Source: Bacteroidia bacterium
Lineage (GTDB): Bacteria > Bacteroidota > Bacteroidia > SpSt-205
DNA length: 59,844 bases
Direction: 5' to 3'
Assembly: GCA_026413325.1 (NCBI GenBank)
Contig: JANZYW010000005.1
Coordinates: 1-59,844, forward strand
Shown one piece after another: positions 1 through 59,844 of the stretch; position 1 is the stretch's first letter; each line of letters begins with the position of its first letter. The notes under the pieces were generated by a model. That model had not been told where the DNA came from and did not search any database. It saw only the letters and a program-made list of their open reading frames with translations. The position numbers and the translations under genes are program-made.

Positions 1-103
1 ATAGGTTCAGAAGTCCCCTCTAATGGCTTAGGAGGAAAAAAAGGCGGTTCGTACCCCCACTGAGCGCTATTGATATTTGGGGTTTTTCTCTGTGATAGAG
101 AAG
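1..103 (+). other. left edge, possible 3' end of a gene
   Basis: The + strand is open from base 1 in frame 1 for 20 codons to a TGA at 61-63. This could be the tail of a gene entering from the left, convergent with the ThiF gene, but 20 residues carry no recognisable signal. The other two + frames hit stops within about 20 bases. Nothing else is visible here. Confidence 0.2.
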
Positions 104-1072
104 CTATCCCATGTTGGGGCGAAAGACCACGGATGCTCCTCCTCGTAGGCTGTATATATCTCTGCGTCCTGTTCGCTTTCGAAGAGCAAAAGCGATTTGA
201 CGGCTTCGGTTTCCTGCTTCACAGAGGAGAACTACAGGGGTGGGAGGCAGCTCCCAGTTCTCCCATGCATACCACGGCAGCCGTCGTGTGGGGAAAGGAA
301 GGGAGGGCTCAAGGGTATCCCGAAGGTCTATCCACGTGACTTCTGGCAGCTGAGAGGCTTGTTCGAGAGAAAGCTCAAGTGAGAGGGTAGAGGGTCCGAA
401 GGCGAAGGTATCCATTTCTCCTTTTCGAAGGTCTATGCGAAAGAGACGATTGAAGGGTGCAGCAGCAGGGGTACTCAGGAAAATCGTCGCAAGAGCAGCT
501 TGCAGGCTCCCAATGAGCCCCGGTACTGCGCCCAACACCCCTCCTTCGCTACAGGAGGGTCCTCCTTCTGCCTCTCCGAAAAAATCGCGATAGCGAACAC
601 CCTGAAATATAGCTGCCTGGCCTTCCCACTGATATACGGCTCCGTACACCCATGGTTTTTGCAGGGTAAAAGCTATGGCATCGATGACAAGGCGACTATG
701 AAGGTTATCCGTACCATCGATCCAAATGTCCGCCTCTCGCCCTATCTGTGGGAGATTGGCTTCGTCGATCCAGGTCGGATAGGTCTCAATAGATAGGTCG
801 GGTCGTAGTTTTCTAAGGTGGGTAGCCAAACGCTCTACTTTCAGGGTACCGAGGTCTTCAGGAGTATAGAGGGGTTGGCGGTGGAAATTTTCTTCTGCTA
901 CCACATCGGGGTCCGCTAAAAGGAGCCTTCCTATCCCTGCAGCGGCTAAGTATAAAGCGGCTGGAAGGCCTAATCCCCCCACTCCGATAAGAAGAGCGGA
1001 GCTGCCAGAGAGGCGTTCCTGCTCCCAGCCGGGCAAGCGGAGCTGAGCGATGTAGCGTAAAGGGAAGGTCAT
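104..1072 (-). CDS. ThiF/MoeB/HesA-type adenylyltransferase with C-terminal rhodanese-like domain
   Basis: Predicted cytosolic E1-like enzyme that adenylates the C-terminal glycine of a ThiS/MoaD-type sulfur carrier. The 322-residue protein has the nucleotide loop GVGGLG (30-35), ENFHRQ (61-66), DGTDN (119-123) and the C-x-EGGVLG motif with the likely catalytic Cys174. A degenerate rhodanese-like domain follows from about 245, with the active-site loop CEAGNRS (284-290), which could supply persulfide sulfur. The paired CxxC zinc cysteines usual in MoeB/ThiF are absent: only one Cys remains in the 160-180 region and none near 215-225. It is the last gene of a leftward operon, its ATG overlapping the upstream stop by 4 nt (ATGA). 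ThiF and MoeB roles cannot be separated, since no ThiS/MoaD gene is present. Confidence 0.85.
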   Translation of the reverse strand: MTFPLRYIAQLRLPGWEQERLSGSSALLIGVGGLGLPAALYLAAAGIGRLLLADPDVVAEENFHRQPLYTPEDLGTLKVERLATHLRKLRPDLSIETYPTWIDEANLPQIGREADIWIDGTDNLHSRLVIDAIAFTLQKPWVYGAVYQWEGQAAIFQGVRYRDFFGEAEGGPSCSEGGVLGAVPGLIGSLQAALATIFLSTPAAAPFNRLFRIDLRKGEMDTFAFGPSTLSLELSLEQASQLPEVTWIDLRDTLEPSLPFPTRRLPWYAWENWELPPTPVVLLCEAGNRSRQIAFALRKRTGRRDIYSLRGGASVVFRPNMG

Positions 1073-2742
1073 GGGCTTTCATAACGGATTCGCATCTCGC
1101 CTCGTTCGTACTCCCACAATCGCCAGCGGTACTTTTCACAAATCGGAGATAGGGTATATCGATTGAGAAGACCTTCCCCCTCTTCATCTGAAGGGAGATG
1201 AAATCGGGCATAAGAAGCCGACAAAGAGGCAAGCCATCGGGCTGCATCGTAGCCCTGGGCATGATAGGAGGAGGGTCTCTGGTGAAAGAGTCGACTCACT
1301 TTCGAGGTGAAGGCTATCCAGTTTGCACTATCGGGTAAGAGACTTTGTGGGACCCAGAGTCGCAGCCGCCAGTAATCCCGAAGGTGGGTATGGCGGAGGT
1401 GAGCCCAGCTCTCCATCCCCACGACTAAAGGAGGAAGCGTATCCCTCCCCAGTTTGTGGAGAAGGAATCCCAACGCCTCTTCATTTGTGAAGGCCAGCAC
1501 ATAGCATTCGGCTTGAGTGAGCGTATCCTTGAGTGTGCTCCATCGGCGGGTAAGCTCTGTTAGGGAAGAAGAAAGGGCATAAACGGGCAGATAGAAAGCC
1601 TGCCGTAGTCCCTCTACGTAAGCCGTGGCTTGAGGGTCTTCTGTGTCATAGAGACAAACCACAGGCGAACGGAGGGGAGAAAAAGATGCAAAAGATTCTC
1701 TAAGAAGCCCTCCGATTCGCTTACCATGACATTCAGCAGGCAGCACGAGCGGAAAGGAGAACCTCCTTTTCGGATAGACTGGGTTGATAGGTATGGCGTG
1801 CCATATGCCTTTGCGTTCGCAGAAGTCGGCGATAAGCTGATTTAGGCTCCAGGACACTTCGCCGATGATGATATGGGGAGGGGAGTCTTCCCAAGAGGTC
1901 AAGAGCTCTCGGATTCGGCTCAGGCTCCGCTCGCTGTCTTCTACTTCTACTTCCCAGACTGCATAAGGAGAGCGACTTTCCCGAAGACCGAGCTCAAAGC
2001 CCTGCCAGAACTCTAAGAAGGGGGAGTTGCGTTCTTGCGTGGCCAGAAAGGGCAGCAGCAGGACGACTCGGAGCGTTTCTGGAGGAAAGGTGTCAGAGAA
2101 AGCAGTCCAAGGGGATTCCTCTGGAGTGTTCCCGCAGTTTCTTTCCACCCATGTATTCCAAAGCTGCCAGGGGCGCCAGAGGCACGCTTGCTGTAGGTGA
2201 TAGCGGAGAGCAGGGGAGAGATAGGGGTACAAAGTAGGATTTCCTTCCCATCCGGAAGCCCATAGAAAACCCAGGTCCGCTTCTCGGAAGGCAAAGTATG
2301 AGAGTCGATTTTCTACTGCCTGGCGAAGGTCTGGTGGCGTAGCGGGATGTTCGAGTAAAAGTCGTAGAAGGTAAAGGCCTGCTTGCCACTGGCTTCGATT
2401 CCGCAGGAGGAGGTTCGCTCGCAGATACATGGCTTCCAAGCCGAGCGGAGAAGAGGGGCTCTGCTGGGAAACAAAGTACCATAGCCGCAAAGCCTCATTC
2501 TCTCGGCCTGCGCGAGCCGCCAAATGACCCTGCAGGAGGGCCGCTTCCCATCGAACGAGGCTATCGGGATGCTCTCGAGCCCGACTGAGAAGTCTCTGTG
2601 CATTGAGGGTGAGTCCTCGACGGATGGCTTCATAAGCTTCGGGTAAGGGAGAAGAAGGCTGAGCAAAAGCCCAAATGCCCCACAGCCCCAATATCCATCT
2701 ACTCCCACTCAATCGTAGCGGGAGGTTTTGTGGAGATGTCAT
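1069..2742 (-). CDS. exported TPR-like / periplasmic-binding-fold protein
   Basis: Predicted exported protein of 557 residues. A hydrophobic stretch (about 16-28, ending AFAQ) looks like a signal peptide. Residues about 30-190 are helical and TPR-like. From about 222 (VVLLLPFLA) to 545 the pattern resembles a type 1 periplasmic-binding fold of the Leu/Ile/Val-binding or LpoA kind, with alternating hydrophobic strands and a YVEGLRQAF-like helix. No ABC transporter permease or ATPase gene lies nearby, so a sensory, scaffold or envelope role is as likely as transport. Its start lies 44 nt inside the 3' end of guaA, which implies translational coupling. The fold call comes from pattern and not from a diagnostic motif. 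Confidence 0.65.
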   Translation of the reverse strand: MTSPQNLPLRLSGSRWILGLWGIWAFAQPSSPLPEAYEAIRRGLTLNAQRLLSRAREHPDSLVRWEAALLQGHLAARAGRENEALRLWYFVSQQSPSSPLGLEAMYLRANLLLRNRSQWQAGLYLLRLLLEHPATPPDLRQAVENRLSYFAFREADLGFLWASGWEGNPTLYPYLSPALRYHLQQACLWRPWQLWNTWVERNCGNTPEESPWTAFSDTFPPETLRVVLLLPFLATQERNSPFLEFWQGFELGLRESRSPYAVWEVEVEDSERSLSRIRELLTSWEDSPPHIIIGEVSWSLNQLIADFCERKGIWHAIPINPVYPKRRFSFPLVLPAECHGKRIGGLLRESFASFSPLRSPVVCLYDTEDPQATAYVEGLRQAFYLPVYALSSSLTELTRRWSTLKDTLTQAECYVLAFTNEEALGFLLHKLGRDTLPPLVVGMESWAHLRHTHLRDYWRLRLWVPQSLLPDSANWIAFTSKVSRLFHQRPSSYHAQGYDAARWLASLSASYARFHLPSDEEGEGLLNRYTLSPICEKYRWRLWEYERGEMRIRYESP

Positions 2743-4213
2743 ATACTACGCGACCGATATCTGGCACCTCTGCCAAGATTCGTTTTGCTGCTTCTGATAA
2801 GACCTCGTGTGGGAGAGGGGTAGGAGAAGCGGTCATCCCATCTGTACTATCGACTGCACGCAGCACGATGACTTCACCGTAGGAGCGCTGATCTCCTCCT
2901 ACGCCCACGGCTCGCTGAGGTAACAATACTGCAAAAGCCTGCCATGTGTGGGTGTACCACTGTGATTTTCGGAGTGTTTCGATAAAGATCTGATCAGCTT
3001 TTCGGAGGCGAGAGACCCTTTCGGGCGTCACTTCTCCGAGGATGCGTACGGCGAGTCCTGGGCCAGGGAAAGGATGCCTTTCCAAAAAATGGGGAGGCAA
3101 ACCCAACCTTTTCCCAAGGGCTCGTACCTCATCTTTGAAGAAGAGGCGCAGGGGCTCTATGAGCGAGAGGGAAAGATGCTTCGGAAGGCCGCCGACGTTG
3201 TGGTGGGATTTGATGGTAGCGGCTACTCCCGTTCCACTCTCTACGACGTCGGGATAAATGGTTCCTTGGACGAGGTAGTGTACATGTGGTAGACGGGCGG
3301 CTTCTTTCTCAAAGAGTTCGATAAAGAGGTGTCCGATGCGTTTTCGCTTTGTCTCTGGGTCGGTGACGCCCTTCAGTGCTTGATAAAAAGCGGCTTCTCC
3401 TTCGATGACTTGTACGGGTAGCCCTACGGCTTTGTATGCAGAGAGCACCTCTTCCCGTTCACCTGCCCGAAGAAGCCCTGTATCTACAAAAAAGCCATGG
3501 AATCGTTCTCCAATCGCTTTATGGACCAGCAGAGCGGCGACAGTGGAGTCTATCCCCCCAGAGAGAGCACAGATAGCTTCTCCCGTGGGCATTTGTTCTC
3601 GAAGGGAAGAGGTGAGCTGCTCTATCTCATCCTCTGGGCGCCAGTTTTCTGTGAAACCGCAGATGTCGCGTAGGAAGTTGCGGAGGATGGCTTTACCCTG
3701 CTCTGTATGGACCACTTCTGGGTGAAACTGGACGGCGTAGAGCTGCTCTTCTGGTATATCATAGGCAGCGAAAGGGATGGTTTGGGTGCGAGCAGTTAGG
3801 CGAGCCCCTTTGGGTAAGGCGGTTATAGTATCGCCGTGGCTCATCCACACCCGAGATTGTAGAGGGAGTCCTTTCCAGAGCGGCGAATCCGGCTCACATA
3901 CTTCTACCTCTGCAGGTCCATATTCACGAGCGAAGCTTTCTTCTACAGCGCCTCCTCTGCGGGCAGCTACCCACTGTGCGCTGTAGCAAATCGCCAGGAT
4001 AGGACGGGCGCCGAGCCAGTGGGTGGGGAGAGGAGGGCCTTCTGAGACCGATGCATGGCTTCCAGATAGGATAAGCCCCTTGACATGCGAAGGGAGGCTG
4101 TCCGGCAGGCGATTCCAGGGAAGAAGTTCAGCGTATACTCCGAGCTCCCGGGCACGCCTTACGATGAGGAGGCTATATTGGGAGCCGAAGTCTACGACCC
4201 AGAGTGTCTCCAC
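2699..4213 (-). CDS. guaA: GMP synthase (glutamine-hydrolysing)
   Basis: Converts XMP, ATP and glutamine to GMP, the last step of guanine nucleotide synthesis, in the cytosol. The 504-residue protein has the full family layout. The class I glutamine amidotransferase domain (about 1-185) has nucleophile Cys76 in AICYSAQ and the His164/Glu166 pair in QFHPEVV. The ATP pyrophosphatase domain has the P-loop SGGIDST (218-224). The C-terminal dimerisation domain ends in the usual KPPATIEWE. The loop around the nucleophile differs slightly from the common GICYG. The gene starts 3 nt after the SOD stop, so it is the second gene of the operon. Confidence 0.97.
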   Translation of the reverse strand: METLWVVDFGSQYSLLIVRRARELGVYAELLPWNRLPDSLPSHVKGLILSGSHASVSEGPPLPTHWLGARPILAICYSAQWVAARRGGAVEESFAREYGPAEVEVCEPDSPLWKGLPLQSRVWMSHGDTITALPKGARLTARTQTIPFAAYDIPEEQLYAVQFHPEVVHTEQGKAILRNFLRDICGFTENWRPEDEIEQLTSSLREQMPTGEAICALSGGIDSTVAALLVHKAIGERFHGFFVDTGLLRAGEREEVLSAYKAVGLPVQVIEGEAAFYQALKGVTDPETKRKRIGHLFIELFEKEAARLPHVHYLVQGTIYPDVVESGTGVAATIKSHHNVGGLPKHLSLSLIEPLRLFFKDEVRALGKRLGLPPHFLERHPFPGPGLAVRILGEVTPERVSRLRKADQIFIETLRKSQWYTHTWQAFAVLLPQRAVGVGGDQRSYGEVIVLRAVDSTDGMTASPTPLPHEVLSEAAKRILAEVPDIGRVVYDISTKPPATIEWE

Positions 4214-4216
4214 GCG

Positions 4217-4840
4217 TCAGCCCCGAGCCTTCAAGAAGTTTTGTTCGGCTTGTTCCCAGTTGACGATGTGCCACCAGGCTTTGATGTAATCGGCTCGACG
4301 GTTCTGGTAGCGGAGGTAGTAGGCATGTTCCCACACATCTAAACCCAAGATGGGTTTCCCTTTGAACTCACTGATATCCATCAGGGGGTTGTCTTGGTTT
4401 GGGGTAGAGCCGATCAGCAGTTGGCCCTCGTTCCATACCAACCAGGCCCAGCCGGAGCCAAATCGCCCCAGAGCAGCAGCCGTAAATCGTTCTTGAAAAG
4501 CTTCAAAGCTACCGAAAGCGGCTTGAATGGCTTCTGCAAGAGTCCCTATCGGCTTTCCCGTGCTCTTTGGTGTCATGAGGGGCCAGAAAAAGCTGTGGTT
4601 CCAGTGACCTCCTCCATTATTTCGTACGGCGGTTCGGATGTCTTCTGGCAGGTGACTTAGGTTGCTGAGAATCGATTCTAAGGAACGGGCAGCCCAATCG
4701 GGGTATTTTTCTAAGGCATTTTTCAAGTTGGTGAGGTAGGTTCCATGGTGTTTTTGATGGTGTATTTCCATCGTTTGGGCATCTATATGAGGCTCCAGTG
4801 CGTCGTACGCATAAGGTAGATTGGGCAGAGTGAATTCCAT
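4217..4840 (-). CDS. sodA: superoxide dismutase, Mn/Fe family
   Basis: Dismutates superoxide to oxygen and hydrogen peroxide. The 207-residue protein carries the four metal ligands His27, His82 (NHSFFW), Asp168 and His172 (DVWEHAYY). The [11 protein letters not shown] segment and the NQD at 148-150 fit the Mn-type pattern, in which the active-site Gln comes from the C-terminal domain, but a cambialistic enzyme cannot be excluded. No signal peptide is seen, so it is cytosolic. It is the first gene of the leftward operon. A perfect TAnnTTTG box ends 4 nt before its ATG, which predicts a leaderless message. Confidence 0.95.
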
Positions 4841-4844
4841 ATGG

Positions 4845-4852
4845 CAAAGGTA
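4845..4852 (-). promoter_or_regulatory. -7 box of the SOD gene
   Basis: On the minus strand the sequence is TACCTTTG, a perfect TAnnTTTG, followed by 4 nt and the ATG at 4840. No clear -33 TTG is visible. Confidence 0.75.
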
Positions 4853-4881
4853 GGGAAAGCGGGGATATAGTCAGAAGGCAG

Positions 4882-4889
4882 TACCTTCG
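4882..4889 (+). promoter_or_regulatory. -7 box of the ureohydrolase gene
   Basis: TACCTTCG has one mismatch to TAnnTTTG. It is followed by TTTT and the ATG at 4894. It is divergent from the SOD box with 29 bp between the two. Confidence 0.55.
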
Positions 4890-4893
4890 TTTT

Positions 4894-5823
4894 ATGGTGT
4901 ATCTCCAGGAGCGCGTCGGCCGGTCTGCCTATGGGCGGGTTTGTCGATGGGAGGAGGCAGATGTGCTGTTGGTAGGGGTGCCTTGGGAGGGGGGGGTCTC
5001 TTTCCGTCGAGGTACGGCGCAGGCACCATCCCTGATTCGAGCGGTTTCTTCCCAGATAGATTACTATCGCTCAGATTGTCCTTTTCTGGAGCGAGCAGGA
5101 CTCTTCTGGGTAGAGCCCGAGGAGCAGTTTCAGGCTGGAGTATCTGTCGATGAGGCCTATGAAGCTCAGGTCCTCCCCTACGTAGAGAGCTGGGCAGAAG
5201 CCGCCGTGGCCGCTCATAAACCTTTGGGACTCATAGGAGGCGATCACAGTGTACCGCTGGGACTCCATCGGGTACTTCAAACGTTGGAACCCGGATATGG
5301 CCTGCTGCATATCGATGCCCATGCTGATTTGCGCATTTCTTACGATGGGCTTCGCTACTCTCATGCGACTATCCTTCATCATCTGACGCAGTTTCGCGGT
5401 ATCGAACGGATTGTCATGGTAGGTATACGGGATTGGGCTCGGGAAGAGGCAGAGTATGCGCAGCGTCTCTATCCTCGCCTGGTTACTTACGAAATGCGAA
5501 GGCTTGCCCAAGCGACTCATCTTGGTCGCTCCTGGCTCGAGACGACCAGTGAAATCGTTAGTCTCCTTCCCGAGCGCGTTTACGTGAGTATCGATGTCGA
5601 TGCGTTGGATGTAGGCTATGTCCCCCATACAGGTACGCCAGTTCCAGGAGGGCTCAGATACGAGGAGCTTTTCTTTCTACTGGAGGCGGTTCGTCGGTCG
5701 GGTCGTCAGATCGTGGCTTTTGATGTGTGTGAGACAGGCGGGCAAGAGCTGGATGCCATCGTGAGTGCTCATCTTATTTATCGGCTATGTGGTATCGTGC
5801 TTTGTGCGGGGGGCGAAAGGTAG
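4894..5823 (+). CDS. agmatinase/arginase-family ureohydrolase
   Basis: Predicted binuclear manganese ureohydrolase that would release urea from agmatine, arginine or a related guanidino compound. The 309-residue protein has all the metal-binding motifs: GGDHS (His118), DAHAD (Asp141, His143, Asp145) and SIDVDALD (Asp234, Asp236). The VPHTGTPVPGGL loop (243-254) is closer to agmatinases than to arginases, so speB-like is the best guess. The substrate cannot be fixed from sequence. The ATG is 4 nt after a near-consensus -7 box. Its 3' end overlaps the next gene by 37 nt if that gene uses its upstream start. Confidence 0.9.
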   Translation: MVYLQERVGRSAYGRVCRWEEADVLLVGVPWEGGVSFRRGTAQAPSLIRAVSSQIDYYRSDCPFLERAGLFWVEPEEQFQAGVSVDEAYEAQVLPYVESWAEAAVAAHKPLGLIGGDHSVPLGLHRVLQTLEPGYGLLHIDAHADLRISYDGLRYSHATILHHLTQFRGIERIVMVGIRDWAREEAEYAQRLYPRLVTYEMRRLAQATHLGRSWLETTSEIVSLLPERVYVSIDVDALDVGYVPHTGTPVPGGLRYEELFFLLEAVRRSGRQIVAFDVCETGGQELDAIVSAHLIYRLCGIVLCAGGER

Positions 5824-7463
5824 GGTTACTTCTCCCTCTGATGGCATGTGCCCAGTGGGACTCTACGCAAGTACTCCATGGACGCCCCTCATTTAGCAGG
5901 GCGGACACCTTACTGGGTAGCCTCAGCCCGTACCGGAACTGCTACGATGTAGTACATTATGCCTTGCGTATCACTGTGAATCCCTCATCGAAATCCATAC
6001 AAGGGGAAGTGGTTTGCACCTTTCGCTGGAAAGGGGGAGCAGATACGATGCAGGTCGACCTCGCAGAAGAGCTTTCGGTGCGAGAGATCACAGTAGACGG
6101 CCAATCCATTCCTTTTCGTCGAGAGAAAGGCACTCGTGCCATTTGGGTAGTTCTCCGAGGGGTAAATTCGTCCTGGGGGGTAGGTTCTCTTCATCGATGG
6201 AGGGTTCTGTACAGGGGCAAACCGCGGACTGCTCCTCGTCCTCCTTGGGATGGGGGTGTAGTATGGGGAAAAACCCCTTTTGGAGAGCCATGGATAGGGG
6301 TCTCCTGCCAGGGAATAGGTGCCAGCGTCTGGTGGCCTCTCAAAGATCATCTCTCCGATGAACCGGACAGCCTTTCTCTCACGGTATGTGTGCCTCCTCC
6401 GCTGCAAGTAGTCGCAAATGGCCAGCTCAGTGGGGTGTATCTTTCTCGGTCGGATACCTGTTACTCCTGGCGGGTCTCTTATCCTATCAACTCCTACAAC
6501 GTGACTTTCTATGCCGCTCCCCGGTATGTGACGGTAGAGGATACTTTTCACTCTCAAAGTGGGAGGGTTGTGCCTCTCCGATTTTCTCTCCTTTCTGTCC
6601 ATACAGACAAAGCGGCCTATCTTGAATATCATAGTCGCAAAGTGCTACGGGCATTTGAGCACTATTTCGGGCCTTTCCCTCCACAGAAAGATGGTTTTGC
6701 TTTAGTAGAGTCTCCGTATTACGGGATGGAGCACCAAAGTGCCATTGCGTATGGCAATCGGTTTCAACCAGATAGGATATGGGGATTTGATTATATTATC
6801 CTTCATGAGACGGGGCACGAATGGTGGGGGAATCACGTGACAGCAAGTGATAATGCGGATTTGTGGATTCAAGAAGGCTTCTGTACCTATGCAGAGGCCC
6901 TTTATATCGAATACTACGAAGGCTACAAATCCGCCATAAAATACCTCCTGCAGCAGCGACCTTATATCCAGAATCGCCTTACCATTCAAGGGCCTTATGG
7001 GGTGAATGTCGACCAGACCCATAATACGGACATCTATTACAAGATGGCCTGGGTGTTACATACCCTTCGTAGCCGAGTTGATAATGACTCGCTCTGGTTT
7101 TCGTGTCTGCGAGCGATACAAGACAGCTTTTCTTTTCGGACCCTGTCTGGTGGGGAGCTCATCGCATTCATGAGCAGGAAGCTGGGAGAAGACTTGTTTC
7201 CTTTCTTTCGGGCTTATTTGTACCACCTGAGACCGCCAGTTATCTCATACAAGATCCTCAAAAACGAAGAGGGAACTTTTCTGGTAGCCCGGTGGATATG
7301 TGCTGAAAAGGATTTCAAGGGTCCTATGGAGTTTTTAGCGGGGGAAAATCGCTTGCGATTTGAGCTTACCCAGGTTCCTCAGCGTTTTATGCTGCCTCCC
7401 GGTGTAGAGACGATAAGTCCTGATAGAAATCGCTTCTTTGTCATGCTGACTCAAGAGCCATGA
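5787..7463 (+). CDS. M1-family zinc metallopeptidase, exported
   Basis: Predicted aminopeptidase-like gluzincin of 558 residues. The zinc site is HETGHEWWGN (340-349) with the third ligand Glu363 in WIQEGF, and GMEHQ (313-317) takes the place of the GAMEN substrate motif. The N-terminus has a hydrophobic stretch ending LPLMAC at Cys21, which could be a lipobox or a type I signal, so the protein is probably periplasmic or membrane-attached. The chosen ATG overlaps the ureohydrolase by 37 nt. No better start precedes the signal segment. The C-terminal half of long M1 enzymes is missing, as in short Bacteroidota M1 proteins. Confidence 0.88.
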   Translation: MWYRALCGGRKVGLLLPLMACAQWDSTQVLHGRPSFSRADTLLGSLSPYRNCYDVVHYALRITVNPSSKSIQGEVVCTFRWKGGADTMQVDLAEELSVREITVDGQSIPFRREKGTRAIWVVLRGVNSSWGVGSLHRWRVLYRGKPRTAPRPPWDGGVVWGKTPFGEPWIGVSCQGIGASVWWPLKDHLSDEPDSLSLTVCVPPPLQVVANGQLSGVYLSRSDTCYSWRVSYPINSYNVTFYAAPRYVTVEDTFHSQSGRVVPLRFSLLSVHTDKAAYLEYHSRKVLRAFEHYFGPFPPQKDGFALVESPYYGMEHQSAIAYGNRFQPDRIWGFDYIILHETGHEWWGNHVTASDNADLWIQEGFCTYAEALYIEYYEGYKSAIKYLLQQRPYIQNRLTIQGPYGVNVDQTHNTDIYYKMAWVLHTLRSRVDNDSLWFSCLRAIQDSFSFRTLSGGELIAFMSRKLGEDLFPFFRAYLYHLRPPVISYKILKNEEGTFLVARWICAEKDFKGPMEFLAGENRLRFELTQVPQRFMLPPGVETISPDRNRFFVMLTQEP

Positions 7464-7999
7464 AGGGCCTCTGGGAGGCGATGGCGGTGACTCCATGGGA
7501 TCTGACAGAGTTAGATGCGTGGGCGGAAAAGGCACTGAAGCGAGGGGCCACTGCTTTGGTATTGCGGCTGGCACATCCTCCTTCACCGTCTGAGTTATGG
7601 GCGTGGGCTAAGCGATGGGAGGGAGTCCCCTGGCTGGTTCATGCTCGGTGGACTTCTCAACTGATGGGGTGGGGAATACATTATCCCGCTCCGCCTCTCT
7701 CTCCTGGTCATCCCCCCCTGCCTGGTTACCTGTACGGACAGTCCTGTCATACGGTAGATGAAGTGGAGAAGGCCTCCCTGTGGGCTTCTTATGTCTGGAT
7801 CGGTCCTTTTTTCCCTACTCCTTCGCACCCTGAAGAGAAAGTAGCCCTACTTTCTCTCGATATTCTAAAGCAGGCAAGCTCCCTCTTCCCCTCTCTTCCG
7901 CTTATTGCGATTGGGGGGATAGATTCTGATGAGCGGGTGGCTGTAGTGAAAGCAGCGGGGGCCGCTGGCTTCGCTGCTATTCGCTACTTCGCACAGTAG
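7460..7999 (+). CDS. ThiE/TenI-like thiamine phosphate synthase family protein
   Basis: TIM-barrel protein of the thiamine phosphate synthase/TenI superfamily. Visible motifs are GQSCH (93-97), GPFFPT (115-120) and IGGI (151-154), which build the phosphate-binding end of the barrel. At 179 residues it is shorter than typical ThiE (about 210), and the usual T-x-K after GP-FPT is replaced by PTPSHP, so it may be a TenI-like isomerase or a divergent ThiE. Its ATG overlaps the peptidase stop by 4 nt. No other thiamine gene is nearby unless the ThiF-like gene at the left edge serves the same pathway. Confidence 0.75.
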   Translation: MKGLWEAMAVTPWDLTELDAWAEKALKRGATALVLRLAHPPSPSELWAWAKRWEGVPWLVHARWTSQLMGWGIHYPAPPLSPGHPPLPGYLYGQSCHTVDEVEKASLWASYVWIGPFFPTPSHPEEKVALLSLDILKQASSLFPSLPLIAIGGIDSDERVAVVKAAGAAGFAAIRYFAQ

Positions 8000-8054
8000 C
8001 GGCTGCCTCTTGAAGAAACTTTCTACCAAGCGACTTCCTTCTGGCTAAAGCCTC

Positions 8055-8070
8055 AAAGGAGGAGGTGAAA
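8055..8070 (+). other. purine run resembling a Shine-Dalgarno sequence, too far upstream
   Basis: AAAGGAGGAGGTGAAA matches the anti-SD complement almost perfectly, but it ends 16 nt before the ATG at 8087 and lies upstream of the -7 box at 8075-8082. It would therefore not be in a transcript started from that box. The GTG inside it is in another frame. Confidence 0.4.
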
Positions 8071-8074
8071 CCAG

Positions 8075-8082
8075 TATTTTTG
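8075..8082 (+). promoter_or_regulatory. -7 box of the E1 dehydrogenase gene
   Basis: TATTTTTG is a perfect TAnnTTTG. CTGC follows, then the ATG at 8087 (spacing 4). Confidence 0.75.
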
Positions 8083-8086
8083 CTGC

Positions 8087-10450
8087 ATGGGCCGTGTGAA
8101 AGAAGCGAGGCTACCAGGAGGGCTTACCCGAGAGCACATACTTCGGGACTATTATATCGCTCATCTGAGCCGACAGCTTAGCCTTATCGGGCGGAGGGAG
8201 GTCTTGACAGGAAAGGCCAAGTTTGGAATCTTCGGCGATGGGAAGGAACTCCCTCAGCTGGCCATGGCCCATGCTTTTCAGCGAGGAGATTTTCGTTCGG
8301 GATACTACCGCGATCAGACTTTTATGCTGGCAGCGGATCTCCTTACTCCTTCTGAATTTTTTGCCCAGCTGTACGCGCATACGGACCGAAAGGCGGAGCC
8401 GGCTTCGGGCGGGCGGCAAATGAATAATCATTTTTCTACCCCTTTTGTGGAGGATAGCGGAGCCTGGCTTCCCCAGACCCAACGGAAGAATGTCGTCTCT
8501 GATGTCTCCCCCACTGCCAGCCAGATGCCTCGACTGGTTGGCTTGGCCTGGGCTTCGGTTCTGTATAGAAAAGTCCCCGAGTTAGCCTCTTTTGAAGATT
8601 TCTCCCAAAGCGGAAATGAGATTGCATGGGGTACTATCGGTGATGCCAGCACAAGTGAGGGCCTTTTTTGGGAAGCTGTGAATGCGCTGGTAGTCTTACA
8701 GGCTCCAGCTATCATTAGTGTATGGGATGATGGATATGGTATATCAGTGCCTGTAGAGTACCAAACGGCCAAGGGAAGCGTTTCTGCAGCTCTTTCGGGA
8801 ATGGCTCCTTCCAAAAGCGCACCGGGCCTCAGGATTTATGTAGTGGAGGGATGGAACTATCCTCTCTTAGTCGATACGTACATCGAGGCTGCACAACGCA
8901 CGCGTAAGACACACGAGCCTGCTTTGATCCACGTGAAAGGACTCACTCAGCCCCAGGGGCATTCGACTTCTGGGAGTCATGAGCGGTATAAATCTGCCGA
9001 AAGACTTCAGTGGGAAAAGGAACATGACGGACTCCTCCACTTTCGCGGTTGGATAATAGAGCAAGGCTTAGCCACAGAGGCAGAGGTAGCGGCTTTAGAG
9101 CAGCAAGCTCTCCAGGAAGCGAAAAAAGCGCAAAAACAAGCTTGGGAGGCTTACTTAGCTCCCATTCGTGCTTTTCAGAAAGAGGCTGTCGCAGCCTGTC
9201 CCGACCCAGAAAGTCGTGCGGCTTTAGAGCAACTCAAACCTGTAACCTACCGTGAAGTGTTGGAACACATCCATAAAACCGTGCGAAGGCGTCCATCCTC
9301 GATCGCGCACTCTCCTCTCTATGAGCTTTACAAAAGTAAGTATGCGGAGCTTGAGCGTGCTTATACATCTTGGCTATATCGGGGTACCGCTTTGGAGGTA
9401 CCCGTTGTTCCGCCCCGATATGGAGCGGAGCCAGAAAGAGTAGAAGGTTTTCGGATTCTCAACGCTTGCTTTCGAGCAGCCCTTCGCCGAGATCCGCGGG
9501 TGGTGATTTTCGGGGAGGATGTAGGAAAGTTAGGGGACGTCAACCAAGGGTGCGCAGGGCTTCAATCCGAGTTTGGAGAACTGCGGGTCGCTGATACGGG
9601 CATCCGAGAAGCCACCATCATAGGTCAGGGCATTGGATTGGCTCTGAGGGGTTTGCGTCCCATCGCAGAAATCCAGTACCTGGATTACCTCCTGTACGCC
9701 GTACAGATCCTCTCTGATGATGTGGCTACCCTTTCCTGGCGTACGGTAGGTCAGCAGAAAGCGCCTCTGATTGTACGCACGCGAGGCCATCGACTGGAAG
9801 GAATATGGCATTCTGGGTCTCCCATGCAGCTTCTGCTTGGAGCTCTTCGGGGGATGTACTTACTGGTACCCCGGAATATGACACAAGCAGCGGGCATGTA
9901 CAATACTCTCCTTCAGGCGGATGAGCCTGCTGTCCTGATCGAAGTGCTCAACGGGTATCGACTAAGGGAGCCTATGCCGGACAATATCGGAGAATATACC
10001 GTCCCGCTGGGTATCCCAGAGGTGCTTCGGGCGGGTACAGATATCACTGTGGTTACCTATGGGGCTACCTGCCGGGTCGCACTTGAAGCAGCGGAAGAAC
10101 TATCCCATCTGGGTATTTCTTGTGAAGTTATCGATGTCCAGACACTGCTTCCTTTTGATATTTCAGGGACGATCGCTGCCTCTTTACGCAAAACAGGACG
10201 CATAGCATTCGTGGATGAAGATGTATCGGGGGGAGCAACAGCGTATATGATGTGGCATGTGTTGGAAAAACAAGGTGGCTATCACTGGCTCGATTCTCCT
10301 CCTCTCACCCTTCCTGCGAAAGACCATCGGCCCGCCTATGGGTCAGATGGGGACTATTTCTCTAAACCGCAAGTGGAGTCTGTCATAGAAGCTATTTATG
10401 CCCTTCTGCGAGAAGCAGAACCAGGTCGATACCCTCCTCTTTTCAGCTAA
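8087..10450 (+). CDS. fused E1 alpha-beta subunit of a 2-oxoacid dehydrogenase complex
   Basis: Thiamine-diphosphate E1 component that decarboxylates a 2-oxoacid and passes the acyl group to a lipoylated E2. The 787-residue protein is an alpha-beta fusion. The alpha half (about 1-390) has the ThDP motif GDASTSEG (185-192) ending in DDGYGIS. The beta half (about 450-787) has FGEDVG near 475 and the [11 protein letters not shown] and EIQYLDYL segments. The fused form is common in Bacteroidota and is usually annotated as branched-chain 2-oxoacid or pyruvate dehydrogenase. The substrate is not decidable here, and no E2 or E3 gene is in the window. It ends convergent with nadC, the two stop codons interleaved in CTAA. 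Confidence 0.93.
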
Positions 10451-11304
10451 ATAGAAAGAATCTTGAGGCTGATATCCAAAGAGCGTGCAGAATGGGTTAT
10501 GCTGCCAGCAGAGAGGTATCGCGCCCCTGCTTCTGCATAGGCTCGGGCATTCTCCAGGGTGATACCTCCTGATACCTCTACAGGCAGGCGTCCTCCAATA
10601 TATTCCACCGCCCGAGCTACTTGCTCAGGGCGGAAGTTATCCAAGAGAAGTCGATCTATTTCGTTTGCATACTGCAGGGCTTCTGCGATTTCGGGGAGAT
10701 TGCGAACCTCTACAACGATAGGGCTCTCTTTTTGATGGTGAAGTCTAAACTGGAGTACCGCTTCGATGGCCTGAGCTACTCCTCCGCACAGGTCGATGTG
10801 ATTATCCTTGATGAGGAACTGGTCATAAAGTCCCATTCGATGATTTTTCCCGCCTCCTTGTTGAACTGCCCACTTCTCGAGTGCCCGCCAGAGGGGAGTT
10901 GTCTTGCGGGTATCTAACACCTCACATGGCGTACCTGCTACTGCTTCCACATAGCGACGGGTGAGCGTAGCTATCCCGCTGAGCCGCTGGAGTAGATTCA
11001 GTACTAATCTTTCCCCTACTAACAAAGTGTAAGCATTTCCATACACCTCGAATGCCACATTTCCCATTTCACACAAGTCCCCATCCGATAAGTGTTCTTT
11101 TATAGTTACACTTTTGTCAATAATCCCATACACCTTTTTTGCCCAATATACTCCCGCAAGAATGCCTGTATCTTTTATGATACACCGCCCAACAGCCTGT
11201 TTTGACTGAGCAGAAATAGCCGCACTGGTGATGTCTTGGTCGCCCAGGTCCTCCAGAAGGGCCCATTCCAGAAGTGTTTCTATGGGAGGTAGCGTTCGTA
11301 TCAT
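10447..11304 (-). CDS. nadC: quinolinate phosphoribosyltransferase
   Basis: Makes nicotinate mononucleotide from quinolinate and PRPP in de novo NAD synthesis. The 285-residue protein is full length and has the family landmarks [11 protein letters not shown] near the start, DTRKTTP, GGGKNHR, LIKDNH and a C-terminal [11 protein letters not shown]. It has no signal peptide and is cytosolic. nadA and nadB are not in the window. The ATG lies 4 nt after a perfect -7 box, and that box directly follows the U-tract of a hairpin terminator, which insulates nadC from the upstream DUF4783 gene. Confidence 0.96.
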
Positions 11305-11308
11305 GCCT

Positions 11309-11316
11309 CAAAAGTA
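11309..11316 (-). promoter_or_regulatory. nadC: -7 box of nadC
   Basis: Minus-strand TACTTTTG is a perfect TAnnTTTG. AGGC follows, then the ATG at 11304 (spacing 4). Its 5' end touches the U-tract of the preceding terminator. Confidence 0.75.
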
Positions 11317-11352
11317 AAAACGGCTGGTGGAGAGAAGGTCTCCACACAGCCG
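11316..11352 (-). terminator. rho-independent terminator of the DUF4783 gene
   Basis: Read on the minus strand, CGGCTG + T bulge + GTGGAG pairs with CTCCAC + CAGCCG around a 7-nt loop, a 12-bp stem. TTTTTAC follows directly. It lies 31 nt downstream of the DUF4783 stop. Confidence 0.8.
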
Positions 11353-11382
11353 CACACACACTATACGAGCGCTGGGCTTTCT

Positions 11383-11823
11383 TCAGTCCTCTACTACCTC
11401 GAACCGAAGCTGTTCTATCAAGTATTTGCCGTTTTGAAAGCGGGTAAAGAGGCTAACATCCCAACGTCCCTGAGAGCTCACATAGGACCCTATGGCGTAG
11501 ATCATATCCTCGGATCTCCCCTTGTGTAGCAAAGTGAAGGTCCGAGGAGGATTGTTTTGAAAGAACTCTTGAAGCACGTATCGGGCTTGTAGATTCGAAT
11601 ACACTCGAGACGTACTTCTAAGATGTATCTCGACTTGCGGAGCTATGAAGGCACTCAGACGGACAGCGTCTCCTTCCCGTAGGGCTTCTTCGATCCGGAG
11701 GAGTGTCTGGTCTGTACCTTGAATGGGATACCAGCCAGTGGGATGAGCGCCCAGGAGCACCATAGCTGGACACAAGAGGAGACGAAGGAGAGGCATGGGA
11801 TAAAATGGAATTACATATTTCAT
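11383..11823 (-). CDS. DUF4783 family protein
   Basis: Small exported protein of 146 residues with a hydrophobic N-terminus (about 10-25). From about 45 it follows the DUF4783 pattern found almost only in Bacteroidota: an amphipathic helix (RIEEALREGDAVRLSAFI), then YSNLQARYVLQEFF and PRTFTLLHKG, with an NTF2-like-looking C-terminus. Function is unknown. It is transcribed leftward, divergent from the carboxyltransferase gene, with only 33 nt between the two start codons. No TAnnTTTG box precedes the chosen ATG. A second ATG at codon 10 is possible. Confidence 0.8.
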   Translation of the reverse strand: MKYVIPFYPMPLLRLLLCPAMVLLGAHPTGWYPIQGTDQTLLRIEEALREGDAVRLSAFIAPQVEIHLRSTSRVYSNLQARYVLQEFFQNNPPRTFTLLHKGRSEDMIYAIGSYVSSQGRWDVSLFTRFQNGKYLIEQLRFEVVED

Positions 11824-11843
11824 GCCAACCCTTCAGGTCTGGT

Positions 11844-11851
11844 TACTTTTG
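11844..11851 (+). promoter_or_regulatory. -7 box of the carboxyltransferase gene
   Basis: TACTTTTG is a perfect TAnnTTTG. CCTCT follows, then the ATG at 11857 (spacing 5). This supports 11857 over in-frame starts further upstream, which would overlap the divergent gene. Confidence 0.75.
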
Positions 11852-11856
11852 CCTCT

Positions 11857-13428
11857 ATGATAACTGTCGAGGTTATAGAGCGCCTACGCGAGCAGATGCG
11901 GGCGGGTGGAGGCGAGAAAGCCCACGCTCGACAAGCAGAGCAGGGAAAATGGTCTGCACGAAAGCGAGTGGATTATCTGTTAGATGATCCCAGAGAAGCC
12001 ATAGAGATCGGGCTTTTTGCGGGGTATGAGCTGTATGAGGAGCCCTGCCCTGCAGGAGGTGTGGTAGTGAAAATCGGCAAAGTCCAAGGTGTACCTTGTG
12101 TGATAGTCGCAAACGATGCTACAGTCAAAGCGGGAGCATGGTACCCTATCGCTGCGAAGAAGAACCTCCGCGCTCAGGAGATAGCCATGCAAAATGGTAT
12201 CCCTATCCTCTATTTAGTGGATAGTGCGGGTGTCTATCTGCCTATGCAAGACGAGGTCTTTCCAGACAAAGAACACTTCGGACGTATCTTTCGCAATAAT
12301 GCGGTGATGAGTGCGATGGGGATTCCCCAGTATGCAGCGATCATGGGTCCTTGTGTGGCGGGAGGAGCTTATCTCCCGATTATGAGCGATGAAGCTATTA
12401 TTGTAGAAAAAACAGGTTCGGTCTTCTTGGCGGGTCCCTATTTGGTAAAAGCTGCTATAGGGGAAGAGACCGATGCAGAGACCTTAGGAGGAGCTCGTAC
12501 GCACTCTCAGATCTCTGGTGTTACCGATTATCAGGCGAGGAACGACCAAGAAGCCTTGGACATACTCAAAAAACTGGTTGCACAAACCCAACGGCGCAGT
12601 ACTTTTCAGTGGCAAAGGCAAGTTCCTAAGCCACCTCGGCTCTCTTCTGAAAGATTGTTGGAACTACTTCCTTCCGACCCAACTCGACCGTACGATACTT
12701 ATGCAGTGATAGAAGCGTTGGTAGATGAAGGCTCCTTTACAGAGTACAAAGCAGGTTATGGAAAGACACTGATTACGGGATATGCCCACATAGAGGGGTG
12801 GCCCATCGGGATCGTGGCCAATCAACGCACTGTCGTGAAATCAGGAAGAGGGGAAATGCAGTTTGGAGGGGTAATCTACTCTGATTCCGCTGATAAGGCC
12901 GCCCGATTCATCCTCAACTGCAATCAGAAGCAAATCCCCATCCTATTTCTACAAGATGTGACAGGCTTTATGGTAGGGACCCGCTCAGAGCAGGGAGGCA
13001 TCATAAAAGATGGAGCGAAAATGGTCAATGCAGTAGCCAATAGTGTGGTTCCTAAATACACCGTCGTCGTGGGAAACTCTTATGGAGCTGGCAACTATGC
13101 TATGTGTGGTCGCGCATATGACCCGCGCCTTATGCTTGCCTGGCCCACAGCTCGTATCGCCGTAATGGGAGGTACCCAAGCTGCCCAGACGCTTCTACAG
13201 ACCTATAAGAGAGGACGGAATCTTTCTTTCGAAGAAGAACAGCGATTGCTTTCCGAAATCCGAGAAAAGTATGAACGGCAGCTTTCCCCTTTCTACGCGG
13301 CTGCACGTCTATGGGTTGATGAACTCGTTTTGCCTCAAGAGACTCGTATGTACATCTCTCTGATGATAGAAGCTGCACAGTGGGGGTATGAACCTCGCCC
13401 TTTCCCTGTCGGAGTGATTCAAACCTAA
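11857..13428 (+). CDS. acyl-CoA carboxylase beta subunit, methylcrotonyl-CoA carboxylase type
   Basis: Carboxyltransferase subunit of a biotin-dependent acyl-CoA carboxylase, 523 residues from the start chosen here. The pair of crotonase-like halves is complete. Several stretches follow the methylcrotonyl-CoA carboxylase pattern more than the propionyl-CoA one: LVDSAGVYLPMQDEVFPD, FLAGPYLVKAAIGEE, the GGIIKDGAKMVNAVA segment and GNYAMCGRAYDPR. It would act in leucine breakdown with a biotin carboxylase subunit that is not in the window. The GCDH-like dehydrogenase at 50.1 kb would fit amino-acid catabolism as well. The start is set by the -7 box. Confidence 0.9.
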   Translation: MITVEVIERLREQMRAGGGEKAHARQAEQGKWSARKRVDYLLDDPREAIEIGLFAGYELYEEPCPAGGVVVKIGKVQGVPCVIVANDATVKAGAWYPIAAKKNLRAQEIAMQNGIPILYLVDSAGVYLPMQDEVFPDKEHFGRIFRNNAVMSAMGIPQYAAIMGPCVAGGAYLPIMSDEAIIVEKTGSVFLAGPYLVKAAIGEETDAETLGGARTHSQISGVTDYQARNDQEALDILKKLVAQTQRRSTFQWQRQVPKPPRLSSERLLELLPSDPTRPYDTYAVIEALVDEGSFTEYKAGYGKTLITGYAHIEGWPIGIVANQRTVVKSGRGEMQFGGVIYSDSADKAARFILNCNQKQIPILFLQDVTGFMVGTRSEQGGIIKDGAKMVNAVANSVVPKYTVVVGNSYGAGNYAMCGRAYDPRLMLAWPTARIAVMGGTQAAQTLLQTYKRGRNLSFEEEQRLLSEIREKYERQLSPFYAAARLWVDELVLPQETRMYISLMIEAAQWGYEPRPFPVGVIQT

Positions 13429-13479
13429 TCTTCTGGTAGAGAGTCGGTTCGTACCACCCCATTAGGAAGGACATTAAAC

Positions 13480-13491
13480 TTTTGGCCAAAA
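13480..13491. promoter_or_regulatory. perfect palindrome upstream of the ECF sigma gene
   Basis: TTTTGGCCAAAA is a perfect 12-bp palindrome ending 22 nt before the ATG at 13514, a plausible operator or part of an unusual promoter. No TAnnTTTG box sits at the leaderless spacing before this gene. Confidence 0.4.
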
Positions 13492-13513
13492 TATTGTTTC
13501 TAATCCTTTATCT

Positions 13514-14059
13514 ATGGATTCTTCGGTGTGGGAACGGCTGCAAACAGAGGAGACTCGGTTTGCAGCCTTTGAAGAACTTGTACGAGAACACTATGGTCGT
13601 GTGAAAGGCTGGCTCCGTCAGTGGGTCAGGGATGATGCATTAGCAGAAGATCTCGCCCAAGAGACCTTTCTGCGAGCATGGGAAAAGTGCCACACCTTTC
13701 GAGGAGAAGCTTCTTTTAGTAGCTGGCTCTATACTATCGCCTATCGAGAGGCTCTTAGGGTGCTCCGACGGAAAAATCGACTTTCAGCCATTCCCTGGCT
13801 GTGGGGAGAGGAGGGCATCGCTGAGCCTCCCGCAGAACCCGTACCTAACTATGAGCGATTTTACGCAGAATTGGAGCGGGTTGTTTCTCAGCTTCCTCCC
13901 ATGCAGCGGGCTGTTTTTGAGGCAGCATGGGGAGAGCACCTATCCTATAAACAGGTGGCTCAGAAACTGGGTATCCGGGAGAATACAGTCAAAGCACACC
14001 TTTACCTCATTCGGCAGCGTCTGTGGCGGCAGCTGCGCAGCTGGTTAGGTGAGGAGTGA
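13514..14059 (+). CDS. ECF-type RNA polymerase sigma factor
   Basis: Alternative sigma factor of 181 residues. Region 2 (about 20-90) has LAEDLAQETFLRAWE and the FSSWLYTIAYREALRVLRR segment. Region 4 (about 115-175) has LPPMQRAVFEAAW and a helix-turn-helix in YKQVAQKLGIRENTVKAHLY. No anti-sigma factor gene follows: the next gene, recN, is convergent 6 nt away. In Porphyromonas the ECF factor SigP works with PorX, and a porX gene lies 13 kb to the right, but a link is only inference. Unlike most first genes in this window it lacks a leaderless -7 box and instead has a palindrome upstream. Confidence 0.92.
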   Translation: MDSSVWERLQTEETRFAAFEELVREHYGRVKGWLRQWVRDDALAEDLAQETFLRAWEKCHTFRGEASFSSWLYTIAYREALRVLRRKNRLSAIPWLWGEEGIAEPPAEPVPNYERFYAELERVVSQLPPMQRAVFEAAWGEHLSYKQVAQKLGIRENTVKAHLYLIRQRLWRQLRSWLGEE

Positions 14060-14065
14060 AGGCAC

Positions 14066-15748
14066 TTACAGCCCTTGAGCAGAAGTAAGGAGCTCCTGAG
14101 CGGCAGCCAGAGAAGCCGATCCAGCCGCTTCTCCGCCAAGGAGACGGGCCACCTCCCGTATCCGCTCTTCCTCAGAAAGGGGGCGAATGAGAGTTTCCCA
14201 GTGGTGAGGGGAAGTTTCCTCTTTCCAGATAAAGAAGTGCTTCCCCCTTTGAGCGGCGATGGCGGGGAGGTGGGTAATCAAGATAATCTGGAATCGCTGA
14301 GAAAGCCGTACTAAAAATTCTCCCATTTTCCGAGCTCCTTCGCCGCTCAGCCCTGTATCGATTTCATCCAAGACGAGGGTGGGGAGCTGTACCTTTTCGG
14401 CTAAGGCAGCTTTGAGAGCCAGCATAATCCGCGAAAGCTCCCCTCCGGATGCGACCTGCCCAAGGGGAGCGAGGGGAAACTGCGGATGGGTTCGCAGGAG
14501 AAACGTCACAGAAGAGAAACCATAGGGAGTGAGCGACACCGGTTGGCCATCCCATAAGAGAGGACTATGGGGGTCTTGAATGCGTTCTACTGCGATATGA
14601 AAATGAGCATGCGGCAGTCCCAGTTCTGACAGATACAGTTGGACTTGGTCTGCAAGCGTGTGAGCGGCAGCCATGCGGGCGAGCTCCAGTTTGTAAGCCC
14701 GTTCTAAAAGTTCCTCCGTGAGATTACGTAGTTCGGCTTTTGCGGGCTCTGTCTCGGCCCTCTCCTGCAAGAGAGCCTGGTATTCATTTTTATACCTGTG
14801 CAACAGCTCTATAAGTGTATCTACAGTAGGGAGGCGGTACTTCAATAAGAGTGCATTGTAAGTGTCGAATCGAGCTCGGATTTTTTCTATTTCATTCGGC
14901 TCCAGCGAAACTGAACTCAGAATAGCCTCTATTTGGGACGTGGCTTCTTGAAGCAAGCTTTCTGCATTTTCCAAAAGGGCAACAAGAGATTGTATATCTG
15001 GGGCAGGAAGTTTCCGCAAGGCTCTTCCTGCTTCTCGTAGTACCTGTGTGGGAGCTTGAGGAGTTTCTCCGAGTTGATGGTACCAATAGGACAGGGTTTG
15101 TACGATTTGGGCTTGATGCTCCAGCGCCTGTATCTGCCGTTCGAGCTGGGCGTACTCCTCGGAGGAGAGTCGAGCAGATTCTAATTCATTTACCCTTTCT
15201 TCGAGCCACTTGAGTTTATTTTCTATCTCGGCTTGATTCTTTTCTAACGATGTGACTTTTTCTGTCAGTTCCTTCCAGTGAGCGTATCGATGCTGGTAGG
15301 CGTGTAGTTCCTCTGTGAGTTCTGCGTACGTGTCGAGCAGTTCGCGCTGAAAAGGGGGATGAAAGAGCTGCTGGGTGTCATGCTGGCTGTGGATTTCGAC
15401 GAGGTAGTAGCTGAGTTCTCGGATAGTGCTGGCTGAGATAGGGCTATCATTTAGAAAGAGCCGTTTCCTCCCTGTGGGGGAGATTTCACAGCGAAGGAGG
15501 AGAGATTCCGTTTTTTCTTCTAAGAGAGCCTGTGCGGAGGGAGGAATGGGGGCAAACTCAGCTTCGACGATGGCTTTTTCGGATAGAGGAGGGAAGTCTG
15601 CCTTATAGCCGAGGAGAGCTCCTAAAGACTCTATGAGTAAGGATTTGCCAGCCCCGGTTTCGCCTGTAATAAGATTGAGTGCCGCTCCCCAGGTAATGTC
15701 GGCACGGCGCAGAAGGGCCAGATTCTGAATAGAAAGGCGGAGGAGCAT
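14066..15748 (-). CDS. recN: DNA repair protein RecN
   Basis: SMC-like ATPase acting in recombinational repair of double-strand breaks. The 560-residue protein has Walker A GETGAGKS near the N-terminus, a long coiled-coil middle (about 150-370), the ABC signature ASGGELSRIMLALKAAL and Walker B LVLDEIDTGLSGE, then a C-terminal HLPAIAAQ. All are in RecN order, and the length matches the family. It is divergent from the histidine kinase gene, with 32 nt between their start codons. The nearest -7-like sequence (GAACTTTG, one mismatch) ends 8 nt before the ATG. Confidence 0.96.
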   Translation of the reverse strand: MLLRLSIQNLALLRRADITWGAALNLITGETGAGKSLLIESLGALLGYKADFPPLSEKAIVEAEFAPIPPSAQALLEEKTESLLLRCEISPTGRKRLFLNDSPISASTIRELSYYLVEIHSQHDTQQLFHPPFQRELLDTYAELTEELHAYQHRYAHWKELTEKVTSLEKNQAEIENKLKWLEERVNELESARLSSEEYAQLERQIQALEHQAQIVQTLSYWYHQLGETPQAPTQVLREAGRALRKLPAPDIQSLVALLENAESLLQEATSQIEAILSSVSLEPNEIEKIRARFDTYNALLLKYRLPTVDTLIELLHRYKNEYQALLQERAETEPAKAELRNLTEELLERAYKLELARMAAAHTLADQVQLYLSELGLPHAHFHIAVERIQDPHSPLLWDGQPVSLTPYGFSSVTFLLRTHPQFPLAPLGQVASGGELSRIMLALKAALAEKVQLPTLVLDEIDTGLSGEGARKMGEFLVRLSQRFQIILITHLPAIAAQRGKHFFIWKEETSPHHWETLIRPLSEEERIREVARLLGGEAAGSASLAAAQELLTSAQGL

Positions 15749-15756
15749 GGAAAGGA

Positions 15757-15773
15757 CAAAGTTCGTAATATTG
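15757..15773. promoter_or_regulatory. back-to-back -7-like boxes for recN (-) and the histidine kinase (+)
   Basis: Minus strand 15764-15757 reads GAACTTTG (8 nt before the recN ATG). Plus strand 15766-15773 reads TAATATTG (4 nt before a TTG at 15778 and 7 nt before the ATG at 15781). Both have one mismatch. They almost touch, so the two promoters could not be occupied together. Confidence 0.45.
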
Positions 15774-15780
15774 CGCCTTG

Positions 15781-18700
15781 ATGCATCGTTTTGCTTTACT
15801 GCTCGGTTGGATAGGATGGCTATGGGGGCAAGGTCTTCCCTTATGGCGTACCTTCACCGAAGATAATTATGGCGCCTACGCGCATGTCCGAGCCATCGCT
15901 CAGGACCAGGAGACAGGCATCATTTATATCGGTACGAATCAAGGTGTTTCAGAGTATGACGGTCAGCGTTGGCGCCTGTATGCTACGCCCAGCTTAGTTC
16001 GTGCCTTGGCTATATCTCCAAATCAGCGAATATGGGTAGGAGGGAGAGGCGATTTTGGTGAGCTTAGGACAGATTCGATAGGGCGGCTGCATTATGTATC
16101 CTATCGAGGATTTCTCCCCCGAGACCAGCAGCAGTTTGGTGACATAGAATGGCTCTTTACGGATAGCCAGAATCAGGTATTTTTCATAGGTACGCAAGGC
16201 GTTATCCATGTGGATGGGAATAGTTTAGCTGTTGCACCTCGGGCGTTTTTAGTAGAGAAAGGCGTCCTCCTCTCAGGAGGAGGACAAGTGGGGGGTGAAA
16301 CCTGGGTAAATCTTCGCGGAGGAGGAGGATTGCATCGCGTCACGGCCAATGGGTTCCAGGCTGTCCCCGGGGGGAAGTTGTTCGATGAGAAGTATGTGAG
16401 TGCGATTCTCCACAGTGGGCAGAAGGTTTATGTACTAACGGATGAGGGTTCTATCTATGAGGCGAAATTTAGTGGAAAGAATACTTCCTCTACGTATGTT
16501 CCATTCCCTACACAAGCGGAGGCATATTTGAGAGAGAACCGAATCTACAGAGCGGCGCTATTGGGGGAAAATCTTCTCATAGGCACGCTCAATGGAGGAG
16601 TCCTCGTTGTGGACCCACAGGGGCGGATTCTCGAGCGTTGGAATCGGCAGGAAGGATTCCCCGACAATGACATCTATGCTGTCTTCGTGGACCGCGTAGG
16701 CAATCCATGGATTTCTCATGGTCGAGGCCTCACGCAGGTCTTATCGGCACTCCCTTTACGGAGTTACGCAAATGCCGGCGGGATTGAAGGGAAAATAACG
16801 GATATCCTCCCTGCAGGTAAAGATATTTATGTAACCACAGTCCAAGGTCTTTTTCGGCTTTCTCCTCGTCAGGGACGAGCAGAGCGACTATCTGGCCTTC
16901 GAGCGGAGTGCTGGCGGTTGGCTAATCTTCGGGGACGGCTGCTGGTCGCCAGTACGCAGGGCCTCTATGAGATAATGGGGTTAGAGGTAATCCCTCTTAT
17001 CCCCAATCGTCCTTTTGTGGGACTCAAAGCTTCCTCAAGAAGTAATACGGAAGCCTACGCATTTGGTCGAGGAGGGCTTATTCTTCTCAAATATGAGGGG
17101 GGGCGTTGGAAAGAAGCGGAGACCCTTTTAGAAAGGGATGTACAAAGCTTGGCAGAAGAGGGAGACAACCTCTGGTTAGGTACTTCCAGTGGGGTGTTGC
17201 GATACAATATCGTAACTCGACAGGTAGAAGCAACGGAAGAAGCGCTTGGGCTCGAGAAAGCCAACTACTATGTAGGCAAAATCGAAGAGCGGGTATTTGC
17301 TCAAGGAGGCCAAGCGCTCTTTGTGTACAGAGAAGGGGTGGGTCGGTTTGAGGTCGAACCCCTTCTCAGTCGGCTCCTGAGTGGGGAACGCATCGATCAG
17401 ATAGTTTCAGTAGATGGGCAGGTGATCGTACGTTCGAGGGAAGGGCTCCGAGTTCTTGGTAGAGCCGAAGAAGGGTATACCCTTTCTCCCCTGATGGGGG
17501 GCCAATCACTGACTTTGAATGCCTTAGGGCGGCGCCCAGATGTGATCCATGTGGAAGGAGAAAAGATATGGGCGGCCTATAAAGATGAACTTGTAATGGG
17601 GCAGCTCACTTTTTCCCCTAACCCCCCCCCTCCCACCTTAGTCCGCGCAGTTATTTTAGGGGAGGATTCGGTTATTTGGGGGGGGCGTTTTTACCTCCCG
17701 GAGGAGCTCAAACTCACTTTTACCCAACCTACCCAAGCCATACCGCAAGTTCCTTATGCCATCGCTTCGGGCCGACTGCTTATTGGGTGGATGGATCCCT
17801 ACGGCGGTCTCAGTGCGCCCCGGTTTCGATACCGCTTCCTCGAAGGGCGCAGAGAGCGGGATTGGAGCTATCTGGAGTCAGGTGCCGCCATTCCCTTCTC
17901 CGACCTTTCTGAAGGAACCTACAGCGTAGAAGTCCAGGCGCTCTCTCCATTAGGGCTGGAAGCACCTGTTTTTCGCTATACTTTCCAGGTACTCCCTCCC
18001 TGGTGGCGCAACATTTGGGCGTATGTCTCTTACGCAGTCCTTGGGATACTGGTTGTTTTTGCACTCATCCGGCTCAATGCCGCTCGACTGGAAGCACGAA
18101 ATCGTGAACTGGAAGCAGTTGTCCGTGTTCGCACTGCAGAGCTCCAGCAGAGTTATTCTCAACTCGAAGCCGCTAAAAAAGATCTGGAACAGGCGTACGA
18201 AGACCTCAAAAATACCCAGCAGCAGCTCGTACAGTCAGAGAAAATGGCTGCTCTCGGTCAGCTCATCGCAGGGGTAGCACATGAAATCAATACTCCGATT
18301 GGAGCTATTAGTGCTGCCGCTACCAATATCTCTAAGTCTCTGCCACAGACCCTACAACTTTATCCTGAGCTCATCCAGACATTAGGAGACCTCGCCCCCT
18401 TATTCCACCAAATGGTGGAACGCACTCTTAACTTCACAGGCTCGCTCACCTCGCGAGAGGAGCGCCAATACCGTCGCCAGCTTACAGAATGGCTTGAACA
18501 GAACGGGATCTCAAATGCAAATGCTATCGCTCAATCTTTGATCAAGATAGGAATCTATGAACAGTTAGATGCTTTTCTGCCCCTCCTTCGGCACCCCAGA
18601 GCCGACTTTATCATCGAAATGGTCGGAAACATCGGAAAGCTCCGCCTCAATGCCGATAACATCGAGCTGGCAGTGAATAAGACTCAGAAGATCGTCTTCG

Positions 18701-19230
18701 CCCTAAAAGCGTATTCTCGCAAGGGGACAGAAGATAGACCCGAGTATATGAATATAGCCGAGACCATTGATACCGTCCTCATTATTTACCATAATCAGCT
18801 AAAATATGGCATAGAAGTCTCAAAGGATTATCAAGCGGATCTTCCTGCCATATTAGGGCTCCCCGATCAGCTATCCCAGGTGTGGACAAACATCATATCT
18901 AATGCTATACATGCTATGCAAGGTAAGGGTTCTTTACATATACGAATATGGCGAGAAGGCGATGATATAATAGCCAGCTTTACTGATTCTGGGCCTGGTA
19001 TACCTAAAGAAATACAAGATAAGATATTCGAGGCCTTTTTCACAACAAAGCCGGCAGGAGAGGGAACGGGGCTGGGGTTAGACATCTCTCGAAAGATCGT
19101 GGAGAAACATGGAGGGCGTATTTATTTCGAGAGTGAACCCGGTAAGACTACTTTCTACGTCCGCCTTCCTATAAAGACACCTTTTGAAGCAGTGGCTACT
19201 TCTCAAGAAAATCTCCAACCAACGCAGTAA
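15781..19230 (+). CDS. membrane histidine kinase with two-component-regulator propeller sensor
   Basis: Hybrid-length sensor kinase of 1149 residues. After a signal peptide (about 1-18) comes a seven-bladed-type propeller built of TNQGVSEYDG-like repeats (about 20-610), then a Y_Y_Y-type beta domain (about 620-735), one transmembrane helix (about 745-765) and a coiled coil. The kinase core has phospho-acceptor His834 (VAHEINTPIG), N-box near 1037 (NIISNAIHAM), DSGPGIP and GTGLGL. The His-to-N distance of about 203 residues is roughly 90 longer than usual. There is no DNA-binding or receiver domain, so the separate receivers directly downstream are the likely partners. An in-frame TTG at 15778 sits at the leaderless spacing and could be the true start. 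Confidence 0.92.
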   Translation: MHRFALLLGWIGWLWGQGLPLWRTFTEDNYGAYAHVRAIAQDQETGIIYIGTNQGVSEYDGQRWRLYATPSLVRALAISPNQRIWVGGRGDFGELRTDSIGRLHYVSYRGFLPRDQQQFGDIEWLFTDSQNQVFFIGTQGVIHVDGNSLAVAPRAFLVEKGVLLSGGGQVGGETWVNLRGGGGLHRVTANGFQAVPGGKLFDEKYVSAILHSGQKVYVLTDEGSIYEAKFSGKNTSSTYVPFPTQAEAYLRENRIYRAALLGENLLIGTLNGGVLVVDPQGRILERWNRQEGFPDNDIYAVFVDRVGNPWISHGRGLTQVLSALPLRSYANAGGIEGKITDILPAGKDIYVTTVQGLFRLSPRQGRAERLSGLRAECWRLANLRGRLLVASTQGLYEIMGLEVIPLIPNRPFVGLKASSRSNTEAYAFGRGGLILLKYEGGRWKEAETLLERDVQSLAEEGDNLWLGTSSGVLRYNIVTRQVEATEEALGLEKANYYVGKIEERVFAQGGQALFVYREGVGRFEVEPLLSRLLSGERIDQIVSVDGQVIVRSREGLRVLGRAEEGYTLSPLMGGQSLTLNALGRRPDVIHVEGEKIWAAYKDELVMGQLTFSPNPPPPTLVRAVILGEDSVIWGGRFYLPEELKLTFTQPTQAIPQVPYAIASGRLLIGWMDPYGGLSAPRFRYRFLEGRRERDWSYLESGAAIPFSDLSEGTYSVEVQALSPLGLEAPVFRYTFQVLPPWWRNIWAYVSYAVLGILVVFALIRLNAARLEARNRELEAVVRVRTAELQQSYSQLEAAKKDLEQAYEDLKNTQQQLVQSEKMAALGQLIAGVAHEINTPIGAISAAATNISKSLPQTLQLYPELIQTLGDLAPLFHQMVERTLNFTGSLTSREERQYRRQLTEWLEQNGISNANAIAQSLIKIGIYEQLDAFLPLLRHPRADFIIEMVGNIGKLRLNADNIELAVNKTQKIVFALKAYSRKGTEDRPEYMNIAETIDTVLIIYHNQLKYGIEVSKDYQADLPAILGLPDQLSQVWTNIISNAIHAMQGKGSLHIRIWREGDDIIASFTDSGPGIPKEIQDKIFEAFFTTKPAGEGTGLGLDISRKIVEKHGGRIYFESEPGKTTFYVRLPIKTPFEAVATSQENLQPTQ

Positions 19231-19234
19231 ACCT

Positions 19235-19651
19235 ATGGCAGAACAAAAGATCAAACGGGCAATCCTTTGCGTAGATGATGAGAAGATTGTATTAGACAGT
19301 CTTCAGGAGCAGTTACGAGCCACTTTTGGGGACCAGTTCGAATATGAGATCGCGGAAAGTGTAGACGAAGCATGGGAGGTCATAGAAGACCTGGTCTCTC
19401 AGGGCTTCGAAATGGTATTAGTCATCTCTGACTGGCTGATGCCCCGAGTGAAGGGAGACACTTTTCTGATCGAGCTTCATCAAAAGTACCCCGAGACTGT
19501 CACGATTATGCTTACAGGCCAGGCAGACCCCGAAGCCGTGGAGAATGCGTTTCAAAATGCGAATTTATATGCATATATCCGAAAGCCCTGGCGAGAGGAG
19601 GATTTGATTAACTATGTCAATAATGCGCTCAAGAAGTTAGGTCTGGCTTAG
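19235..19651 (+). CDS. single-domain response regulator
   Basis: Stand-alone receiver of 138 residues with acidic pair Asp14/Asp15, phospho-acceptor Asp66 (VISDWLMP), Thr94 and Lys117 (YIRKPW). There is no output domain. The start follows the kinase stop by 4 nt, so the two form an operon. Its first 25 residues are nearly identical to those of the next gene (CVDDEKI-LDSLQEQ, also at the DNA level), showing a receiver duplication. It probably relays or sinks phosphate from the upstream kinase. Confidence 0.93.
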   Translation: MAEQKIKRAILCVDDEKIVLDSLQEQLRATFGDQFEYEIAESVDEAWEVIEDLVSQGFEMVLVISDWLMPRVKGDTFLIELHQKYPETVTIMLTGQADPEAVENAFQNANLYAYIRKPWREEDLINYVNNALKKLGLA

Positions 19652-19661
19652 CCCTCCTTAT

Positions 19662-21374
19662 ATGCCATTGAAGAAACCTGTTATCCTGTGTGTAGATGAT
19701 GAGAAGATTATCTTAGACAGTCTACAAGAGCAGGTATTGAATCGGGTGGGGGAACGGTTTGACTGTGAGGTGGCGCAAGGGGGAGAAGAGGGCTTAGAGC
19801 TTATCGAAGAACTCAGAGAGGACGGGCAGGAAGTGGCTGTTATCATTTCGGACCAGCTCATGCCTGGGATGAAGGGTGATGAGTTTCTCATCGCAGCCCA
19901 CAAAAAGGTTCCCGATGCATACAAGATTCTCTTGACTGGACAGGCCACGTTAGATGCAGTACGGAATGCCATCAATCATGCCCGTCTGTATCGGTATGTG
20001 ATGAAGCCCTGGCGGGAAGATGATCTCATGCTTACAGTGGAGGAAGCTGCCGAGGCTTACCTTCAGAAAATACGGTTACAGCTTTACACTCGTTTGTTAC
20101 GGGATATTAATAATCTGACCCAGAAATTGTCGGGTGAGCGTGAGATAAATCGCCTGATAGAGAAATACTTCGAAAGCCTCGCAGATACGGTGGGCTTCTC
20201 ATCAGCCAAAATATCCATCGACTATCCTCAGCAGGGCATAAGCATCCAAGGGATAGCCAGCTCTCTCAATGCCTATGCCAAAAAGATTCAGGTCGAGCTG
20301 TTAGATGCCTATGCTGACCCCGAGAGATCCCGTCAACTCCGCTTAGACGTCCAGCAGGCCATCGAGCAAGCCATGTTAGAAGATTCCTCCAACATCCTTG
20401 TAGCTCCGATTCGCCTACAGCAGGGAGCTCGAGATCTGGGGCATGTAGTCTTAGAGCGGAGTGAAGCCGTAGACTTCCTTCGGGAGCAGAGAGAGATTCA
20501 AAACACATTACAAACGCTCACCAGCCAACTTGCAATCTCACTGGAGAATGCAGCTCTGTATCACACAATCCTGGAGCAGAAAAAAGAGTTAGAAGACAGC
20601 ATCTTGTATGCAAGGCGGATTCAGAGGGCTCTTTTGCCTAGCACTGAACTGGTGCAGTATTATCTCCCGGAAAGCTTCATTTTATATCTCCCGAAAGCAG
20701 TCGTAAGTGGAGACTTTTACTGGTTTGCTGAGCAGGGAGGGAAGTACATATACCTCGCAGCTGTTGATTGTACAGGCCATGGAGTTCCGGGAGCCTTCAT
20801 GAGTGTGCTGGTTAGCAACGCCTTAGGATATGCGGTGAATGAGATGGGGATTACAGACCTTTCTGCCATCCTTCAGGTAGTGGACATGCAAGTTCGAGAT
20901 AAGCTTCAAAAACAAGCACAGGGCGAAATCGTACAGGACGGTGCGGAAATGGTAATTCTCCAGATAGACCTTCAGAAGGGAGACCTTTACGTGGCAGGGG
21001 CCAAACGCCCTCTTGTTTACTACTCAGGAGGGACTCGACATGAGATTGCTCCTACTCCTCGTGCTATTGCAGACGACCCAGAGCTGTTCCGAGAGGTGCC
21101 GTTCCGAAGCCATAGATATCAACCCCAGCCAGGTGATATGTTCTACCTCTTCTCGGATGGCTATCCTGATCAGGAAGGTACGGATAAACCTCGCCTGGGC
21201 ACTCGGCGGTTTTATGAGATTTTGGATGAGGTGCATACCTTACCTCCAGAGCGCCAGTGCCATATCTTAGAGCAGCGTCTGAAAGAATGGAAGGGGGATA
21301 ACGAACAAACCGACGACATTCTCATTATTGGATTCCGATATCAACCTAAAGGTTCCACCTCTGTCGCCCTCTGA
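19662..21374 (+). CDS. response regulator with SpoIIE-type phosphatase output
   Basis: 570 residues: receiver (about 1-125, Asp64 in IISDQLMP and Lys in YVMKPW), a GAF-like middle (about 145-300), a short coiled coil with ILYARRIQRALLP, then a SpoIIE/PP2C-like Ser/Thr phosphatase (about 330-565). The metal-binding sequences GDFYWF and DCTGHGVPGAFM are present, as is LFSDGYPDQ. It would dephosphorylate a protein partner when the receiver is phosphorylated, as in partner-switching systems. No STAS or anti-sigma gene is visible. It starts 10 nt after the preceding receiver gene. Confidence 0.92.
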   Translation: MPLKKPVILCVDDEKIILDSLQEQVLNRVGERFDCEVAQGGEEGLELIEELREDGQEVAVIISDQLMPGMKGDEFLIAAHKKVPDAYKILLTGQATLDAVRNAINHARLYRYVMKPWREDDLMLTVEEAAEAYLQKIRLQLYTRLLRDINNLTQKLSGEREINRLIEKYFESLADTVGFSSAKISIDYPQQGISIQGIASSLNAYAKKIQVELLDAYADPERSRQLRLDVQQAIEQAMLEDSSNILVAPIRLQQGARDLGHVVLERSEAVDFLREQREIQNTLQTLTSQLAISLENAALYHTILEQKKELEDSILYARRIQRALLPSTELVQYYLPESFILYLPKAVVSGDFYWFAEQGGKYIYLAAVDCTGHGVPGAFMSVLVSNALGYAVNEMGITDLSAILQVVDMQVRDKLQKQAQGEIVQDGAEMVILQIDLQKGDLYVAGAKRPLVYYSGGTRHEIAPTPRAIADDPELFREVPFRSHRYQPQPGDMFYLFSDGYPDQEGTDKPRLGTRRFYEILDEVHTLPPERQCHILEQRLKEWKGDNEQTDDILIIGFRYQPKGSTSVAL

Positions 21375-23106
21375 GCGAGGAGAACTGCTATCGGGGGTCT
21401 GGGCTGACTGGCAACTGAGTCAACTGAGTGTGCCCTCAGCCCTTTTGCGGGAAGATGTCCCTCTTCCCGTGGCAGCTGCCCTCGTTCGTCGGGGCATTAC
21501 GGACACACATGCTCTCCGAAGGTATCTCAGTCCCAGTTGGGATGCTCTGGAGCACCCGTATGCCTTGCCCGATGTCGAGAAAGCTGTAGAGTATCTTCAT
21601 GAAGCCATCACGAAGGGAAAGGGTATATACGTAGTAGCAGACTATGATGTAGATGGTACGACCTCTGCGGCTCTTTTGGGCGATTTTTTCGAGAAAGTGG
21701 GGCACAAAAAGTACCGATTGCACATTCCAAATCGTTTTACAGAGGGCTATGGCGTGTCTGAACTGGCTCTTCGACAGGCCCTGGAGGGAGGATACCATCT
21801 GTTTATTACAGCAGACTGTGGGACGAAAGAGCACCACCGCCTGGCTCTTCTGCGTAAGGCAGGGCTCACAATAATCGTCCTTGACCACCATGCCCTGGGG
21901 GAAGGGGATGTATACCCTCCTGCAGATGCTTTTGTCAATCCTCAACGTCAAGACACCGATTATTCTAATCCGTATTTGTCTGGTGCAGGGGTGGTTTTCA
22001 AGGTGCTGCAAGCGTATGTAGAGCGCTTCCAACATCCCGTCGAATGGGTGTGGGAGTGGATAGATTTAGTTGCGGTCAGCCTCTTAGCCGATATCATGCC
22101 GCTTATAGGGGAAAACCGTACGCTTGTCCAGTTAGGCTTGGAACGGCTGCAGGAGGCTCCGCGGCCAGGCCTTGCCGCTCTCATGAAGGCAGCCCGTCTC
22201 GATCCCAGTTTCCCCCTGCGCTCACGCCAGGTAGTCTATCAACTGGTCCCCCGCCTCAATGCCCCAGGGCGTCTCAAAGATGCCCGATATACGCTGTATC
22301 TTCTGCTGCAACGTTCTCTCTCCAAAGAAGTAGAACAAGTCGCCCTTTATCTGGATAAGCTCAATAGACATCGTCAGCATCTTCAAGAGCAGGTCCTTCG
22401 GGCAGCGCACGCGCAGTTAGAAAAAGAATATCCTGGCATCCTCACAGGGCAGCGAGAACCCCCTCCTGCCTTCGTCGTCGTCGGAAAAGACTGGGGGAAG
22501 GGGATTGTCGGTTTAGTAGCTGCAAAGCTCACCGAACATTTCCATCGCCCTTCCGTCGTGTTGACCCAAGATGAAGCGGGATATCTAACGGGTTCGGCCC
22601 GAAGTCCCTCTGAGTTTCCCCTGCATGATCTTCTCAGTACGCACTGCAGACCTTATCTCCTGAAATTCGGTGGGCATGACAGAGCTGCGGGACTTTCCCT
22701 GGCCCCAGATAAGGTAGAAAGATTTCGGGAAGCATTTATGGCTGCCTGTGCTGCTCAGCAGCCAGCCCGAAGACGAGCCTTCATCGATGCGCAACTTGCA
22801 GCGGAGGAGCTGCAGGAGGTTCGCATCGCTTCTTGGTGTGACCGATTCGAGCCGATAGGACCCGGAAACGAAGCACCCCGTTTCCTCATACGAGGTCTCC
22901 GTCTCTGGAGGGTAGAAAATGAACGGCTCCTTTTCGCCTCTGGCGGAAATCTGTACGAAGCTCATGCCCGCATTCCGTTCGACCAGCTCAAGCCCTATCT
23001 CGCCCAAATGAAAGAAGAAGGACTCCCTCTCGTAGCCACTCCCCGGCTCCGTCCTTCGGGCGGAGTTGAACTGCGACTGCGAGATATCCTCCCACAGGGG
23101 TACTAA
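21328..23106 (+). CDS. recJ: single-stranded-DNA-specific exonuclease RecJ
   Basis: 5'-3' single-strand exonuclease of the DHH family, 592 residues. Motif I is DYDVDGTTS (from about 106), the DHH motif is LDHH (about 185-188), and the DHHA1 motif is GGHDRAAGLS (about 450), followed by the RecJ OB domain. The N-terminal part (LRRYLSPSWDALEHPYALPDVEKAV) is typical. No ATG precedes the conserved region. The TTG at 21328, overlapping the previous gene by 47 nt, is the best available start, and translational coupling is likely. Confidence 0.93.
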   Translation: MDSDINLKVPPLSPSERGELLSGVWADWQLSQLSVPSALLREDVPLPVAAALVRRGITDTHALRRYLSPSWDALEHPYALPDVEKAVEYLHEAITKGKGIYVVADYDVDGTTSAALLGDFFEKVGHKKYRLHIPNRFTEGYGVSELALRQALEGGYHLFITADCGTKEHHRLALLRKAGLTIIVLDHHALGEGDVYPPADAFVNPQRQDTDYSNPYLSGAGVVFKVLQAYVERFQHPVEWVWEWIDLVAVSLLADIMPLIGENRTLVQLGLERLQEAPRPGLAALMKAARLDPSFPLRSRQVVYQLVPRLNAPGRLKDARYTLYLLLQRSLSKEVEQVALYLDKLNRHRQHLQEQVLRAAHAQLEKEYPGILTGQREPPPAFVVVGKDWGKGIVGLVAAKLTEHFHRPSVVLTQDEAGYLTGSARSPSEFPLHDLLSTHCRPYLLKFGGHDRAAGLSLAPDKVERFREAFMAACAAQQPARRRAFIDAQLAAEELQEVRIASWCDRFEPIGPGNEAPRFLIRGLRLWRVENERLLFASGGNLYEAHARIPFDQLKPYLAQMKEEGLPLVATPRLRPSGGVELRLRDILPQGY

Positions 23107-23330
23107 AAACGGCCCTCTCCCATTTCTCTAAAGAATATCACCACAGCCCGGGCTTAGCACATAGAAAAGCAAGCTGGTTGGGGGGAGAGCTTGTGCAGCT
23201 CCAACGGCACCCAACAGAAAACAAGGGGGAAATCGCTCGTATCCGCACATGCATCAAAGAGATGCAAAATCAGGACTTGGCATTCAGGGGAGATTTTGTA
23301 TATTGATTGTAATCTAAAACTCCTACAAAT
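23107..23330 (+). other. 224-nt intergenic leader with inverted repeats
   Basis: This is one of the longest gene-free stretches. It holds a 10-bp palindrome AGCCCGGGCT, an imperfect hairpin around 23178-23206 (GTTGG...GAGCT...AGCTC.CAAC), and an inverted repeat TGCATC-N5-GATGCA at 23250-23266. Downstream are TTGGCA (23277-23282) and TATATT (23299-23304), spaced 16 nt, which look more like an E. coli-type promoter than TAnnTTTG. No RNA family was recognised. Confidence 0.4.
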
Positions 23331-24288
23331 ATGAACCCGAACGTACGACTTGGATTGCGCCTCCTCTGGGGGGTGAGTATATTATTAGCACAGGGGTTCC
23401 CCACTGAGGAGGCTGAGCGCGCATTGGGCTGGGCACGCTGGGCAGCTGACTACTTCCCATATACTTCTGCGCATGCACCGGGATATCTCGTTGAAAACCC
23501 AGCCGCTCACCGTATCCACTACTTCAATCTGGATTCACTCCTCCCTACTCCACCGCATATCTTTCCTGGCAGCGGGGGGGAGGAGAACCGAGGATTTATC
23601 CTGTGTGTGCGTCTGGACAAGATTTTTGCTGGCGATTTTGGAGGAGCCGTAGACCACATCGGTGTCTGTCTGACGCCTGAAAGGTGTGCGTTGGGTATCG
23701 CCACCTGTCGGGAGAGAGGGTATTCCGCTTATTTTTTACGTCCGAAGGGCAGGGAATGCCACGCTCAACCTTTCCGATGCGTTGGCTTGCCTTCCTGCTG
23801 AGGCGGAGGGATTTCACATGAGCTTCCACAAGACTGGGAGTGGTATCCGGATAGATTCGCTCTCCTGGGGTATGGAGCTCCCCTCCCTGCATGAGCTCCG
23901 CACAGAGGCAGGAGCGCTCATCTTGCAGACTGCCAGTTTATCTGAGATAGAGCAGGCCCTTGTAGACCTCCCTCCTGGAGGCTATGCGCTTCTGCTGAGG
24001 CGACCGGGAGGTGCCCAGCGAAAAGGAAAGGATTCTCCTTCTCCCGAGCCAGTTTCCTTCCCCCTTCGTGTCTATCCCAACCCTACAAAGGGGAGCGTAA
24101 CCATCGAAGCTCCCGAAGGACAACTGCCCCTGAAAGTCCAGATATACGATGCATCGGGTCGACAGCTCTTGGAACGTCTTCTCTCCAAGGGGCAGGAGAC
24201 ACTTGCCCTGCCAGTCGAGTCGGGCCTGTATATCCTGCAAGTGGAGAAAGGAAAAACCACGAAGCGGCTTCTGCTCCTGCGTGAGTGA
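23331..24288 (+). pseudogene. T9SS type A sorting-domain protein, frameshifted
   Basis: One protein is split over two frames. From ATG 23331 frame 3 gives a signal peptide (about 1-22) and an exported domain up to about 23681. The homologous-looking continuation (VRWVSPPVGREG, then RRAGNATLNLSDALACLP) is in frame 1 to the stop at 24286-24288. The shift lies at about 23679-23686 (CTGAAAGGTGTG). The tail has the T9SS type A pattern: LRVYPNPTKGSVTI, then QIYDASGRQLLE, then SGLYILQV-KG. The first frame alone stops at 23801 after 156 residues, which would lose the sorting signal. It is a pseudogene, an assembly error or, less likely, a phase-variable frame. The function of the exported domain is unknown. 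Confidence 0.75.
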
Positions 24289-24534
24289 TGTAAGCATCGT
24301 TTTGCCTGCTTCGCAAACGTACTTAGAAAGGCACAGGGGTGACGCGCTGGGGGCAGCCCCCATTTTGTTCCTACGAGCTGATTTCCTTAGCAGGGGATAG
24401 AATCGACCGCTCCGGGGTAAAATCCTCCCTTCATAGTTTTTGCGTTCCGATTTTCCTTCAGATGGAAGATTCTCTTCTGCTGCCTTCGATATAGCTGTTG
24501 GTATCCAAAGACAAATGTCTAAGAGCAAAGTAGC
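24289..24534 (+). other. 246-nt intergenic region with weak terminator
   Basis: No gene is seen between the convergent T9SS gene and the SpoIIE phosphatase gene. A short hairpin TGGGGG-CAG-CCCCCA at 24348-24362 followed by TTTT could end the + transcript. The rest shows no repeat or RNA signature. Confidence 0.4.
24348..24366 (+). terminator. possible weak terminator
   Basis: A 6-bp GC stem with a 3-nt loop followed by four T, 59 nt after the T9SS gene stop. The tight loop and short T-run keep this tentative. Confidence 0.35.
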
Positions 24535-26292
24535 TTAGGGGATGCGTAAACCCAAGATGAGAATATCATCCGTCTGGCGAGCTCCCCCCATCCACCGCTG
24601 GAGCTCAGCCTCTAAGAGGAGTCCCTGCTGTTTGGCGGGTTGGTCTGCTACCAGCTCGAAAAACTCATAAAACTTGCGCAGTTGGTAGCGCTTGCCTTCC
24701 GGATTGAGCTGGTCGGTGAAGCCATCTGAGAAGAGATACAACATGTCACCCGAAGCAAGGTCTAAAGAATGTAAAGTAAACTCAGGCGCTTCTCCCTCAT
24801 AAGGAGCTCCTAAAGTGATTCGGTTGGGGCGTATCTCGCTCCCCTTGCCTTGCCGCACCCAGAAGAGCGGACGTCCAGCTCCCGCATAGAGGAGTTTATG
24901 TCGCTTGGGATCGATCTGCAATAAAGCCAGCTCCATGCCTTCTTGAAATCGTTGATATACGGCTTCCTCGTGCTGGAGAGCGGCCCGTACCCGAAGGTTG
25001 AGTAGATAGAGAATCTCGGAGGGTTTGAATACTCCCTCTAACTCGACGATTTGCTTGAGGAGAGTGTTGGCGATAATAGTCATGAAGGCACCTGGGATAC
25101 CATGCCCTGTACAGTCTCCGACGGCTACGATGGCTTTGCTAAGGCGCTGAGCAAACCAGTAAAAGTCTCCACCTACGATTTCTCGGGGTTGATATAGCAA
25201 AAAGCTTTCCGGGAAGGCCCGTTGCAGTTCACTCCAAGGAGGGAAAATGGCGCGCTGTACCCGCTGGGCATATCGCAGACTTGCCAGAATATCATCGTTT
25301 TGCTGCCGGAGGAGGAGGCTCTGTCGCTCGATTTCTTCCTTCTGGCGGATAACCTCCTGCGTTCGCTCCCGAACCCGCTCTTCCATTTCTGCATACAACT
25401 GCGCATTCTGAAGGGCGATTGCTGCGGGAGCTGTGAAGAGCTTGAGGAATTCTGCTTTTTCAGGAGTCGCTACGAGGGTATTCGAAGAATGAAGAAGGTA
25501 TAAGATGCCTATCAACTTTCCTTGGTATATGAGGGGCAAGCAGAGGATAGAACCCACAGAAAGTTTTTCCCAGTCTGGATGGCGAGTCCAGAGATTTTGT
25601 TCCTCCCCATCAACAAGTAGGAGATTTTCGCGTGCTCTTGCTACGTGCTCTACTAAAGGGGCAAATATGCGAGGCTCCGCATGGAGAGGTTGAGTCGCAT
25701 AGGGGCGAGGTTCGTGCTCGCGCGATTCTGCATATCCTACCACTTGCAGCGTAGTGGGATGAAGAGGATCGGGAACGATGAGAAAGGCTTCTTCTGCGCC
25801 GCTGTTTTCGATAGCGATGCGAAGGAGCTTAAAAATAAACCACTCTAACCGCACTTCACCTGTGAGGGAGAGGGAAACCCGATGAAGCTCGGTGAGGATC
25901 TGATTTTGGCGTTCGCTTCGCTGACGTTCCTGGTACCGTTGTCGAAGCTCCCGTAGATAAGGTCGAAGCGAATGAACTTGGCTGTTGAGATAGACGGAGA
26001 GGTACTTCTTTTCTTCGAGGAGCAGAGAAGCGTCTCGGCTGAGCCCCAGTCCATATGCCAGAGGCCACCTTTGCAGAGATTCCTCTAAAAATTGTCCTCC
26101 TTCGGGCAATGGAGCTATAAAAAGAAATAGCTCCTCTCCTTGTAAGATGCTTTTCTCTGTGAAAGCCTGGGCCTCTTGTACCTGAGAAAAAATCTGCAGT
26201 TGCGTCATGCCCAGTTCCTCCTCCAGAACTGAGCGTAAAGAGGGACTATTTACCTCATCAGGCAACCAGGCTACTACGAGAGGAGGGGACAT
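24535..26292 (-). CDS. GAF-domain SpoIIE-type protein phosphatase
   Basis: 585 residues from the ATG at 26292. An N-terminal receiver-like fold without the Asp-Asp-Lys signature (about 1-110) is followed by a coiled coil, a GAF domain (about 135-305), a second coiled coil and the phosphatase domain (about 350-585). That domain has GGDFYWFAQ, DCTGHGIPGAFM, LFSDGFTDQ and TDDILILG. It is a paralogue of the response regulator-phosphatase at 19.7 kb. An in-frame TTG 12 nt upstream is part of the -7 box TATCTTTG, so the ATG is preferred. It is divergent from porX with 49 nt between starts, which suggests joint control. Confidence 0.9.
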   Translation of the reverse strand: MSPPLVVAWLPDEVNSPSLRSVLEEELGMTQLQIFSQVQEAQAFTEKSILQGEELFLFIAPLPEGGQFLEESLQRWPLAYGLGLSRDASLLLEEKKYLSVYLNSQVHSLRPYLRELRQRYQERQRSERQNQILTELHRVSLSLTGEVRLEWFIFKLLRIAIENSGAEEAFLIVPDPLHPTTLQVVGYAESREHEPRPYATQPLHAEPRIFAPLVEHVARARENLLLVDGEEQNLWTRHPDWEKLSVGSILCLPLIYQGKLIGILYLLHSSNTLVATPEKAEFLKLFTAPAAIALQNAQLYAEMEERVRERTQEVIRQKEEIERQSLLLRQQNDDILASLRYAQRVQRAIFPPWSELQRAFPESFLLYQPREIVGGDFYWFAQRLSKAIVAVGDCTGHGIPGAFMTIIANTLLKQIVELEGVFKPSEILYLLNLRVRAALQHEEAVYQRFQEGMELALLQIDPKRHKLLYAGAGRPLFWVRQGKGSEIRPNRITLGAPYEGEAPEFTLHSLDLASGDMLYLFSDGFTDQLNPEGKRYQLRKFYEFFELVADQPAKQQGLLLEAELQRWMGGARQTDDILILGLRIP

Positions 26293-26301
26293 CTTTTGGG
26301 T

Positions 26302-26309
26302 CAAAGATA
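26302..26309 (-). promoter_or_regulatory. -7 box of the GAF-SpoIIE gene
   Basis: Minus-strand TATCTTTG, a perfect TAnnTTTG, ends 9 nt before the ATG at 26292. This predicts a leader of only about five nucleotides. Confidence 0.6.
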
Positions 26310-26330
26310 CACATCCTTACCTAAAAGTGT

Positions 26331-26338
26331 TATTTTTG
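26331..26338 (+). promoter_or_regulatory. porX: -7 box of porX
   Basis: TATTTTTG is a perfect TAnnTTTG. CTT follows, then the ATG at 26342 (spacing 3). It is back-to-back with the box of the divergent phosphatase gene, 21 bp apart. Confidence 0.75.
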
Positions 26339-26341
26339 CTT

Positions 26342-27904
26342 ATGCGCTCCAGAATCCTATGGGTCGATGATGAGATAGAACATTTAGAGCCGCAAGTATT
26401 GCATTTGGCAGATCGGGGCTTCGAAGTGTTACCTGCTCGTCATCCCAGCGAAGCACTCCAGATCCTTCAACAGCAAAATGTAGATCTTCTTATCGTGGAT
26501 GAGCACATGCCAGGTATGGAAGGAATAGAGCTGGCGCGACAGATCAAACGTTCCCATCCCTATCTGCCTGTGATTATGGTCACTAAAGATGAAGAGGAGC
26601 GGCTCATGGAAGCTGCGGTGGGGGTAGATATCGCTGACTTTCTCATCAAACCTGTGAAGCCTCAGCAGCTTCTCTCGACTTGTAAGCGGCTTTTAGCAGG
26701 GTCTGCCCTTCAACGGCAAGAGGCTTCAGAGGGCTATCAGCGGGAGTTTCGTCGTCTCAGTACCCAGATCGCCTTCGGTCCTTCTTTGGAGGAGTGGTGG
26801 CAAGTCTATAAGGATCTCGTTCATTGGGATATAGCGCTGGAGAGAACGGGGGCGGCTGAGCTTCAGGATATTTTAGAGGGGCAGAAAGCGGAAGCCAACC
26901 TCATGTTCAGTCGTTTCTTCACTGAAAACTACTTGGAATGGGTAAATAGCACCGACCGTCCCGCTCTCTCTCCAGATGTATTACCCCGATACTTTTTGCC
27001 CCATATCGGTACTCGAGGAGGAGAACCCACTGTCCTTGCCCTCATAGATGGGATGCGGTACGACCAGTGGAAGGTGTTGGAGTCTCTATTAGCGCCGTAC
27101 TACGATACCGTGGAGGAGCGGCTCTTTTTCTCGATTCTACCTACTGCGACGCAATATGCCCGGAATAGCCTCTTTTCGGGCCTTTTTCCTTCTGATATCG
27201 CGCAGCGTTTCCCTCGGTACTGGGCAGACGATGATGAGGAAGGGGGCAAAAATCTCTTCGAGGAAGAGTTCTTCAATGACCTCCTTCATCGTTACAAAAT
27301 GCCCGTGAAGGTCGGGTATGTAAAGGTACTTCGCCCTGAAGAGGGGAAAACCCTTCTTCAACAGCTTCCCCAGCTTCTCCGGCAGAATGAAGTGGTGCTG
27401 TTGATTTTCAACTTCTTGGACCTGATGGCCCACACACGGGTTCAGATGAATGTGCTCAAAGAACTTGCAGCGAATGATACCGCCCTTCGGGCTACTACTC
27501 GCGCCTGGTTAGAAACCTCTGCATTCTTACAAGTACTCAAGCAGCTTCCTCAGTACACCTCTCAGGTCTTTCTCACCACTGACCACGGCTTTGTACAGGT
27601 ACGACGACCAGTTCGGGTATTGGGTGATCGAGAGACCACTACCAATCTTCGCTACAAGCAAGGTAGGAATCTCAACTATGACCGAGGAGAAAAAGGGGTT
27701 TTCCACATACGCAAGCCCTCCGAGGCTCGTCTCCCTCGAGCTACAGCCAGCTCTACCTACCTCTTTGCTTGCGAAGATCATTTCCTGGTCTACCCGACGA
27801 ATTACAACGAGTATGTAAGGCTCTATCGAGATTCGTATCAGCACGGGGGCGTAAGCCTCGAGGAAATTGTCGTTCCGTTTGTTCGATTAGAAGTCAAGAA
27901 ATGA
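26342..27904 (+). CDS. porX: PorX-type response regulator with PglZ phosphatase domain
   Basis: Regulator of the type IX secretion system, 520 residues, the usual PorX length. The receiver (1-120) has Asp9/Asp10, phospho-acceptor Asp53 (IVDEHMP) and Lys103 (LIKPVKP). A helical linker follows. The alkaline-phosphatase-like PglZ domain (about 205-515) has IDGMRYDQW, the nucleophile segment PTATQYARNSLFSG and the metal-binding TTDHGF. In Porphyromonas PorX pairs with kinase PorY and sigma factor SigP and can hydrolyse cyclic oligonucleotides. An ECF sigma factor and a propeller kinase lie upstream in this window, but PorY itself is not recognisable. tsaE follows with an ATGA overlap. Confidence 0.93.
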   Translation: MRSRILWVDDEIEHLEPQVLHLADRGFEVLPARHPSEALQILQQQNVDLLIVDEHMPGMEGIELARQIKRSHPYLPVIMVTKDEEERLMEAAVGVDIADFLIKPVKPQQLLSTCKRLLAGSALQRQEASEGYQREFRRLSTQIAFGPSLEEWWQVYKDLVHWDIALERTGAAELQDILEGQKAEANLMFSRFFTENYLEWVNSTDRPALSPDVLPRYFLPHIGTRGGEPTVLALIDGMRYDQWKVLESLLAPYYDTVEERLFFSILPTATQYARNSLFSGLFPSDIAQRFPRYWADDDEEGGKNLFEEEFFNDLLHRYKMPVKVGYVKVLRPEEGKTLLQQLPQLLRQNEVVLLIFNFLDLMAHTRVQMNVLKELAANDTALRATTRAWLETSAFLQVLKQLPQYTSQVFLTTDHGFVQVRRPVRVLGDRETTTNLRYKQGRNLNYDRGEKGVFHIRKPSEARLPRATASSTYLFACEDHFLVYPTNYNEYVRLYRDSYQHGGVSLEEIVVPFVRLEVKK

Positions 27905-28308
27905 GAGACTTTCCTGTCTATGAGCGACAGTTTTCAGAAGAAGAGCTTCCTACAGTCGTGTCAGAGCTTCGAGAATGGGCTCCCTCCGTTACGAGGTGGC
28001 TGCTTGTCGGACCCTTAGGAGCGGGTAAGACTCGTCTGGTGCAAACATGGCTCGGAGAAGAGGTCAGCAGTCCTACCTTCACTTACATACATGTCTACAC
28101 CCAAGCTGTGCATGTGGACTTGTACCGGTTTCCGTCGGAGTTACCCTCTCGATGGGAGGAAGTGTATTCGCTCTTGGAGAGTGCCCCTCTTGTTTTTATA
28201 GAATGGGCGGACAAACTACCCTTCCCTCCGGCTGGTCCAGCCGTATGGGTTACCTTGACCCCCCTCTCGGAAAACGTTCGGAGGCTCCGAGCAGTTTTTA
28301 CTCCGTAG
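27901..28308 (+). CDS. tsaE: tRNA threonylcarbamoyladenosine biosynthesis ATPase TsaE
   Basis: P-loop protein needed with TsaB and TsaD to make t6A37 in ANN-decoding tRNAs. The 135-residue protein has Walker A GPLGAGKT, the SSPTFTYIHVY switch segment, VDLYRF and FIEWADKLP, all typical of TsaE. The ATG overlaps the porX stop (ATGA), so the two are translationally coupled. The 3' end overlaps the convergent panC by 11 nt. TsaB and TsaD are not in the window. Confidence 0.93.
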   Translation: MRDFPVYERQFSEEELPTVVSELREWAPSVTRWLLVGPLGAGKTRLVQTWLGEEVSSPTFTYIHVYTQAVHVDLYRFPSELPSRWEEVYSLLESAPLVFIEWADKLPFPPAGPAVWVTLTPLSENVRRLRAVFTP

Positions 28309-29158
28309 AGTCAGCGGGTATCGTGAGGGGGAGATTGTCGATGAGTCGTACCCCTTCTATGTAAGCAGCCATGAGAGCACGAGGATGAGCTGTCTGTGAG
28401 AGATGCTCTACAGGCTCCAGAGAGTATTCATCCACGATCGCTAAGTACTCCAGTTTTACTTCGGGAAATCTATCTGTGAGATATAGGCGAGCTTCCCGGA
28501 TGAGAGGTTCCGTTAGCATGTACTTTGGGATGAGGGTCTGAATGTATTGAAGAGTCTTGTAGAGGGCGACAGCTTGGGCTCGGCTGCGAGGGGAGAGGTA
28601 GCTGTTTCGGGAGCTCATTGCAAGCCCATCGGGTTCTCGAACGGTAGGCACGCGCACGATACGGATAGGGAAGAAGAGCTCTTCTACCATCTTTTCGACG
28701 ATGCGCAGTTGTTGGAAGTCTTTCTCGCCAAAGTAGGCGCGGTGCGGAGCTACTAAGTGAAACAGCTTCGTTAGCACCAGCGTAACCCCGTCAAAGTGCC
28801 CCAGTCGATATCCTCCGCACCAGAGGCGGCTCATACGGGTCAAGCTTAGAAGCACCTCATCCTCTGCTGTATACATTTCTTCTACAGAAGGGGCAAACAA
28901 GACGGAAACACCGAGGTTTTCTAACAAACGGCGATCGGTATCAAAAGTTCTGGGATACCGATGATAATCTTCGTTTGGGCCGAACTGACGAGGATTTACA
29001 AAAATACTGACGACGGTTCGAGCATTTTCAGCCAAGCTCTGCCGTACAAGAGATAGATGTCCCTCATGTAAAGCGCCCATTGTGGGGACGAAACCCACGG
29101 TTTCCGATACTTTATCTCTCCATGTTCTGATGTCCTCTCTGGTCTGAAGTATTTCCAT
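28298..29158 (-). CDS. panC: pantothenate synthetase
   Basis: Joins pantoate and beta-alanine with ATP, via a pantoyl adenylate, to make pantothenate. The 286-residue protein has the HIGH-type motif TMGALHEGHLSLVR near the N-terminus, FVNPRQFGPNEDYHRYPRT, FGEKDFQQL and REPDGLAMSSRNSYL. It is full length. It overlaps the 3' end of the upstream symporter gene by 47 nt, so it is the last gene of a leftward three-gene operon. panB and panD are not seen here. Confidence 0.96.
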   Translation of the reverse strand: MEILQTREDIRTWRDKVSETVGFVPTMGALHEGHLSLVRQSLAENARTVVSIFVNPRQFGPNEDYHRYPRTFDTDRRLLENLGVSVLFAPSVEEMYTAEDEVLLSLTRMSRLWCGGYRLGHFDGVTLVLTKLFHLVAPHRAYFGEKDFQQLRIVEKMVEELFFPIRIVRVPTVREPDGLAMSSRNSYLSPRSRAQAVALYKTLQYIQTLIPKYMLTEPLIREARLYLTDRFPEVKLEYLAIVDEYSLEPVEHLSQTAHPRALMAAYIEGVRLIDNLPLTIPADSTE

Positions 29159-30413
29159 GGTATAAACGGTTTAGGTAGGATGCGATGACTATATCTCCGT
29201 ATACATTCAAAGTTGTGCGAAGCATATCTAAGAGCCGATCTATGCCATAGATGAGGGCTATCGCTCCTCCGGGTATGCCGAATGCGGGCAACACTCCTGC
29301 CAAGAGGGGGAGGGAGCCTCCAGGCACCCCTGCAGCACCGATTGCAATCAGCACTGCTAACCCTACGACGAGGAGCTGTTCTGTCAAAGTGAGAGGTATG
29401 CCGAAGACCTGCATGAGGAAAAGGAGAGTAACCCCTTCATACAGAGCAGTTCCATTCTGGTTGACCGTCGCTCCTAAGGTAAGAATGAACTGTGCGATAG
29501 GAGGGGCTATGCGAAGCCGTTCTATCGCTACTCGAAGAGTCGTAGGAAGAGTCGCATTGCTACTGGCAGAGGAGAATGCCATTAGAAGAGCGGGGATACT
29601 TGACTGGAAGACTCGAAGGGGAGAAGCCTTAGCAAATCCATATAAGAAAACGCTGTAAATACCTATACCATGTACCATCAGGCCGATTATGACAGTAAGC
29701 GCATACGCTCCTAATAAAGAGAAGATTTCCCAACCTACACCTACTACCGCTTGGAATACGAGGCCTGCGATCCCAATAGGGGCTATCCAGTACATGATTT
29801 TCGTGAGAAGCCACAAACTGGCTTGATAAACGATATCCAGGAGGTGATACAGAGGCTGAGTTTTTTCAGATGAAAGACGAGCCAGGGCGATCCCCACCAA
29901 AACTGTAAAACTCACTACTGCTAAGAGTCCTCCCTGTTGGTCCGATGTGAACGCAGTCGCCATCTCTCGGAAGGGATTCTTGGGAAGTAGATTGAGTACG
30001 AGCTCTTGAGGTGTAAGTTTACTCGAAGGAGTAAGTCCCCCGAATCTTTCTAATAGGGCCGATCGTGCTTCGGAGGAGAGCCTAAGACCAGGACTTAGCA
30101 AGTTGGCCAAGACCAAGCCGATACCAGCGGCGATGGCCGTCAGAATCAGGACTGTCACGAGGGTATGCATGCCTATGCGTCCGATAGCCCCTGTCTCAGT
30201 AAGTCGTTGGATGCCTATGAGGAGGATAGGTATGATGAGTGGGAATATCAGCATGAAAATGCCCCGTAGAAAGAGCTCCCCAGCTATGCGGGCGATAAAA
30301 CTTACTATTTCTACGGGCTGCCCTGTGCTGCGAATCACCAGGGCGAGGAGTACGCCCCCCACAAACCCTGCAAGAAGACGGAGAGAAAAAGTCCTTTCTT
30401 TACCGACTTCCAC
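29112..30413 (-). CDS. dicarboxylate/amino acid:cation symporter (DAACS family)
   Basis: Secondary transporter of the GltP/GltT/DctA fold, 433 residues, with about eight transmembrane helices plus two re-entrant hairpins. Family marks are the serine-rich SSASSNATLPTTL of hairpin 1, ATVNQNGTALYEG in place of the NMDGT motif, and the glycine-rich GAAGVPGGSLPLLAGVL of hairpin 2. Glutamate, aspartate or C4-dicarboxylates are the likely substrates, driven by sodium or protons. It overlaps the upstream small membrane protein gene by 14 nt and panC downstream by 47 nt. Confidence 0.92.
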   Translation of the reverse strand: MEVGKERTFSLRLLAGFVGGVLLALVIRSTGQPVEIVSFIARIAGELFLRGIFMLIFPLIIPILLIGIQRLTETGAIGRIGMHTLVTVLILTAIAAGIGLVLANLLSPGLRLSSEARSALLERFGGLTPSSKLTPQELVLNLLPKNPFREMATAFTSDQQGGLLAVVSFTVLVGIALARLSSEKTQPLYHLLDIVYQASLWLLTKIMYWIAPIGIAGLVFQAVVGVGWEIFSLLGAYALTVIIGLMVHGIGIYSVFLYGFAKASPLRVFQSSIPALLMAFSSASSNATLPTTLRVAIERLRIAPPIAQFILTLGATVNQNGTALYEGVTLLFLMQVFGIPLTLTEQLLVVGLAVLIAIGAAGVPGGSLPLLAGVLPAFGIPGGAIALIYGIDRLLDMLRTTLNVYGDIVIASYLNRLYHGNTSDQRGHQNMER

Positions 30414-30780
30414 GCAAACGAGGGGGTTTTTGAGGGAGAAGCCGAGCTAAAGCCCCCCCTAAAGCGATACCAACGCTGCCCAAAAGAAAGCCAATCAAGG
30501 CGGTCACCAACCAGAGTCCTACTCGGGATACGCCGAAAAGAGTGGCTATCCGATTAGATAAAATACCTTGGTTGGGAATATCTGCGATTAAGGCCAGCCC
30601 CAGCCATATCAGTCCCAGGACAGCTCCTCCCAGCAAAGGCCAAAGCCGCCGAGCCTGAAATAAGTATCCCACTACTACCAACACATAGAGACTCCCACTC
30701 CAATGAGGGAGCCATACGGTAGCCACCGTACCTAAGACAACTACCGCTCCGAGAAAAAAGAGAAAGCCTTTACTTTGCAT
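30400..30780 (-). CDS. small membrane protein of unknown function
   Basis: 126 residues from the ATG at 30780, with three to four hydrophobic helices (about 5-25, 29-45, 50-70, 88-112) and a basic tail KPPRLRGSR. I do not recognise the family. A longer reading from an upstream ATG would add 26 hydrophilic residues and run into the start of the divergent gene, so the shorter form is preferred. It is the first gene of the symporter-panC operon. The closest -7-like box (TAACTTTA) is 20 nt from the ATG. Confidence 0.7.
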   Translation of the reverse strand: MQSKGFLFFLGAVVVLGTVATVWLPHWSGSLYVLVVVGYLFQARRLWPLLGGAVLGLIWLGLALIADIPNQGILSNRIATLFGVSRVGLWLVTALIGFLLGSVGIALGGALARLLPQKPPRLRGSR

Positions 30781-30825
30781 CCCTATGGCTGAAGTGCCGG
30801 TAAAGTTAGGGTATTGGAATGGCTT

Positions 30826-31908
30826 ATGGAGTCTCTGAGGTTTACCCGAGTACGCCACTTAGCTCAGCAAGAAACTGCCTCCTTGGCGCTGACAGCATAT
30901 CTCCCTGTTTCTGGCGAAGAAACGACCGTTTCTCCTCTTCACCTTGGGAAGGTCAGAGAAAAAGCGGAAAAAGCGCTCGCAAAGCACACAGATCTAAAGG
31001 AGGTCGAAAGCTTTCGAACCAACCTTGATTATGCCCTGGCCCAAGTGACAGAACATAACTGGAGTGAAGGTACCTGGTTTATCGCAGTAACACCTTCCGT
31101 AGCAGAAGCCCTTTTCCTCCCCTTTCTACTCGAAGAAGACATATCCGTAGGGAAGGCTCTAAAGCCTTATCCAGCTCTTTATGCGCTATACCGAGTTAAG
31201 ACCGTTTTTATTGGGGTTTTTTCTGAAAATACAGTTCGATGGTTTGAAGGTTTAGGAAATAGACTTTTCCCCCTTTCTATCCAGCCAGAGGTGCGAGAGG
31301 CACTTCAGCAGCTACAAAGAGCCCGACAGCAGATACAAAATGTCGCTGTGGATACTCCTCAATACGGAGAACTTTTTGCACAGATGGCTCGCTCTGCCTA
31401 CAGCATGGCACTGGTTAAGTACACAGACACGCTGCGTCAAGTTGTTGCTTATTACCTTGATGTAGAACAAGTTCCTGCTGTGCTGATGGGGGATGAAAGG
31501 TTGCTTCAGGAGGTGGGGCGGGGATTAGAAGGCCATGGTTCCCTTACCCTGATTGGGGGGGTACCGGAAACAGCGTCTCTTGAATTTATCCAGCAACACG
31601 TTGAGCAGCATTTGATGCATCAGCGGGCTGTTCTGGAGCAGATGTACTATCCATTTTTAGCCTATTCTGAAGCGCAGAAACCGGAAGAGATTTGGAGTCT
31701 GCTCCAGGACTCCCTTCCCTCTTCTCCCGTACTTTTCATAGAGGAAGGCTACTCTTTCCCCGCGCAGGTTCTTACAGGGGCAAAGCGTTCTCTACCTACC
31801 AAGGATGGGGTCGATCTTCTGGTCGCAGCCGTTCGGGAGAAGGGGGGGGAGATCCTTTTCCTTCCTCCAGGCAAGCTGCCTCATCCTCTTATGCTTCTTA
31901 TGCCATGA
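30826..31908 (+). CDS. baeRF-like (bacterial archaeo-eukaryotic release-factor family) protein
   Basis: Soluble 360-residue protein. The layout, an N-terminal domain (about 1-130), a middle VKTVFIGVFSENTVRWFEG-like domain and a C-terminal domain ending in an NGGGEILFLP-type strand (here REKGGEILFLPPG), resembles the bacterial relatives of eRF1/aRF1. The middle domain has VLMGDERLLQEV. No GGQ peptidyl-hydrolysis motif is seen. Function would be in translation or ribosome rescue if the family call is right. tpiA follows with an ATGA overlap. The ATG at 30826 is chosen over a TTG 12 nt upstream. Confidence 0.6.
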   Translation: MESLRFTRVRHLAQQETASLALTAYLPVSGEETTVSPLHLGKVREKAEKALAKHTDLKEVESFRTNLDYALAQVTEHNWSEGTWFIAVTPSVAEALFLPFLLEEDISVGKALKPYPALYALYRVKTVFIGVFSENTVRWFEGLGNRLFPLSIQPEVREALQQLQRARQQIQNVAVDTPQYGELFAQMARSAYSMALVKYTDTLRQVVAYYLDVEQVPAVLMGDERLLQEVGRGLEGHGSLTLIGGVPETASLEFIQQHVEQHLMHQRAVLEQMYYPFLAYSEAQKPEEIWSLLQDSLPSSPVLFIEEGYSFPAQVLTGAKRSLPTKDGVDLLVAAVREKGGEILFLPPGKLPHPLMLLMP

Positions 31909-32675
31909 GAAGGCTTCTGGCGGGAAACTGGAAAATGCATTTGTATCCAGCTGAAGCTGAAGCTCTTGCAGAGCAGCTTCAGCGATTATGGAGCACCGCA
32001 GAGAGACATCGGCTCCCCACCGTGGTATTTCCCCCTTGTCTGTATCTCTGGAAAGTGGCCCAAATCTTGCGGGGGGGGCCTATTGCTGTAGGAGCCCAGA
32101 ATGGGTATCCAGGCGAGTTTGGGGCTTTTACGGGAGAAGTTTCTATGGCCCAGTTGGCTGCAAGCGGAGCTGAATGGGTTCTGATTGGTCATTCCGAGCG
32201 TCGCCAGTACTTTGGAGAGGATGGAGCGCTCCTGCGGAAAAAGCTTCTGTCCGCGCAAGAACGAGGTGTTCATGTTATCTACTGTGTGGGAGAGACCTTA
32301 GAGCATCGCAATTCGCAGCAGACTTTTCAAGTACTTTATCATCAGTTGCGGGAGGTGTTATCGGAGGGTGACATCGAGTGGGATCGATTTGTGCTGGCTT
32401 ACGAACCTGTGTGGGCTATCGGTACAGGAGTGAATGCCACACCCGAACAGGCCCAGGAAGTGCATTCTTTCCTCAGAGGGGAGTTGGATACATTTGGGGC
32501 TCCCGCTGATAGAGTCCCTATCCTGTATGGAGGGAGTCTAAAACCAGAAAACGCCGACCTAATCTTTGCTCAGCTTGATGTCGATGGGGGGTTGGTAGGA
32601 GGAGCCAGTCTCCAGGCAGATAGCTTTGCCGCCATAGCAGATGCTCTTCTTCGGAGCAAATCTGTGTATACCTAA
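31905..32675 (+). CDS. tpiA: triosephosphate isomerase
   Basis: Interconverts dihydroxyacetone phosphate and glyceraldehyde 3-phosphate in glycolysis. The 256-residue protein has catalytic Lys10 (GNWKMH), His96 (IGHSERR) and Glu167 (AYEPVWAIGTG), then YGGSLKPENA and DGGLVGGASL for the phosphate. It is complete. The ATG overlaps the stop of the baeRF-like gene by 4 nt. A strong hairpin terminator follows 27 nt after the stop. Confidence 0.97.
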   Translation: MRRLLAGNWKMHLYPAEAEALAEQLQRLWSTAERHRLPTVVFPPCLYLWKVAQILRGGPIAVGAQNGYPGEFGAFTGEVSMAQLAASGAEWVLIGHSERRQYFGEDGALLRKKLLSAQERGVHVIYCVGETLEHRNSQQTFQVLYHQLREVLSEGDIEWDRFVLAYEPVWAIGTGVNATPEQAQEVHSFLRGELDTFGAPADRVPILYGGSLKPENADLIFAQLDVDGGLVGGASLQADSFAAIADALLRSKSVYT

Positions 32676-32702
32676 TCAAATTTTTCACTGTCGGATAAAG
32701 AC

Positions 32703-32732
32703 AAGGGGGCATGGTTTTAACCATGCCCCCTT
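32703..32732. terminator. bidirectional rho-independent terminator
   Basis: AAGGGGGCATGG - TTTTAA - CCATGCCCCCTT forms a perfect 12-bp stem between two convergent units, tpiA (+) and the surface protein gene (-). Short T-runs flank both sides. Confidence 0.85.
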
Positions 32733-32758
32733 TAGGTTTCGGAGGTCTATTTATGCTC

Positions 32759-34483
32759 TTAGGGGCAGTTTTCGCTTACTAAGATCCCTTTCGAGAAGGT
32801 AAGCTGACACGGGACTCCTCCTGCACCCATGATGTTTACGACTACGGTAAGACCGTTCTGTCCAGCGGCTCGGAAAGTACCTGTACCCGCTACCTCTATA
32901 TCACCAGTCCCCCGAGTGACAACGGAGCCACTTTCTACCAGAATACCCCGATTATTCCAGGTGGAAACAATATGGAGGGGAGCATCTGGGAGTTGTGTTC
33001 CTAAGCCGACCCAAGAGTCGCCGATCCCATAATCAATACTCCCTAAGCGGAAGTGATTGTACATTCCAGCGATAAAGACACCTGGGAGCCGATTCGGATA
33101 AGCGGTAGGTGAAGCGTTCGGGTCAGGTGGGGGAAAAGGAGCTGCATTCCATGGGGCAGCGTTGTCTTTCTCACGTACGAAGAATCGATACCCCCCATAA
33201 AATCGAGCGCTAAATTGACTTCCCAAAGAGGAACGAAGCATAGAGACGGGGCGATTAGTGGGAGGTCCTGGGTCATCCCCGATTTGGAACGAACCTGGAT
33301 GTTCCGTGGACACATACTTTCCTAAGGCCACGGAGCCTGTTTGAGTACCTTGGCTTGCGACGCCGACCACAAAACTCAGCAGCCCCGAAGCCCTTACATT
33401 GAGCCCGGCTGCAAATGAGGCATACCCGATATTAGCGGGGTCGGCGTGGTCTGTCTGGTTGGGAGCAAATGGGTCATCTGTGCGGGCCTGGATCCCCACC
33501 ACCCTCCAAGCGGCCCGCTCGGGAAGCCAGATGAGCCGAGTACCCGGCCCTGTAGGAAGGCCGGTAATCGGAGGGGGGCCGGCGGGGTTATAGATAGGTC
33601 CTGACACAATCAGTTGACCATTTTCTACGAGAGTTCGCCCTCGTGCTACCAGAGCATAGCGCTGCTCAGCAGCGGGGGGAGCGTTGGGACTGCTTAGGAT
33701 CCCGGCCAGAGGCGCAAGCGCATTCTCATTGAAAGCTAAGATCCCTGTAGAGTAGCTGGCGGATGTAGTATTAACATAGGGGGTGGCATCTCCGATAGCT
33801 CCCCATATTCCGATAGCTCTCCCTCCTGTATTGCCAGATAGGCCTCTTACCCCGATATTGGTACCGGCATGGGGGGGGTTAGTGGTGCTCCCTATACCTA
33901 CGAGAAGGTTGGCATCCCCAGTAGTGACGACTTCGACTCCATGCGCAGTGCCTCCAGCCCCATTTAGAGTGGACGTGAAGAGGTTTGCACTGAGTCCAGC
34001 GGCTCCGGTGCTATTTACGGATACTTGGAGTCCTCCGTTGTTCCCTCCTGCGATATGGACCTGCTTGGCGGTGGTGGGGGTATTGATGCGAACCTCCCCA
34101 GTGCTGAGTACTCGGATGCGTTCTGTGTTGCCCGTTCGAATGACAAGGTCCACAGGGTCGATCGTGCCCAAGAAGTTGACAGCGGGATTAGTCCCTGTGT
34201 TACCTCGCAAGAGCCAGGCATCAGCCTGAGCCGGGCCCAGCACCCACTGGTTGAGTACAGCATCCCACTGGATGAGATCTCCTGTGTTTTGCCCTCGCAC
34301 TTCCCCTAAAACCCCTTGTGCGTCAGCCCCTACCAGACGAAAAGGAGCCGGGAGAGGATTCAAAGTGCGGATACGGGCTTCTCCTGCGACATCCAGTTTG
34401 TGGGTAGGGGTAGTTGTGCCTATCCCTACCTGTGCCCACAGAGAGCTCAAAACAAGCCAGACAGCGTGCATGTAGCGGTTCAT
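32759..34483 (-). CDS. exported surface protein of Bacteroidota type, function unknown
   Basis: 574 residues with a signal peptide (about 1-18, ending WAQ). The mature N-terminus VGIGTTTPTHKLDVAGEARI is a signature found in many Bacteroidota surface and tail-fibre-like proteins, and GIGDSWVGLGTQLPDAPLHI near the C-terminus repeats the theme. The middle is rich in Gly, Asn, Thr and Pro with strand-like repeats. There is no T9SS sorting domain or anchor, so it may be periplasmic or self-assembling. It follows the T9SS type B gene by 22 nt and is probably co-transcribed. The true role is unknown. Confidence 0.75.
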   Translation of the reverse strand: MNRYMHAVWLVLSSLWAQVGIGTTTPTHKLDVAGEARIRTLNPLPAPFRLVGADAQGVLGEVRGQNTGDLIQWDAVLNQWVLGPAQADAWLLRGNTGTNPAVNFLGTIDPVDLVIRTGNTERIRVLSTGEVRINTPTTAKQVHIAGGNNGGLQVSVNSTGAAGLSANLFTSTLNGAGGTAHGVEVVTTGDANLLVGIGSTTNPPHAGTNIGVRGLSGNTGGRAIGIWGAIGDATPYVNTTSASYSTGILAFNENALAPLAGILSSPNAPPAAEQRYALVARGRTLVENGQLIVSGPIYNPAGPPPITGLPTGPGTRLIWLPERAAWRVVGIQARTDDPFAPNQTDHADPANIGYASFAAGLNVRASGLLSFVVGVASQGTQTGSVALGKYVSTEHPGSFQIGDDPGPPTNRPVSMLRSSLGSQFSARFYGGYRFFVREKDNAAPWNAAPFPPPDPNASPTAYPNRLPGVFIAGMYNHFRLGSIDYGIGDSWVGLGTQLPDAPLHIVSTWNNRGILVESGSVVTRGTGDIEVAGTGTFRAAGQNGLTVVVNIMGAGGVPCQLTFSKGILVSENCP

Positions 34484-34505
34484 AGAGGATATATTTAATA
34501 TGGGA

Positions 34506-35747
34506 TTATCGAATCACGGTTACTGTGCCCGCTCTTTCAGTGTAACGTCCATCGGAGAAGTAACCCCGTACGACGAAGACATAGGCATCTTCGGGGACCG
34601 TTTCTCCTTTCTGGGTTAGTCCATTCCAGCGGATAGGGCCTTCAGGGCCTTGTTCTCCCCTCCAAATCAGGAGTCCCCACCGGTCATAGATGCGTAGCTC
34701 TACTCGAGTGAAGCCCCGATAGTAGATCAAGAATTCATCGTTGCCACCATCTCCATTGGGGGAAAATACGTTGGGAACGTAGATCACGAAAGGCAGACGT
34801 GTACGCGCCAGGGCGAAGTTCGGGGAGGAGAAATTGTTCCAGTTCTGGGTTTCCATGTAGGCACTTTGGGCCATACCTGTTTGAGGAGTCCCGGCACTAC
34901 GGTTGATGATCGTATTCACAGCTTCCCACCGGTTTGCGGGCACCTCCCAGTGGCTTAAGGTATCTTTATATGCATCATTGGCTTCGTCATACCAGATGCG
35001 CAGAGAAAGAGGAGCGTTGCCTTGCGTGCGTTCGATGATGTGATAGAAAAATTCATTGGCTTGCTCAATAGGGGTGAATACGGAGGTTTTGTCGTAGCCT
35101 TCGTTCGTGGGGTCTACATTTGCGAATCGTACGCGGAAGGTGTGTGGAGCGGCCGCTGGGGTTATTTCCACGGGGCGATAGCGAAAAGGTCCTAACTGTC
35201 TATCTCCTACTGGGAAGAGGTAACTGGCCACTCGGTCGGTTCGCCGTCCCAATCTACCCACACCTGTACTGCTGACAAATCCACTTGTTCGGGTTATAGC
35301 GGCGGGGTCTGGATTTTCTACTTGCATGATCTGGCCGTTGGTTCTTAGCTCACAGTCATTTAAAGCCAGGAAGTTTTCGATCCGGCCATCTGCTCCTATC
35401 ATCTCTTTGAGATCGTTTCCATTGTTGAAAAGAGCGATGCTATTGTAAAAGGTGGGGGTAGGGCCGATAAGACGTTGGTATCCCCCTACCAGCCAGAGCC
35501 ATCCTGTGCGGGGTGTCACGAATCCATCTCCAGAGGAGGAGTTGATCCAGTCTCCTGTTAGCCAAACGAGTCCTCCATCGTTCTCGATGATCCCTGTGCC
35601 ATCGACTTGTAGGTCGCCGGGGGGAGCCCCTACTACTGCTAACGTATCCTGGGGAGAAATATAAACGATATCATTCAAAACATACATCTCCTGGCTATAT
35701 ACCCAGGTGAGAGAGAGCAAGCCGATGAGTACGAGCGACTTTAGCAT
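34506..35747 (-). CDS. T9SS type B sorting-domain (gliding-motility-associated C-terminus) protein
   Basis: 413 residues with a signal peptide (about 1-18, ending VYSQ), a beta-rich body of unknown function, and a C-terminal type B sorting domain: YVPNVFSPNGDGGNDEF, then LRIYDRWGLLIWRGE and PEDAYVFVVRG. The domain targets the protein to the outer surface through T9SS. The ATG at 35747 fits the -7 box at 35760-35767. A start 48 nt upstream would include that box within the coding region and overlap the glycosylase gene. Confidence 0.88.
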   Translation of the reverse strand: MLKSLVLIGLLSLTWVYSQEMYVLNDIVYISPQDTLAVVGAPPGDLQVDGTGIIENDGGLVWLTGDWINSSSGDGFVTPRTGWLWLVGGYQRLIGPTPTFYNSIALFNNGNDLKEMIGADGRIENFLALNDCELRTNGQIMQVENPDPAAITRTSGFVSSTGVGRLGRRTDRVASYLFPVGDRQLGPFRYRPVEITPAAAPHTFRVRFANVDPTNEGYDKTSVFTPIEQANEFFYHIIERTQGNAPLSLRIWYDEANDAYKDTLSHWEVPANRWEAVNTIINRSAGTPQTGMAQSAYMETQNWNNFSSPNFALARTRLPFVIYVPNVFSPNGDGGNDEFLIYYRGFTRVELRIYDRWGLLIWRGEQGPEGPIRWNGLTQKGETVPEDAYVFVVRGYFSDGRYTERAGTVTVIR

Positions 35748-35754
35748 AAATGGT

Positions 35755-36411
35755 TTAGACAAAAGTAAGCTTTTTTCGGGAGATGTGGGAAACAAATGGA
35801 GAGGCGGCTATCCAGTATCGCCAAGGATGTTCGGCATCAGGACCTGCATAGTCTACACCGATGCGTTTTCCTTGCTCGATTTGGGGGGGGTGATACCCGT
35901 CGTCATATACGGTGAGGTGGAGATGGCCAAAGATGCTCTGACCTGTCCATTCTAAGGAGATGCCCAAAGCTTGGGAAAGGCTTCCTGGCCCTACTGTCAA
36001 TCGATGGAGAGGTGCGTTTTTCCGTCGCTTCTGCATCAGATCTAATCCCCAAAGAGGTTCTCCTGCTCGAATGAGCACAGCGCAGGGGTCTCCTATTTCA
36101 CCCGTTACGATATTCAACATGACGTGGAGTCCATAGCAGAGGTAGATGTATAAGGTTCCACCTGATTGATACATCGGAGCGGTTCGGGCTGTGCGCTTCC
36201 CCCCGTAAGCGTGGCAGGCTCTGTCTGTGATACCCCCATAGGCTTCGACTTCGGTGATGCGAACAGCCGCACTTCCTTCTGGAGTCTGCACAGCGAGGAT
36301 CTTTCCTAAAAGGTCCTGGCTCACTTGCCATACGTTATGCAGGAAGAGCTCTCTGGGTACACATCTCAGGGGCAGCTCAGCCAAAGGGTCAAGGATGGAC
36401 TGAATGGGCAT
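35755..36411 (-). CDS. DNA-3-methyladenine glycosylase, AAG/MPG family
   Basis: Base-excision repair enzyme that removes alkylated purines. The 218-residue protein has the AAG-family marks RITEVEAYGG with its catalytic Glu, DRACHAYGG, the TLYIYLCYGLHVMLNIV segment that shapes the base pocket, AVLIRAGEP, and LTVGPGSL. It starts 3 nt after the rhomboid stop, so it is in its operon. The T9SS type B gene promoter lies inside its last codons. Confidence 0.94.
   Translation of the reverse strand: MPIQSILDPLAELPLRCVPRELFLHNVWQVSQDLLGKILAVQTPEGSAAVRITEVEAYGGITDRACHAYGGKRTARTAPMYQSGGTLYIYLCYGLHVMLNIVTGEIGDPCAVLIRAGEPLWGLDLMQKRRKNAPLHRLTVGPGSLSQALGISLEWTGQSIFGHLHLTVYDDGYHPPQIEQGKRIGVDYAGPDAEHPWRYWIAASPFVSHISRKKLTFV
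35760..35767 (-). promoter_or_regulatory. -7 box of the T9SS type B gene
   Basis: Minus-strand TACTTTTG, a perfect TAnnTTTG, lies inside the 3' end of the glycosylase gene. It ends 12 nt before the ATG at 35747, giving a predicted leader of about eight bases. Confidence 0.55.
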
Positions 36412-36414
36412 GTT

Positions 36415-36996
36415 TCAAGGTTGAAGATAGGCAAATACAAGTCCTGCAGCCGCTCCCCCCAGGTGAGCCCAATGATTCACTATTCCTTGTCCCCTTCGTG
36501 CTTCGTAGAGGCTATACAGCAGATAGAGCAGAGCGAATAGCCAGGCGGGTAGGGGCAGGAAGAAGAAGATGAGCAAGGTAGCCTTTGGATTGTGTAAGAT
36601 AAAAGCAAAGAGAACTGCATTGACTACCCCAGAGAGACCGATGCTCACATGGTGAGGATTGTGATGGTACCTCAGATAAGTCAGCAGGCCGCTCCCCACC
36701 GTTCCTGCTCCCAGGAGAAGGCTATACATCAGGGGCCCATAATATCGCTCCATTACACTTCCGAATGAATAAAATACTATGGAGTTTACCAGAAGATGCG
36801 TCACATCGGCATGGAAGAAAATGCTGGTGAGGAACCGATACCATTCTCCGTGGAGGCGGATCCGATAAGGGACAAGCCCCCATCGCGTCCACTGCAGCTG
36901 CTGGCCCTGACCCCAAGCCCACAGAGAAGCGGCTGCACAAACTCCCAATACGACCAGAGTGATGCTCACTCGGCGAAGGTAAGAGGAACTGGCCAT
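36415..36996 (-). CDS. rhomboid-family intramembrane serine protease
   Basis: 193 residues with about six membrane helices. The FFHADVTHLLVN motif is followed by the catalytic Ser122 in SIGLSGVV and His178 in NHWAHLGG, giving the rhomboid Ser-His dyad. The GxSG form is GLSG. It cleaves unknown membrane proteins. It heads a leftward pair with the DNA glycosylase. Its start is 32 nt from the divergent DUF2795 gene. No TAnnTTTG box precedes it. A second rhomboid is at 51.9 kb. Confidence 0.88.
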   Translation of the reverse strand: MASSSYLRRVSITLVVLGVCAAASLWAWGQGQQLQWTRWGLVPYRIRLHGEWYRFLTSIFFHADVTHLLVNSIVFYSFGSVMERYYGPLMYSLLLGAGTVGSGLLTYLRYHHNPHHVSIGLSGVVNAVLFAFILHNPKATLLIFFFLPLPAWLFALLYLLYSLYEARRGQGIVNHWAHLGGAAAGLVFAYLQP

Positions 36997-37013
36997 GAGT
37001 GATAGAGAGGTTT

Positions 37014-37021
37014 TATTTTCG
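37014..37021 (+). promoter_or_regulatory. -7-like box of the DUF2795 gene
   Basis: TATTTTCG has one mismatch to TAnnTTTG and ends 7 nt before the ATG at 37029. Confidence 0.45.
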
Positions 37022-37028
37022 CGCTCGT

Positions 37029-37250
37029 ATGTATTGGACTTTAGAGCTCGCCTCCTATCTGGAGGATGCTCCCTGGCCCGCCACCCGAAACGAACTCATA
37101 GACTATGCTGAGCGGACAGGGGCACCTCTGGAGGTAATAGAAAACTTACGGGAGCTCCCAGACGACGATACCATTTACGAGTCTGTGGAGGATGTCTGGC
37201 CCGATTACCCTTCTCGAGATGAATTTTTGTTTGAAGAAGATGAAGACTGA
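37029..37250 (+). CDS. DUF2795 family small acidic protein
   Basis: 73-residue acidic protein matching the strongly conserved Bacteroidota DUF2795 pattern: LEDAPWPATRNELIDYAERTG, then LEVIENLRELPDDD and ESVEDVWPDYP. Function is unknown. The start at 37029 gives the usual length; upstream codons are not conserved-looking. The gene is followed after 22 nt by the membrane Fe-S protein. Confidence 0.9.
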   Translation: MYWTLELASYLEDAPWPATRNELIDYAERTGAPLEVIENLRELPDDDTIYESVEDVWPDYPSRDEFLFEEDED

Positions 37251-37272
37251 TATCGACTAACTACTCTATCCT

Positions 37273-38580
37273 GTGCTGAGTCAAGTTGTTTTCACACTTC
37301 TGCTTATCGGAGCCGGGCTACTATTCTTTTATCATATTCGACTCCTCCGGAAAACCCTTTCCATAGGCAGGCCAGCGGACTTACCAGGTCCTTCTTGGAA
37401 GAGGTGGGCTCAAATGATCCGGGTAGCTATCCTCCAGGAGCGCATGATGGATAAGCCTGTGGCATCCGCAGCCCACTGGGTGATCTACGTTGGGTTTATC
37501 GTTATCAATGTAGAAGTAGCCGAAATCATCTTGGATGGTATCACGGGGGGGCATCGCACCTTGGCCCCTTATTTGGGGCGTCTGTACGACGGGATGACCC
37601 TTGCTGCAGAGGTATTCCTTGCCTTTGTCTTCATCGCGGCCGGAGTCTTTCTATGGCGTCGGAATATACTGAGAGTCGCTCGCTTCCATACGCCGGAGAT
37701 GCGGGGATGGCCTCCCCTGGATGCCAATATCATTCTGTGGACGGAAATCGTGTTGGTTCTGGCGTTACTTTTCATGAATGCCGCGGATCAGCTGCTGCAG
37801 GAGCGAGGGGTATCCCCCTACTTTCGCGTCGGTACTTTTCCTGTGAGCCGTTGGATAGCTCCCCTTCTGGGCGACCTCTCAGATACCAGTTTGATAGCCG
37901 TAGAAAGGACAGCTTGGTGGCTACACATTCTTGGCATATTGGCCTTTCTAAACTACATTCCTTTCTCCAAGCATCTTCATATTTTCTTATCTTTTCCCAA
38001 TACCTACTACGCCTCTTTGGAGCCAGCGGGCAAAGTGGATTCGCTTCCACAAGTTACTGCTGTTGTCAAAGAAGCCTTAGGGTTTCCTGTTGAATCGCAA
38101 TCAGAGAGCCCTTCTCCCCTCCTCGGCGCCAAAGATGTGACTGATTTGACATGGAAAAATCTCCTGGATGCCTATACTTGCACAGAGTGTGGTCGATGTA
38201 CAGCTGTGTGTCCTGCCAACATCACGGGGAGAAAACTTTCTCCTCGAAAGATCATGATGGACACGCGAGATAGGTTAGAGGAGATCAAGAAAAAACTTCA
38301 TAAAAATGGGAGGTGGGAACCCGATGGCAAATCTCTATTGGGAGACTATATCACACCCGAGGAGATATGGGCATGCACCACCTGCAATGCTTGTGTGCGA
38401 GCTTGCCCTGTTCTCATCAATCCCGTTTCGATCATCCTACAGCTGAGACAGCATCTGGTCATGGAGGCTTCTCAGGCCCCAGAGACTCTGAATGTACTTT
38501 TCGTGAACTTGGAAAATAATGGCTCCCCGTGGGCTCTTCCTTCGGTAGACCGAGCCAAATGGATAGATAGTCTTTCGTAG
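37273..38580 (+). CDS. membrane-bound HdrC/NarI-like Fe-S electron-transfer protein
   Basis: 435 residues. The N-terminal half has about five membrane helices with His residues placed for heme (for example AAHWVIYVGF and WWLHILGIL). The C-terminal half has two 4Fe-4S ferredoxin motifs: CTECGRCTAVCP and CTTCNACVRACP. It is likely the membrane anchor and electron conduit of a complex with the CCG-domain protein encoded 4 nt downstream. Such pairs are common in Bacteroidota and are thought to link quinones to a cytosolic donor. Start is GTG; no ATG is near. Confidence 0.85.
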   Translation: MLSQVVFTLLLIGAGLLFFYHIRLLRKTLSIGRPADLPGPSWKRWAQMIRVAILQERMMDKPVASAAHWVIYVGFIVINVEVAEIILDGITGGHRTLAPYLGRLYDGMTLAAEVFLAFVFIAAGVFLWRRNILRVARFHTPEMRGWPPLDANIILWTEIVLVLALLFMNAADQLLQERGVSPYFRVGTFPVSRWIAPLLGDLSDTSLIAVERTAWWLHILGILAFLNYIPFSKHLHIFLSFPNTYYASLEPAGKVDSLPQVTAVVKEALGFPVESQSESPSPLLGAKDVTDLTWKNLLDAYTCTECGRCTAVCPANITGRKLSPRKIMMDTRDRLEEIKKKLHKNGRWEPDGKSLLGDYITPEEIWACTTCNACVRACPVLINPVSIILQLRQHLVMEASQAPETLNVLFVNLENNGSPWALPSVDRAKWIDSLS

Positions 38581-38584
38581 TCGT

Positions 38585-39367
38585 ATGGCAGGTAAGACTT
38601 TATCGGCATGGAGTACTTCTGGAGAGAAACCAGAAGTATTGTATTGGGTCGGCTGTGCTGGCAGTTTTGACGACCGAGCTCAGCGAGTCGCGCGTGCTTT
38701 CGTGAAACTACTGGATGCTGCCGGAGTTCGATGGGGGATCCTCGGCACAGAAGAAACCTGTACCGGTGACCCAGCCAAGAGGGCGGGAAACGATTTTCTT
38801 TACCAAATGTTGGCTCTTCAGAATATACAGACTCTTCAAGCATATGAGATCAAAGAAATCGTGGCGACTTGCCCGCACTGCTTCAATACGTTGAAGAATG
38901 AATATCCATTACTGGGGGGAACCTTTCGGGTTTGGCACCATAGCCAGTACCTTATCCAGCTGATAGAGAAAAAGAGGTTACCCCTCCCCGCTGGAATGGA
39001 AGAGATAGTCACGGTTTTTCATGACCCCTGTTATCTCGGGAGAGGCAATGGTGAATATGAGGCTCCCCGAGAGCTGCTACGACGTGTAGGTATCCGCCTC
39101 CGTGAGCCAGAGCGAAGCCGGGATTTTGCGCTGTGCTGCGGAGCTGGTGGAGCACAAATGTTCAAGGAACCCGAGCCCGGCCGTCAAGATATCAACATCG
39201 AGCGCACGGAAGAGCTTTTACGGCTATCTCCCCATCGGATAGCGGTGGGTTGCCCTTTTTGTATGACCATGATCACAGACGGCGTAAAGCATGCGGGGAA
39301 ACAGAATGAAGTGCAGGTCCAGGATTTGGCAGAGATCTTAGCAGAACGGTTAGGCCTCGTTTCATAG
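38585..39367 (+). CDS. CCG-domain Fe-S protein (HdrB/LldE/GlpC-like)
   Basis: 260 residues with two CCG-type cysteine-rich domains. The first runs from VGCAGSFDDR through TCTGDPAKR to ATCPHC. The second has HDPCYLGR, LCCGAGGAQMF and GCPFCMTM. Such domains bind a 4Fe-4S or non-cubane cluster and carry redox catalysis in heterodisulfide reductase B, lactate and glycerol-3-phosphate dehydrogenases. It is soluble and would dock on the membrane protein of the preceding gene. The substrate is unknown. It ends 6 nt inside the convergent propeller gene. Confidence 0.88.
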   Translation: MAGKTLSAWSTSGEKPEVLYWVGCAGSFDDRAQRVARAFVKLLDAAGVRWGILGTEETCTGDPAKRAGNDFLYQMLALQNIQTLQAYEIKEIVATCPHCFNTLKNEYPLLGGTFRVWHHSQYLIQLIEKKRLPLPAGMEEIVTVFHDPCYLGRGNGEYEAPRELLRRVGIRLREPERSRDFALCCGAGGAQMFKEPEPGRQDINIERTEELLRLSPHRIAVGCPFCMTMITDGVKHAGKQNEVQVQDLAEILAERLGLVS

Positions 39368-40729
39368 TCGAACGAGTCTGGCGAAGAAGCTTTGCCCTTC
39401 CTTGTCGTATAGGTGGATCAGGTAAGTTCCTCTTTCTGAGGGTAGGGGGATAGGATATCGATGTCCAGGGGCGAGCTGTATGCTCTCCTCCCAATATATG
39501 CGTCCCGAGAGGTCGACGATTCGGATCCGCCCATCTGTTATGGGGGCGAGAGCGAGCACGCTATACTCTCCGGGGGAAGTGGAAAGAAGCCGCAGAGGGG
39601 CCTCTTTCTCAGACAGGGGGAGGGAGGAGGAGCTCGAGAAAACAGCTATACGCGCCAGACTTACTCCTCCGCTGCCATCTTGGGTAAAGTTTCCGCCTGC
39701 GTATAGGGTGTTGACGTGCCAGGCAAGCGCGTTTACGACGGTAGGGCCCAGCCCATTTCCGAAAGAGCTCCAGGAACCCGAAGAAGAGAGTTTGGCTATC
39801 CGATTGACGGTCATACCATTTCCGAGGGCAGAAAAGCTGCCTGCTACATAGAGGTCTGTTCCAGTCGCCAGCAGGGCACGTACACTTCCAGAGGTAGGAG
39901 CGCCTGGCACGCTTTGTGCTTGGATCCCGTCGAAAGCCACCAGCTTCCCAGAGGCGGTACCAAAGGTTGTGAAGTCTCCCCCGAGGTAAAGTTTGTTATT
40001 CCACACCACCGCTGCCCAAATGTTATTGTTGGGACCTTGACCTGCTGGGTAGGCTGCTTCCAACCGTTGAAGCGATTTGTTCCAGATAGCCAGATAGGCC
40101 TTATCCGTTTCATTATAGTAGGCAGCGACGAAGCTACCAGCTACGTATAACTTATTTTGAAAGACGATGAAAGCCCGAGGGACGCCACCCATGAGTAACT
40201 GGGAGGTATTGTTGGGGTCCGGTGCCAGCCACTGAGAGCCATTCCATCGAGCGAAGAAGGCGATCGGCTGCGGTGGGTTTCCCACTTGTGTAAATCCACC
40301 CCCCACCAGTAGTTCTCCTTGATATACGGCGAGTGCATAGACGGGGCCGGAAACCCCTCCTCCAACCGCGCTCCAGGTATTAGAGACGGGGTCGTAGGCT
40401 GCTAAGTTTTGGGCGGAACTATTTCCTATGCCGCTAAATTCTCCCCCTACAATGAGCTTGCCTTGGTATTCTGTGATAGCGTACACATGTCCGGTGCCCC
40501 CAGCCCCTTGTCCAGGTCCTACTCGCTGCCACCCTTGGGCACCAAGGTAGCGGGCGATGCCATTGGTTTGGAGAGCGGTGCCGCCAGCGTATTGGAAGCG
40601 GCCTCCTACGTACAGGGCTCCTTGCCAAGAGTAGAGAACTTCTACTGTCCCGTCTACCCCACCAGCGACATTTTGCCACGTCTGAGCGAGTGTAGTACTT
40701 GAAACTATCCACAGCAAGGCTTTTCGCAT
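39362..40729 (-). CDS. exported kelch/propeller-like protein with C-terminal T9SS sorting domain
   Basis: 455 residues. A short signal peptide (about 1-15, ending LAQ) is followed by about seven repeats of the form LYVGGRF / LIVGGEF / LLVGGGF / LYVAGSF / LYLGGDF / LYVAGSF / LYAGGNF (about 30-375), each with a W-containing strand, a propeller of the DUF5122/kelch kind. A C-terminal beta domain (about 380-455, ending YLIHLYDKEGQSFFARLVRL) looks like a T9SS type A sorting domain. It is likely a surface protein. A near-consensus -7 box (TACCTTTA) ends 4 nt before the ATG. Confidence 0.82.
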   Translation of the reverse strand: MRKALLWIVSSTTLAQTWQNVAGGVDGTVEVLYSWQGALYVGGRFQYAGGTALQTNGIARYLGAQGWQRVGPGQGAGGTGHVYAITEYQGKLIVGGEFSGIGNSSAQNLAAYDPVSNTWSAVGGGVSGPVYALAVYQGELLVGGGFTQVGNPPQPIAFFARWNGSQWLAPDPNNTSQLLMGGVPRAFIVFQNKLYVAGSFVAAYYNETDKAYLAIWNKSLQRLEAAYPAGQGPNNNIWAAVVWNNKLYLGGDFTTFGTASGKLVAFDGIQAQSVPGAPTSGSVRALLATGTDLYVAGSFSALGNGMTVNRIAKLSSSGSWSSFGNGLGPTVVNALAWHVNTLYAGGNFTQDGSGGVSLARIAVFSSSSSLPLSEKEAPLRLLSTSPGEYSVLALAPITDGRIRIVDLSGRIYWEESIQLAPGHRYPIPLPSERGTYLIHLYDKEGQSFFARLVRL

Positions 40730-40928
40730 AGGCTAAAGGTACGCACATCTCATCCAATCCTCGAGTGTATCTCCCCTTTATCTGCGCAACAAAGGGTTTG
40801 CTGAGCATGCTTTCTCTTGTACTGCGGGGAAACGTACTCAGTCAAATCGGCATACGAGAATCCCCCCTTTGATCTGAGGAGTGGACCCTGTGACGGGATT
40901 TATCAGTTTTTTGAAAGGGAAAGCTTTT
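40730..40928 (-). other. 199-nt intergenic region
   Basis: Between two leftward genes. Apart from the -7-like box at 40734-40741, nothing is recognised: no tRNA, no strong hairpin and no open reading frame with a plausible start. Confidence 0.4.
40734..40741 (-). promoter_or_regulatory. -7 box of the propeller T9SS gene
   Basis: Minus-strand TACCTTTA has one mismatch to TAnnTTTG. GCCT follows, then the ATG at 40729 (spacing 4). Confidence 0.55.
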
Positions 40929-43900
40929 TTAGATAAGCTTGGTCCATTTCCATAGGCGTTCATTGAGGTAGGGGTCCCAAGCATACAGTCGCACGGCGTA
41001 ATGGTACACTCCAGCATCTGTGATTAGTAGCTCTCCTCTATACAGATTGGGTTCGATGAGGGGGAGAGCGAAAGCGACGGGCTTCCCTTGAGGAGTTTCA
41101 AAGACGACTTCTACTCGCAGAGCTTCTGGTGGGAGGCCTGGGTTTTCGACAGCTACCTCGACCTCGAAGGGTTGGTTCACGGGATAGGCTCTCTCTGAGA
41201 AGGGGGGGATACGTACGGCCTTAATCTCGATTTGGGGCCAATACCTCTGGATATGCTGTAAGAGAAGGGTACGCTGTTTTTGTACTTCTCCTGTCAGCTG
41301 GCGGGCCCGCTCCCATAGGGGAAGGTAGAGGGAATTTTCATAGGCCGTGAGCATGCGCGTAAGGGAAAAACGCTCGCTAACGAATCGTTGAGCTTTCTCC
41401 ATCCGCGCGATCCATTCTGGGGGTAGTCCTCTCGCATCTCGTGTGAGATACGTGGGGAGCACTTCTCCTTGTAGAAGATAGGTAAGCTGGACGGCTTCCC
41501 AAGCGTCTCGGATAGAGGGGTCCTGGCTATCGCAGGTAGGGATGGTCCAGCCGCCTGCTTCTTCCGCTGGTACTTCAGCCCACCAGCCATCGGGGATACT
41601 CAGATGGAGTACGCCGTTTAGGCTTGCTTTCATGCCACTGGTACCGCTCGCTTCCTGACCATAGACGGGTAGGTTAAGCCATACGTCAGATCCTTGGACC
41701 AGGTAGCGGGCCAGCTGCATATCATAGTCAGGTACGAATAGCACCCGACCCTTGTAGGGGGGGGTTAGGCTTTTTCTCCAGAGGGTGCGCAGGGCAGATT
41801 TGCCCGCTTCATCTTGAGGATGGGCTTTTCCTGCGATGATAAGGCGCACCGGCTGAGAGGAAAGCAAGTCGGCTAATCCTTCATATTCGAATAGAAGGAG
41901 GTGCCGTTTGTATGTGGCAACACGACGAGCAAAAGTCAATAGGAGGGTATTCTCATCTGTGGAGGCAAGGAATGCCTGCAAGGATTCTAAGTAAGCTACT
42001 GGCCAGGGCCTTCGGCTAAGGCGTCTTCTCAGATAGGAGAGCAGTTGATTTTTCAGGGTCTGGTGGGTTTCCCAGCTTCGTTTGGACCGGCTCCATTCAC
42101 TTGCTTGCCAAGTGGCGACGTGGACCCCATTCGTGATACCGTGGATGGGTAATTCGGGGGGCAAATATCCTGGATAGAGAGGGGAGAACATTTCTCGTGA
42201 GACCTGGGCATGGAGTTGGCTGACCGCATTGGTGCGGGCAGAGAAGTGAAGGGCCAGAGCGGTGAGAGAAAACTTGCCAGGCTCTCCTGGCATTTCTCCC
42301 CACTGGAGAAATTCTTCCCATCGCAGGCCGAGCTCGTGGGCGATGACGGGACCTATGTATCTCCTGAGCAGGTCAGGAGGGAATGCATCGTGGCCTGCGG
42401 GTACGGGAGTATGGGTGGTAAAGAGAGTCTGAGCCCGTACTCGTTCCTGAGCTTCTTCGAGAGAGAGTCCTTCTCGTCGGAGCTGAAGTAGATGTGCCAC
42501 GATATGGAAGGCGGGATGTCCTTCGTTGTAATGAAAGATATCGATGGGTACTTGTAAGGCTTCTATTAAAGCTTGGGTTCCAAATCCTAAGATGAGCTCT
42601 TGCTGGAGGCGCCTTTCGCTGTCTCCTGTGTACAGCTGAGCGGTGATGGCCCGCATTTCGGGAGGATTCTCCGAGAGATCCGCGTCGAGGAGATAGAGGG
42701 GTATTCGGCCTACGTGTACTTGCCATACTTTGAGGTAGAGGGTTTGGTCGGCGAGGAGGAGCCTCAGGCGGAGCCATCGGCCATCCGCTTCTCGAACAGG
42801 TTCTACAGGAAGGTCCGTAAAGCGCAGGGGGGGAGTCTCTGCGATTTGTTCTCCCTCTGCGTCTATTTGCTGGAGGAAGTAGCCCTTTCTATAAAGAAGG
42901 CCCACCGCAAGGAGAGGGTATCCTTGATCACTGGCTTCCTTGAGGTAGTCCCCCGCCAAAACACCTAACCCTCCAGAATAAAAGGGTAAGCATCGGGTAA
43001 GTCCGTATTCCATGCACAGGTATGCTACTCGAGGGACGTCTGTACGGAGGGGCTGGGCCATGTAGGTCTGGAATCGTTGGGATACCTGTCGAAGGGAGCG
43101 CAAGAATTCTTCGTTTTCGCTGAGGAGCTTCCACTGGTGGGTAGGGAGGTGATTAAGGAGCCAGACGGGATTCTCATGGAGCTCCCAATCCGAAGGTGAA
43201 AGAGAAGCAAAGAGATGCTGAGCGTCTGGGTTCCACGTCCACCAAAGGTTGTAAGCGAGATGTCGGAGAGGACGTAGGAGGTCTGGGAGAGCAGGTAGGA
43301 AGAAGGCTCTATGCCACTGAAATGAGCGCTTTTCTGTAGGAGTAGGAGGGGTTAGCCGATACCAGAGCCGGGCTTGGGCTTTTGTGCGGGCGATTTGATA
43401 AGCTTGCTGGTAAAAGGGTAGGAAGTGATGCCAGCGAGTTTTCTCAGAGAGACGGAGTGCTTCCTGCCGAAGAAGCTCTTTTTGGGCTAAGCTGCTTCGT
43501 AGGCGACGATAGAGCCAGGTAAGAATCTGGCCTGGTGGGTCGGGGGCCGTGTAATCTATGAGAGAGAGTGCTTCTGAGAGCGGACTCACGTGGGTCTGCA
43601 TCCAGGTGCCGAAGCCTGCTTGTCGGGAAGAGAGGGTGGGAACCCCCATACCCAGGCTTTCTTGAGGGGTATAGCCCCAGGGCTCATACCGAGAGGGAAA
43701 GGCCGAGGCATCGGTGGCAGCAAGCAGTGCATAGTACGGTAGATTCACTACTCCGTCGCTACCCTCCAGATAGACGGGGAGGTAGGCAATGCGAATGGGG
43801 TCAGAAGGGGCTATAGATAATGCCCTTAAGTGCGAGAGAAGGGGGTCTTGCTCAGGGTGGAGGAGAATGTGACTTACCCAAAGAGGAGAATCTGGGGCCT

Positions 43901-44912
43901 TTCCTGGCCCGTCGCTGTCTGACGGGAGAGCGAAGAGGACATGAAGTTGGATGTCAGAGAGAGGCTGCTCTCGGTATCGGCTTAGCGCATGAAGGAGAGG
44001 TAGAGTTCCTTTGTTTTCCAGTTCGGGGCGACCCGCATGGATAAGCCAAAAGGAGGGGGATTCTGTCTGCCACTGTTTGCTCAGCCACGTTAGCCATTCT
44101 TGGGCTTTCTCGACAGGGAGCATGCCTGGGGGGTTCCAGCCGTTGGGAGTGATTACATCAGCTGGGCGTCCCAGGTAGTGCGCTGCTTCTCTACTCACGT
44201 GTTCACTTACAGTCGTGGTAGCATCTGCATGTTGCCAGGCAGCTCTCTCGAGGCTATGCTTACTGGTAAGATGGTGGAGCCGAAGCCAGTTCTCTACTTC
44301 CGCAAAAGGTATCAGCTCTCCTCCCGCAGCCCTCCCTGCCACAGTAGCATGGGTGGTAAAAAGAGTAGTTATGGTCGGGGCATGTGCTTGTAGATACAAT
44401 ACCCCGGCTCCTGTAAGCCATTCATGGAAGTGGGCTACCGCGTCTACTTCTCCATAATAAAAAGTACAGAAACTGGTGATAACTTCCCCCGCCGCATAGC
44501 CAAATATGGCTGGCTCTACGTAATCCCACCCCCCGTGGAGCGAGTCTACCCGAAATTTCTCCCAGAGCTCCGCAAAAATCTCATTTCTACGGGGTAGAGC
44601 AGGGTAAAAATCCACTAATAGGGTCCGGATTCGTTGTCCCTCCACATGCCAGTAGCCTGCGTAGACCCTATATCCGCGCTCTCGGAAAAAGTATTCTCGC
44701 CAGTCAGCAAATAAGGTAGGAGCTTCTTCCCATTCTCGGGTACTATGGGGGAGATGAGGCCCTATAAGGAGATAAGCCCCTCCCCATTGCTGAGCTAAAA
44801 GAGGAGCCTTGCCCACTAATACTGTGTGAATACCACCGACTTTGTTAGCTACTTCCCAGCTGGCTTCAAAAAGAAGCGTTGCCCGAAGACCTGAGGTGGG
44901 GAGGTCCTGCAC
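40929..44912 (-). CDS. glycogen synthase - alpha-glucan phosphorylase fusion
   Basis: 1327-residue bifunctional-looking enzyme of glycogen metabolism. The N-terminal GT-B domain (about 1-525) is glycogen-synthase-like: FEASWEVANKVGGIHTV at the start and SRYEPWGYTPQESLGMG at the nucleotide-sugar end. The rest is a GT35 alpha-glucan phosphorylase of the DUF3417 type, with CMEYGLTRCLPFYSGGLG, THTPVPAGHDAF and the pyridoxal-phosphate lysine in GTSGMKASLNG. One chain could thus both extend and phosphorolyse glucan. An in-frame TTG at 44927 lies upstream of the -7 box, so the GTG at 44912 with spacing 4 is preferred. It is divergent from the first PorE-like gene. Confidence 0.9.
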   Translation of the reverse strand: MQDLPTSGLRATLLFEASWEVANKVGGIHTVLVGKAPLLAQQWGGAYLLIGPHLPHSTREWEEAPTLFADWREYFFRERGYRVYAGYWHVEGQRIRTLLVDFYPALPRRNEIFAELWEKFRVDSLHGGWDYVEPAIFGYAAGEVITSFCTFYYGEVDAVAHFHEWLTGAGVLYLQAHAPTITTLFTTHATVAGRAAGGELIPFAEVENWLRLHHLTSKHSLERAAWQHADATTTVSEHVSREAAHYLGRPADVITPNGWNPPGMLPVEKAQEWLTWLSKQWQTESPSFWLIHAGRPELENKGTLPLLHALSRYREQPLSDIQLHVLFALPSDSDGPGKAPDSPLWVSHILLHPEQDPLLSHLRALSIAPSDPIRIAYLPVYLEGSDGVVNLPYYALLAATDASAFPSRYEPWGYTPQESLGMGVPTLSSRQAGFGTWMQTHVSPLSEALSLIDYTAPDPPGQILTWLYRRLRSSLAQKELLRQEALRLSEKTRWHHFLPFYQQAYQIARTKAQARLWYRLTPPTPTEKRSFQWHRAFFLPALPDLLRPLRHLAYNLWWTWNPDAQHLFASLSPSDWELHENPVWLLNHLPTHQWKLLSENEEFLRSLRQVSQRFQTYMAQPLRTDVPRVAYLCMEYGLTRCLPFYSGGLGVLAGDYLKEASDQGYPLLAVGLLYRKGYFLQQIDAEGEQIAETPPLRFTDLPVEPVREADGRWLRLRLLLADQTLYLKVWQVHVGRIPLYLLDADLSENPPEMRAITAQLYTGDSERRLQQELILGFGTQALIEALQVPIDIFHYNEGHPAFHIVAHLLQLRREGLSLEEAQERVRAQTLFTTHTPVPAGHDAFPPDLLRRYIGPVIAHELGLRWEEFLQWGEMPGEPGKFSLTALALHFSARTNAVSQLHAQVSREMFSPLYPGYLPPELPIHGITNGVHVATWQASEWSRSKRSWETHQTLKNQLLSYLRRRLSRRPWPVAYLESLQAFLASTDENTLLLTFARRVATYKRHLLLFEYEGLADLLSSQPVRLIIAGKAHPQDEAGKSALRTLWRKSLTPPYKGRVLFVPDYDMQLARYLVQGSDVWLNLPVYGQEASGTSGMKASLNGVLHLSIPDGWWAEVPAEEAGGWTIPTCDSQDPSIRDAWEAVQLTYLLQGEVLPTYLTRDARGLPPEWIARMEKAQRFVSERFSLTRMLTAYENSLYLPLWERARQLTGEVQKQRTLLLQHIQRYWPQIEIKAVRIPPFSERAYPVNQPFEVEVAVENPGLPPEALRVEVVFETPQGKPVAFALPLIEPNLYRGELLITDAGVYHYAVRLYAWDPYLNERLWKWTKLI

Positions 44913-44916
44913 AAAG

Positions 44917-44924
44917 CAAAAGTA
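44917..44924 (-). promoter_or_regulatory. -7 box of the glycogen fusion gene
   Basis: Minus-strand TACTTTTG is a perfect TAnnTTTG. CTTT follows, then the GTG at 44912 (spacing 4). Confidence 0.65.
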
Positions 44925-45042
44925 CAATGGTATTTGTCGGTCTTGCGGTTCCCTTTAGGAAGAAGAAGGTTCTTAGTTCTAGGTATTAGCGGTTGGAGGG
45001 ACCGTTCCCGATTCGATTTACTATACAAGCACTTTCACATGA

Positions 45043-45050
45043 TATTTTTG
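45043..45050 (+). promoter_or_regulatory. -7 box of the first PorE-like gene
   Basis: TATTTTTG is a perfect TAnnTTTG. TGGGG follows, then the ATG at 45056 (spacing 5). Confidence 0.75.
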
Positions 45051-45055
45051 TGGGG

Positions 45056-46942
45056 ATGCGAAGGGTATTTGTCTTCCTTTTGTGGCAATCCCCGTGGGTA
45101 TTTTTTTTCTTTCTCTCCCCTCTGTGGGGGCAGACTCGTCTCCTGCGAAACGTAGAGCGGTTGTATTATCGGGGGGACTACATTTCCTTGGTTCAGCAGG
45201 ATCTGCCCTCTCCTGTACAGAAGCCTACTATCCTGCTGTATTATGCAAGTGCCTACTATCATCTCGGAGAAAGGGACAAGGCGTATGCCCTTTACAGAGA
45301 AGCTTTCTCTAAGCTGAGCCCCGCTGAAATAGAACATCCCTTTCTTACAGAATACGGGCAGCTGTGTTTGTACAATGAGAATCCCTCTCTCGCGCTGGAG
45401 CTCTTCAATCAAGCTCTGCAGCGTACTGCCTACGCCGATTCACAAGCGCTTTTGAGCAAGTACATAGCGTATGCTAATCAGCTCAAGAACTATCAGGAAA
45501 TCCCTCCTGAGAAGTTTAGGTGGGTAGTTTATCCTCTTTCCTACTTGAATACTCCCGAGCATGAGTATTCCCTTTTTGTACACAAAGGGTATATATACTT
45601 CATATCGCGTCGAGACGAGGCTCGTGGTACGGACCCAGAAGACTTTCTTCCGCATGAAGCGCTATACCGGGCGAAAAGAGAGGATACAGTGGTTCAGCCG
45701 TTGCGTTTTTTCTCTAAGAAACATGAGGGCATAGCAGGTTTCCTAAAGGATACCCTCATTGTGTATCGCTCTGCCCATCGGAGGGGGGACTTTTACATCG
45801 CCTATCCTCGGGGAGAGGGGTGGGCTCAACCCCAGCGATGGAAAGCCTTTCCCAATAGCAGGAGGGGAAGCGAAGATGCCCTCTGTGAAGATCCCAAAAC
45901 GGGGGATATTATTTTTAGCTCTGACAGGAAAGGTACAAAGGGGGGAGATGACTTGTGGCTAACGCGCCGCCTCCCGGGAGGGAAGTTTGCTCCTCCCGAG
46001 AATCTGTCTGCTCTCAACACGCCATACAATGAAGATGCTCCGTTTATAGTGGGGGATACTTTGTACTTCGCGCACGATGGTCCCACCAGTATAGGAGGGT
46101 ATGATATTTTTTACAGCGTTCGACAAGAGAGAGGGGGGTGGGGGAAGCCTCAGCGGCTTCCTCGGCCTTTCAATAGCCCTGGCCATGATAGCTACTTGTT
46201 TTTTCCCCATCCTGATTCGGTTTATCTCTCCTCCGATAGGACGGGAGGGAAAGGGAAGATGGACTTATACCTTCTCGTACGAGAGCCTCTCCCCCCTTCC
46301 TCACCTCCAGAAACACTCCCTCGACAGTACACTCTCAGCGGGAGGATATATGATCGAGAGACAAAACGTCCCGTCCCAGCTCTTGTCATTCTGAGGCCCG
46401 TATCAGATACGTTGCTTTCTCTTTCCTCCTGGGAAGCCGAAGCGGATGGGAGTTTTTCTCGGCCCAAACCGCTGAGAGGGCAGTACTTACTTCATGTATG
46501 TGCGGAAGGATATGCCCAATACCTAGAACCTTTCTTTTCTCCCGATACGGGCGATGTGTGGCGTGAGATCCCGATGATTCCAGCAGAAGTACTTAATAAT
46601 GTACAACTGCCTCGGTTACATTTTGACTTCGATCGACATACCCTTCGAGCTGAGGCTCCTCCTGCTTTGGATACTGTGATACAGGTTCTTCGGCAATATC
46701 CTACCCTCATCCTACAAGTCTCTGGGCATACAGACAGCATTGGTACCCGAGAATACAACCAGGGATTGTCTGAGAGAAGAGCCCGAACTGTATACAACTA
46801 CTTGATGGAAAAAAACATCGCTCCTCATCGATTGCAGTGGATTGGCTACGGAGAAGACCGTCCGCTTGTTCCTAATACTTCTCCCTACAATCGCTTTCTC
46901 AATCGACGCGTTGAGTTCATTCCGCTTACAGGTCGACCTTAG
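45056..46942 (+). CDS. PorE-like TPR / propeller / OmpA-family protein (first copy)
   Basis: 628 residues with the domain order of PorE, the T9SS component that binds peptidoglycan. A signal peptide (about 1-26) is followed by TPR helices (about 30-140) and a PD40/WD40-like propeller (about 155-400). The propeller has the repeats IIFSSDRKGTKGGDDLW, NTPYNEDAPFIVGDTLYF and VYLSSDRTGGKGKMDLY. A carboxypeptidase-regulatory-like beta domain (about 420-500) and an OmpA C-terminal domain (about 515-625) follow, the last with HFDFDRHTLR, SGHTDSIG and LSERRARTVYNYL. The Asp and Arg that bind diaminopimelate are present. It is followed after 40 nt by a paralogue. The ATG is set by the -7 box. Confidence 0.88.
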   Translation: MRRVFVFLLWQSPWVFFFFLSPLWGQTRLLRNVERLYYRGDYISLVQQDLPSPVQKPTILLYYASAYYHLGERDKAYALYREAFSKLSPAEIEHPFLTEYGQLCLYNENPSLALELFNQALQRTAYADSQALLSKYIAYANQLKNYQEIPPEKFRWVVYPLSYLNTPEHEYSLFVHKGYIYFISRRDEARGTDPEDFLPHEALYRAKREDTVVQPLRFFSKKHEGIAGFLKDTLIVYRSAHRRGDFYIAYPRGEGWAQPQRWKAFPNSRRGSEDALCEDPKTGDIIFSSDRKGTKGGDDLWLTRRLPGGKFAPPENLSALNTPYNEDAPFIVGDTLYFAHDGPTSIGGYDIFYSVRQERGGWGKPQRLPRPFNSPGHDSYLFFPHPDSVYLSSDRTGGKGKMDLYLLVREPLPPSSPPETLPRQYTLSGRIYDRETKRPVPALVILRPVSDTLLSLSSWEAEADGSFSRPKPLRGQYLLHVCAEGYAQYLEPFFSPDTGDVWREIPMIPAEVLNNVQLPRLHFDFDRHTLRAEAPPALDTVIQVLRQYPTLILQVSGHTDSIGTREYNQGLSERRARTVYNYLMEKNIAPHRLQWIGYGEDRPLVPNTSPYNRFLNRRVEFIPLTGRP

Positions 46943-46966
46943 AACTTTTGGATTAGGAAATTTCAC

Positions 46967-46974
46967 TACCTTTG
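46967..46974 (+). promoter_or_regulatory. -7 box of the second PorE-like gene
   Basis: TACCTTTG, a perfect TAnnTTTG, ends 8 nt before the ATG at 46983. It allows the second copy to be expressed apart from the first. Confidence 0.6.
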
Positions 46975-46982
46975 CCGAGGCC

Positions 46983-48890
46983 ATGGTCTGGAAGGTCTTT
47001 ATCGGAGCGTTCCTAGGTTTCGGTTGTGTCTGGGCACAGACCAAGTTACCTACGCTTCGTCGCTTAGAAAGGCTAAGCGAGCTGGGTTTCTATGAGAAGA
47101 TTATCGCGGCGTATGAGGCGCAGCCCCATGCATTTTCGGCGGACAGGCTACTTTTTGTAGCAGATGCATATCTTCAGTTGGGGCGTTCTCACGAGGCTTT
47201 TCATCTATATAAGCAGTCTGTCCATGATGGAAGCATGCGGTGGGACCCAAAACATATTTTAGCCTATGCGCAGCTTCTCCATGCCAGAGGGGATGTAGCG
47301 CGTGCAGCTCATTATTACAAGCTCTATGCAGAGCGGGCGAAAGATCCCATCGCCGCTTCTCTGGGGCTTTCTCAGTTGGCAAATTATCAATCGCTCCCAC
47401 AGAATAACAACTGGACAGTAGAGGGAGTTATGGAGCTAAATGCTTGGCTTCCTGTATATGCGGCGTGGTGGACAGGGGCTGAGCTATATGCGACTTCTCG
47501 GGCTCCTGTGGACGAAAAAGCCCCCACAGACCGTATGGGTCGGCCGTACGAACGCATAGTTCCTCGTACTCCCACCCGATATAAGTATCACCAATCCGTG
47601 GTGGGGTCTCTTGGTGCTGACACACTGCTTCTCTATCTCTCCCGTGGGAAAGGAAATATCTACATGAGTGCCGCCACTGCTTCGGGGTGGAGCAAACCTC
47701 AAAAATGGCGCAGAGTCCCTCTCCGCCCCCAAGGCAGAGTGAGCATCGCCATCGACCCGAAGACTCAGGATATATATTTTACACAAGACCCAGGGCTGCA
47801 TCGAGGTGCTGGCCGAGACTTGTATCGATTTCGGTATTTAGGAGGAGGGAAGTATAGTACAGCTGAGCGTTTACCCGCTCCTATCAATACACCATATGAT
47901 GAAGACGCCCCATTTATTGTAGGGGATACACTATACTTTGCTTCAAACGGCTTACAAAGTGCGGGAGGATATGACATTTTTTATGCGATTCGGAGTGGTG
48001 AACGCGAGTGGAGTAGTCCCCAGCCGATGCCAGCTCCGATTAATTCCTGGGCGAATGACATTTATTTCTATCCCTTTTCTCCGGAACATATCTATTTCTC
48101 TTCGGATCGGGAAGGAGCCTTTCGGGTATATCGAGCGAGATATACTCCGCCGCCACCACCGCCTCCGCCAGCTCCCATCGCTTCCACTGAAACGACACCC
48201 GCACCGGTTCCTGCACGTCCTGCATTGAGGGGCCAGCTCCTCCATCGTGATACCAAAAAGGGACTCAATGGAGAAGTTATCCTCGTGGACTCCGCTTCCC
48301 AGAAAGAGGTAACAGGTATCCAGACTTCTTTGGGGGGCTATTTTAGACTTTATCCACCAGAGGGAGGGGGGGTATATTACTTGTATGCGCAGGCTCCCGG
48401 TTTTATGACGCACGTGCAAGTCCTGCGGATTCCTCCTGAGCCGACCGTAGAGATGCCTCCCTTAGAAGTATCCCTGGCTCCTATAGAGATGGAAGCCACC
48501 TTTGCTCTCCGGAATATCTATTTCGACTTCAATAGCGATAAGCTCAAGCCCGAGTCTATTCCTGAGTTGAATCGGCTGAAGCGACTGCTCCAGGAAAATC
48601 CCAATGTACGTATTCGCTTCTCGGGGCATACTGATAACATTGGCGGGGACAAATACAATCAGCAACTCTCAGAGCGTCGAGCCCGGGCCGTCTATAAGTG
48701 GCTCCGAGAGCAAGGAGTACATCCTATCCAGATGGAATATATCGGCTATGGAAAGAGCCGGCCCATCGCTTCAAATACGACGGAGGAGGGGCGGTCCCTC
48801 AATCGAAGAATAGAAATGGAGGTGGTAGGAATCAGGACCCCTCCTTTGGGGACTGCAGCGAAGGAGAGCAAGCCCCTTCAGAGCGATTAG
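46983..48890 (+). CDS. PorE-like TPR / propeller / OmpA-family protein (second copy)
   Basis: 635 residues with the same order as its neighbour: signal peptide (about 1-19, ending VWAQ), TPR (about 22-140), propeller (about 170-385) with NTPYDEDAPFIVGDTLYF, a Pro-rich linker beginning near 387 (eight consecutive Pro), a regulatory-like beta domain (about 413-490) and OmpA C-terminus (about 510-620) with YFDFNSDKL, SGHTDNIGG and LSERRARAVYKWL. It could be the peptidoglycan anchor of T9SS or a specialised copy. A Cys at 15 is not in a good lipobox. The Pro linker is the main difference from the first copy. Confidence 0.88.
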   Translation: MVWKVFIGAFLGFGCVWAQTKLPTLRRLERLSELGFYEKIIAAYEAQPHAFSADRLLFVADAYLQLGRSHEAFHLYKQSVHDGSMRWDPKHILAYAQLLHARGDVARAAHYYKLYAERAKDPIAASLGLSQLANYQSLPQNNNWTVEGVMELNAWLPVYAAWWTGAELYATSRAPVDEKAPTDRMGRPYERIVPRTPTRYKYHQSVVGSLGADTLLLYLSRGKGNIYMSAATASGWSKPQKWRRVPLRPQGRVSIAIDPKTQDIYFTQDPGLHRGAGRDLYRFRYLGGGKYSTAERLPAPINTPYDEDAPFIVGDTLYFASNGLQSAGGYDIFYAIRSGEREWSSPQPMPAPINSWANDIYFYPFSPEHIYFSSDREGAFRVYRARYTPPPPPPPPAPIASTETTPAPVPARPALRGQLLHRDTKKGLNGEVILVDSASQKEVTGIQTSLGGYFRLYPPEGGGVYYLYAQAPGFMTHVQVLRIPPEPTVEMPPLEVSLAPIEMEATFALRNIYFDFNSDKLKPESIPELNRLKRLLQENPNVRIRFSGHTDNIGGDKYNQQLSERRARAVYKWLREQGVHPIQMEYIGYGKSRPIASNTTEEGRSLNRRIEMEVVGIRTPPLGTAAKESKPLQSD

Positions 48891-48896
48891 TACACC

Positions 48897-48904
48897 TATT
48901 TTTG
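48897..48904 (+). promoter_or_regulatory. -7 box of the S2P-like protease gene
   Basis: TATTTTTG is a perfect TAnnTTTG. CATA follows, then the ATG at 48909 (spacing 4). It sits within the 18 nt after the PorE-like stop. Confidence 0.75.
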
Positions 48905-48908
48905 CATA

Positions 48909-50027
48909 ATGTCTCGATTCACTTGGCATGTCGCCACTGTTGGAGGCATACCTATTTATATTCACTGGAGCTTTTGGCTTCTTTTCATCTGGATAGCCAT
49001 AAGCAGTTTTTTCTCCCCCGATTTTAGCTGGGCTTTCTTAATGTGGCGTTTGTTGCTTTTAGGAGGCTTAGTCTTGAGTGTAATCCTACACGAGCTGGGG
49101 CATGCATTTGCTGCTCGAGCTTTCCATATTCCTACTCGGGATATTACTATGTATCCTTTCGGAGGTGTAGCATCTCTGATTCGCATACCAGAGAAGCCCC
49201 TTCAGGAGCTGATAGTTGCTTTAGCGGGCCCTGCTGTCAACGTCCTTCTGGTGGGTCTTTTCGGAGGTATAATATGGCTGAGCTATCCTGCCTTTACCCT
49301 TTCTCTCGAGTTTTTAGCCTATAGGGGGGACTCTCTCCCCTCAGTAGAAGTGTGGTTATATAGTCTGGCTTTTATGAATGGGGTTTTGGCTGCTTTCAAT
49401 CTGATGCCTGCCTTCCCGATGGATGGAGGAAGGGTTTTGCGTGCATTACTGGCTACACGCCTCTCTTACATACAGGCTACACGTATAGCAGCTTTGGTGG
49501 GGCAGGGTTTCGCCATACTTTTTATCTTGATAGGTGTCTACGGAAACCCTGTGCTCATCCTTGTAGGTTTCTTTGTATTCGTAGCGGCCAGTCAAGAGCG
49601 TCAATATGCGGAGCAGCGCTCTGCCATGCAGGGGTATACAGTAATGGATGCGGTTATGAAAGATTTCCCGGTTCTCTCTGTAAGTCAAACCCTGCACGAG
49701 GCGATCCGTGCCTTGCTTGGCTCTCAGGCACGGTCTTTTCTAGTTGTAGATCCGCTGGGTCAGCCAGCGGGGAGTCTTTCACGGGAGCAAATAATCGAAG
49801 CCTTGAACGAAGGGAAATCCTCCACTACCTCTCTGGTGCAGGTGATGGACCCCGGCCTCTTGACTGTTCCTCCTTCTCTGCCCCTACATGAGGGCTTCCG
49901 AATGCTTCAGGAATCCCATAAGCCGTTTCTTGTCGTGACCCAGAACGGGCATGTAATAGGTATTGTAGACTCAGAAAATATCGCAGAGTTTCTCTTGGTG
50001 AGTCAGGCGATTTCCTCCACTCGATAG
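48909..50027 (+). CDS. site-2 protease (M50) family metalloprotease with CBS domains
   Basis: 372 residues. The membrane core has about six helices, the zinc site HELGH (61-65) and the NLMPAFPMDGGRVLRA segment (near 165-180) that supplies the Asp ligand, as in SpoIVFB-type S2P proteases. Two CBS repeats (about 245-365) form a regulatory tail, probably sensing adenine nucleotides. The substrate is unknown. A hairpin with a T-run follows 28 nt after the stop. Confidence 0.92.
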   Translation: MSRFTWHVATVGGIPIYIHWSFWLLFIWIAISSFFSPDFSWAFLMWRLLLLGGLVLSVILHELGHAFAARAFHIPTRDITMYPFGGVASLIRIPEKPLQELIVALAGPAVNVLLVGLFGGIIWLSYPAFTLSLEFLAYRGDSLPSVEVWLYSLAFMNGVLAAFNLMPAFPMDGGRVLRALLATRLSYIQATRIAALVGQGFAILFILIGVYGNPVLILVGFFVFVAASQERQYAEQRSAMQGYTVMDAVMKDFPVLSVSQTLHEAIRALLGSQARSFLVVDPLGQPAGSLSREQIIEALNEGKSSTTSLVQVMDPGLLTVPPSLPLHEGFRMLQESHKPFLVVTQNGHVIGIVDSENIAEFLLVSQAISSTR

Positions 50028-50054
50028 AAAGGTGACAACGAAGTCGGTGGATTG

Positions 50055-50081
50055 ACTGGCGGGGAGGAGCCAGTGGTTTTT
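50055..50081 (+). terminator. probable rho-independent terminator
   Basis: ACTGGC - GGGGAGGA - GCCAGT is a 6-bp stem with an 8-nt loop followed by GGTTTTTG. It lies between the S2P-like gene and the acyl-CoA dehydrogenase promoter. Confidence 0.6.
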
Positions 50082-50085
50082 GTGT

Positions 50086-50092
50086 TATTTTG
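50086..50092 (+). promoter_or_regulatory. -7-like box of the acyl-CoA dehydrogenase gene
   Basis: TATTTTG lacks one base of TAnnTTTG (read as TTATTTTG it has one mismatch). TATGC follows, then the ATG at 50098 (spacing 5). Confidence 0.5.
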
Positions 50093-50097
50093 TATGC

Positions 50098-51285
50098 ATG
50101 GCTATTTCCGTCCAGAATAAAGCAATCCCTGTTGATTATTTCAACACGGAGGAGCTCTTATCGGTAGAACAGCGGGCTATCCGAGATGCGGTGCGGCAAT
50201 GGGTAGAAAATCGGCTGCGGCCCATCATAGATGACTATGCACAACGAGCGGAGTCTCCCACCCACCTTATTCCGGAGATGGCTCAGTTGGGTGTTTTTGG
50301 CCCATTTATTCCGGAGGAATACGGCGGCGCCGGTTTAGACTACATATCATATGGCCTGATCATGCAAGAAATCGAAGCGGGCGACTCCGGCATTCGTTCA
50401 ATGGCCTCTGTTCAGAGCTCCCTTGTAATGTATCCTATCTGGAAGTTCGGCTCAGAGGCGCAACGGCGGAAGTACCTCCCCCGATTGGCAAAGGGGGAGC
50501 TTATGGGCTGCTTTGGTCTCACCGAGCCAGATCACGGTTCTAATCCTGCTGGGATGGAGAGCTATTTCTATGAAGACGGAGATGCTTACGTGCTTACGGG
50601 GCGGAAGATGTGGATATCTAATGCGCCTTTCGCAGACGTGGCGGTCGTCTGGGCTAAAGACCCCGATGGCCAAATCAGAGGTCTTTTGGTCGAGCGGGGA
50701 ATGGAGGGATTTTCCACTCCAGAGATACATCGGAAATGGTCTCTACGGGCCTCTGCGACGGGAGAACTTATTATGGATAGGGTGCGGGTCCCGAAGCAGA
50801 ATCTGTTGCCGGGAGTAGTAGGTTTGCGAGGGCCCCTTTCCTGTCTCAACAGTGCTCGCTATGGGATAGCTTGGGGGGCTATCGGAGCTGCTCTGGACTG
50901 TTATAAAACAGCTGCTCAATACAGCTTAGAACGTTTTCAGTTTGGCAAGCCTATCGCTGCTTTCCAGCTTACTCAAAAGAAACTGGCCGAGATGCTCACA
51001 GAGATCACAAAAGCACAACTTTTAGCTTTTCGGTTAGGACAGCTTATGAATGAAGGAAAAGCAACTCCTCAGCAGATCTCCATGGCAAAACGAAATAATG
51101 TTGCGATGGCCTTAGAAGTAGCTCGGACAGCCCGCCAAATCCTCGGAGGGATGGGCATAATGGGGGATTATTCTATCATGAGACACATGATGAATTTAGA
51201 ATCCGTCATCACCTATGAAGGAACACATGAGATACATTTACTGATAACAGGGCAGGATATAACTGGAATATCCGCTTTTTCCTGA
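50098..51285 (+). CDS. acyl-CoA dehydrogenase, glutaryl-CoA dehydrogenase-like
   Basis: FAD-dependent dehydrogenase of 395 residues. The pattern follows glutaryl-CoA dehydrogenases: GIRSMASVQSSLVMYPIW, GCFGLTEPDHGSNPAGM for FAD binding, KMWISNAPFADVAVVWAK, RFQFGKPIAAFQLTQKKLA and a C-terminal YEGTHEIH with the catalytic Glu near 374. It would oxidise and decarboxylate glutaryl-CoA in lysine or tryptophan breakdown. No electron-transfer flavoprotein gene is here. An in-frame TTG 18 nt upstream is rejected because it lies in the promoter box. scpB follows after 1 nt. Confidence 0.9.
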   Translation: MAISVQNKAIPVDYFNTEELLSVEQRAIRDAVRQWVENRLRPIIDDYAQRAESPTHLIPEMAQLGVFGPFIPEEYGGAGLDYISYGLIMQEIEAGDSGIRSMASVQSSLVMYPIWKFGSEAQRRKYLPRLAKGELMGCFGLTEPDHGSNPAGMESYFYEDGDAYVLTGRKMWISNAPFADVAVVWAKDPDGQIRGLLVERGMEGFSTPEIHRKWSLRASATGELIMDRVRVPKQNLLPGVVGLRGPLSCLNSARYGIAWGAIGAALDCYKTAAQYSLERFQFGKPIAAFQLTQKKLAEMLTEITKAQLLAFRLGQLMNEGKATPQQISMAKRNNVAMALEVARTARQILGGMGIMGDYSIMRHMMNLESVITYEGTHEIHLLITGQDITGISAFS

Positions 51286-51286
51286 T

Positions 51287-51916
51287 ATGATAGAGGATAG
51301 CTCTCAAAACACAACCGAGGGGCAAGATGCGGACTCCCTCGCCTTGAGCTATTCCATCGAGAATCTCATCGAAGCGTTCCTCTTTATCCATACAGAGCCA
51401 CTTTCTTTGGAGAGCGTAGCAAAGGCACTGGGGCATGTTCTCCATCGGGAAATTTCTTTGTCGGACATCAAAGCGGCGATAGAGAACCTCCGAATGCGGT
51501 ATGCCTCGACGAGTATAGAGCTTATAGAAGTCGCAGGGGGCTTGGCTCTCCGTACTCGACCCCGCTATGGGGAAGCTTTAGCAAAGTTTCTGGGGCTTCA
51601 GCAGCCACTCCGTCTCTCTCGAGCTCTTTTGGAGACACTCGCAGTCATTGCTTATCATCAGCCGACTACTCGTCCCTTCGTGAGTCATCTTCGAGGAACA
51701 CAGAGTGATTATGCTATTGAAAGGCTTTTGGAAGTGGAGTTGATAGAACCAGCAGGGCGCGCCGATCTCCCGGGGCGTCCTCTTCTCTATCGGACCACCC
51801 CTAAGTTTTTAGAACTTCTGGGTCTTAAGTCCCTGGACGAGCTACCCCGTCTGACGGAGTTTTCCGATAGTCCTCCTTTACCGAAGCCAGCGGACGTATA
51901 TCCATCCCAGGATTAA
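51287..51916 (+). CDS. scpB: segregation and condensation protein B
   Basis: Winged-helix partner of ScpA and SMC in chromosome condensation. The 209-residue protein has IEAFLFIHTEPLSLESVAKAL at the N-terminus, LRTRPRYGEALAKFL, then the conserved ALLETLAVIAYHQPTTR, LRGTQSDYAIERLLEVELIE, GRADLPGRPLLYRTT and FLELLGLKSLDELP. It is complete. It starts 1 nt after the dehydrogenase stop and its end overlaps the convergent rhomboid gene by 39 nt. scpA is not in the window. Confidence 0.95.
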   Translation: MIEDSSQNTTEGQDADSLALSYSIENLIEAFLFIHTEPLSLESVAKALGHVLHREISLSDIKAAIENLRMRYASTSIELIEVAGGLALRTRPRYGEALAKFLGLQQPLRLSRALLETLAVIAYHQPTTRPFVSHLRGTQSDYAIERLLEVELIEPAGRADLPGRPLLYRTTPKFLELLGLKSLDELPRLTEFSDSPPLPKPADVYPSQD

Positions 51917-52438
51917 CCCACTCAGATGCCCAAAATGGGATATCCCTCCCATTACAGGCTCCCACACAAAGAGCGCCAGAGACAGAATCCCGAATCCCAC
52001 CGCTAACCACTTGGCGGCAATCGGGATAGGTACGGGAAACAAGATAAGGTGGGAACGAGGGAAAAAATACGCAAAAGCTGCTAATATTCCGCTCACACTG
52101 GTGGAGGCTCCCAAGACTGGAAGAGGAGAGGGGTCCAAGAAAGCCAGTGCTACCCCCGAGCCGATCCCAGCAAAAAGGTACAACTGTAGAAACCGCTTTT
52201 TTCCCAGAACTGCTTCTACGGGTGTCCCTAAGCTCCAAAGTGCCAGCATGTTGGCTAAGATGTGCCAGAAACTTTTATGCGTAAAAAAGTAAGTAAGTAT
52301 CTGCCACCATTTCAGGCCCCATCCTTGCTTGTGTACTGCGAAAAGGAGAGGTAGCTCAGGAAATCGAAAGGAGGCAAACCATATCAAGCCATTAATAATA
52401 AGAAGGTGGGGAAGGACGGAACCCCGCATGCGATGCAA
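51878..52438 (-). CDS. rhomboid-family intramembrane serine protease (second)
   Basis: 186 residues with about six membrane helices. The helix-2 motif FFTHKSFWHILANMLALW is followed by catalytic Ser112 in VLGASTSV and His171 in SHFGHLSG. The last residue of GxSG is Thr here rather than Gly, a mild deviation. It follows the unknown exported-protein gene by 2 nt, so the pair is co-transcribed. The 3' end overlaps scpB. It is only distantly similar to the rhomboid at 36.4 kb. Confidence 0.87.
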   Translation of the reverse strand: MHRMRGSVLPHLLIINGLIWFASFRFPELPLLFAVHKQGWGLKWWQILTYFFTHKSFWHILANMLALWSLGTPVEAVLGKKRFLQLYLFAGIGSGVALAFLDPSPLPVLGASTSVSGILAAFAYFFPRSHLILFPVPIPIAAKWLAVGFGILSLALFVWEPVMGGISHFGHLSGLILGWIYVRWLR

Positions 52439-52440
52439 AG

Positions 52441-53322
52441 CTACGAGCGACGCCGCTTTTTTCTTTCCTCTGGAGGACCAGGGGCATCGCTTTCTTGGGG
52501 GAGAAAATAGCGAGGGAGAGCATAGGGGGCGGAGTAGATAGAGTAGGTAAGTGTTCGATTGAGAGGGAAGCTCAAAAAGAATTGAACCAGTCCTTTTCCA
52601 GAGCGTTTGGCTTGTCGGAAAGCTTTATACAGCTCATAATGAGCTTCCGCATATACCAGAGAGTCTCCTACTCTTTCTAAGAGTTTCTCCATGGCATCCG
52701 CTTGGAGCTCCTCTGGGGGAAGCGGCAGTTTGAGAAGGCTGTCTAAAACTCCTCGCAATCTTTTTTTCTCCTGCTTAAAGTATTTCGTAATGGTGTCTCC
52801 GTAGTCAACTATCCCTTTTAGCATCAACGCCGGGCTCTCCAGCACAGCAGGAAGCTCTTCTATCTGAGGAGCAAGGCTCACGATCGTCATGTAGATGGGG
52901 AGCCCATTGCTCCTCAAGATACGTCCATTGATCCGGACTTCCTCTGCCTTTACTACGTATAAGTACCATTTGTCGAAGCCGTGAATAAGAGGATGACCTT
53001 TATTATTTTGTACTTTAGGCCGTACTATTTTTACTTGAAAGGGCCGATTCGTAGATATTTTAGCGTTTGTTCGGGGATCTATGGTTAGGTCCTGCCAGAG
53101 AGGAGAATCGATGAGTCGGAGAGGTGCGGGAGGCTTGGAGGGGGAAAGGAGTGTATCATCCCATTCTCGCATGCCAGATGAGGAGGGGAGGGTATCGCGT
53201 GAATCCGTAGAGATAGAGGAGGAAGGAGCAAAAAGATCTTCAAAAAGCTCTTCCTCCCATGGGTCTGTACCTTGGGTATAGCTCCATCCTATGAGCAGTA
53301 GACACATCCACCCCCGAAGCAC
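52441..53322 (-). CDS. exported protein of unknown function
   Basis: 293 residues with a signal peptide (about 1-17, ending SYTQ), an acidic and Ser-rich low-complexity segment (about 20-65), a beta-rich middle (about 75-150), a helical region (about 165-245), and a basic tail rich in Arg and Lys. I do not recognise the family. It is co-transcribed with the second rhomboid protease, which suggests a membrane or envelope link. The GTG start at 53322 sits 5 nt after a perfect -7 box. An ATG five codons further in is the alternative. Confidence 0.7.
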   Translation of the reverse strand: MLRGWMCLLLIGWSYTQGTDPWEEELFEDLFAPSSSISTDSRDTLPSSSGMREWDDTLLSPSKPPAPLRLIDSPLWQDLTIDPRTNAKISTNRPFQVKIVRPKVQNNKGHPLIHGFDKWYLYVVKAEEVRINGRILRSNGLPIYMTIVSLAPQIEELPAVLESPALMLKGIVDYGDTITKYFKQEKKRLRGVLDSLLKLPLPPEELQADAMEKLLERVGDSLVYAEAHYELYKAFRQAKRSGKGLVQFFLSFPLNRTLTYSIYSAPYALPRYFLPQESDAPGPPEERKKRRRS

Positions 53323-53327
53323 CTCTT

Positions 53328-53335
53328 CAAAGGTA
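53328..53335 (-). promoter_or_regulatory. -7 box of the unknown exported-protein gene
   Basis: Minus-strand TACCTTTG is a perfect TAnnTTTG. AAGAG follows, then the GTG at 53322 (spacing 5). It is divergent from the gyrA box, 25 bp away. Confidence 0.7.
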
Positions 53336-53360
53336 CAAACCCCGTGCCAGCCCTTTTCGG

Positions 53361-53368
53361 TAGCTTTG
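53361..53368 (+). promoter_or_regulatory. gyrA: -7 box of gyrA
   Basis: TAGCTTTG is a perfect TAnnTTTG. CGGG follows, then the GTG at 53373 (spacing 4). Confidence 0.75.
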
Positions 53369-53372
53369 CGGG

Positions 53373-55832
53373 GTGAGTCAGATTGTCCCTCGTCCCATCG
53401 TGGATGAAATGCGCAGCGCCTACATCGACTACGCTATGAGCGTAATTGTGGCTCGGGCGCTGCCCGATGTACGGGATGGCCTGAAGCCAGTGCAGCGACG
53501 TGTACTTTACGGGATGTTGGAGCTTGGTCTCACCCCCGATAAGCCTTTCAAAAAGTCTGCTCGTATTGTAGGTGAGGTGCTGGGTAAGTATCATCCCCAC
53601 GGAGATGCGGCTGTGTATGATACCATGGTACGGATGGCGCAGTCGTGGACGCTTCGGTATCCCCTGGTAGAGGGACAGGGCAATTTCGGCTCGATGGATA
53701 ACGATGCCCCAGCTGCTATGCGATATACCGAGGCACGTCTCGCCCCTATCGCACTCACCCTACTGGCAGACTTGGACAAAGACACTGTAGATTTTGCTCC
53801 CAACTTCGACGAATCGCTTCAAGAACCCACTGTGCTCCCCGCACTGCTCCCCAATCTCTTGCTCAACGGGGCAAGTGGAATCGCCGTGGGTATGGCTACC
53901 GAGATACCCCCTCATAATCTCTCTGATACTGTACGGGCTCTCCTTCTCCTGCTGAATGATCCGGCTGTATCGGATGAGGAACTCATACGAGCTATGCATG
54001 GCCCTGATTTCCCTACAGGTGGATTCATCTTGGGGCTTGAGGGTATCCGTCAAATGTATCTTACGGGAAGAGGACGCTTGCGTCTGCGGGGCAGAGCCTA
54101 TCTCGATACCCTTCCTGGAGGGAGAAATGCGATTCTGATCACCGAAATACCCTATCGGGTCAGCAAAGCCGCTTTGGTAGAACAGATTGCTCACCTGGCA
54201 GAGAGCAAAAAAGTGGAGGGTATCTCTGAGGTACGAGATGAATCTGACCGAGAAGGAGTCCGTGTAGTTGTGGAGCTGAAGAAAGACGCCGTCCCCAAGG
54301 TAGTTCTCAATAATCTATATCTCCACAGCTCACTGGAGATAGCGTACAACGGCTATTGGGTAGCTTTGTATCGGGGGCGTCCGAAGACCCTCACCTTACG
54401 AGAGATGCTCACTGCCTATTTAGAGCATCGTAATCAGGTGGTTCTCCGTCGGACGGCCTATGAACTCGCTCAGGCTGAGAAGCGAGCGCACATCCTCGAA
54501 GGACTTCTCATCGCCTTGGACCATTTAGACGCGGTTATTGCGCTTATCCGGCGTTCTCAGACCCCAGAGGAAGCGCGAGTGGGACTCGTGGAGACCTTTC
54601 AGCTTACCCAAACCCAAGCGCAAGCTATCTTGGACCTCCGCCTCCAACGCCTTACCGCTTTAGAAAGAGAAAAGATCCAGCAAGAATACGCCGACCTCCA
54701 GGAAAAAATCGCCTACTACAAGAAAGTATTAGCTGAGCCAGAAGAGCAGAAAGCGGTTATGCGGGCAGAACTGCAAAAGTTGGTAGATGACTATGGAGAT
54801 GCTCGCCGAACTCAGATTATACCAGAAGAGGGCGAAATAACGGTAGAAGATATTCTGCCCAACACAGAAGTGGCTGTGCTCATCTCTCACCAAGGGTACA
54901 TCAAGCGAACCGACTTGAGTGCATACCGGGCTCAGGGTCGAGGGGGTACAGGTGTGCGAGCCATGGATCTCAAGGACGAGGATTTCATCCAGGACGTACG
55001 GATCGCTCGCATGCACGACTATCTTCTGCTCTTTACAGATAAGGGGTATTGTCACTGGCTTCGCGTTCATGAGATCCCCGAAGCTCAGCGAGCACAAAAG
55101 GGGCGCCATATCCAGAACCTCTTGGCAATCAGTGCAGAGGAGCGAGTGATTGCGTACGTAAATGTTTCCTCTCTCCAGGAGGAGGAATTTGTCAAGCGGC
55201 ACAGTTTATTATTTGCGACTCGAGAAGGCATCGTGAAAAAAACACCTCTTCAAGAATATAGCCGCCCCCGAAGTAAGGGCATCATTGCGCTGTCCGTGCG
55301 GGAGGGAGATCGCCTATTAGGGGCCGCTCTTATCGATGAGTATCAGGTCGAAGACGTTTTGCTGGTCAGTCGGCAGGGTCAAGCTATTCGTTTCCCTCAC
55401 AAAGAGGTACGTGCGATGGGACGCGATGCAACTGGAGTGATCGGCATGCGGATAGATGCTAGTGACGAGCTGGTCGCTCTCACCCCCCTCCTACACCCCG
55501 AAGGCTACCTTTTCGTCCTTTCTGCGAATGGATATGGAAAGGCTACCTCGTTCGGTGAATATCGGGTAACCCATCGAGGGGGCCAAGGGGTACGGACTTT
55601 CCGCGTTACGGAAAAGACAGGCCCTCTTGTGGCAGCCCTTCCGCTTTTGACCCGGGAAGAGGACCTTCTCATTGTCACACAAGAGGGACAAAGCATTCGC
55701 TTTTCCGCAAAAGAGCTCTCAACATTAGGGCGAGACGCCCAAGGAACTCGATTGATTCGGTTGAGGGAAGGGGATAGAGTGGTATCTGTTTCCCTCGCTC
55801 AAGGAGAAGAAGCACCCCCTTCCTATCAGTAG
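53373..55832 (+). CDS. gyrA: DNA gyrase subunit A
   Basis: Breakage-reunion subunit of type II topoisomerase, 819 residues. It has catalytic Tyr118 ([10 protein letters not shown]), the [13 protein letters not shown] segment, a long coiled coil (about 350-480) and a six-bladed C-terminal domain (about 500-810). The GyrA box is degenerate: QGRGGTG (521-527) against the common QRRGGKG. The complete C-terminal propeller favours GyrA over ParC. The residue at the E. coli Ser83 position is Ala79, as in mycobacteria, and Asp83 corresponds to E. coli Asp87. GTG start is supported by the -7 box. It is divergent from the unknown exported-protein gene. Confidence 0.92.
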
Positions 55833-55876
55833 TATCCCGATAGGTGGACCTTCTGAAAATTATACTTATATGATCA

Positions 55877-55884
55877 TAGTTTTT
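55877..55884 (+). promoter_or_regulatory. -7-like box of the outer-membrane protein gene
   Basis: TAGTTTTT has one mismatch (last base) to TAnnTTTG and ends 6 nt before the ATG at 55891. Confidence 0.4.
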
Positions 55885-55890
55885 TCTCGC

Positions 55891-56607
55891 ATGGGTTCGA
55901 TAAGCTTCGTCTTGAGTACTGCTGTAGCAGGATTTCTGCTGGCCCAGACAGCTTCTCGTAGCCATTTTAGATTGAATGGGTATCTCCGCAGCGAACTCTA
56001 TGCAGGTCAGTTTCCTGCCAGTTCTTATTTTCCTTCGATTGCTTCTGGAGACATGAGAGGTACGGGCTGGGGCTTCGGTGGAGATTATATCTTTCAGACA
56101 ACAGAGCATCTCCGCCTGGAAGGGGGATTTGCCTTAGAGCGATGGAAGGTCCCTTATGCGCGGGCTGGGGAGAGCCTCGAAGGTTTTACCTATCTCGGGG
56201 GGTGGACTTCCCCTCCTGTTCCCTATGAAACCTATTACCAGGGTTCTCTTGTGAAACTGCGTGTAGGTCTCGCTGGAAATTTCGGAGAGAAGGTAGAAAC
56301 AGCCATGGGTGGGGGCTTGAATATAGGAAGCTATTCGGCTTTTTGGGGGTCTTCCACGGGTACGACTCGATATAGCGAACCTGCCTCGGGTATTGGCTTG
56401 GGGTACTACCTCCGATTGGATGTGGGTTTCCCCATTTCATCTAACGGTATTCGGATTTTTACCCCCTCCTTCTTCTTGGCTTTAGATTATGTGTCAGCCC
56501 GTCCTACCGAGTTTAAAGATTTCTTGTGGGTAGGGGTAAATCATCGGATAGAACAGCAGCTGTTTGGAATCGGTGGGTACCGAGTGGGCATCGCTTTCTT
56601 GTTGTAA
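55891..56607 (+). CDS. outer-membrane beta-barrel-like protein, unknown function
   Basis: 238 residues from the ATG at 55891 (an upstream in-frame ATG at 55870 would add seven). It has a signal peptide (about 1-19, ending LLAQ), then alternating hydrophobic strands with many Tyr, Gly and Phe and turns such as GSSTGTTRYSEPASGIG, ending in GGYRVGIAFLL. This is the look of an eight-strand porin-like barrel (OMP_b-brl type), but no family motif was recognised. It ends against the convergent hydrolase with no gap. Confidence 0.7.
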   Translation: MGSISFVLSTAVAGFLLAQTASRSHFRLNGYLRSELYAGQFPASSYFPSIASGDMRGTGWGFGGDYIFQTTEHLRLEGGFALERWKVPYARAGESLEGFTYLGGWTSPPVPYETYYQGSLVKLRVGLAGNFGEKVETAMGGGLNIGSYSAFWGSSTGTTRYSEPASGIGLGYYLRLDVGFPISSNGIRIFTPSFFLALDYVSARPTEFKDFLWVGVNHRIEQQLFGIGGYRVGIAFLL

Positions 56608-57978
56608 CTAAGGACTTCTCAGAAGTAAAACCGAATACGGTCCCACTGAGAGTCGGTAGATTCCGGTGGGGCCGGGGGGAATCTCGATCTCAAAGGATCT
56701 CACTCGAGGTAAGCTTCCCGAAGCGATGAGACGCCCCATGCTATCTGAGAGACTCCAGACTGTCCCTTCCACGCCAGCAGGCGTCTCGATGTATAATCTG
56801 TCTCGAAAAGGAGAAGGGTATACCTGGAGTTGTTGCCCGTTCGGGGTCGAGAGGAATGTGACCAGGGAGAGAGAAAAGCTTCCCTCGACGAGACAGCCTT
56901 GGGCGTCCTGCACCCGCACCGAATAGGTCCCCGCGCCCAATCCGGAGGGGTCGGGGCCGGTGTACCCGTGCCCCCATGTGTACTGGTAGGGAGGCGTACC
57001 TCCCGTCACGGTCAGCTGGATCGCTCCTCCTTGTGGATTGATAGAGGTGGGGTGGGTGATTTGTCCACTCACCGTCAAAGGCTGATACGTACACGAGGTC
57101 AGATAGCTGATAGCAGAGAGTGAAGCCAAAGTATCGTAGAACTTCCCAAGGCAGCTATCTTTCAAGTAGGCATCCAGAAATGGGAGGATCAATCGGTTTG
57201 TGAGGTTTTGCTGTTGAGCCCTACTAAGTGTGATGGTAGACCCTGCGGAAGTTTCCCCAAACTCACAGTTTATATTGCTATTGGCAAAATAACAGTGTCC
57301 TCCCCCTATGAGACTTGCATACCATTTGCAGCTTGAGCCGAGGGCTTGGTAGATGGGGAGCTGGTGCTGGTGAGGAGGGGTGACACTATCTCCTGAGCCC
57401 GCCAACATAAGGGCTGGAAGGGAGACATTCGCAGCTGCAGCGATGGCGGATGGATTGGTATTCGCTGCCGCAAAGCCCACTACACAATGTGCTTGATTGA
57501 AGCCTTGAGCGGCTAAGACGGCGCACCCTCCACCCATAGAGTGCCCCGTGAGGGCCACTTTGGGATGTATAGAATTATAAAAAGGACTGTTAGGGTTTTG
57601 TCCCTCTGCGACCATTCTCTCGGCAACGATCCGAAGGTCCAAAGCGAAATCCTGATGGCTGGGAGAGATCCCCCCCTCCGTTCGGGGGAGAGCTACGATA
57701 TAGCCCGCAGGCACCAATGCCTCCCAGAGGTTTTGATAGGCGGACCAAACCATCACGAAGCCATGGCCGATTACAACGATAGGATAGCGTCCTGGTCGGA
57801 TGGGAGCATTTGTCCCTGCACTGAGGGCAGGATAATAAACTTCGGTTTGGATTTGCCTGCCCGGCCCGCCACCTGAGCCAAATCCCCCTGTTCGGGAGGG
57901 ATCATTGAAGGTGAGGGTGCGATGTCCTATTTGAGCCAGGAGCCAGCTCCCGAAAAGAACTGCACATGCCTTTTGCAT
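56608..57978 (-). CDS. T9SS-exported alpha/beta hydrolase with SprB-like repeat
   Basis: 456 residues. A signal peptide (1 to about 16) is followed by an alpha/beta hydrolase (about 40-275) with nucleophile Ser147 in GHSMGGG, Asp197 in [10 protein letters not shown] and His228 in GGGHCYF, the dienelactone-hydrolase/lipase-like triad. An SprB-type repeat (about 300-370, [13 protein letters not shown] ... [13 protein letters not shown]) and a type A sorting domain (about 383-456, [18 protein letters not shown] ... GIYRLSVG) follow. It would be a secreted, surface-attached esterase. The layout recalls secreted Bacteroidota polyester hydrolases, but substrate is inference. A perfect -7 box ends 3 nt before the ATG, so a TTG two codons upstream is rejected. 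Confidence 0.88.
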
Positions 57979-57981
57979 ATT

Positions 57982-57989
57982 CAAAGGTA
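57982..57989 (-). promoter_or_regulatory. -7 box of the T9SS hydrolase gene
   Basis: Minus-strand TACCTTTG is a perfect TAnnTTTG. AAT follows, then the ATG at 57978 (spacing 3). Confidence 0.75.
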
Positions 57990-58049
57990 AATGCTATTCG
58001 GTGAGGGCAGGGAAAAAAGTACCCCAGGTAGGATATTTGTCCTTCCGTG

Positions 58050-58057
58050 TAAGTTTG
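58050..58057 (+). promoter_or_regulatory. -7 box of the methyltransferase gene
   Basis: TAAGTTTG is a perfect TAnnTTTG. TTTT follows, then the ATG at 58062 (spacing 4). Confidence 0.75.
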
Positions 58058-58061
58058 TTTT

Positions 58062-58682
58062 ATGCAGCGCCTAAATCTGGGTTCAGGAGAGTTTCCAAAG
58101 CCAGGGTTTATCAATGTCGATTACTATTCTTTCACCCCTCCAGATGTGTGCCATGATCTGAACGTTTTTCCATATCCTTTCGAAGATAATGCGTTCGATT
58201 TGGTAGAGTCTGATCATTGTTTGGAGCACCTGAAAGACCCATTTGCGGTCATGCGAGAAATTCATCGGATTACAAAGCCTGGGGGTATTGTTCGGATCCG
58301 AGTGCCTCATTTTTCTCGAGGATTCACACATGCGGATCACAAAAGGGGCTTTGATGTAACTTTCCCCTATTACTTTGATCCTACTTTTCGAGGCGGATAC
58401 ATGGGGGTTCATTTTCGTGTCCAGCAAGTTCGCCTCACCTGGTTTGCGCAGCCGTACCTCAAGCGGACCGTTCTTTCCCCATGGGCTTTCTACGGAGCGA
58501 TTGTAGTGGGGAAGGTGATAGATTTTTTTGCAAATCTGTCTCCTTTTCTGGCGTCCAGGTTATGGTGCTTTTGGGTAGGAGGTTTTGAGGAAATTTTTTT
58601 CGAATTTACAGTGGTAAAAGAAATACCTCCTTCCCTCTCTCTGCATGAGGAAAGGCGGGGAGCCTCTGCAGTTTTGCCGTAG
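58062..58682 (+). CDS. class I SAM-dependent methyltransferase
   Basis: 206 residues. The SAM-binding motif is LNLGSGEF at the N-terminus, followed by NVDYYSF, DLNVFPYPFEDNAFDLVESDHCLEHL and IHRITKPGGIVRIRVPHF, the methyltransferase-11 pattern. The ending with an aromatic-rich stretch and FFEFTVVKEIP resembles methyltransferases of polysaccharide or surface-glycan clusters. The acceptor is unknown. It is divergent from the T9SS hydrolase, 83 nt between starts, and followed by the Gly-rich surface protein. Confidence 0.87.
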   Translation: MQRLNLGSGEFPKPGFINVDYYSFTPPDVCHDLNVFPYPFEDNAFDLVESDHCLEHLKDPFAVMREIHRITKPGGIVRIRVPHFSRGFTHADHKRGFDVTFPYYFDPTFRGGYMGVHFRVQQVRLTWFAQPYLKRTVLSPWAFYGAIVVGKVIDFFANLSPFLASRLWCFWVGGFEEIFFEFTVVKEIPPSLSLHEERRGASAVLP

Positions 58683-58709
58683 TTTTTCCGCTGGCCCAGC
58701 GAAAGCCTT

Positions 58710-58717
58710 TATTTTTG
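58710..58717 (+). promoter_or_regulatory. -7 box of the Gly-rich protein gene
   Basis: TATTTTTG is a perfect TAnnTTTG. TCTAC follows, then the ATG at 58723 (spacing 5). Confidence 0.75.
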
Positions 58718-58722
58718 TCTAC

Positions 58723-59844
58723 ATGGTTCGTCCCTTATGGCTTGTGGGTAGTGTTATGGCTTTTCTCTCCGCTCAGGAATGTGGTATTATCTACATCACC
58801 CCGACCGGTGCCAACAGCGGCGTTGCGGGGACTCGAGCGAATCCCGCCAGCCTTTCTTACGGTCTTAGTTTAGTTTCTCCCTCTGCTCGATATCTTCGCC
58901 TGGCAGTAGGTACGTATACGTTGAATGGGCCTCTGAGCCTTTCCGACAGCCTTATCATAGAGGGTGGGTATCTCCCCGGATCAAATTGGCAAAAGACTAA
59001 TACAGCTACGACCAAATTAGTTCGCAGCACAGCGAATGTCGAGCCTAATCCGGCCCGATTGACGGCTATTCAGGCAACGGGACGGAGAGGCTTCCGCCTA
59101 CAGGATTTGGAGATAGAGGTGGCCAATGCTCCTGCGGCGGGTGTCTCGATATATGGCCTGTATCTCAACGGGTGCAGGGACTATACGATCGCTCGGTGCA
59201 AGATCCATGCAGGAAAGGGGGGAGATGGGGTGAATGGCCTCCCCGGTACGAATGGGGCAGCAGGCGCTCCGGGTCAACCTGGGGGGCTCGGATGTCGCCG
59301 GTGTGATCCTACGACTGCTCCCTATACCAATTTGGGAGGGAGTGGTGGGAATAGCTGGTCTAGTGGGCTACGAGCGGGTGGTGCAGGGGGGAATGGAGGC
59401 AATCGAGGGACGGGTACAAACTGTGTCTTCTGCTCTCTTTGTGATCCGGGCGTGATTTCTGCCCCAAACGGACAAAACGGCCTTCCCGGAAACGGACCAG
59501 GTGCGGGGGGAGGGGGTGCAGGCAAGCCAGGTCTCTGCTATTGCACCAATGGCCTCAATGCTACCGACATTATAAACTACTTCAATAACTGCCCCACCCC
59601 TTTTTCTGACCCAGCTCATACAGGAGAGGATGGGCAGCCTGGAGCCGATGGCCAAGATGGCCAAGATGGCCAGGATGGAGTAGCACAATTCACGGGCGGA
59701 TACTTCGTTCCTCAGGACGGTACGGATGGCACAGATGGTACAGATGGGAGTGGAGGAGGAGGCGGAGGGGGCGGAGGGAGTATTGGATGCATACCCGGGC
59801 TAAGCGGGGCTACATATGATTGGAATAGTCCAGGAGGGGGGGGA
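58723..59844 (+). CDS. Gly-rich, collagen-like exported protein (3' end outside window)
   Basis: Open for 374 codons to the window edge, so the protein is incomplete. It has a signal peptide (1 to about 18, ending LSAQ) and a domain (about 20-165) opening with ECGIIYITPTGANSG, then PASLSYGLSL, LRLAVGTYTLNG and SLIIEGGYL, the pattern of right-handed beta-helix surface proteins. Then come long Gly-rich stretches with collagen-like triplets: GDGVNGLPGTNGAAGAPGQP, GADGQDGQDGQDG and GTDGTDGTDG, poly-Gly, and scattered Cys-x2-Cys pairs. The continuation probably holds more repeats and a T9SS sorting domain. No function is known. Confidence 0.8.
   Translation, partial: MVRPLWLVGSVMAFLSAQECGIIYITPTGANSGVAGTRANPASLSYGLSLVSPSARYLRLAVGTYTLNGPLSLSDSLIIEGGYLPGSNWQKTNTATTKLVRSTANVEPNPARLTAIQATGRRGFRLQDLEIEVANAPAAGVSIYGLYLNGCRDYTIARCKIHAGKGGDGVNGLPGTNGAAGAPGQPGGLGCRRCDPTTAPYTNLGGSGGNSWSSGLRAGGAGGNGGNRGTGTNCVFCSLCDPGVISAPNGQNGLPGNGPGAGGGGAGKPGLCYCTNGLNATDIINYFNNCPTPFSDPAHTGEDGQPGADGQDGQDGQDGVAQFTGGYFVPQDGTDGTDGTDGSGGGGGGGGGSIGCIPGLSGATYDWNSPGGGG
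59647..59679 (+). repeat. 9-bp tandem repeat in the Gly-rich gene
   Basis: GATGGCCAA occurs about three and a half times in a row and encodes Gly-Gln-Asp triplets. Length variation by slippage is possible. Confidence 0.8.
59716..59748 (+). repeat. second 9-bp tandem repeat in the Gly-rich gene
   Basis: About three copies of GATGGTACA-like units encode Gly-Thr-Asp triplets, directly before a poly-Gly run. Confidence 0.75.

Follow-up and report, generated by a model that had tools for sequence, protein, structure and literature searches.

Two adjacent genes, here called A and B, were found on the forward strand of the window, a stretch of 59,844 nucleotides from a Bacteroidia bacterium (contig JANZYW010000005.1). 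The genes are separated by 40 nt; their parts are listed in Table 1. Pfam matches follow the same order in both products (TPR, PD40, CarboxypepD_reg and OmpA), with the CarboxypepD_reg match below the Pfam gathering score in each, and AlphaFold models (mean pLDDT 86.9 for A and 79.8 for B) were consistent with this order. The open reading frames, Pfam and AlphaFold thus bear out the preliminary description of two neighbouring genes that share the four-domain order of PorE. The two proteins were aligned over 631 columns with 32 % identity (E 2e-85), which excludes chance likeness. The best 50 matches obtained with Foldseek for the two models were nearly all OmpA domains, and the propeller was not placed by this search.

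Table 1. Features of the A/B locus, numbered from the first letter of the window.
Feature	Position	Strand	Remarks
-7 box of A, TATTTTTG	45043..45050	+	5 nt before ATG of A
Gene A	45056..46942	+	ATG to stop; 628 aa; TPR-PD40 propeller-regulatory-like-OmpA; signal peptide without lipobox
A, TPR helices	45179..45490	+	Pfam; model residues 42-145
A, beta propeller	45515..46288	+	Pfam; model residues 154-411
A, regulatory-like beta sandwich	46331..46576	+	Pfam; model residues 426-507
A, OmpA_C-like domain	46610..46924	+	D/N/R peptidoglycan-binding residues (GHTDSIGTREYNQGLSERRA)
-7 box of B, TACCTTTG	46968..46975	+	8 nt before ATG of B
Gene B	46983..48890	+	ATG to stop; 635 aa; architecture as gene A; signal peptide without lipobox
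B, TPR-like helices	47055..47390	+	Pfam; model residues 25-136
B, beta propeller	47412..48143	+	Pfam; model residues 144-387
B, eight-proline run	48147..48170	+	linker between propeller and regulatory-like domain
B, regulatory-like domain	48225..48431	+	Pfam; model residues 415-483
B, OmpA_C-like domain	48510..48824	+	D/N/R peptidoglycan-binding residues (GHTDNIGGDKYNQQLSERRA)
-7 box of M50-CBS gene, TATTTTTG	48897..48904	+	
M50 peptidase with CBS domains	48909..50027	+	directly after B; own -7 box

The motif NTPY.EDAPFIVGDTLYF, which had been pointed out as common to A and B, is present in the pair but lies near the family consensus over 18 homologues, most of them just 22–34 % identical to A, and is therefore no mark of a recent pair. 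The eight-proline linker, described earlier as an addition to the second copy, is real in B, yet proline runs of 5–8 residues occur in four of ten A orthologues; runs of at least four prolines are missing in three of seven B orthologues. B does have its own -7 box, as had been noticed, but boxes also stand before A and before all 17 A/B orthologues of the set.

A TAnnTTTG box 3–8 nt before the start codon was observed for roughly one in four to one in three of the long open reading frames of the lineage. As for a -33 element, TTG was found upstream of 11 of 95 start-codon boxes and 34 of 267 other boxes, that is, without enrichment, which counts against a full promoter. By a small measure we favour the interpretation that the box of B exemplifies a layout spread through this family of Bacteroidia, in which that share of long open reading frames has a TAnnTTTG sigma box about 4 nt before the start and would give mRNAs with no leader or almost none. 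On this reading, A and B would be transcribed separately with hardly any leader, and, as a fast-evolving pair of wall tethers, could drift apart in expression and partner. In Flavobacterium psychrophilum, 5.5 % of the mapped mRNAs are leaderless (PMC9723704); if confirmed by start-site mapping, the layout would represent an unusual extent of leaderless expression for Bacteroidota.

A and B belong to the PD40-OmpA (PorE-like) superfamily by their PD40 propeller, OmpA_C domain and full-length homology. Seven such proteins are encoded in the genome, the other five being C22, C80 (linked to queE), C61, C41 and C60, the last two of which show no Pfam TPR match; A and B are among the worst matches to PorE. 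In a search of the genome with the NCBIfam PorE profile NF052230, C22 scored 380 bits and C80 310 bits, and A was matched in one piece (153 bits) and B in two (100 plus 66 bits). The whole-protein scores of A (164.7 bits) and B (179.8 bits) are under the 600-bit cut-off, which is weak evidence because just 2 of 392 phylum genomes pass it; with passes in 0 of 118 and 2 of 392 genomes, this cut-off was abandoned as an identity criterion for the pair. Against the PDB, the OmpA domain of C22 found PorE (6TOP) as best match (92.4 bits); the scores to 6TOP were 65.5 bits for A and 67.6 bits for B, with other PDB OmpA domains equal or better. Residues 15–103 (A), 15–102 (B) and 16–149 (PorE anchor L181) of 6TOP chain B were aligned, and the alpha-helical OmpA insert of 6TOP was not present in A or B by this alignment.

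Asp576, Asn584 and Arg591 are the peptidoglycan-binding residues of PorE (PMC7192894), and their counterparts are kept in 17 of 17 A/B orthologues. No lipobox was found by a pattern search of the first 70 residues of these 17 proteins; in both sequences that reach the NCBIfam level for PorE, the signal ends in a lipobox-like Cys. This difference does not exclude a role in type IX secretion (T9SS), because PorE homologues of Flavobacterium johnsoniae also have no lipobox (PMC7192894).

For the phylogeny, a tree of 83 sequences was built from 88 hits after removal of four OmpA proteins without PD40 and one truncated A from genome G011; for a more careful tree, 22 further rows were removed and six CHU_0125 anchors added (67 rows). 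Sequences above the NCBIfam PorE cut-off served as PorE anchors. In the 67-row tree, A and B each formed a clade (100/100 for both) and were sisters (100/99), and the PorE anchors, the CHU_0125 anchors and C22 were grouped together (100/99). Neither A nor B fell in the PorE-anchor clade in either tree. The AU test rejected a single clade of A, B and PorE (p-AU 0.0088) and did not reject A and B joined to the whole PorE/CHU_0125/C22 group (p-AU 0.19), so the separation of the pair from a broadly defined PorE is not secure. The stems of A and B are long (about 0.9 changes per column each), and their placement could carry long-branch error. The phylogeny that had been proposed as a check thus sets both proteins away from PorE, but in a related propeller-OmpA group, not an unrelated one. 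The label PorE-like is sound for superfamily and domain order, but with C22 and C80 scoring higher as well, the suggestion of two PorE anchors was not upheld. The accompanying statement that T9SS models contain one PorE is right for Porphyromonas gingivalis, but PorE homologues in many copies per genome have already been published (PMC5053529, PMC7192894).

Gene order was also considered as a guide to PorE. In P. gingivalis, pg1057 is followed by pg1058, that is, queE by porE; C80 likewise comes after queE, and of 80 sequences searched, 13 have queE beside a PorE-like gene. This synteny was rejected as a PorE marker: the copies next to queE make up a clade of their own, distinct from that of the PorE anchors, and queE was not found by that search in the fetched flanks of either anchor. 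Since synteny and sequence favour different genes, C22, rather than A or B, is named the closest PorE relative of the genome by sequence alone.

Among 11 genomes of the genus, A was found in ten and B in seven; six contain both, which are adjacent in five. The single genome without A is 83 % complete and the four without B are 92–98 % complete; absences from such drafts could be assembly gaps. Between species, orthologues of A and of B are 58–67 % identical and those of C22 83–90 %. The M50-CBS gene directly follows B in four genus genomes and A, with B missing, in one, and a divergently oriented TonB-dependent receptor gene lies next to A or B in three; the remaining neighbourhoods tested contain a tRNA synthetase, DNA polymerase I or NAD kinase, or a block found in just two genomes. 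Elsewhere in the window, the gene at 39362–40729 was considered as a carrier of a type A C-terminal domain (CTD), which it resembles by eye, and was rejected on finding no secretion tail in NCBIfam/Pfam.

We consider it likely that A and B are old, family-restricted tandem duplicates encoding non-lipidated periplasmic wall tethers of the PorE family, and that neither is the genome's closest relative of PorE. They are cousins of PorE and not two copies of it, in a family already known as multi-copy. We infer that both lie in the periplasm, bind peptidoglycan and serve as tethers, probably tying the outer membrane to the cell wall. The tandem duplication that gave rise to A and B would date from the origin of the genus or earlier, and each protein would be exported by a Sec signal peptide. 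Peptidoglycan would be held at its meso-DAP stem peptide by the OmpA_C domain, and a partner at the outer membrane would be retained by the TPR and propeller domains. Candidates for this partner are a PorP/SprF-type shuttle encoded at an unlinked site, which has been proposed for the PorE homologues of F. johnsoniae, or a different outer-membrane protein.

The pair might instead act independently of secretion, as Pal/CHU_0125-type tethers that serve the integrity of the envelope in general, a serious possibility, though one we lean against. A scores higher with the CHU_0125 profile NF053607 (200.9 bits) than with PorE, and B about equally (180.7 bits); deletion of chu_0125 impaired outer-membrane integrity in Cytophaga (PMC5891637), and the variable A/B neighbourhoods would suit such a role, with no T9SS gene among the neighbours tested. 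Both scores are, however, far under the NF053607 cut-off of 620 bits (passed by 14 of 392 phylum genomes), the CHU_0125 anchors group with PorE and carry a lipobox-like Cys in five of six N-termini read, and, set against the other paralogues, A and B change quickly, unlike a housekeeping tether.

It appears unlikely that, as first suggested, A and B are duplicated PorE subunits of the T9SS and that each ties a PorP/SprF shuttle of its own, together with type B cargo, to the cell wall. Their four domains and peptidoglycan residues are those of PorE, and the genome encodes SprA, a porPKLMN cluster (on another contig) and two strong and one weak PorP-family genes; in F. johnsoniae, there are five operons in which a PorE homologue is encoded together with an SprF-like shuttle and a type B substrate (PMC12618676). 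Yet porP is absent at the locus and from those A/B neighbourhoods that were inspected in related genomes, seven PorE-like proteins face two or three PorP proteins, C22 is nearer to PorE, and the AU test speaks against the joint clade. Still less probable is that they work as tethers or sensors in partnership with an envelope protein encoded next to them, for instance the site-2-type protease M50-CBS or the TonB-dependent receptors: the former adjoins A or B in 5 of 11 genomes and the latter in 3 of 11, but the other neighbourhoods tested contain unrelated housekeeping genes or the two-genome block, and a -7 box of its own precedes the M50 gene.

Read as PorE-family wall tethers, A and B represent a family-restricted, fast-evolving duplicate added to a multi-copy group with few assigned partners. 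They also call for caution: not every TPR-PD40-OmpA protein is PorE, and the closest relative here is a different gene.

Compared with known systems, A and B share the domain order and the three peptidoglycan-binding residues of PorE (PG1058) of P. gingivalis, which differs in being a lipoprotein and T9SS component with an alpha-helical OmpA insert and in belonging to another clade. CHU_0125 of Cytophaga hutchinsonii is similar in length and architecture, and its family is A's best NCBIfam match, but it falls with PorE in the tree and A and B elsewhere. The PorE homologues of F. johnsoniae, e.g., Fjoh_3950, resemble the pair in being multi-copy, in having a signal peptide without lipobox and in retaining the peptidoglycan residues (PMC7192894); several of them are encoded next to a type B substrate and a shuttle of the PorP/SprF-like kind (PMC12618676), whereas A and B are not. 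Within the genome itself, C80 is a member of the same family with the queE-porE order of P. gingivalis, and C22, also a PD40-OmpA protein, is by its sequence closest to PorE.

The tandem genes A and B (see table) had been described in the preliminary description as sharing one four-domain order, and this was borne out by both Pfam and AlphaFold. TPR, PD40, CarboxypepD_reg (sub-threshold) and OmpA domains follow each other in both proteins, and in both models (mean pLDDT 86.9 for A and 79.8 for B) N-terminal helices lead into a propeller, which is followed by a beta sandwich and an OmpA fold. Identity between A and B is 32% across 631 aligned columns. The shared motif is close to the family consensus and is thus no mark of a recent pair; the proline run of B exists, but varies among orthologues of both genes.

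Features of the window and of other sequences examined
Feature	Sequence	Coordinates	Remark
Gene A	window	45056-46942	628 aa; head to tail with gene B
Gene B	window	46983-48890	635 aa; 40 nt from gene A
TAnnTTTG box (example)	window	45043-45050	
TAnnTTTG box (example)	window	46968-46975	
TAnnTTTG box (example)	window	48897-48904	
Single ORF	window	40929-44927	1332 aa; glycogen-synthase-like N-terminal part fused to alpha-glucan phosphorylase
PorE-like gene	L027 (C80)	5098-7640	directly after queE
PorP-family gene and flanking genes	L032 (C58)	4924-9175	
OmpA-tailed protein	L031	14081-16576	FG-GAP repeats (Pfam)
OmpA-tailed protein	L031	5171-7165	NHL-like N-terminal part by eye
OmpA-tailed protein	L033	3747-6299	other N-terminal part
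TonB-dependent receptor gene	L071	10983-13196	Pfam run
TonB-dependent receptor gene	L073	6154-8562	
TonB-dependent receptor gene	L074	5475-7694	Pfam run

With A as query, the own genome (2.19 Mb in 135 contigs; completeness 99%) gave 11 matches beyond A itself, two of them fragments of one gene. PD40 and OmpA were combined in seven proteins: A, B and the copies on contigs C22, C80, C61, C41 and C60, which are named here after their contigs. Pfam TPR was present in A, B, C22, C80 and C61 and was not seen in C41 and C60. Scores against the NCBIfam PorE model were 380 bits for C22, 310 for C80, 203 for C41, 183 and 132 for C61 (two pieces), 153 for A, 151 for C60, and 100 and 66 for B (two pieces). 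Each of the 31 genomes searched (own and 30 relatives) held between 2 and 20 matches to A with an E-value of 1e-20 or lower. OmpA-tailed proteins with other N-terminal parts were also seen.

Reference sequences were taken from 392 genomes, two of which held a protein that passed the PorE cut-off, with 1116 and 995 bits; in a similar search 14 genomes were above the CHU_0125 cut-off, and six anchors were used. In the careful tree (67 rows, including 10 of A and 7 of B), the PorE anchors, the CHU_0125 anchors and C22 formed one clade (100/99), and A and B were sister clades (100/100 each, 100/99 jointly); a quick 83-row tree made beforehand gave the same groups. The proposed PorE relationship of the pair was accordingly narrowed: A and B lie outside the PorE anchor clade, a single clade of A, B and PorE (22 rows) being rejected by the AU test (p 0.0088), but a clade of 33 rows uniting them with all of the PorE/CHU_0125/C22 group was not rejected (p 0.19). 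The PorE OmpA domain structure 6TOP was the top match of anchor L181 (143.9 bits). C22 also matched it better than any other OmpA domain (92.4 bits), with an engineered TPR protein scoring higher through the TPR region; for C80 (75.2 bits), A (65.5) and B (67.6) it was one among many similar matches. The position of C80 after queE matches the pg1057-pg1058 order of P. gingivalis. Such pairing occurred in 13 of 80 sequences searched, and the queE-linked copies, C80 among them, fell in a clade separate from the PorE anchors.

Of the 11 genomes of the genus set, 10 have A and 7 have B. Six genomes carry both, adjoining in five and ∼16.6 kb apart in G008; B without A occurred in G009 (83% complete), A without B in G002, G003, G005 and G007 (92-98% complete), and a partial A in the sister genus (G011). 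From this pattern the duplication dates to the base of the genus or earlier, and B is either dispensable or has been lost repeatedly. A and B change fastest among the seven paralogues, with identities between G000 and G006 of 62% (A), 67% (B), 69% (C80), 77% (C60), 80% (C61), 83% (C41) and 90% (C22). Genomes such as three of the relatives presumably come from hot springs. In the relatives, neighbours of A and B were variable; only an M50-CBS protease (5/11 genomes) and a TonB-dependent receptor (3/11, divergent from A or B) recurred.

None of the porPKLMN, other PorP-family or SprA genes of the own genome lies close to A and B. A porP-K-L-M-N cluster is located on contig C47, its members above their cut-offs except PorN/GldN (57.2 bits; cut-off 85.9), and SprA is split into two pieces, on separate contigs. 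On C58, a second member of the PorP family lies between a GldJ/GldK-like lipoprotein gene and a gene for a PD40-less OmpA protein, possibly an alternative shuttle-anchor set; a third, weak match is on C52.

The -7 box ascribed to B is present but not peculiar to it, since TAnnTTTG stands 4-8 nt ahead of ATG in A, B and the M50 gene alike, and 5-8 nt before a start in 17 of 17 A/B orthologues. Counted 3-8 nt upstream of in-frame ATG/GTG of long ORFs, the box preceded 14 of 44 ORFs in the window (13 under the slightly stricter rule used for G006), 25/75 in other stretches of the own genome and 38/108 in genus neighbourhoods, with 0/58 and 0/28 in other class members; permuted octamers gave 0-2 in each set. 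Fifteen further 20-kb stretches of G006 (L213-L227) gave 55/210, with a peak at 4 nt, G011 (same family) 4/10 and G012 (another family of the order) 1/19; five other class members gave 3/75, their lower G+C (0.38 vs 0.55) being a difference to weigh.

In F. psychrophilum, according to the accessible text of PMC9723704, the box covers -12 to -5 relative to the start site, and leaderless transcripts make up 5.5% of the mapped mRNAs; a 4-nt gap would therefore place the transcription start at the AUG. Pervasive leaderless expression is thus predicted, from box position, for the lineage with the box before start codons. Against this counts that no enrichment of a -33 TTG element was seen upstream of start-codon boxes, and for this reason the box may instead be a translation signal. 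The accessible text of papers on leaderless genes in Bacteroidetes/Bacteroidota (including PMC9723704, PMC5397173 and PMC3160421) yielded no report of this start-codon layout; of the 37 Bacteroidetes/Chlorobi genomes in one genome-wide prediction (PMC3160421), 1 was assigned leaderless genes.

The pair fits the known multi-copy group of PorE homologues. As far as the available text of these sources goes, PG1058 homologues number 2 to 13 in some species (Heath 2016, PMC5053529); Tannerella forsythia has fourteen of them and F. johnsoniae more than 20, and in F. johnsoniae all but one have signal peptides and none is a predicted lipoprotein (Trinh 2020, PMC7192894); a complex of PorE, PorP and PG1035 was demonstrated (PMC9143113), static anchoring was proposed for homologues encoded with SprF-like shuttles (PMC12618676), and CHU_0125 was linked to outer-membrane integrity (PMC5891637). 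To this the present work adds the tandem origin of A and B as sister clades and the absence of a porP neighbour. Counterparts of the peptidoglycan-binding residues Asp576, Asn584 and Arg591 are kept in 17/17 A/B orthologues. The PorE anchors carry a lipobox-like Cys, and L181 has the PorE insert within its OmpA domain, whereas A and B are without both.
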